Below, one piece after another: positions 1 to 26,177 of a stretch of DNA of 26,177 nucleotides; positions within the stretch are counted from its first letter, which is position 1, and each line of letters begins with the position of its first letter. The position numbers were made by a program, and so were the translations under genes. The stretch spans positions 1 through 26,177 of the IMG/VR virus record IMGVR_UViG_3300047462_000348. One strand, 5' to 3'. The notes beneath the pieces are model-generated. The model was not told the origin of the DNA and made no database searches. It saw nothing but the letters and a program-made list of their open reading frames with translations. Source of the DNA: a virus.

Positions 1-2478
1 GTTAGAAACGATAACTGTTGATGGTAGACTTAATGTTACCGCACCAGCTGTTGTTGTTGCTGTAATTTGATTTGTTGTACCAGCTACAGACAATACGCCT
101 GTATTATTAACTGTGATTGGACCACCAGAAGGACTTGTAACACTAATACCAGTACCAGATGAAACTGTTGACAGAGCATATGCTCCACCAGATGTACCAA
201 CCAAAATTTGACCTGCGGTTGGTGTTGTTAATGTTCCTGTACCACCATTTGTAACTGCAACTGGCGCTGTAAGAGAGAATGTATTACCAGTAAGGGTTAA
301 TCCAGTACCTGCTGAATATGCACCACTACCAGAAAACTGTGACCATACAATTGGTGATGTACCAATTGTGATTGTACCTGTTGTTGTTTGTGTCCAACCT
401 GTATTTGCATTTACTGTACCCGAATCAACATAAACCGCTGCACCTTGTAGTTCTGAACCAGTGTTTGTGTCTGTTGAACGTGTCCATGCACCGGATGCCA
501 CAACATAGATACCATTTGTTGTTTGGTCTGTCTGATTCTTAACAAGAACGCGTTGTCCAGATGTTACTGCAATACCATCAATTGTTTGTGTTCCAGACAA
601 TGTAATGTTTGCTGTTGTTGCTGCAGTTACTGATTGCTTCCAAGACAAACCTGCGATCTGTGCCTGCAAGTATGCAACGTTAACAGCATCTGTTGATGCT
701 GGAGTTGCTGCCATTCCTAAATTGTTAATTTGGTTGGCACCCATGTTGATTGCGCCAGCCATTGTACCACCAGCTTCTGGCAAATAATATGTACCTAGCA
801 ATGTTGTTAAGTCGCTTTGTGCAACTGCTGTGTTACCTGTTACGCGACCTTTTGTATCAAGTGTTACTTTAACAAAATTTGTACCAGCACCTTGTGAAAC
901 TGTTGCAAGATCAATTGTTGGATTACCACCAACGCCGTTTCCGTTTGTTACAACAATATCATTTGCTGTACCTGTGATTGTAACATCACTAAATGTATTG
1001 ACACCGGATTGTGTTACAAGACCAGTTGTTGCACCAGCACCAAGTGTCGCTAATGCTTGAAGAGCAGAACTTAATGTAAATGTTAATGTACCAGTTGTTG
1101 TAATTGGTGAACCGCTGATTGACAAACCTGTTGAAGTTGTTGTAGCAGCTACTGATGTTACACCCGTATTTGAAATTGAAATTGCTCCAGATGTATTTGA
1201 TACTGAAATACCAGAATTACCTGCAGTAATAGATGTTAATGTATATCCACCACTTGAATTACCAACTGCAATTTGGCCTGCTGTTGGAGCAGACGTTAAA
1301 CCAGTTCCACCATTTGCTGGGTTTAACGAACCAGCAAGAACAACAGCTCCTGTTGTTGCAGTATTTGGAGTAAGCCCAGTTGTACCAGCACTGAATGATG
1401 TTACACCTGTATTTGCAATTAAAATTGAACCCGCACCATTCGTTACAGAAATACCTGTTTGTGCTGTTGCATTAATAGTTGTTGCAACTGGAGCATTACC
1501 AGTAGAACCAACTAAAATTTGTCCATTTGTTGCTGCGGTTGTTGATGTTAGTAAGCCACCAGTTGATGGATATACAAATGAATTTGCTGTCAATCCAGAA
1601 TCTGTTAAACTGCTTACGGTTACGTTTGATGGTAAGCTTAATGTTACTGCACCTGTTGATGCAGATACTGCAATTTGATTTGCTGTACCAGTTAATGAAG
1701 TTACACCAGTATTTGTAATTTGAACAGAACCAGAACCTAGTGCAATACTAATACCAGGAGATACACCTGTAATTGCTGCTGGTGTATAAGTTCCTGTGGA
1801 ATTACCAATAAGGACTTGGCCGCTTGTTGGTGCTGTACCTGTACCAGTACCACCAGATATTACTCCAAGAGTACCTGCCAATGTTACTGCACCAGTTGCT
1901 GCTGTTGATGGAGTTAATCCTGAAAGTGTTGTTACGAATGAAGATACAAAATTACCAGTTGCATTTGTTGTTGAAAGTAATGTACCGGTTGCTGGTAACG
2001 TTACTGTTGAACCACCAGATGGTGTTGTGATTGTTGTTGGACCTGCACCTGAGAATGTGGTATTACCACCAAGTGTAAGTGTACTTGAACCATTGTTTAC
2101 GCCAGTACCGCCATTAGCTGGTGAAAGAGTACCTGCAAGTGTCAATGTGCCAGTTGTTGTAATTGGACCACCAGAGAAAGTTAATCCTGTGGTACCACCA
2201 CTTGCTTGAACAGAGGTTACAGAACCTGTACCTGCTGTAAACGAACGCCATACTGAACCATTGTAATATTCAAGTTGAGGCTGATCTATATTCCAACGAA
2301 TCATACCTGCTTGTACATTTGCACCTGTTGGTTCTTGTGCTGTTGTTCCATATGGAAGACCTAAAGCACCAGTTCCGACGATTATCAAAGAATTGACGTT
2401 TCCGCCCTTTGCTGGAGTCTCTGTAGTATCCAAGGTAAGAATTGTATCAATTTTACCAATGTCATAGTTGAAATTCAT
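1..2478 (-). CDS. Tail fibre-like protein with repeats, 3' end beyond window
   Basis: This leftward frame is open from an ATG at 2478 to the window edge (826 codons seen, no stop), so the C-terminus is missing. I do not recognise an exact family member. The N-terminus (MNFNYDIGKIDTILTLD) is followed by many beta-type repeats with recurring blocks such as NGGTG, SGLTPSTATTGAV, GQILVG(N/T)S, ITNTGVTS and GTxNQI. Around residues 600-690 lies a segment common in phage tail fibres, recognisable by SWKQSVTAATTANITLSGTQ, then DGIAVTSGQRVLVKNQTD, NGIYVV, GAWTRSTD and GAAVYV. The low-complexity Ser/Thr/Gly/Val make-up is typical of fibre shafts. A good ribosome site (GGAGAAAGG) precedes the ATG, and a perfect TATAAATA box lies 45 bases upstream. 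Role as a host-contacting fibre is inferred from composition and context. Confidence 0.8.
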   Translation of the reverse strand, partial: MNFNYDIGKIDTILTLDTTETPAKGGNVNSLIIVGTGALGLPYGTTAQEPTGANVQAGMIRWNIDQPQLEYYNGSVWRSFTAGTGSVTSVQASGGTTGLTFSGGPITTTGTLTLAGTLSPANGGTGVNNGSSTLTLGGNTTFSGAGPTTITTPSGGSTVTLPATGTLLSTTNATGNFVSSFVTTLSGLTPSTAATGAVTLAGTLGVISGGTGTGTAPTSGQVLIGNSTGTYTPAAITGVSPGISIALGSGSVQITNTGVTSLTGTANQIAVSASTGAVTLSLPSNVTVSSLTDSGLTANSFVYPSTGGLLTSTTAATNGQILVGSTGNAPVATTINATAQTGISVTNGAGSILIANTGVTSFSAGTTGLTPNTATTGAVVLAGSLNPANGGTGLTSAPTAGQIAVGNSSGGYTLTSITAGNSGISVSNTSGAISISNTGVTSVAATTTSTGLSISGSPITTTGTLTFTLSSALQALATLGAGATTGLVTQSGVNTFSDVTITGTANDIVVTNGNGVGGNPTIDLATVSQGAGTNFVKVTLDTKGRVTGNTAVAQSDLTTLLGTYYLPEAGGTMAGAINMGANQINNLGMAATPASTDAVNVAYLQAQIAGLSWKQSVTAATTANITLSGTQTIDGIAVTSGQRVLVKNQTDQTTNGIYVVASGAWTRSTDTNTGSELQGAAVYVDSGTVNANTGWTQTTTGTITIGTSPIVWSQFSGSGAYSAGTGLTLTGNTFSLTAPVAVTNGGTGTLTTPTAGQILVGTSGGAYALSTVSSGTGISVTSPSGGPITVNNTGVLSVAGTTNQITATTTAGAVTLSLPSTVIVSN

Positions 2479-2522
2479 AGTGCCTTTCTCCGAAAAATCC
2501 TGGTGGTAGTTAGGTTATGTTC

Positions 2523-2530
2523 TATTTATA
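2523..2530 (-). promoter_or_regulatory. T4-type late promoter box TATAAATA
   Basis: A perfect TATAAATA reads on the minus strand 45 bases before the start codon at 2478, just past the stop of the preceding fibre gene. This octamer is the T4 late -10 element, used without a -35 element by the phage late sigma factor. The same box recurs before other late units in this window, which supports function. Confidence 0.75.
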
Positions 2531-2543
2531 TGAGGAATAGGGG

Positions 2544-3560
2544 TTAACCAATTTCTTCTACGGTTGATACACGAACTACCCAGTTATATTCCTGATTTGC
2601 AGCACCTGTTACGCTAACCATTAAAGAGCCATTTGTTGTATCGGCTGATATTGTTAAATCCAAAGTTGTTTGTGTTCTTGTTATGACTTCTGTTGATGTT
2701 AAACCTATAATTTGGCAAGTAGATGTTCCAACGTCTTGTTTTATTAATCCGGTCACACGAAAAGCACCATAATCCCCAACCACATCAGTTCTACGTGCAA
2801 TTGCCATTGCTGTGAATGTCATTGCTGAATTATTTGTTAATGTTAGTCGTTGTGATACACCATCCAAAAATATTTCCATTGGAAATTGTGTTGCTGATTG
2901 TCCACGAAAGATATATTCGCTACCTTGTGCGTCACCAGGAAGTACAAATTTGCCATTAGCAAATGCAACTTGTCCTGTATGTGTTGCAAGTGCATTATTT
3001 CCTAAAGCAATTGAATTTGAACCACTTGCTGTGCTTGTAATACCTAATGCAAAGCTGTTTGGTGCAGATGCAGTATTATCTTCACCAATTGCGAATGCAT
3101 TTTGACCTGTTACAGTGTTTGGTGCAGGGATTAGTGGATTTTCATCGTATAGTTGATATGTTGTTCCACCACCAGTTGCATTAATCGTTACAACACCAGT
3201 TCCACCTGAAGGTGAAATTGTAACATTTGTTCCTGCAATAATTTGTGAAACACCGCCAGAAGTTGAACCATTGCTTACTGCTGTTATACGACCATAGGCA
3301 TCAACAGTAATATTTGCATTTGTATAGGAGCCTGGAGTTGCTCCTGTTGTAGCAAGAGAGAGTGTAGGAGAACCAGCAACACCATTGCCATTTACAACAT
3401 TAATCTGATTTGCTGTTCCGACAATCGTTTGCAATACTGCAGAATTAGGACCTGTAACAACGTAAATGCCCGTACCAGTAATATTTGATAGTGCTGTTAA
3501 ATACGAGTTAGAGGGTTGTCCACCTCCTGAAGGTGATGTTTTTACAATCGTTGTTGGCAT
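2544..3560 (-). CDS. Fibre/appendage protein with YadA-head-like motif
   Basis: This 338-residue protein starts at ATG 3560 behind AGGATG. Residues 1-125 resemble the repeats of the neighbouring fibre gene (GTANQINVVNGNGVAGSPTL, then a glycine-rich stretch). Residues of about 150-205 carry tandem short repeats (NAFAIGEDNTAS, NSFALGITSTAS, NSIALGNNALAT) of the kind found in the left-handed beta-roll head of YadA-type adhesins and in some phage fibres. A compact C-terminal domain follows (about 210-338: EYIFRGQSA, MEIFLDGVSQRLTLTN, DYGAFRVTGLI, NQEYNWVVRVSTVEEIG), probably a beta-sandwich tip or trimerisation domain. A perfect late promoter lies 58 bases upstream. Short fibre, collar or tip protein are all possible. 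The exact role is not determined by sequence. Confidence 0.75.
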   Translation of the reverse strand: MPTTIVKTSPSGGGQPSNSYLTALSNITGTGIYVVTGPNSAVLQTIVGTANQINVVNGNGVAGSPTLSLATTGATPGSYTNANITVDAYGRITAVSNGSTSGGVSQIIAGTNVTISPSGGTGVVTINATGGGTTYQLYDENPLIPAPNTVTGQNAFAIGEDNTASAPNSFALGITSTASGSNSIALGNNALATHTGQVAFANGKFVLPGDAQGSEYIFRGQSATQFPMEIFLDGVSQRLTLTNNSAMTFTAMAIARRTDVVGDYGAFRVTGLIKQDVGTSTCQIIGLTSTEVITRTQTTLDLTISADTTNGSLMVSVTGAANQEYNWVVRVSTVEEIG

Positions 3561-3617
3561 TATTACATCCTATGTGGACTTTAGGGACACAGATCTGACC
3601 TACTTATCCGTTTTAGT

Positions 3618-3625
3618 TATTTATA
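3618..3625 (-). promoter_or_regulatory. T4-type late promoter box TATAAATA
   Basis: A perfect TATAAATA on the minus strand, 58 bases before the ATG at 3560, in the divergent intergenic region. It would drive the two leftward fibre genes. It is placed back to back with a CATAAATA box on the other strand. Confidence 0.75.
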
Positions 3626-3658
3626 AGGTATGAATGCGAGTGGCGGGTAAAGACATTC

Positions 3659-3666
3659 CATAAATA
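3659..3666 (+). promoter_or_regulatory. Probable late promoter box CATAAATA (rightward)
   Basis: CATAAATA, one base from the late consensus, lies 36 bases upstream of the ATG at 3702 on the plus strand. It would drive the rightward cluster 3702-6000. The same one-base variant is seen on the minus strand at 15197 and 24995. Confidence 0.55.
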
Positions 3667-3701
3667 CTTCCTATATTCATCATTTTAACGGAATCTAAAA
3701 C

Positions 3702-4358
3702 ATGAACGAAGTTATCATTACCTCCTTCTTCACTGACAATGGAGCACCAGCTACAAATATTTCTGGTGGTTATCCCCTAATACATATTTGGCAGGTTAAT
3801 GCTGGAACTGGGGTTGATGTGTATCTTGGTAGCTTCTTAATGACACAAGTAACAGATTCTGCAGCTGATGTTGATGGATTTTACAAGTATACGTTCACTA
3901 GCACTGCTGGATTTAACACAACAGATACATATTTGTTTAGAACAGATGGTGGTCCAACTCTTTCAGCAGGTGAAAGATATCAATCAGGTCAATTGGACCC
4001 TTCAGATGTTAGTTCCAACGTTGCAAACGAAGTATGGAATGCTGTAAGTTCCAGTTATCTTACAACAGGTACAACTGGTGCTATTCTTGCTCAAACAAAT
4101 GCAAATACGCAAGCGATTGCAAATAATTTATTCTTAAATGCTAATAGTGTTCTTGACCTTTGCCAGTTAATTCTTGCATACGATACTAATCGTACAAAAA
4201 TTGATCCAAACGCAAACACACTTACAGTATACGAAAGTGATTGCGTAACTCCACTTCGTGTATTCCAGTTGCTTGATACAACCGGTGCTCCAAGTATTAC
4301 AGAAGTTGCAGAGCGTAAACCAGTTAGTGCTAACGATGGTCAACCAGTGTGTCCGTGA
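3702..4358 (+). CDS. Phage virion-associated protein of unknown role
   Basis: 218 residues, with ATG at 3702 preceded by GGAATCTAAAAC. I do not recognise a named family. The N-terminal third is beta-rich (EVIITSFFTDNGAPATNISG, then GFYKYTFTS, DTYLFRTDGG) and looks like an Ig-like or jelly-roll fold. The middle has a helical stretch with NEVWNA and NANTQAIANN. The C-terminus has TNRTKIDPNANTLTVYESD followed by RVFQLLDTTGAPS, a pattern I associate with phage structural proteins that carry a small beta-sandwich near the end. It is the first gene of the rightward cluster, behind a CATAAATA box, and its stop (TGA) overlaps the ATG of the HNH gene as TGATG. A late structural or fibre-associated role is inferred only from neighbours and promoter. 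Confidence 0.7.
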   Translation: MNEVIITSFFTDNGAPATNISGGYPLIHIWQVNAGTGVDVYLGSFLMTQVTDSAADVDGFYKYTFTSTAGFNTTDTYLFRTDGGPTLSAGERYQSGQLDPSDVSSNVANEVWNAVSSSYLTTGTTGAILAQTNANTQAIANNLFLNANSVLDLCQLILAYDTNRTKIDPNANTLTVYESDCVTPLRVFQLLDTTGAPSITEVAERKPVSANDGQPVCP

Positions 4359-4798
4359 TGTTTGATCGAAAGGAATATGGTAATCTGCAGGGTGCTAAAT
4401 ATCGTAAAGAAAATAAAGAACGATTAAAGAAAGCCCGAGCAGTAGAGTACGCAAAAAATAAAGATACGTATAAAAAATGGCGAGATGCTCATTCCAAACG
4501 TAGAGCAGAATTAAATAAAAATTGGTTTGATACAAATCCTGGAAAACGAGCTGCTTATTGCACAAAGTATAACGCGGATAAACTACAACGTACTCCTACG
4601 TGGGCTGATCACGATAAAATTAACGAGTTTTATAAACAAGCAGCAATAGCTACAGTGGAACGTGGAGAAATAATACAAGTTGATCATATTATCCCTCTAA
4701 AAGGAAAATTGGTCAGTGGATTACACACTCACGATAATCTTCAGTTGCTAACAAAGAAACAAAACCGAAAAAAATCTAACAACTTTGAGGTAATATAA
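4358..4798 (+). CDS. Free-standing HNH homing endonuclease
   Basis: About 146 residues from ATG 4358, which overlaps the previous stop (TGATG). An in-frame GTG at 4349 is an alternative start. The N-terminal half is highly basic and helical (KYRKENKERLKKARAVEY, WRDAHSKRRAEL), likely a DNA-binding region. The C-terminal HNH core shows VDHIIPLKG (Asp-His general-base region), then HTHDNLQLL and KQNRKKSN, the order and spacing of the HNH fold. Such genes are selfish elements that cut an intron- or gene-less allele and are copied in by repair. It sits tightly between two virion-type genes with one base to the next start. The next gene's ribosome site (TTTGAGG) is embedded in its last codons, so the insertion keeps the operon readable. 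No intron sequence is visible around it. Confidence 0.85.
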   Translation: MFDRKEYGNLQGAKYRKENKERLKKARAVEYAKNKDTYKKWRDAHSKRRAELNKNWFDTNPGKRAAYCTKYNADKLQRTPTWADHDKINEFYKQAAIATVERGEIIQVDHIIPLKGKLVSGLHTHDNLQLLTKKQNRKKSNNFEVI

Positions 4799-4799
4799 A

Positions 4800-5327
4800 G
4801 TGGCTGGTTTAGGGAATTTGACTACAACTCTTATTACAACAAGAGGATTATTCACTCTTGGTGATGTAACAGAACCAGGATTTACCGCACTAACATTTGG
4901 TGCAGGAATTACTCCATGGTTTCGCTTATACATAAACGAAACTATCCCACCACCAACACCTTCTAACTATGTTGCTGCTGCGGGTAGTCGTGTTTATCAA
5001 CCAGGTGAATTTCAAGCATCGTGGAGAGAAATTGATCCTACAACAGGACTTGCAACAGAAGAACCATGGTTGGTACCTCGAGATCAAGAAGGTCGATACT
5101 TTAATAAGGGTAAGATAGTTACGATCAAATTGGTGTGGGGAGAGAAGCAGTTAGAAAGACAATATCCTGTTAATCAGAGAGCTGCAAAACGAATTGTTGA
5201 AGCTGCAAATCTTATAAATGCTACGAAAGAACGAATTAAGTTTACCGTTTCAGGATTTAAGAAAATTACTACCAATGTAATTGTTGAAGCAAGAAACTTC
5301 ATCCTTGTTCGCAAACGCGATAAATAA
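4800..5327 (+). CDS. Phage protein of unknown function, GTG start
   Basis: 175 residues from a GTG at 4800, nine bases after GAGG and one base after the HNH stop. No family recognised. The N-terminus is hydrophobic and Thr-rich (GLGNLTTTLITTRGLFTLGD). The middle contains PWFRLYINETIPPPTPSNY and EFQASWREIDP. The C-terminus is basic (RAAKRIVEAANLINATKERI, ending LVRKRDK) and probably folds as a beta-helical unit. There is no signal peptide or convincing membrane helix. Tight packing in a late-promoter cluster suggests a virion or assembly protein. Function is unknown. Confidence 0.7.
   Translation: MAGLGNLTTTLITTRGLFTLGDVTEPGFTALTFGAGITPWFRLYINETIPPPTPSNYVAAAGSRVYQPGEFQASWREIDPTTGLATEEPWLVPRDQEGRYFNKGKIVTIKLVWGEKQLERQYPVNQRAAKRIVEAANLINATKERIKFTVSGFKKITTNVIVEARNFILVRKRDK
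5319..5326 (+). promoter_or_regulatory. Weak late-promoter candidate GATAAATA
   Basis: GATAAATA, 23 bases before the ATG at 5350, matches seven of eight late-box positions. It overlaps the stop codon region of the upstream gene (GAT AAA TAA), so chance is quite possible. Confidence 0.3.
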
Positions 5328-5349
5328 TAGGTATTCAAAAGGATAAACC

Positions 5350-6000
5350 ATGGCTGACGAAATCGTTTCAATTAACAATCTCAAAGAAAATACTTTTAAA
5401 TTTGAACTCTCTGTTAAGGGTTTAAACGAAGAGAATTTTGATGCAAAGTTTGTTATTCATTCTACCGATATGGAGTTAGCATTTCCTTGTAAGAAGGATA
5501 CTGATGGTAAGTGGTCCGTAACAGTTCCACCTCTTCCTATGTTAGAACGTACAATGTATCCATTCCATCTACAGGTTGTTGCAGAAGGTTTTCAATTTCG
5601 TCCTTTGAAAGGTTCAGTTAATATTGTTGGTTCACCAGAAGTTTATGCAAGTGGTATGAAAAATACCAAACTTGAAAACCCAACAAAGGTAGTTGAAACT
5701 TCAAAAACAAAGCCTCAACCAACAAAAAGTCGTGAGAAGCCAGTTGAGCAAATTGCTCGTGAATTGATGGAAGCAAATAAGGCTTCCACAAAGAAGACAA
5801 AGGTGCTTACTGAAACAGTAAAGCCAGCGAAGAGAACAGAACCTGTAAAGGAATCTCTACTTCCTAAAATTGATGTTGAACCAAAGCCAGCAAAACCAGA
5901 TACGTCTGCAAAGGATGAAGCTGCTCGTAAAGTTCTTGAAGATTTAGGATTTAACACAAAAATATCAAAGCCAAGTAAGCGATTCTCGCTAAAAGATTAA
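5350..6000 (+). CDS. Phage head-assembly-type protein, tentative
   Basis: 216 residues, ATG at 5350 behind AGGATAAACC. The N-terminal ~95 residues form a beta-rich domain (TFKFELSVKGLNEENFDAKF, PCKKDTDGKWSVTVPPLP, YPFHLQVVAEGFQFRPLKG). This resembles a T4-like marine phage family that I recall being labelled a head vertex assembly chaperone. That match is from memory and uncertain. Residues 105-200 are a disordered Lys/Pro/Glu/Thr-rich linker with a short helix (EKPVEQIARELMEANKAS). The end (DEAARKVLEDLGFNTKISKP, then KRFSLKD) is a short conserved-looking tail. It is the last gene of the rightward cluster and is followed by a stem-loop. Confidence 0.7.
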   Translation: MADEIVSINNLKENTFKFELSVKGLNEENFDAKFVIHSTDMELAFPCKKDTDGKWSVTVPPLPMLERTMYPFHLQVVAEGFQFRPLKGSVNIVGSPEVYASGMKNTKLENPTKVVETSKTKPQPTKSREKPVEQIARELMEANKASTKKTKVLTETVKPAKRTEPVKESLLPKIDVEPKPAKPDTSAKDEAARKVLEDLGFNTKISKPSKRFSLKD

Positions 6001-6029
6001 CCTTACTAAACGATTTAAGTTTCGTAAGG
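6001..6029. terminator. Stem-loop between convergent gene clusters
   Basis: CCTTACTAAAC and GTTTCGTAAGG pair as a ten-pair stem with one internal mismatch around a GATTTAA loop, directly after the stop of the rightward cluster and 14 bases before the end of the leftward cluster. There is no clear U-run, so termination is inferred from position between converging genes. A small GATAT/ATATC palindrome follows immediately. Confidence 0.5.
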
Positions 6030-6042
6030 ATATACGATATCT

Positions 6043-6603
6043 TTAACGAACAACTCTTTCGTTCTTAAGTTCTTGCATAACACGCAATAAATGCTTGCAC
6101 AATCCAGGTCTATGAGTTGGATTACGTGGAGCACGTTGTGTCTTTGGTGTATATGGCTTTGGTGGTTCACCATAGAGACTATTATCGCTTTGATTCCACT
6201 TTGAGAACGTGAAATAAAAGTCCAAACACGTGCAACGAACTTCTGCATTGTTTTTTGCAAGTTGAATTGGTACCATATGTGCTTCTTGTTTGTCGGGTCC
6301 CATAAATGAAACGTTGTCAGGACGATCCTGATCTTCAAATATTACACCATCAAACATAATTGTTGAATCGTATGCATTTGGTCCACTTTGTACCTTTGCT
6401 TCAACTTTAAGTTGTCCATTATCGCGTTGTCCACGCATAGGAATAAGCTGCATACTTTTAATTTGAATAGGTGCAACAACGTGCTGACGACGTTCTGATG
6501 GTGGTTGGAAACCTTGCGTATTTTGATTAAGCGCAGCTAAAGTAGCTTCTTGAAGCTGTTCATCAATACGTTTTCCACGGATAAATTTTGGTAATGAATT
6601 CAT
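6043..6603 (-). CDS. SWIM-like CxC...CxH zinc-binding phage protein
   Basis: 186 residues from ATG 6603, nine bases after the HD-Pnk stop. The N-terminal half is beta-rich (APIQIKSMQLIPMRGQRDNG, QLKVEAKVQSG, STIMFDGVIFED). The C-terminal half holds C124-x-C126 (VRCTCLDFYFTFSKWN) and, 42 residues later, C169-x-H171 (GLCKHLLRVMQEL). This is the CxC...CxH order of SWIM zinc fingers, which bind DNA or proteins. The Pro/Lys-rich stretch between the pairs (GEPPKPYTPKTQRAPRNP) is typical of a small phage family I have seen but cannot name. Coupling downstream of HD-Pnk suggests co-expression. Function is unknown. Zinc binding is inferred from the residues only. Confidence 0.75.
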   Translation of the reverse strand: MNSLPKFIRGKRIDEQLQEATLAALNQNTQGFQPPSERRQHVVAPIQIKSMQLIPMRGQRDNGQLKVEAKVQSGPNAYDSTIMFDGVIFEDQDRPDNVSFMGPDKQEAHMVPIQLAKNNAEVRCTCLDFYFTFSKWNQSDNSLYGEPPKPYTPKTQRAPRNPTHRPGLCKHLLRVMQELKNERVVR

Positions 6604-6611
6604 ACCAATAT

Positions 6612-7718
6612 TTATCGCACCAATGTATTGACAACCTCAATATAGTCAAACTCACCAAGCAATGGACCTTGTAGTGTCATATAGTGGTTCTTAACTGCAT
6701 CCTTTGGAACGTCCTTATCACCACGAGTCTTCTGACGCTTAATTACAGTTTCCAACTCAATTGGAAAGACATACCCTATTACGTTATATCCGTGCTTTCG
6801 GGCATCATCGATGAACGGACGGCGGCGCTTACGCGACAGGTTTGTGTTGTCGATGTAGATCGTCTTCCCAGCCAGGACCTGAGTCTTGAACTCCTTCATG
6901 TATCGCGCATTGAAATGCGGATCGTCCACAGACATTTGGTATGCCTTCTTGTAGTCGGCATCATACCACTCAAGACGTAGAGCATCCCAAGAGTAGTGGT
7001 GAAGATTTGGGTGATCCTTCAACAGTTTCTTTAACAAGGTTGACTTACCAGCACCAGATGGTGCTATAGGCATAATCAAAGTTTTTTGATTGTGGATGAT
7101 TGGATCCATATGAACAGGAACGTGCATCTTCATCTCGAACTCTTCAATCCATTGATCAACTTTAGCGATCTTCTCTTTATGATCGTCAGCAATACGACCG
7201 TGCGTATCCGCAGTCAAGTGATTTTGAAATATTGGTTCGTCAAAATATTCAGCTGCAGTTGTAGCAATGTCTTGAATTTTATCGGTAGCAACTTCATAAG
7301 GCATATGGTGTTCAATTACGAATCCAACAAGGAAGATAATTTTAATATCGCGCGTTTCAAACAACGTCCAAATACGCTCCACATTGTGGATAGCATAGTC
7401 TTCCCAAAGACGAGCGGAGATAATCTCATGCCCACCAAATGAGTTATAGTTACCACGCTTCTCGGAATACTTTTCAACCTTCGCAGATGGTTTTCCAGTA
7501 TCGTGGAATGCACATGCAACAGCTCCGATCAGAGTTTCTGTTGTCCAGTCTTTATCAGCCCACGAAATGTATTCAGAGACGACCATTCGAGTATGTGTAG
7601 CTACAGAGTTTTCACGGTGCCATGGGCTTGCCTCAACAGTATTTTCCATTGGTGTCCACAATGGATCCTTTTGGAACTCGTTGTTAAACCAGGCTATGAA
7701 ATTGCTTCGAAGATTCAT
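6612..7718 (-). CDS. HD-Pnk: HD phosphoesterase fused to polynucleotide kinase
   Basis: 368 residues with two enzyme domains. The N-terminal HD domain (about 1-195) shows H42, the H72-D73 pair (AFHDTGKP), H97 in GGHE, H137/H138 in VIEHHMP and D171 in TADTHG, the metal ligands of HD phosphohydrolases. The C-terminal kinase domain (about 210-368) has a Walker A loop (APSGAGKST, K225), the acceptor-binding SWDALRLEW (D245), IDNTNLSRKRRR (D290), and an Arg-rich lid (RQKTRGDKDVP). This order matches the HD-Pnk family of bifunctional end-healing enzymes, first characterised in Runella, in which the HD part removes 2',3' phosphates and the kinase phosphorylates 5'-OH ends. No ligase domain is present in the window. 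The start overlaps the previous stop (ATGA). A role in repairing host-cleaved RNA or broken DNA ends is inferred by analogy with T4 Pnkp. Confidence 0.9.
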   Translation of the reverse strand: MNLRSNFIAWFNNEFQKDPLWTPMENTVEASPWHRENSVATHTRMVVSEYISWADKDWTTETLIGAVACAFHDTGKPSAKVEKYSEKRGNYNSFGGHEIISARLWEDYAIHNVERIWTLFETRDIKIIFLVGFVIEHHMPYEVATDKIQDIATTAAEYFDEPIFQNHLTADTHGRIADDHKEKIAKVDQWIEEFEMKMHVPVHMDPIIHNQKTLIMPIAPSGAGKSTLLKKLLKDHPNLHHYSWDALRLEWYDADYKKAYQMSVDDPHFNARYMKEFKTQVLAGKTIYIDNTNLSRKRRRPFIDDARKHGYNVIGYVFPIELETVIKRQKTRGDKDVPKDAVKNHYMTLQGPLLGEFDYIEVVNTLVR

Positions 7719-7900
7719 TCGTCTTTCCCTCTTACGTGCTCTGCTGCCGTTCCATATGGATACTGATATGGTAAACCAGTAAGTTGAGATAGTCTCTCGG
7801 CTGCTTGCTTGACCATTTTAGCACCTTCAGTGCTAAAATTTTCTACACTTGGAGCGTGATCAAATAGATAGTTAATTAGTTGTTGATCAGTGTACTTCAT
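7715..7900 (-). CDS. Small helical protein upstream of HD-Pnk
   Basis: 61 residues from ATG 7900, overlapping the HD-Pnk start by four bases (ATGA), so translation is probably coupled. It is mostly helical (YTDQQLINYLFDHAP, EGAKMVKQAAERLSQLTG) and ends in a short Gly/Tyr-rich and charged tail (QYPYGTAAEHVRGKDE). No family recognised. The frame can be read back to a TTG at 7939, but that TTG is the first part of a TTGACT promoter-like element and the extra 13 residues look unlike the rest, so the internal ATG is preferred. There is no good Shine-Dalgarno before it. Confidence 0.6.
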   Translation of the reverse strand: MKYTDQQLINYLFDHAPSVENFSTEGAKMVKQAAERLSQLTGLPYQYPYGTAAEHVRGKDE

Positions 7901-7910
7901 TATGAAATAA

Positions 7911-7939
7911 AGTGTATACTGAATTAAGGGTAAAGTCAA
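7911..7939 (-). promoter_or_regulatory. Sigma70-like promoter ahead of the HD-Pnk unit
   Basis: TTGACT (7934-7939) and TACACT (7911-7916) are separated by 17 bases on the minus strand, just past the terminase stop at 7943. This fits a host-type promoter, unlike the late boxes elsewhere. It would place the small ORF start only a few bases after the transcription start, so either that message is nearly leaderless or a 15-base-spaced TATACA is used. Confidence 0.4.
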
Positions 7940-7942
7940 CCA

Positions 7943-9034
7943 TTAAATGAATGGCATTGGGGCATCTTCATCGCTATTTTCGTTGTATTCGATGTTCTCA
8001 TTTTCCCACTGGGTAAATCCTGTAGTTGAATAGAGTTTATCAAATGCATTTTGATCATAGGTTGCAATTTCTTCAATTAAGCGAATAACTGTAAGCGTAG
8101 CTGCAATACAATCTGAAGTGCTACCAGGAAGATGGTCATATGCACCTTTTGTACGTACAAATGTCTTAAGTTCTTGCAATAGGATTGGAGATGTGATGTG
8201 AATGTTATCCTTTTCAAACATTTCCTTGAAGTTAACGCAAGCCTTCATCTTTGAACGTGCAGTTGTAAAGAATCCTCTCTTTCCCTTTCCTTCTTCAGAA
8301 ACAAATTCAGAATTTGTAGGAGAATTTTCATCTGCTTCAAACAATGAAATAATACCTTCACCAACACCATTGTTTTCAACAGAGAAGTAAACCATCGTTC
8401 CTTTGTTCTCGAGGAAGATAAGGATGTTCTTAAGCACTTTATAAGAGTCGTTTGGAGACATTGTATTTGAACGAAATTCTGCAACCTGTCTCATAGATGG
8501 AAAATGATAAACAGTAATAACTGTGAAATCTTTTCCTGTACCTGTAGCAGGATCAACTCCAACCAAATATGTACCACCTGGCTTAATATCGTACCAGAAA
8601 ACAACTTCATCAATTACATACATTGGTTGAATACGAGATAGACGTTGTGTAACTTCTGCAAGCTTTAGAGAGTTAACCAACAATGCTTCTGATGATAAAA
8701 AATCACAGTTATGCGAAACAATATTATTTGTAATATATTGGTGTCCACCATCTACTTCTACAGCATCATAAAAATTATCTATTTTATCAATCAATTTTAA
8801 ATCTACAATAACACTTTCTTTGTCACTTTCAACAATAGTCATTCCAACTGTTAAATCTTTACATAGTATAAATCCTTCAGTAGTCAATACTTGATGGTTT
8901 GTAGTACATTGTAATACGATTCCTGAATCAGTATTGATTTGAAGACTTATTGGATGCGATGACTGTTTTATACCAGAAAATGGTTGAAATCCTGTAGGAG
9001 TCAATATTTCAAATTTTGTATTTTGTTTAAACAT
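7943..9034 (-). CDS. terL: Large terminase C-terminal part with C-half of split intein
   Basis: Preferred start is ATG 9034, inside the last codons of the HNH gene (ATGTTTAA overlap), with GGAC just upstream. Residues 1-109 are the C-half of a split intein ending in VSHN. C110 begins the terminase extein (CDFLSSEALLVNS), which continues the QEYE end of the first ORF. The RNase H-like nuclease domain follows: GVDPATG (D161), YFSVENNG (E220) and SDCIAA (D308) are the expected acidic residues of the T4 gp17 nuclease that cuts concatemers. The C-terminus is acidic. After trans-splicing it would supply 254 of about 519 terminase residues. A longer reading frame to 9148 exists, but its first 38 residues are antisense-like overlap with the HNH gene. 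Without splicing it lacks the ATPase. Confidence 0.9.
   Translation of the reverse strand: MFKQNTKFEILTPTGFQPFSGIKQSSHPISLQINTDSGIVLQCTTNHQVLTTEGFILCKDLTVGMTIVESDKESVIVDLKLIDKIDNFYDAVEVDGGHQYITNNIVSHNCDFLSSEALLVNSLKLAEVTQRLSRIQPMYVIDEVVFWYDIKPGGTYLVGVDPATGTGKDFTVITVYHFPSMRQVAEFRSNTMSPNDSYKVLKNILIFLENKGTMVYFSVENNGVGEGIISLFEADENSPTNSEFVSEEGKGKRGFFTTARSKMKACVNFKEMFEKDNIHITSPILLQELKTFVRTKGAYDHLPGSTSDCIAATLTVIRLIEEIATYDQNAFDKLYSTTGFTQWENENIEYNENSDEDAPMPFI
8708..9034 (-). other. C-half of atypically split TerL intein (109 aa)
   Basis: The segment starts MFKQNTKFEILTPTGFQPFS, has a block B T-x-x-H at residues 44-47 (CTTNHQVLT), and ends with block F/G HQYITNNIVSHN before Cys +1. Starting before block B means the break lies right after block A. 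That is the layout of the AceL-TerL split intein, whose C-half I recall starting MFRTNT and ending YITNGVVSHN. The partner N-half ends the upstream ORF at 9599-9688. Confidence 0.9.
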
Positions 9035-9599
9035 CTGTCCAAGATTTCCGTGTAATGATGTTATGAATTGTGTTTGTGCAAACAATTGGATAGTTGGATC
9101 TTTTAATTTGTTTAGAGGCAAACCATTCATATGAAGGTTTGGGTCCACCTTTCTTAGAATTTATAACTTCAAAATATTCTTTATGATAGTTGGTTGTCCG
9201 GTATAAAGTTCTGATATTAATAATGTCCGGCAGTTTTAAAGTAGAACTGTGTCGCTTTCCTTTACGATTACATTTTAGTTGATACCCCGTAACGCCCTTG
9301 TTCCAAGGTATTCTTCCCCTTTTTGCACCACCAACACCAGGTCGTTTTTTGCCTTTTTGAATTGTTGATACATAGTCCGTAGGTAGATTCATTCTTTTTG
9401 CTATCAATACACAAGCACCCCAATCACCTCGTGTAAAATGTTCATCAAAATGTTGCTTTATAGTAACCAACTTTAAGTTGTCTATGTTATTATTTTTATG
9501 ATTTCCATCAATATGGTGGATTTCCATAGTTCTACCTTCCTCATCTAATGGAATAGGTCCGTTGTGTGTTATCCAAGTTTTTCTGTGTAATGATGTCAT
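9027..9599 (-). CDS. HNH homing endonuclease between split-intein halves
   Basis: 190 residues. The start overlaps the stop of the terminase N-part (ATGA) and its stop overlaps the start of the C-part (ATGTTTAA), so all three ORFs look translationally coupled. The HNH core is near the N-terminus (EIHHIDGNHKNNNIDNLKLV). RGRIPWNKGVTG resembles a NUMOD3 DNA-binding repeat. The last 70 residues (LPDIINIRTLYRTTNY, then TNTIHNIITRKSWTDV) look like the helix-turn-helix modules at the end of phage homing enzymes. It presumably promotes spread of the split-intein allele by cutting terminase genes that lack it. This position, between the halves of a fractured gene, has precedents with another nuclease family. 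The target site is not known. Confidence 0.9.
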   Translation of the reverse strand: MTSLHRKTWITHNGPIPLDEEGRTMEIHHIDGNHKNNNIDNLKLVTIKQHFDEHFTRGDWGACVLIAKRMNLPTDYVSTIQKGKKRPGVGGAKRGRIPWNKGVTGYQLKCNRKGKRHSSTLKLPDIINIRTLYRTTNYHKEYFEVINSKKGGPKPSYEWFASKQIKRSNYPIVCTNTIHNIITRKSWTDV

Positions 9600-11572
9600 A
9601 ACTGTTTATACAACTCTTCTATAGTTAGGCGTTGGATTTCCCCGGTTTCGGTGTCTCTTATAGTAATTAAAGTAGTTCCATGAACGCATTCGTATTCTTG
9701 CTTCCACTTTTGTTCACCAATACGACCAATTGTCTCTTCTTTAAATCTACCATCACGACCAGGTGGCTCATCCCACTTGACTTCAATAGGAAAGAAACCA
9801 TTTGCCTTAACAGCTGCACCTCTCCAAATTTGTGCAAAGATATCGATATCTCCGTTTGGTGTAGATGTCATAATACAATCACCACCAGTAGACAATGTAG
9901 GTTCAATAGATGTCCAGAATTCCTCCTGGATGTTCTTTGCTACGTGCGCAAATTCGTCCAAGTACAATAGCGAAATGGACAAACCTCTACCAGAATTTTC
10001 AGAAGTAGCTTCGGAAATGATACGAGTACCATTATCGAAACCAACGCTGTGTTTATTCCATCCATCGTCCTTAATACCAGGCTTTAGCCACATAGGTAAG
10101 TTTTCATATCCAAGTCGGATACGATGAATCATTTCCATAGCGTTGCTATTCTTGTTAGATGCAATAAGAACTGTCTTATCTTTATGAAATGTTGCATACC
10201 AAAGAAGATATGCACCTGAAGTTACACTATTGTGAGTTACTGTAAAATTATCAGTAATGTATAAATGATCAGGGTGATCAATTAATATACACGATGCTTC
10301 TTCTTGCCGAACAAGTTGGATATTAACAATGGTTCTTTTTGGTTCTGTTTCACTATTACGACCCCACGTATCGTGACATAAATCCTTTTTTCGTTGTAAA
10401 CGGAAGCACGACTTAGGATTTGGTAAGGAAATAAATACATCAAAAGATATTTTATGATTTGGGTTTTGTGGCAAATGTTCATAGAATGAACACTTACCAC
10501 CAAGACTACGAACAAGATAGAGAACATCATCTCGTAACTTGGGACTTGTTGTACAATAAGAAATTGTAGTGTTGGTTGGTGATTTTTTACTACAAGTTCC
10601 ATCCGTATCCATTAATCCTTGAAGCAAAGCAAGTCTTTGTTCGTGCGAAGCGTGTTTATAGATTTCAGGAATAAACTTGGTATCACTTACTGTTCCGTGA
10701 AGTTTAAGTGAACGAAGGATATTAAGCAATTTATTGTTTGATCCTGTATTGATTTTCTTTGAAAGTCTATAATCAATATTATTGCCACCAAGTACTGGTA
10801 TAACATTAATATCGAGTGGTAATAATTTTTCTTTTAACTCTTCAACGAGTTGTTCGTCCATAGATGTAAAAGTTATCCCTTTTGATATACTTCCATCACC
10901 AAGCAATAACCCCAATACGTAAGGGTCTAATGGTAGGTCCTTTTTATTAAAATTTACCCGAGTTACCAACGGAATACGAACGTTGTAGTTTTTTGCGTTT
11001 TTTCGAAGTAACTGATTATTACGATATTCAATAATTTCACGAAGTGTTAAGGTTTGACGTTGAACCTTCAATGTTCCACCATAGGTTGTATCAACCCATT
11101 TATTGCGAATGTCCACCGTCCACAAATGATCTATCCCACTTTCAGCAAATGAACCATCATCAAAAGTTATTTTATAAATATCTTTTATTCCTTGAGGAAA
11201 TTTATCTATTACTTTAGCACTTTTTCCATCGGGAGTTAAAATTTCATCTCCAATAAAAACTTTTCCCATTGTTGTATACCCAGTAGGCGTATAAATTTGT
11301 GCAGAATGTGGTTGTTCTTTCCCTGTTTGACGAGCCGACAGTACCACTGTAAAACGATTTGATTGGTATCCACGCAACATTCTTTCTTGATATGGACGTA
11401 GACGGAATGGAACAATACCACGTGTAGGATGCTGAATCTTTACGTACTTATCGATAAAGTATACAGGATCAAGTTTACATTTACGAAGTTCTGCTAACTG
11501 TTCGTAAGTGTATTCGTGTTGGACGTTAGGTCCTTTTATATTCGGGTTTTTATTTCGGGGTATGGCTGCCAA
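9596..11572 (-). CDS. terL: Large terminase N-terminal ATPase part with two inteins
   Basis: 658 residues as translated. Extein 1 is residues 1-85 (YFIDKYVKIQHPTRGIVPFR, then LSARQTGK). A LAGLIDADG intein occupies 86-448. Extein 2 is 449-628 (SVTSGAYLLWYATF onward), and residues 629-658 are the N-half of a split intein before the TGA. Joined exteins restore Walker A (ARQTGKSV). Walker B is LLYLDEF (D539, E540) and the coupling motif is IMTSTPNG (567-574), as in T4 gp17. This protein powers DNA packaging at the portal. The start codon is a TTG at 11572 placed one base after GGAGGA, which is too close. No in-frame ATG exists nearby, and an ATG at 11580 opens a 14-codon out-of-frame ORF, so the true initiation is uncertain. 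The downstream HNH gene overlaps by four bases. Confidence 0.92.
   Translation of the reverse strand: MAAIPRNKNPNIKGPNVQHEYTYEQLAELRKCKLDPVYFIDKYVKIQHPTRGIVPFRLRPYQERMLRGYQSNRFTVVLSARQTGKEQPHSAQIYTPTGYTTMGKVFIGDEILTPDGKSAKVIDKFPQGIKDIYKITFDDGSFAESGIDHLWTVDIRNKWVDTTYGGTLKVQRQTLTLREIIEYRNNQLLRKNAKNYNVRIPLVTRVNFNKKDLPLDPYVLGLLLGDGSISKGITFTSMDEQLVEELKEKLLPLDINVIPVLGGNNIDYRLSKKINTGSNNKLLNILRSLKLHGTVSDTKFIPEIYKHASHEQRLALLQGLMDTDGTCSKKSPTNTTISYCTTSPKLRDDVLYLVRSLGGKCSFYEHLPQNPNHKISFDVFISLPNPKSCFRLQRKKDLCHDTWGRNSETEPKRTIVNIQLVRQEEASCILIDHPDHLYITDNFTVTHNSVTSGAYLLWYATFHKDKTVLIASNKNSNAMEMIHRIRLGYENLPMWLKPGIKDDGWNKHSVGFDNGTRIISEATSENSGRGLSISLLYLDEFAHVAKNIQEEFWTSIEPTLSTGGDCIMTSTPNGDIDIFAQIWRGAAVKANGFFPIEVKWDEPPGRDGRFKEETIGRIGEQKWKQEYECVHGTTLITIRDTETGEIQRLTIEELYKQL
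9599..9688 (-). other. N-half of atypically split TerL intein (30 aa)
   Basis: Thirty residues begin with Cys after the extein QEYE: CVHGTTLITIRDTETGEIQR followed by LTIEELYKQL and a stop. They hold only intein block A, giving an unusually short N-half. The AceL-TerL N-half that I recall (CVYGDTMVETEDGK, then IEDLYKRLA, 25 aa) is clearly similar. Cys1 would do the first acyl shift, so this is a class 1 intein. Confidence 0.9.
10229..11317 (-). mobile_element. Class 3-like intein with LAGLIDADG endonuclease in Walker A
   Basis: A 363-residue insertion between K85 and S449 of the terminase Walker A. Block A aligns as EQPHSAQIYTPTGYTTMGKV with Gly at position 13, making residue 1 a Glu (GAA) instead of Cys, Ser or Ala. 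Class 3 inteins lack the first nucleophile and use a Trp/Cys/Thr set: W151 (IDHLW, block B), C428 (ASCILID, block F) and T446 (TVTHN, block G) are all present. It ends His-Asn before Ser +1. Two LAGLIDADG motifs lie between: VLGLLLGDG (D226) and LQGLMDTDG (D324), so it probably encodes an active homing endonuclease. A phage origin has been proposed for class 3 inteins. The splice sites are inferred from alignment to the family. Confidence 0.88.
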
Positions 11573-11613
11573 TCCTCCATTGTTATGATGTATTTAGCAG
11601 TAAAAATTAAGGG

Positions 11614-12306
11614 TTAAACGTCAAGGAATACTTTGATTGCAGCTCTCATACGAAGACCACTTTTTGCATCATAACCATACGTATCAAATACAGCACGATT
11701 AATTGCTGGTATTTTTTCAGGATGAAGTTGACGAAGCATAGGTCCACCAATGTAAAAGTATCTTACATTATTTGACCCTGGTGTAACGAGTGCGAGATAA
11801 TTATCTCCTCGTTTAAGATAACGATCTTTGAGTTGTCTACGAAGCTGACTTAAAACTTTTGGATCTGTAATCGTAACTTTTGGTGGCTTACCACTCTTTG
11901 CAACACCTGGATCACCAGGAAAACCAACCTTCTTATTCATTTGTCTTACAGCATCAACGTATTGTGTAAACGAAAGTTTGTGTTTGTTATCAGGAAGCAA
12001 TCTTGTGATCCAATCAAGTAATGGATCTTCTTCACCTCGACCAATTGATTTATCGTAAGCAGTAATTCTTGCACCAGCCACTTTTGATTCAATATGAATT
12101 GGTTGACCAGTTTTTAACATCATAATAATGTCTGTTTTTTGGCTACCACGAGGAGCAACATACTCTACTTTGGAGGGAATCTTTTTACGAAAGTCGCGCG
12201 TAATAAATTCTTGCGCTGCTGCACCTGTATCTACTCTTTCCTGATCATCTTCTTCCCATCCTTCTGCTAAAAATGGAAATATGTCGTTAGTCTCGTACAG
12301 GCGCAT
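11614..12306 (-). CDS. Putative PD-(D/E)XK-type nuclease between terminase genes
   Basis: 230 residues from ATG 12306, overlapping the end of the small terminase gene by 20 bases. I do not recognise a named family. Residues 48-80 read as a possible nuclease core: VEYVAPRGSQKTDIIMMLKT with D59, then PIHIESKVAG with E73-S-K75. This is the Asp...Glu-x-Lys order of PD-(D/E)XK enzymes on adjacent beta strands, with a helix upstream containing E33. The rest is basic and rich in Lys/Arg (QLRRQLKDRYLKRGDN) and ends in a beta/alpha segment (NVRYFYIGGPMLRQLHPEKI). Its position between gp16 and gp17 genes, which are adjacent in T4, suggests a packaging or DNA-processing role. Catalysis is an inference from four residues. 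A non-enzymatic DNA-binding protein is possible. Confidence 0.7.
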   Translation of the reverse strand: MRLYETNDIFPFLAEGWEEDDQERVDTGAAAQEFITRDFRKKIPSKVEYVAPRGSQKTDIIMMLKTGQPIHIESKVAGARITAYDKSIGRGEEDPLLDWITRLLPDNKHKLSFTQYVDAVRQMNKKVGFPGDPGVAKSGKPPKVTITDPKVLSQLRRQLKDRYLKRGDNYLALVTPGSNNVRYFYIGGPMLRQLHPEKIPAINRAVFDTYGYDAKSGLRMRAAIKVFLDV

Positions 12307-12754
12307 TTTTGGTACCCATTATACGATCAAGTTGTTCAAGCATATCAGATTGTGAACCAACAATTAGATTGTTATTAACTGTTTTTGGACCAGTGTTCTT
12401 TGAGATATCAACAGCAAACTTATCTTTGTGTTGTTTTAATTGCGACTTTGATTGTGCTGCCTGTAATGCTGCATTTAGGAACTGAACTGCAACTTCACCC
12501 GAACGAGCCTTGTACTTACCTTCAATTAGTTCTGTTTCTTGAAACTGACTTTCAAAAGCACCCATAGCTGCATCATAGACTTCTTGGAATTGACCTTCAA
12601 TTTCGACGTCCTTATCATCATACGTATCAGCAACAACAAGTTCTGTTGAACGCTGAACTTGAGGCATAATGGTTGTTCCTTCCTCAATCTCAAATATTTG
12701 TTCGAGAGGATGTTCTACTGGGACTTCAATTTCTTTGCGTGTAATTTTACTCAT
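12287..12754 (-). CDS. terS: Small terminase subunit, gp16-like
   Basis: 155 residues, close to T4 gp16 in size. ATG 12754 overlaps the stop of the gp4 gene (ATGA). The central part (about 55-110) is two long helices (QFQEVYDAAMGAFESQFQET, GEVAVQFLNAALQAAQSKSQ, then LKQHKDKF) consistent with the coiled-coil oligomerisation core of gp16. The C-terminus (NNNLIVGSQSDMLEQLDRIM) resembles the terminase-contacting tail. The N-terminus is acidic. Small terminase forms a ring that recognises phage DNA and stimulates the gp17 ATPase. The call rests on size, helix pattern and gene order (gp4-gp16-...-gp17), since the sequence is divergent and direct similarity is weak by eye. Confidence 0.65.
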   Translation of the reverse strand: MSKITRKEIEVPVEHPLEQIFEIEEGTTIMPQVQRSTELVVADTYDDKDVEIEGQFQEVYDAAMGAFESQFQETELIEGKYKARSGEVAVQFLNAALQAAQSKSQLKQHKDKFAVDISKNTGPKTVNNNLIVGSQSDMLEQLDRIMGTKNAPVRD

Positions 12755-13224
12755 TTGAATTGGGTATTCTCGTTAATAAGTCTAAACTTCATCCCGTATT
12801 TAGTACAAAATTCTGTGGCAGCCTTCCACTTTGCAATGTTAATTGCGTACGTTATTTGTTCATAAAGTTGTTGCTTCTGCCTCTTACCAACTAACGTTGG
12901 TTGGACCATTTGCGTAGAAGGTTTAATCTCAATCACTTCTTGAATTATTTCCCCATTTTTGTCTACGTATTCAAACCAAAAATCGGGGTAATAGGAATGA
13001 ATTTTTTTGTCTGTAGGCTTAATGTAGGGAATGGAAAATGGTTCTGATGACCAACGAAGTACTCTTGTGTTATTATCTAAGAACTTCATAAAGTCAAGTT
13101 CCCAAGATGAACGAAAGACAATCTTATCCTTTTCCTTTCCTTGCTTATGCTTTGCTGTATTACCAGGAACGTACTTTTTGGGATGGCGAGGATTATAATA
13201 TCCTTTACTAAAACCCTTAGCCAT
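12751..13224 (-). CDS. gp4: Head completion nuclease gp4
   Basis: 157 residues, about the length of T4 gp4 (150). The start overlaps the previous stop as TAATG. The family signature FRSSWELDFMKFLD...VLRWSSEPFSIPYI is unmistakable. Its PD-(D/E)XK residues are visible as E42, D81 (YYPDFWFEYV) and E99-I-K101 (IEIKP), so the TnsA-like catalytic set is intact. The N-terminus is basic (KGYYNPRHPKKYV). gp4 acts at head completion, allowing packaged heads to accept tails, and probably trims or protects DNA ends. It is followed by the small terminase gene with a four-base overlap. Confidence 0.92.
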   Translation of the reverse strand: MAKGFSKGYYNPRHPKKYVPGNTAKHKQGKEKDKIVFRSSWELDFMKFLDNNTRVLRWSSEPFSIPYIKPTDKKIHSYYPDFWFEYVDKNGEIIQEVIEIKPSTQMVQPTLVGKRQKQQLYEQITYAINIAKWKAATEFCTKYGMKFRLINENTQFK

Positions 13225-15170
13225 TACGAGCTCCCAGACGTACCACCAGTGCTATTCAATGGATTTGATCCAGGAGTTGGATTTGTTATTGATCCTGATG
13301 TTATATTGCTTGTATTCTTTATGTTTGCTGTTGCATTAGCTGCAGTTTGTTGAGCAGCAGCTAATTGTTCAGGTGTTGTAGCAGCAGCTGTAGAGGTTGA
13401 TAGTTGTGATTGAACAGCTGTGTTTTGTTGCTCTGCATTGGTTGAAACATTTGAAAGAGTTGTTGCAGTGTTAGCACTTGTAGGTGTTGTTCCTGTAATT
13501 GGATCTATCGATGCAGTTGTGCTTGTAGTTAGAGACGAAGGATCTGTAGTACTATTTGTAGAAGGTGGCAACGTTGGTATATTACTTGCATTTTGATCAA
13601 CAAACGATGGAGGATCGTTAAGTCCACTAATATTTGTTTGCACACCATAACTTGCACCACTACCAAGTGTTGGGTTAATAGAATCGTTTCGTATTGTTAG
13701 GTTTGAACCATTTATACTTGTTGTAGTTGATATAGTACCAGTATTTGTATTAAGTTCAGTTTGTAATACACTTTTATCTGCACTAAGTGTTGTGTTTGCA
13801 GAAGCCAATCCAAATCCATCTTTTTGATTCCAATTTTGAATGCTCGTAGTTGGATCTGCACCAAGTGGAAACAACCCATCGCTTGTCATATCGTGTAAGT
13901 TGTACGAAGAAGGAGCATTTGGATTAAAAATTTGAAAACCAGGTATTACATACAAACTATCATAACTAAATGTAAGTGAAACTTCTGCTCCTTCACTTGA
14001 AGCCATATCAAGTTCATCCAATTCCATTTTTGTAATTTTTGGATTGAAAAAATGGTACTGATTCATTAATGTACCTTGACGGTATACGTGAAAAATTGAA
14101 ATACGACGAAGGACGTTTGTTGTGCTATTTGTACCAAATGTTCCTAGAGAAGCTGAATACAATTTGCCAGTTGTAGGAGAGTTCCACGAAGCATTGATAG
14201 GCGCAGAACTACCTTCAAATCCCATACCACCACCTGCAAGGTCATATAATTGCAATGGATCCATTTGAACGCTGTGAGGATTTAAATTAGCAATTGGGCT
14301 TATTAATTTCAAATATGCGTTGTAAAATTGAACAGCATTATTTCTATCATCGTCCAAAAACTTCATTGTAATTGGTTCGTACGTTGTTCTAGCTGGAACT
14401 TTTGTTCTAAAGTTATACATATTAACTTCTTGGTATTCAAACTCTACAGCTGGACGAGTTGTAGACTTAATAACAAACGCTGGATCAATCCTTCCTCCTG
14501 ATCTTCCTAGAATATTGTTGAAGGCTGGATCAAATTCAAAATCAACAACAAACAAAAATTTATACTTTGGTGCAAGCTTAATTAAGTCAGTTGCATAATT
14601 TCCAACACCGCAAGTTTGTCCAAATTGTGAATTGTTTGGAGATGCTGCTGATGGTCCAGTAAACAATGATGATATTAATGCAGCACCATTTTGGAATGCA
14701 GAAAACACAGCAGGGATATCGTTTGGTGTAAACTTACCTTGACTAACACTATTGTAAACTTGTGAAGCAGCACCCAATGCATTATTTGCAATGCTTGGAT
14801 TGAATTGTCCGGCAGTATTCAATTGCTGGGAGTTAATACCAAGTGTATTTAAAACGTACGATTGACCATTACCAATGGCAGATTGTGGAAGTTGAGACAT
14901 ACCACCAATACGAACAGCATTGGAAACTCCAGCAAGTGTTGATAACCCAGCACCAACTGCACCACCACCAACTCCTGCTGCAAGATTAGCAAAACTACCT
15001 ACAAGTCCAATCGTGGAAGAAAGTCCTAAACTTGCTGATTGAATTGCTGTTTGTTGTCTTTGTAGAACACTTGGGCAACCTACAGCATGTGGAACACCAA
15101 ATACGGCTGGATTTTGGTTTAGAATTGTTCCTGCAAAGTTAAACAGGTTTAGACGTGGATCGCTTGCCAT
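13224..15170 (-). CDS. Baseplate tail-tube-fold protein (gp48/gp54-like)
   Basis: 648 residues, with ATG 15170 eight bases after AAGGA. Residues 1-195 are Ala/Gly/Asn-rich and hydrophobic (SLGLSSTIGLVGSFANLAAG), likely an extended or helical N-terminal arm. Residues of about 200-430 contain a tail-tube-type domain: KYKFLFVVDFEFDP, STTRPAVEFEYQEVNMYNFR, ARTTYEPITMKFLDDDRNN and AVQFYNAYLKLIS. This is the pattern of T4 gp48/gp54, which cap and initiate the tube on the baseplate. The last ~130 residues are a Ser/Thr/Asn/Gln-rich low-complexity tail. It is longer than T4 gp48 or gp54. I cannot decide between tube cap and initiator. It has its own CATAAATA box 27 bases upstream, directly after a terminator. 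Confidence 0.75.
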   Translation of the reverse strand: MASDPRLNLFNFAGTILNQNPAVFGVPHAVGCPSVLQRQQTAIQSASLGLSSTIGLVGSFANLAAGVGGGAVGAGLSTLAGVSNAVRIGGMSQLPQSAIGNGQSYVLNTLGINSQQLNTAGQFNPSIANNALGAASQVYNSVSQGKFTPNDIPAVFSAFQNGAALISSLFTGPSAASPNNSQFGQTCGVGNYATDLIKLAPKYKFLFVVDFEFDPAFNNILGRSGGRIDPAFVIKSTTRPAVEFEYQEVNMYNFRTKVPARTTYEPITMKFLDDDRNNAVQFYNAYLKLISPIANLNPHSVQMDPLQLYDLAGGGMGFEGSSAPINASWNSPTTGKLYSASLGTFGTNSTTNVLRRISIFHVYRQGTLMNQYHFFNPKITKMELDELDMASSEGAEVSLTFSYDSLYVIPGFQIFNPNAPSSYNLHDMTSDGLFPLGADPTTSIQNWNQKDGFGLASANTTLSADKSVLQTELNTNTGTISTTTSINGSNLTIRNDSINPTLGSGASYGVQTNISGLNDPPSFVDQNASNIPTLPPSTNSTTDPSSLTTSTTASIDPITGTTPTSANTATTLSNVSTNAEQQNTAVQSQLSTSTAAATTPEQLAAAQQTAANATANIKNTSNITSGSITNPTPGSNPLNSTGGTSGSS

Positions 15171-15196
15171 TCATAGTTCCTTGAAATAGGTAAAAC

Positions 15197-15204
15197 TATT
15201 TATG
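15197..15204 (-). promoter_or_regulatory. Late promoter box CATAAATA
   Basis: CATAAATA on the minus strand, 27 bases before the ATG at 15170 and 12 bases past the T-run of a strong terminator. A terminator followed at once by a late box marks a new late transcript for gp48/54-like, gp4, gp16 and terminase. Confidence 0.6.
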
Positions 15205-15216
15205 GAAAGAATAAGG

Positions 15217-15246
15217 GATAAAAAAGGCTGTCCGAAGACAGCCTTT
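15217..15246 (-). terminator. Rho-independent terminator after gp19
   Basis: On the minus strand AAAGGCTGTC-TTCG-GACAGCCTTT forms a perfect ten-pair stem with a UUCG tetraloop, extended by TTTTTTAT on the 3' side. It lies 28 bases after the gp19 stop. It should end transcripts of the abundant gp18/gp19 messages. Confidence 0.9.
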
Positions 15247-15273
15247 ATATCTCGACAGAGATCTCCAAACTTA

Positions 15274-15900
15274 TTACGATCCGCCGTTATCCACTGAACC
15301 AGTTGGAATACGACCGGCGCCGCCCAATGCTGAACCTGGACCTGTTGTGTAGGTACCAATTGTCTGGAAGGCGTGATCAAAACGCATGCTGATGTTAATC
15401 TTAACAGCTTCTGATGCAGAGTAATCCAATGAATCATATGCTACGTTCTTCAACCAGCAACCTTCCATTGTCCATGTTTCAAGAACCTGCTCATTACCAT
15501 CCAACATATCCAAGTATGTTACAAACTTGTACAAAGAACCTTCTGGTGCAGTTGCCAACCATGGACCTTGTGTACCAATCAAATACTGTTGAGCTTGAAG
15601 TTGGTTTGTTAAAACTTGTGAAGCAGTTGTGGTGATATCGTCTTCTACTGTCAACTTCATTTCTTCCCATGAATGCTTTGCTGCAATCCATGCGCGTGAG
15701 TTATAACGATTCAATGGAACTTCTTCAAATGAAAGAGTTGGACGATCCATTGTAATGACCTGCATGCTTAATGGCTGTGCATCAGAATTTGTACCTGGAC
15801 CACCAAGACCTGCAAACGTTGCTCTCCAACGGTTCTTTAGTTTTGGTTGTAGAATACCTGTACCTACGCCAGGAATACCGATATCATTAATATTTGCCAT
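15274..15900 (-). CDS. gp19: Tail tube protein gp19
   Basis: 208 residues (T4 gp19 is 163), ATG 15900 behind AGGATGG. Recognisable tube features are NRWRATFAGLGGPG, MDRPTLSFEEVPLNRYNSRA, AAKHSWEEMKLTVEDDIT, YKFVTYLDMLDGNEQVLETW and GCWLKNVAYDSLDYSASEAV followed by KINISMRFDHA. Six of these rings' strands stack to form the DNA conduit inside the sheath. The extra length is in the loops and in a Gly/Ser/Thr-rich C-terminal tail (TGPGSALGGAGRIPTGSVDN). It follows the sheath gene by 33 bases and is closed by a strong terminator, as expected for a highly expressed pair. Confidence 0.93.
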   Translation of the reverse strand: MANINDIGIPGVGTGILQPKLKNRWRATFAGLGGPGTNSDAQPLSMQVITMDRPTLSFEEVPLNRYNSRAWIAAKHSWEEMKLTVEDDITTTASQVLTNQLQAQQYLIGTQGPWLATAPEGSLYKFVTYLDMLDGNEQVLETWTMEGCWLKNVAYDSLDYSASEAVKINISMRFDHAFQTIGTYTTGPGSALGGAGRIPTGSVDNGGS

Positions 15901-15933
15901 GTTATACCATCCTATTCAATACTTGTATTTACC

Positions 15934-18084
15934 TTAACCAACCGATTGTGAAGCACCAGCCGTATTCAATGAAGCGCCTGTTGCAACAATTGTGATTGGG
16001 ATGTAAATGAATTCAGCTGCCTTGACAGGCTTAATTGCAACATCGATAATCAACTCATTTGCGTCGACAACCGCTGGTGTGTTGTTTGAACTATCGCAAA
16101 CAGATGCGAAGTCATACAAACCACGTTGCGTAACCAAGTTTCCCAAGAAGCTATCAACCATCGTCTTCAAGTTATTTTGTGTTAGTGTATCATTAGGTTC
16201 AAATACGAATGCAAGTGCTGCCTTACGTAGTGAACGAGCAATATACTTAACAAGACGCGAAACATTAATACGGTCAAGAGCCGATGCTGTTGTACCAGTA
16301 GATGTCTTTTGTCCCCAAACCAAGAAGCCGTTGCCTGGGAAGTATACCAATGGGTTCATACCACCTGAAGCTGTATATGCGTATAGAACATCTCGTTGAC
16401 CTTGATTTGGGTGCAACGTTACGAATGTTGTAGCCGTACCAGGTGTTCCTGTGTAATAGCCAATGTCTGAAATACCAACAATCTTTCCACGGTTAACACC
16501 TGCTGGTGCAAACCATTCGTACGATACATTATCACTATATGCCATCGTTGTAAGTGCTTGTGCACTTGATGGAACCATAATTGTTGTACCATCCAAGTTT
16601 GTTGTTAGAACGTGTGGGTAGTAATAGCAAACGTTTCCTGCTACGTCAATAACACGACTTGAGCTTGCTGCCCATGTTGCGAGATCATCTGGATCATCGC
16701 CCATTGGAGTATCACCAATTACCAAAACTTCAGATTTCAAATAATTAACAACCAACGCTTGCATGTTAGATACACACTCTGGATATCCAGGTGTTAGTAT
16801 CAAGTTGTATTCAATCGTTTCAGCACGAATGTCTTGATTGCTTACAATAATTGCATTCAATGCTTGAACAATTGCTGCACGACGTGAAGCATCATCTGTT
16901 CCAAGAGCAGTCTTGAACAAGAAGTTATTTGTCCACTCAAACTCATCACCAGCCTGTGTTAGCAAGTTGCCTGCTTCTGCTGCTGTAAATTGACCTGGAA
17001 CTGTTCCCCCTTCATTATCTGCATACCACTGATTTAACATACCAAGGATACCGATAAAGTTTCCTGTTGTTGGTGATGGTGATGTGAAACCATTTGAATA
17101 AACTGGCAATGGTGTGGTTGTTTGATCGTTCAAGAAATCTTGCTTTAATGTGGTTGGTGTTGTTGGAATACCAAAGGAGTAATCCAACCAAATAAATGCT
17201 ACAGCCTGTTGAATTAGTGCATAAAGACTTGTGTGGTCAATTGTTACAGCATAACCGTTTGTACCAGTTGCTGCTGTAGTTGGAATTGTTACTCCAGCTG
17301 CGACATCACCAAACAACCTGTATGTTGTTCCTATATCAGCAGCAATAACTGTTGAAGCAGTACCTACTGTTGCACTTGTAATTACAATGTTGCCGTTTAG
17401 AATTGATGCTGTTCCATAAACACCAAGTACAGTATTCAATGCAGTAATAAATGCACCAACTGTTGTGGTTGTTGACAAATCAATTGAAACTGGAATTGCA
17501 TTTCCATCAATCGTTACTGTTGCAGTATATTGAGCTGATGGTTTTGAAATTGGTGTTGCAGATGTGATAGCTGGAGAATAAGCAATTGTAAATGCAGCTG
17601 CGGTTGATGGTGTTGATGGAGACAATTGGTTGTTTGTGTTGTATGAAGCAATCCACTGGTTAACCAAGTTTTCAACAACTGATACAGCAACATCAATATC
17701 GCCTGTCCATGCTGTTTGAATATCCGTAAAGTTATCATCCAAATTTACGTTAGCACGAATTACATAAGCCTGGCTAAGTTGACCAAGAGCCATATTAAGA
17801 GCTGCAAGACCGTATTCGTTGCGAGCATCACCGTGATTTGGTTGACCGTTTGTAGTCTGGAAGTATGGAATACCGTAGGTTGATTGACTTTGTGAAAGAG
17901 ATGTAATTGTACGAACGACACCATACTCTTGAGTACCTGGAGCAAGAGTAGTATTTGTACTATCCGTGTATTTGTTTTCTCTTGTTGCAAGAACAATTAG
18001 CGGAACGGTTGGTGCTGACGCAGGAACAAAATAGCTCTGATCAGTAACTGTTACACTAACGCCTGGGCTAACTAATGTTGCCAT
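15934..18084 (-). CDS. gp18: Contractile tail sheath protein gp18
   Basis: 716 residues, similar to T4 gp18 (659). ATG 18084 lies behind GGAG. The N-terminus MATLVSPGVSVTVTDQSYFV followed by PASAPTVPLIVLATRENKY is diagnostic of sheath proteins. The C-terminal core includes NPLVYFPGNGFLVWGQKT, DRINVSRLVKYIARSLRKAA, FVFEPNDTLTQNNLKTMVDS and NELIIDVAIKPVKAAEFIYI, the conserved sheath domain. A Thr/Ala-rich middle insertion (about 170-290) probably forms the exposed protruding domain. It has its own perfect late promoter 60 bases upstream. Confidence 0.97.
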   Translation of the reverse strand: MATLVSPGVSVTVTDQSYFVPASAPTVPLIVLATRENKYTDSTNTTLAPGTQEYGVVRTITSLSQSQSTYGIPYFQTTNGQPNHGDARNEYGLAALNMALGQLSQAYVIRANVNLDDNFTDIQTAWTGDIDVAVSVVENLVNQWIASYNTNNQLSPSTPSTAAAFTIAYSPAITSATPISKPSAQYTATVTIDGNAIPVSIDLSTTTTVGAFITALNTVLGVYGTASILNGNIVITSATVGTASTVIAADIGTTYRLFGDVAAGVTIPTTAATGTNGYAVTIDHTSLYALIQQAVAFIWLDYSFGIPTTPTTLKQDFLNDQTTTPLPVYSNGFTSPSPTTGNFIGILGMLNQWYADNEGGTVPGQFTAAEAGNLLTQAGDEFEWTNNFLFKTALGTDDASRRAAIVQALNAIIVSNQDIRAETIEYNLILTPGYPECVSNMQALVVNYLKSEVLVIGDTPMGDDPDDLATWAASSSRVIDVAGNVCYYYPHVLTTNLDGTTIMVPSSAQALTTMAYSDNVSYEWFAPAGVNRGKIVGISDIGYYTGTPGTATTFVTLHPNQGQRDVLYAYTASGGMNPLVYFPGNGFLVWGQKTSTGTTASALDRINVSRLVKYIARSLRKAALAFVFEPNDTLTQNNLKTMVDSFLGNLVTQRGLYDFASVCDSSNNTPAVVDANELIIDVAIKPVKAAEFIYIPITIVATGASLNTAGASQSVG

Positions 18085-18144
18085 ATTAAAATCTCCTTAA
18101 CGCTCACCTTTTATTCAACTTCCTACATTTGGGTAGTATGTGAT

Positions 18145-18152
18145 TATTTATA
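18145..18152 (-). promoter_or_regulatory. T4-type late promoter box TATAAATA
   Basis: A perfect TATAAATA on the minus strand, 61 bases before the sheath ATG and 36 bases past the gp15 stop. It gives the sheath and tube genes their own late transcript, ended at 15217-15246. Confidence 0.75.
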
Positions 18153-18187
18153 GAATGGTGCGGTTCTAAAATCATTTTTTCGTTAAA

Positions 18188-19006
18188 TTACGGCTTATCG
18201 ATGTCTATATCGCTCAATGTAAATAAGTCAATATATTCAGCATTCTCCAAATCCAATGCCTGAATAATGCTTTCGGAGTTACTGAAATCAGTTGCAGTAG
18301 GAACAACAGAAAGGCGAACCTTAATATTCTGAATGTAGTTCTCTCTGAAATTTGCAGGTCCTTGGAGATATACAATTACTTCAAAATTAAGGACCGCTTG
18401 AATGATGCGACGATCAGCGCCAGCAGGAAAGTTTACGTTGTCTTGAATACTTGTAAGTTCAGCAGTTGTAATTTGTGCCCAATCCATAGGGTCATCACTT
18501 GTTTGAAACTGAACACTTGGATCAAACAAAATTAAGATCTGTTCCATAATTTGATCGTACTGAAGCTGGTTGCTTGCAAATATACTTAACTCGTATATAA
18601 CACGATATGGAATAGGCATAAGTTGACGAACGACACCAACATTCTCTGGAAATGGTTGTCCATTATTACGTGCTACAGTTTGACGACGAGTTCCACCAAT
18701 GCCTTTTTTCTTATCAGGTGCTTGAGCAATACTTCGTCTAAAAACGCTCATCGCTGGTAAACGTAATGGTTTGTTTTGTGTTTGTTCACTCTTAATCCAA
18801 GCAACAACACGGTCTCTACTTCCGTAGATAACAGGAACACGAATCAATCGAGGTGGAAGACCTGCACTAACTCCAACTCTAACTCTCAATTCTGAAAATA
18901 ATGCCATAAATTGAATAGCATATCTTTTGAATTGTTCGTTGAAGTAATAATCATCTTCTTCACAATGTACAATTGTATCTGGAGAAGTTTGAGGAGGCAG
19001 TGTCAT
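18188..19006 (-). CDS. gp15: Tail sheath stabiliser gp15
   Basis: 272 residues, the same length as T4 gp15. ATG 19006 overlaps the gp14-like stop (ATGA). Matching segments are YFNEQFKRYAIQFMALFSEL, PRLIRVPVIYGSRDRVVAWI, PIPYRVIYELSIFASNQ and QIMEQILILFDPSVQFQ, all in the T4 order. gp15 forms the hexameric ring on top of the finished tail that joins the neck. Its position between gp14 and gp18 genes fits T4-like order. Confidence 0.92.
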   Translation of the reverse strand: MTLPPQTSPDTIVHCEEDDYYFNEQFKRYAIQFMALFSELRVRVGVSAGLPPRLIRVPVIYGSRDRVVAWIKSEQTQNKPLRLPAMSVFRRSIAQAPDKKKGIGGTRRQTVARNNGQPFPENVGVVRQLMPIPYRVIYELSIFASNQLQYDQIMEQILILFDPSVQFQTSDDPMDWAQITTAELTSIQDNVNFPAGADRRIIQAVLNFEVIVYLQGPANFRENYIQNIKVRLSVVPTATDFSNSESIIQALDLENAEYIDLFTLSDIDIDKP

Positions 19007-20787
19007 GTTGTTCCTGGTTGTGGATCACAGTGTGTTATTGGTTCTTTTAACATAGCATTTCCCGGAACTTTTCCTGATGAGTGGATAAATTCCTTCAATG
19101 TTGGCTTACGTGGGTTATATAGTTCTCTCCAATCTGTTTCCAAAAATACCCATTGAGCCTTTGCTGTAGAGTATCTATACAAACGAGCAGGAATACCTTC
19201 AGACGCACCAACATAGATTAATCTGTGATAAGCCTTATCTTTAGGATTCGTTGGAAATATTGGTCCTTCAGTAAATGGTGCATTGTTAGGTGGCATTGCA
19301 TCTTCGCCATATGTTGCTGTTTTGTTTAACTGAATTCTCTTTAGTAGTTCTGGATCAAGTCCTTGAGCCTTTGCGTTAGCAAGTTGCTCTTCAGAAAATT
19401 CCTGGATATATCCCGAGGTTTCACGACCATTTTCTGGTACGTTATCTAGTGCATTTGTTTTAATAAATGTTGCAATATCGGAGAAGTCTTGGAAGTTTGG
19501 ATTGCGACCATTTCCTTGAGTTTGTAAACCAAGTCCATTTGGTGTAACTGGTTGCTCTGATAGATCACCAAAAATATCTTGTGTTTCTTCTGATGCGTAT
19601 GCAGGTTGTGCAGTTACTTTAAGTAGCAAAGGAACCCACGTTGGTGTATATCCATTTGCACTCCACGTTACGTCTGTTACTTCAACCCACTTGTAAACTG
19701 GAGTCATACGAGCTGAATATTGTGTTTCACTTGGTAAGCGAATAATATCACCAATAACAAGCGGACGACCTAAAATTGCAACACACGAAGTAAAACTGAT
19801 TTGTAGATTGTAAATTAGTGATGGTAGTTCAATACCAAAACGTGAAAGTTCGGTTTGCACTTCTAACAAATCATAATAGCCTTTCATTAAGTATGGATCT
19901 GTATCGTATTGACGATCTCTGTTCTCCATAAGAATTTTATCTTGGATATTACTAATGTCTGTCGCTTCGTAGTTATGAAATAATTGTAGAGCTTGAACAC
20001 TCCAATACCCTGTACCTAAAGAACCAGTTCCAGTTGTTGAAGGAGTTATTGGATCACAAACACTTCCTGTACCACCATTAAATTGTGTTGGACGAAGTCT
20101 CCAAAATCTTGCTGGTGCAGATCTCTTCATTAAAATTGTGTTGAAGTTATCATCATCTGGTAGCGTTGCAAGTCCTGCTCCATACCATTTACAGTTGTCG
20201 TTTGAATATTCCAAACGAACTTGTGTGCAACGATTTACTTGGTTAGCTGATTGCTTAATTGCAAATGCGGTAATGTGTTTATGGATCGCTGTATCAATTC
20301 CATACATTCTTCGTGTTTGGTCAATTGTCTTAATATCACCAAAATCATACCCTAGATATGATGATGCAAGGACATCTGCTCCTACCTGAAGCGAATGCCA
20401 TTCTGATACGTATGTCTCAAATGCATTTGAAGGTGGATATCCCTGTGCAGAACCGCCGGAAATTGGTTGTCCATGTCCAGTTGCGTCTACCAACTTACAT
20501 TGTTCGTGGACACCAAGGAGCTTGTATACGTAAACGTCAGCACCCCCAATATTCAACGATTCAGTTAATAGGGAATCCTGTACACAGGCATCATTGTTGT
20601 TTACAAGTTGAAATGCATATGCAGTTAAATCAGTAGTCGTAGGTGGGCATTCCAACGTAAGACCTGGACGCCACTGAACGTACGAAGCAGTTGAATTTGC
20701 TGTCGAGGTTGGTGTATTAAATTCAGGTCCAGTTGTTGAACCATTTAATGCATTTGGATCTGGGCAATTTGGATTATTGCTTGCCAT
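19003..20787 (-). CDS. gp14: Neck protein gp14-like with discoidin-like domain
   Basis: 594 residues, more than twice T4 gp14 (256). Residues of about 275-405 look like the neck core (QDKILMENRDRQYDTDPYLM, LLEVQTELSRFGIELPSLIY, LGRPLVIGDIIRLPSETQYS, VYKWVEVTDVTWSANG). A conserved C-terminal module follows near 525-575 (AYHRLIYVGASEGIPARLYR, QWVFLETDWRELYNP). Residues of about 80-272 look like an F5/8 type C (discoidin) fold: SNAFETYVSEWHSLQ, SSYLGYDFGDIKTI, VRLEYSNDNCKWYG, ARFWRLRPTQF and WSVQALQLF. That fold commonly binds sugars. The gp14 assignment rests on order beside gp13 and gp15 and on the core motifs. The discoidin call is by motif pattern. It overlaps the upstream gene by 14 bases. 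Confidence 0.75.
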   Translation of the reverse strand: MASNNPNCPDPNALNGSTTGPEFNTPTSTANSTASYVQWRPGLTLECPPTTTDLTAYAFQLVNNNDACVQDSLLTESLNIGGADVYVYKLLGVHEQCKLVDATGHGQPISGGSAQGYPPSNAFETYVSEWHSLQVGADVLASSYLGYDFGDIKTIDQTRRMYGIDTAIHKHITAFAIKQSANQVNRCTQVRLEYSNDNCKWYGAGLATLPDDDNFNTILMKRSAPARFWRLRPTQFNGGTGSVCDPITPSTTGTGSLGTGYWSVQALQLFHNYEATDISNIQDKILMENRDRQYDTDPYLMKGYYDLLEVQTELSRFGIELPSLIYNLQISFTSCVAILGRPLVIGDIIRLPSETQYSARMTPVYKWVEVTDVTWSANGYTPTWVPLLLKVTAQPAYASEETQDIFGDLSEQPVTPNGLGLQTQGNGRNPNFQDFSDIATFIKTNALDNVPENGRETSGYIQEFSEEQLANAKAQGLDPELLKRIQLNKTATYGEDAMPPNNAPFTEGPIFPTNPKDKAYHRLIYVGASEGIPARLYRYSTAKAQWVFLETDWRELYNPRKPTLKEFIHSSGKVPGNAMLKEPITHCDPQPGTT

Positions 20788-21118
20788 GTTGTCTCTCCGA
20801 CCACTTCTTAAACGAAAGAGGAATGTTTGATGCCATTTTCATTTTACGAACACGTGAATAGTAATCAGGAATTTCGCTTAAATGATCCTTTGCAATTCTC
20901 TTTGCAATCTTTTCATCTCCCGTATGTTCCATCTCGTCTTCTATTCCCATACCAAGTTCGTTTGGATCGTAGTGGTGATCTGTCGTATCATTATGCTTAC
21001 CAACTGTAATTTTCTTTCCCTTGTATTCAACTTCTTCCTCTTCGCTCTCACACTTGCAGACATGTAATCCGCAAATTGGGCAAATCATTTCTAGAAGTTT
21101 AATGTTAAATAGTTTCAT
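20774..21118 (-). CDS. Small Cys-cluster protein, DUF5661-like
   Basis: 114 residues, ATG 21118 behind AGGAATTAATAA. Near the N-terminus a knuckle-like Cys/His cluster (MICPICGLHVCKCES: C13, C16, H19, C21, C23) suggests zinc binding. Then comes an acidic run, and in the C-terminal half DPNELGMGIEDEMEHTGDEK, IAKRIAKDHLSEIPDYYSRV and RKMK. This half resembles the DUF5661 family of small phage and plasmid proteins, recalled from memory. Its function is unknown. It lies between the two neck genes and overlaps both the upstream 39-residue ORF and the downstream gp14-like gene. Confidence 0.75.
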   Translation of the reverse strand: MKLFNIKLLEMICPICGLHVCKCESEEEEVEYKGKKITVGKHNDTTDHHYDPNELGMGIEDEMEHTGDEKIAKRIAKDHLSEIPDYYSRVRKMKMASNIPLSFKKWSERQHGKQ

Positions 21119-21224
21119 TTATTAATTCCTGTATTTGCGTTAGAACTTCTGGTTTGTTTTTAAAACACTCTGTTCTACCATCAAATACATAGAACGGAGC
21201 ATTTGATAGATTAAATGTAAACAT
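21105..21224 (-). CDS. Very small ORF (39 aa) between neck genes
   Basis: ATG 21224 overlaps the TGA of the 1250-residue neck protein as TGATG, and the frame ends 14 bases inside the next gene. The product begins MFTFNLSNAPFYVFDGRTEC and ends FKNKPEVLTQIQELINETI. The clean overlaps at both ends, with no spare bases between genes, favour a real coupled gene. The second half looks helical. No family recognised. Confidence 0.5.
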   Translation of the reverse strand: MFTFNLSNAPFYVFDGRTECFKNKPEVLTQIQELINETI

Positions 21225-24200
21225 CAGCCGATAGTGAAGCTACCATAAGCTCCATAGCTTTCAACATCCTGTACAACCAACTCATCAAGATCATCACTTA
21301 ATTGTTCACGAATATCTTTAGCTTGTGTTCTTAAGTCTTGAGCATTTAATGTTACGCTTCCACTTGCACCTGGCAAGTTTGCATACTTACCACGAATCTG
21401 TGCCAAAATATCCATTGCTTCTGCAACAGCAAATTGTTGAATCCAACGTTTTGCGTATCTATCCAAGAAAATCTCTTGTTCAGTCTTTTCGAGTGTTACG
21501 TCAAGCAAAATACGTTCTGGGCGAGTAAATGATTGGTGGAAGGAGATTTTTCTCTTGCTCTCATCCCATACAAATGTTAAGCGAGTTGCAAACAATATTT
21601 CCAACTGTTCAACATATTGTGAAACAATGTGGTAGCTTAATAGGTCAAACGTACCCATGTTATATAAGTGCTGTAAAACAACCTGTCCGTAGACACCTGA
21701 TCCCATTGCTTGTGATAGGAATGCAGATGTAAAGCGGTAGCCAGCTGTAACAGAAACAATCTTATTGTAATCAACTGCCTTGTTAGACAACGTATAATGT
21801 TGATTATATGGCTGAATATCCAAGAAGAAGCAAGCACGCTTAACAGCCATAGAACTTCTTTGACGAAATTCTTCTAACGCATTTTGTACGCAACGATTTA
21901 ATTGGTCGTCTGTTAGTTCAACCGTAACGGTTGGATAACCAAGTTGTGTACGAATAATCTTCATAATGTTGCGACGTTCATCTGGTGAACCATCTGTACC
22001 AACACCAAGCTCATCGTACGATGGTGTTCCACTTACGCCATCTTGACCACCTGATGGAATCAAAACGTTTGCAATTGGTTTTAGGTTTGACCATAGGAAT
22101 GCTTGTGGTGCAATTGGAATTGCACGATATGGAATTGGTGCTATTCCACCAGTACCCGAGAATCCTACCCAACAATCAATATCATCATAACCATTACCAA
22201 GATTTCCACTAAAATCACCAAAGTAATCAAGTCCGGAAATAATGCCACCATATGCATACGGAACTGCAAACAAGTTTGAACTACCAGCAATGCTTCCATA
22301 TGGATATACTTCATTTGGACTGCAGCCATCATTAACATAATCAGCAGTACCAGTACCATAGGTAATCAATCCACTTGCCATATATCCAATACCATTTGGA
22401 ATTGGAATCATTACAACATAATTACTACCAAGTCCTGTTGTCTCAAATACTAGATTACCTTGTTGATCAAATCTGCAATAAACAACTGGTTTAATCCATA
22501 TCCACTGCGTGCCATTCCACTGATAGAGTTTGCTGTTTGTTGTGTTATACCAGTTTTGTCCTTTCTTCAAAGAAGGAGGAGTTGAAGTGTATGGAACATT
22601 TGTCCAACTGGAACCATTCCAAACATTTAACGTATTGTTTGAAGTATTGAACCATAGTTGTCCAATTGGTAATTGGTTAGGTGGTGTGTTAGAAGAAACA
22701 GGTGAGATTTGATTCCACGAAGCAGCAGTTGGAGTTCCCCAAATATACCAAAGTCCGGTTGTTGTATTATGCCATACAGTTCCGTTGGTTGGTTCTGATG
22801 GATCCGTTGGTGAAGTGATTGGTGAAACTGTTTCCCAATTGCTTCCATTCCACATCTGAAGAGTCATTGTGGTTGGATTGTACCAAAATGTACCAGTTGC
22901 AACTGTTGGTGTTCCATATGGATCAGTTGCCTGATCATAATATGGTGAAACTGGATCCCAAGTCATATGTACAACATCCCATTGATTTAAAACACCTGGT
23001 GAAGATGCAGTATCATTAAACCATAGACTGCATGAAGCAATATCTGTTGGATCAGTTGGCCATACAAGAACTGGAACTGTTGTCCATGCTGTGTTGCTAT
23101 TGCGAACAGAAAGAACTTCCGTTGTTGGATCATACCACAACGTGCCTGCCACAGCATTTGTTGAAACAAGTGCTGGATCAGTTGTTGAATTAATAAATGG
23201 TTGAACATCCCACGTTGTTAAATTTGTATCACGAACATAGAGGACGCTATTAGTTAAATCAAACCAATAAGCACCTGAAGCAATTGCATTTGGTGCTTGA
23301 GGCCATGTTACAGCATACGTTTGAACCCACTGACCATTGGAGTATGTGTAGAGAGTTGAGTTTGCTGTATCATACCAAAATGCACAACTTGTAGGTGTAG
23401 CAGGGCAAGCTGGATCAGTCGTAGAAGTAATTGTTGTATCTTCGCACCAGGTATTACCGCAACGTGTATATGTGTTTGTTCCATTAAACCAGTATGTACC
23501 TGGTCCTGGATTAGTAGGATCTGTTGGATCCGAGATAACATTACTTACAGGAACCCACGATGTTCCATTCCATTGGGATAGAACATTCGTAGTTGGATTA
23601 TACCAGTATGTGCCAACAGGAACTTGAGAAGGATCTGTTGGTTGTACAATAACAGGTGTTGTATTTGGAACAGTTGTATATGATGTTCCATTCCATTGAG
23701 ATAAAATTCCTGTAGATGGATTGTACCAATAAGATCCAGTTGTTGGACCAGTAGGTGCTGTTGTTGAAGTAACAACAGTATTCGAGGCTGCAACAAATGC
23801 AGTTCCATTCCAAACTGTTAAAGTAGCGGTTGATGGATTATACCAAAACGCTCCAATTGTGGTAGTTGTTGGTTGAGTTGTTTGAACAAAAGTATTTGGA
23901 ACTGTTGTCCAAGTTGTTCCATTCCATTGTAAGAATGAGCCAGCAATTGGATTATACCAAAATGTTCCAATAGAAGGTGGTGCTGGTTGTGTAGTTGATA
24001 CTGTTGTATTAGGAACTGCAACAAATGCAGTACCATTCCACTGTGTTAATGTATTTGTTAACGGATTGAACCAATACTCTCCAATTGTTGGGTTTGTTGG
24101 TTGAGTTGTTTGACTTACAATTCCCTGAACAGGAACCAAAGTTGTGCCATTCCATACAGATAATCCTGTGCCATTCCAATAGTAAATTCCAGCGCCTGGT

Positions 24201-24976
24201 GTTGTTGGAGATACAAACGTTCCATTACCACTTTGGATAGCAATTTGTTTGTTAATTTCCTTAACCATATCACCATATGTTTGAGCGATACCACCATCAA
24301 AAGAGATCAACATACTCTTAACAGTATTCTTTCCGTGTGGATATCCACGATCATAAATTAACTGAAATTGATATATTGCACCAGCAACTAAGTTAGTTGC
24401 ATCTGAAGGTAGAGCACCTGCCTTCATTGTGTTTGGATTAAACGATAGTAATATCGTTTGATTTGCAGGAGTACCTGGTTGATCAGGACGTCCCAAACGA
24501 TCAGAATATGCACGAGAGCCATTCTTATCATAACGGCGTTGTGCATCCATTGCATAACCACAGATGTAATAATTTTGTGTTAGGTCAAGATCGCTTATAA
24601 CAACAGAAGTTGTTGGAGTTCCACTGTTTGCAATTACATCTGGTTGATAGATGTATGCAATAACACGAGCACCACCAATCCTATCTCCCGAAAATTTATC
24701 TGGGTCAAAAGTTGCATCAGGAGTAAATGTCAATCCATCTCTTGGGATATTATGTCCAGTAACTGGTTTGTCTGAAACAACAATAACCATACCAGCATAT
24801 GCAATATTTCCTGTGCTACCTGAAGCAACAGCATCAGAAACAGGAACATTCCAAGAGATTGTCCCTTGCCCTGCGGCTGGAACACCTGGAGAAAACGTTA
24901 AGGTTATTTGAAGAGCTTCAGAGGATAATTGCCCTGGAACATCACCAACATTGTCAAATATGCCCAAGATAGACAC
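21224..24976 (-). CDS. gp13: Giant neck protein: gp13-like C-terminus with Trp-rich repeats
   Basis: 1250 residues, four times T4 gp13 (309). Residues of about 20-145 look like a fibronectin type III-like beta-sandwich (ALQITLTFSPG, GTISWNVPVSD, VVISDLDLTQNYYICGYAMD). From about 265 to 828 there are 14 repeats of 37-44 residues with the pattern G-x-x-W-Y/F-N-P-x-T...L-x-x-W-N-G-T-x-W-x-x-V, their WY/WF pairs near 302, 340, 379, 417, 458, 496, 534, 571, 614, 652, 698, 735, 775 and 809. A Gly/Tyr-rich linker follows. Residues of about 1000-1240 match T4-like gp13 (RRNIMKIIRTQLGYPTVTVE, QNALEEFRQR, DRYAKRWIQQFAVAEAMDIL, GSVTLNAQDLRTQAKDI). gp13 with gp14 seals the head after packaging. Start is uncertain: the GTG at 24976 abuts AGGA, while a TTG at 24967 has AGGAG eight bases upstream. 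Confidence 0.85.
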   Translation of the reverse strand: MSILGIFDNVGDVPGQLSSEALQITLTFSPGVPAAGQGTISWNVPVSDAVASGSTGNIAYAGMVIVVSDKPVTGHNIPRDGLTFTPDATFDPDKFSGDRIGGARVIAYIYQPDVIANSGTPTTSVVISDLDLTQNYYICGYAMDAQRRYDKNGSRAYSDRLGRPDQPGTPANQTILLSFNPNTMKAGALPSDATNLVAGAIYQFQLIYDRGYPHGKNTVKSMLISFDGGIAQTYGDMVKEINKQIAIQSGNGTFVSPTTPGAGIYYWNGTGLSVWNGTTLVPVQGIVSQTTQPTNPTIGEYWFNPLTNTLTQWNGTAFVAVPNTTVSTTQPAPPSIGTFWYNPIAGSFLQWNGTTWTTVPNTFVQTTQPTTTTIGAFWYNPSTATLTVWNGTAFVAASNTVVTSTTAPTGPTTGSYWYNPSTGILSQWNGTSYTTVPNTTPVIVQPTDPSQVPVGTYWYNPTTNVLSQWNGTSWVPVSNVISDPTDPTNPGPGTYWFNGTNTYTRCGNTWCEDTTITSTTDPACPATPTSCAFWYDTANSTLYTYSNGQWVQTYAVTWPQAPNAIASGAYWFDLTNSVLYVRDTNLTTWDVQPFINSTTDPALVSTNAVAGTLWYDPTTEVLSVRNSNTAWTTVPVLVWPTDPTDIASCSLWFNDTASSPGVLNQWDVVHMTWDPVSPYYDQATDPYGTPTVATGTFWYNPTTMTLQMWNGSNWETVSPITSPTDPSEPTNGTVWHNTTTGLWYIWGTPTAASWNQISPVSSNTPPNQLPIGQLWFNTSNNTLNVWNGSSWTNVPYTSTPPSLKKGQNWYNTTNSKLYQWNGTQWIWIKPVVYCRFDQQGNLVFETTGLGSNYVVMIPIPNGIGYMASGLITYGTGTADYVNDGCSPNEVYPYGSIAGSSNLFAVPYAYGGIISGLDYFGDFSGNLGNGYDDIDCWVGFSGTGGIAPIPYRAIPIAPQAFLWSNLKPIANVLIPSGGQDGVSGTPSYDELGVGTDGSPDERRNIMKIIRTQLGYPTVTVELTDDQLNRCVQNALEEFRQRSSMAVKRACFFLDIQPYNQHYTLSNKAVDYNKIVSVTAGYRFTSAFLSQAMGSGVYGQVVLQHLYNMGTFDLLSYHIVSQYVEQLEILFATRLTFVWDESKRKISFHQSFTRPERILLDVTLEKTEQEIFLDRYAKRWIQQFAVAEAMDILAQIRGKYANLPGASGSVTLNAQDLRTQAKDIREQLSDDLDELVVQDVESYGAYGSFTIG
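22540..24190 (-). repeat. Tandem repeat array encoding 14 Trp-rich modules
   Basis: On the plus strand the block GTTCCATTCCATTG or close variants recurs about every 110-125 bases (for example near 23680, 23920 and 24035), each encoding WNGT, with nearby GGATTATACCA encoding WYNP. Repeats near 23540-24190 are the most alike at DNA level. Those near 22900-23460 are more diverged, pointing to recent duplication at the N-terminal end of the array. Confidence 0.75.
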
Positions 24977-24994
24977 TCCTATTGATTTAGAAGG

Positions 24995-25002
24995 TATTTA
25001 TG
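24995..25002 (-). promoter_or_regulatory. Late promoter box CATAAATA
   Basis: CATAAATA on the minus strand, 19 bases before the GTG at 24976 and overlapping the end of the preceding gene's stop region. It leaves only a short leader, which also fits the TTG start at 24967. Confidence 0.5.
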
Positions 25003-25003
25003 T

Positions 25004-25345
25004 CTATGGGATTTGTTCCTCTGTTGTGTTGCGATTAAGCCACTTCATTAATTTTACACCATCCCAATACGTATTGAACTCATCATCTGGGAGGATTTCC
25101 TTAACACCTTCAAACGTAATGCTAACAATTGTAGGGTTATCAATATCTTCGTATAACCAATCCACAACAATTCTATGTGTAGGTTTTAATGCAACTTGAT
25201 CTTTGGAATCTTTGGATTCACCAACAATTAATTTGCAATATTTTCGCACATTATATGTTGCTGTACGTTGAGGAGTTTTTGATACTGCTTCACGTAATTT
25301 TTCTTTTGAGTCCAAATATTCTTTGAATGTTAGCTTAATCGTCAT
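25004..25345 (-). CDS. Small phage protein of unknown function
   Basis: 113 residues, ATG 25345 with GTGGAATTTTAA upstream. The start KLTFKEYLDSKEKLREAVSK is helical. The body is beta-rich (YCKLIVGESKDSKDQVALKP, THRIVVDWLYEDIDNPTIVS, ITFEGVKEILPDDEFNTYWD) and ends GVKLMKWLNRNT. I recall similar proteins beside neck genes in T4-like marine phages but know no function. There is no signal peptide or metal-binding motif. It is expressed leftward ahead of the giant neck gene, probably from the TCTAAATA box at 25400. Confidence 0.7.
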   Translation of the reverse strand: MTIKLTFKEYLDSKEKLREAVSKTPQRTATYNVRKYCKLIVGESKDSKDQVALKPTHRIVVDWLYEDIDNPTIVSITFEGVKEILPDDEFNTYWDGVKLMKWLNRNTTEEQIP

Positions 25346-25399
25346 TTAAAATTCCACTTTGTTGAACTCGGAACGATGTGGGTATGATTTCATTTGGAA

Positions 25400-25407
25400 T
25401 ATTTAGA
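25400..25407 (-). promoter_or_regulatory. Possible late promoter box TCTAAATA
   Basis: TCTAAATA, one base from the late consensus, lies 55 bases before the ATG at 25345 and after a terminator. Position fits, but the match alone is weak. Confidence 0.35.
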
Positions 25408-25423
25408 TGTGTTTAACCTTGGG

Positions 25424-25450
25424 AAAAGAAAAACCCACATTTCTGTGGGT
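25424..25450 (-). terminator. Rho-independent terminator after the fibre-like gene
   Basis: On the minus strand ACCCACA-GAAA-TGTGGGT forms a seven-pair stem with a GNRA-type loop followed by TTTTCTTTTCC. It lies about 30 bases after the stop at 25481 and separates that gene from the 25345 gene. Confidence 0.85.
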
Positions 25451-25480
25451 CTTTCAATTCTCGTCTTATTGTAAATTCTA

Positions 25481-26177
25481 TTAGAACATCTTTACAAATG
25501 TCAAAGCAGTTGTATTAAGGGTAACAGGTGCTACCATTTGAACAAATGCATGCTGACCATTTGTGGTGCCGTTTGCAACAAAGCAAGCTGCGCCAGGAAT
25601 TGTGCTATTATCTACACAATCAAATGCACGTTCTAGTACCCAAGGCGAAGTTGTTACTGTAGCTACTGGTACGGAGAATCCATGACCACCTGCATATCCA
25701 ATGATTGCTGAAGGAGCTGTTAGTACATCACCTACAGTATATCCTGTGCCTGGAGTTGTAACAGATACTGAAGATACTGTACCACCGCTAGCAACAACAA
25801 CTGTTCCTAATGCTCCTGTACCTGTACCACCAAGAAGTTCTACACCTGTGTAAGTACCAGGATTGTATCCTGTACCAGCTGTAACAGAACCCAATGTAGC
25901 GATTGAACCAATACCAGATGACCCAGTTGAGCCAACTGTGTTTACTACATACATGCCATTTTGGCTTGCTGCTACACCTGTTATCTTTTGAACGGCAATC
26001 GTAAATGATCCTACACCTGAAGATGTTGCTGAAAGTGAATCATTAACAGCATAACCTGAACCTGGATTTGTAACTGTTACTGCTGTTACCAAACCTGCAT
26101 TAACGGCAAGAGTTGCAACTGCACCAGTGCCTGAACCACCTGTAAGTGAAACGCCTGTAACGTTTCCGTTTGCGGCA
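25481..26177 (-). CDS. Gly-rich fibre-like protein, 5' end beyond window
   Basis: The leftward frame is open to the right edge, so only the C-terminal ~232 residues are seen. The TTG at 26092 is just an internal Leu. The visible part has repeated turns of the form VTNPGSGYAVND, VTAGTGYNPGTY, VTTPGTGYTVGDVLTA and LTGGSGTGA/LLGGTGTGA, a pattern common in phage fibre and baseplate-associated proteins. The end (SPWVLERAFDCVDNSTIPGA, then CFVANGTTNGQHAFVQM) resembles the small beta domain near the end of many tail fibre proteins, comparable with the NGIYVV/GAWTRSTD/GAAVYV segment of the gene at 1-2478. Followed by a strong terminator. A fibre or appendage role is inferred. Confidence 0.75.
   Translation of the reverse strand, partial: AANGNVTGVSLTGGSGTGAVATLAVNAGLVTAVTVTNPGSGYAVNDSLSATSSGVGSFTIAVQKITGVAASQNGMYVVNTVGSTGSSGIGSIATLGSVTAGTGYNPGTYTGVELLGGTGTGALGTVVVASGGTVSSVSVTTPGTGYTVGDVLTAPSAIIGYAGGHGFSVPVATVTTSPWVLERAFDCVDNSTIPGAACFVANGTTNGQHAFVQMVAPVTLNTTALTFVKMF

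Follow-up and report, generated by a model that had tools for sequence, protein, structure and literature searches.

The minus-strand gene at 21224..24976 of the window (the whole 26,177-nucleotide stretch of viral DNA analysed here, IMG/VR record IMGVR_UViG_3300047462_000348) encodes a 1,250-residue protein in which a gp13-type neck adaptor carries an N-terminal FN3-like domain and an array of Trp modules, and our survey shows that adaptor, FN3-like domain and ordered array form one protein that is conserved across a clade. We propose that it is a jumbo-myophage head-tail adaptor of the gp13 type with a genetically fused neck appendage, a collar or whiskers, and we regard this explanation as fairly probable. 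The proteins themselves were known from public databases, where they are annotated as "hypothetical protein" in XacN1 and RAS14 and left unannotated in CM1; what is new is a gp13 adaptor that, by our proposal, carries its neck appendage in the same chain. The literature that we searched, which took in few subscription papers, held no account of a neck adaptor with an N-terminal extension or of the fusion. The fusion accounts for the large "hypothetical protein" of XacN1-like phages.

Domain architecture and gene context

The open reading frame is single and unbroken and starts with GTG. Its residues 961-1235 match phrog_211, "head-tail adaptor Ad2" (E 1.6e-138; the PHROG 211 profile is 976 positions long). 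The PDB sequences matched by phmmer are T4 gp13 chains only (E 1.3e-5 at residues 998-1039), and a profile built from 17 relatives also finds T4 gp13 in the PDB (E 2.4e-12). The predicted model of residues 795-1250 has a mean pLDDT of 56, its core helices and strands lying mostly at 65-87, and displays the adaptor fold, a helix bundle with a swing domain. When this model, with its mean pLDDT of only 56, was searched with Foldseek, a comparison with T4 gp13 that the sequence-only reading had put forward as a check, T4 gp13 chain 9mkb ranked first (E 8.8e-12); in the VIA fold comparison T4 gp13 chains again came top (Z 13.6 and 13.4), followed by other tailed-phage adaptor proteins. Taking the PHROG, profile and predicted-fold matches together, we assign residues 961-1250 (21227..22096, minus strand) to a gp13-type adaptor, as had been suspected. 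Homology and fold show these C-terminal ~290 residues to be the part that would make up an adaptor ring lying between the portal and the neck. By analogy with T4, the ring of the window phage probably has 12 subunits; 12 x 15 = 180 modules would then surround the neck, which agrees with the earlier expectation of many modules there.

About 960 residues precede the adaptor. In the AF2 model of residues 1-860 (mean pLDDT 68, pTM 0.35), which does not give the packing of the modules in space, residues 22-162 (24491..24913, minus strand) adopt an FN3 beta-sandwich fold, with a VIA Z of 9.2 and an rmsd of 2.5 over 95 residues; the top VIA rows are FN3 or FN3-bearing chains, and Foldseek matches the domain to 6hyf with a probability of 1.00. 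The fold comparison thus bears out the N-terminal FN3-like domain that had been read from the sequence. The Pfam fn3 scan of the window protein gave no match, and the XacN1 copy scored below the cutoff (E 0.0076, 16.9 bits against 25), so we name the domain FN3-like only. Residues 163-256 (24209..24490, minus strand), which DSSP of the same model assigns with mixed confidence to beta strands and then a helix at 234-249, join this domain to the array.

The array consists of 15 Trp modules with a period of about 38 residues (residues 257-838; 22463..24208, minus strand; combined E 1.9e-105 in the window ORF), the module matches themselves covering residues 257-826. The consensus of the module core family is PTTPPCGTYWYDTTTNTLYQWDGTTWV, and each module is predicted to be a short three-stranded beta meander. 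The Trp array had been recognised from the letters alone, but with 14 repeats where we count 15. A poorly modelled linker follows (residues 839-960; 22097..22462, minus strand), which is longer than in most relatives. Of the ~1000 residues of beta-rich modules that had been placed before the adaptor, residues ~839-960 are linker and not beta modules.

A Pfam scan of the window protein at E up to 10 gave no match for the modules, be it to a ligand-binding or CBM family or to any other, and a fold search with the N-terminal model found nothing meaningful for the array. The ROS1/Sevenless propellers, the T5 tail tip and similar hits to that model had TM-scores of 0.05-0.1 and were set aside as repeat or beta noise, only the FN3 part being trusted; BFVD matches to Orpheovirus and tail-fibre proteins also had low TM-scores and were kept as leads only. 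A search of the other ORFs of the window gave no significant Trp module, and a module suspected at the C-terminal end of the gp14-position protein was not confirmed by that search.

Compared with the T4 order 13-14-15, gp13 and gp15 are confirmed and the middle protein is assigned by position alone. The gp15 tail-sheath stabiliser lies at 18188..19006 (minus strand; PF16724, E 1.3e-33), with tail sheath and tail tube downstream of it. The 594-aa protein in the gp14 position (19003..20787, minus strand; PHROG 11591) has a discoidin-like F5_F8_type_C match in Pfam below the cutoff (E 7.9e-4); nearly all array phages of our survey have it, at 516-632 aa, and a profile comparison did not support it as a homologue of T4 or cyanophage gp14. 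Between it and gp13, 20774-21118 (minus strand) encodes a 114-aa protein with a CxxC..CxC motif and no PHROG match. On the other side of gp13, a 113-aa protein with no family match (25004-25345, minus strand) is kept upstream of the array gp13 in two relatives, L079 and L111, and an open-ended ORF (25481-26176, minus strand) has GGxGTGA...GxGY repeats, like modules in cyanophage gp14, baseplate and fibre proteins.

Other features of the window are recorded here as observations in their own right. There are two tail-tube-like genes on the minus strand, one of normal size (15274-15900, 208 aa) and one of 648 aa (13224-15170), whose tube match at residues 200-406 is flanked by long extensions on both sides. 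The terminase large subunit is apparently split between 9596-11572 and 7943-9148 (both minus strand), with a 190-aa ORF (9027-9599) between them; the first part contains an embedded LAGLIDADG/homing-endonuclease region, possibly an intein, and the second corresponds to the C-terminal part of terminase. A 338-aa protein at 2544-3560 (minus strand) carries YadA head repeats (PF05658, E 4e-11) and is trimeric-adhesin-like.

Distribution of fused and plain adaptors

By tblastn, the full architecture is present in Stenotrophomonas phages CM1 and RAS14 (976 aa) and in Xanthomonas phage XacN1 (977 aa), at about 36% identity overall. Queried with the window protein alone, IMG/VR gave no matches; a first profile, with an alignment as query, found 21 loci, and a second profile found 396 relatives, the best 80 of which were read. 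Among 89 complete gp13 ORFs, in which some contigs occur twice, 81 are long (676-1253 aa), and exactly 11 modules were detected in 64 of the 89. Since the query behind this set contained the last module, the scan was repeated with profiles of gp13 only. With the array-clade profile all 57 complete ORFs were 957-1063 aa, and 11 modules were found in 32 of them, the rest having 8-10, partly through detection loss; with the plain-clade profile all 78 ORFs were 245-285 aa and had no modules. Both sets were drawn by similarity to their own query and show a clean split, not a census. This is the survey of gp13 length and repeat number that the sequence-only reading had called for, and the plain lengths, together with the 309 aa of plain T4 gp13, make its figure of about 300 residues for a normal neck ring protein a fair one.

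The plain sister clade comprises RaK2, PA5oct, 121Q, Atu_ph07 and their kin. In a tree of the gp13 domain the plain forms from jumbo phages make up one group (99/93), separate from the array forms; T4 and the cyanophages sit on very long branches, so that the array may have been either gained or lost. The distribution in these sequence sets indicates that a large clade of jumbo phages has the fusion as its fixed state, so the earlier word "unusual" is not supported if it is taken to mean a one-off. Two loci deserve separate mention. In L079, FN3 plus array (3117-5378) and gp13 (5505-6224) are in separate ORFs, the break falling in the linker; this locus lies inside the fused clade and may be a real split or a sequence error. 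L111 (JAGWGO010000060.1) is a 7.7-kb contig in a Thaumarchaeota MAG with a major capsid protein, a 113-aa gene and an array gp13, and could be either a phage binned there by mistake or a virus that belongs to this MAG.

The module array and its possible roles

The modules hold their places. When the modules of 44 non-redundant 11-module proteins were compared by index (20,812 comparisons), the best match in another phage was the same-index module in 73% of cases, against a chance value of 9%, and the mean score was 76.8 for the same index between phages versus 32.3 for different modules within one protein. We conclude that the divergence of the eleven modules is ancient and that each has been held in place since, and the absence of a DNA-level array in the gene by Tandem Repeats Finder likewise suggests that the modules are old at the DNA level. 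Position-specific modules of this kind speak for an old array of defined length rather than a freely expanding brush; conserved number, order and per-module identity fit a defined appendage better than the generic sticky brush first imagined. The conserved count of 11 and the module-specific sequences point to fixed contacts and a fixed length.

Against this background the window lineage shows an expansion. Its array runs as module 1, then about five copies that resemble module 2 of the ancestral array, and then modules 3-11. The copies are window modules 2-6 (23519..24100, minus strand): in the module comparison, ancestral index 2 gives the highest score for modules 2-5, and for module 6 the scores against index 2 and index 8 are almost the same. 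The near relative L012 has the same 15 modules. The more distant L111 keeps 11, and its modules 5 and 6 are separated by inserted GGxGTGA-type repeats; this motif recurs in the window ORF at 25481-26176 and in a cyanophage gp14. Both the insert and the module-2 copies are compatible with an exposed chain.

In the explanation that we favour, the N-terminal ~840 residues, that is, the FN3-like domain and 11, here 15, Trp modules, would hang from the ring via the linker. The arms may then form a collar or whiskers around the neck, their projection and surface exposure being suggested by analogy, and the fused arm would do the work of proteins that are separate elsewhere, such as the T4 fibritin bound by gp13 and the gp40 collar spikes of XM1. 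The probable function of the arm is contact with something outside the ring, either fibres or sheath of the phage itself, as is the case for fibritin, or glycans on the host surface. Display of spare modules, as in the window duplications and the L111 domain insertion, would be a secondary role.

The strongest rival has the chain wrapping the neck, the portal or the top of the sheath, where it would stiffen the point at which a very large head is joined on, and have no outside ligand. The fixed count and position-specific modules suit such a structural clamp, as does the invariant Trp of most modules, which resembles a core residue, and a precedent has been proposed in the collar of Agrobacterium phage Milano, which surrounds the neck as a sheath-like structure and crosslinks the tail sheath to neck 1 (PMC10491603). 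The array, however, evolves faster than gp13: between the window and L012, dN/dS comes to about 0.17-0.19 for the array as against 0.07 for gp13 (rough values, as dS > 1), which also indicates that the array is under purifying selection. Moreover, extra modules and an inserted domain are tolerated, which a tight clamp should not allow. We consider a clamp rather unlikely.

A further reading, which we hold to be unlikely, makes the neck ring a main host-contact organ: a dodecameric collar with 11-15 modules per subunit that would bind host polysaccharide and partly replace tail fibres. XacN1 had no tail fibres by microscopy and no recognised tail-fibre homologues (PMC5852040), so a host-contact role is worth testing, yet putative. 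It is very improbable that the extension serves assembly only, as a chaperone, scaffold or steric block that is cleaved off to leave a mature ring of plain gp13. A long, poorly modelled linker between extension and gp13 could be taken that way, as could the two separate ORFs of L079 with their break in the linker; against this, linker length differs widely, and L079, which falls within the fused clade, may owe its break to a sequencing error. An artefact, a frameshift or assembly error joining two genes, was suggested by nothing but the unusual size and is refuted by the recurrence of the fusion in three isolated phages (CM1, RAS14 and XacN1) and in independent contigs by the dozen, with about 80 complete ORFs from IMG/VR that show it, so that of the two findings that might have overturned the sequence-only reading, this one and a missing gp13 match, both were looked for and neither emerged.

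Comparison with known neck systems

One of the closest counterparts of the fused neck appendage that we propose is that of T4, whose gp13 is a dodecamer with a domain III that binds fibritin, so that twelve fibres adorn the neck as whiskers and collar (PMC12270204). The window protein resembles gp13 with fibritin (gpwac) in the adaptor fold, in the flanking order toward gp15 and, by our reading, in the fibres or arms borne by the gp13 ring. It differs in that the T4 appendage is a separate trimeric protein on gp13 domain III (PMC12270204), whereas here beta modules are fused to the gp13 N-terminus. A search for Fibritin_C (PF07921) that detects T4 found none in eight array-clade records of relatives, and the Pfam scan of the window protein, whose own genome is represented by a 26-kb fragment, contained no Fibritin_C. 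Since Fibritin_C is also missing from Synechococcus phage ACG-2014e, which has a plain gp13, its absence from these array-clade records is compatible with a fused replacement and not diagnostic. The gp14 of ACG-2014e is itself a neck protein with a GGxGTGA-type module insert, a motif that it shares with the L111 array insert, but the insert is in gp14 rather than gp13 and is small compared with the long array of the window.

Within the adaptor family, gp13/Ad2 of the RaK2/121Q/PA5oct/Atu_ph07 type (PHROG 211) is the nearest sister clade in the tree, yet none of the 78 ORFs surveyed from it has an FN3 domain or modules. XacN1 ORF268 and its RAS14 and CM1 homologues share FN3, modules and gp13 with the window protein and differ in having 11 modules rather than 15; these cultured phages offer material for studying the purpose of the neck appendage. 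Among the appendages of other phages, the collar spikes of Vibrio phage XM1 are fixed to the neck via an Ig-like domain (PMC10457771). Their gp40 is thus also a neck appendage with an Ig-like domain, but it is a trimeric protein in its own right, its C-terminus is tailspike-like, and it is not fused to the adaptor. The Milano collar is likewise a beta-rich decoration around the neck (PMC10491603), built from a separate protein in four disulfide-linked 15-mer rings, whereas the window array is part of the adaptor chain. The neck appendages compared here, T4 fibritin, the XM1 spikes and the Milano collar, are all separate proteins, and the fusion would represent another way to decorate the head-tail junction.
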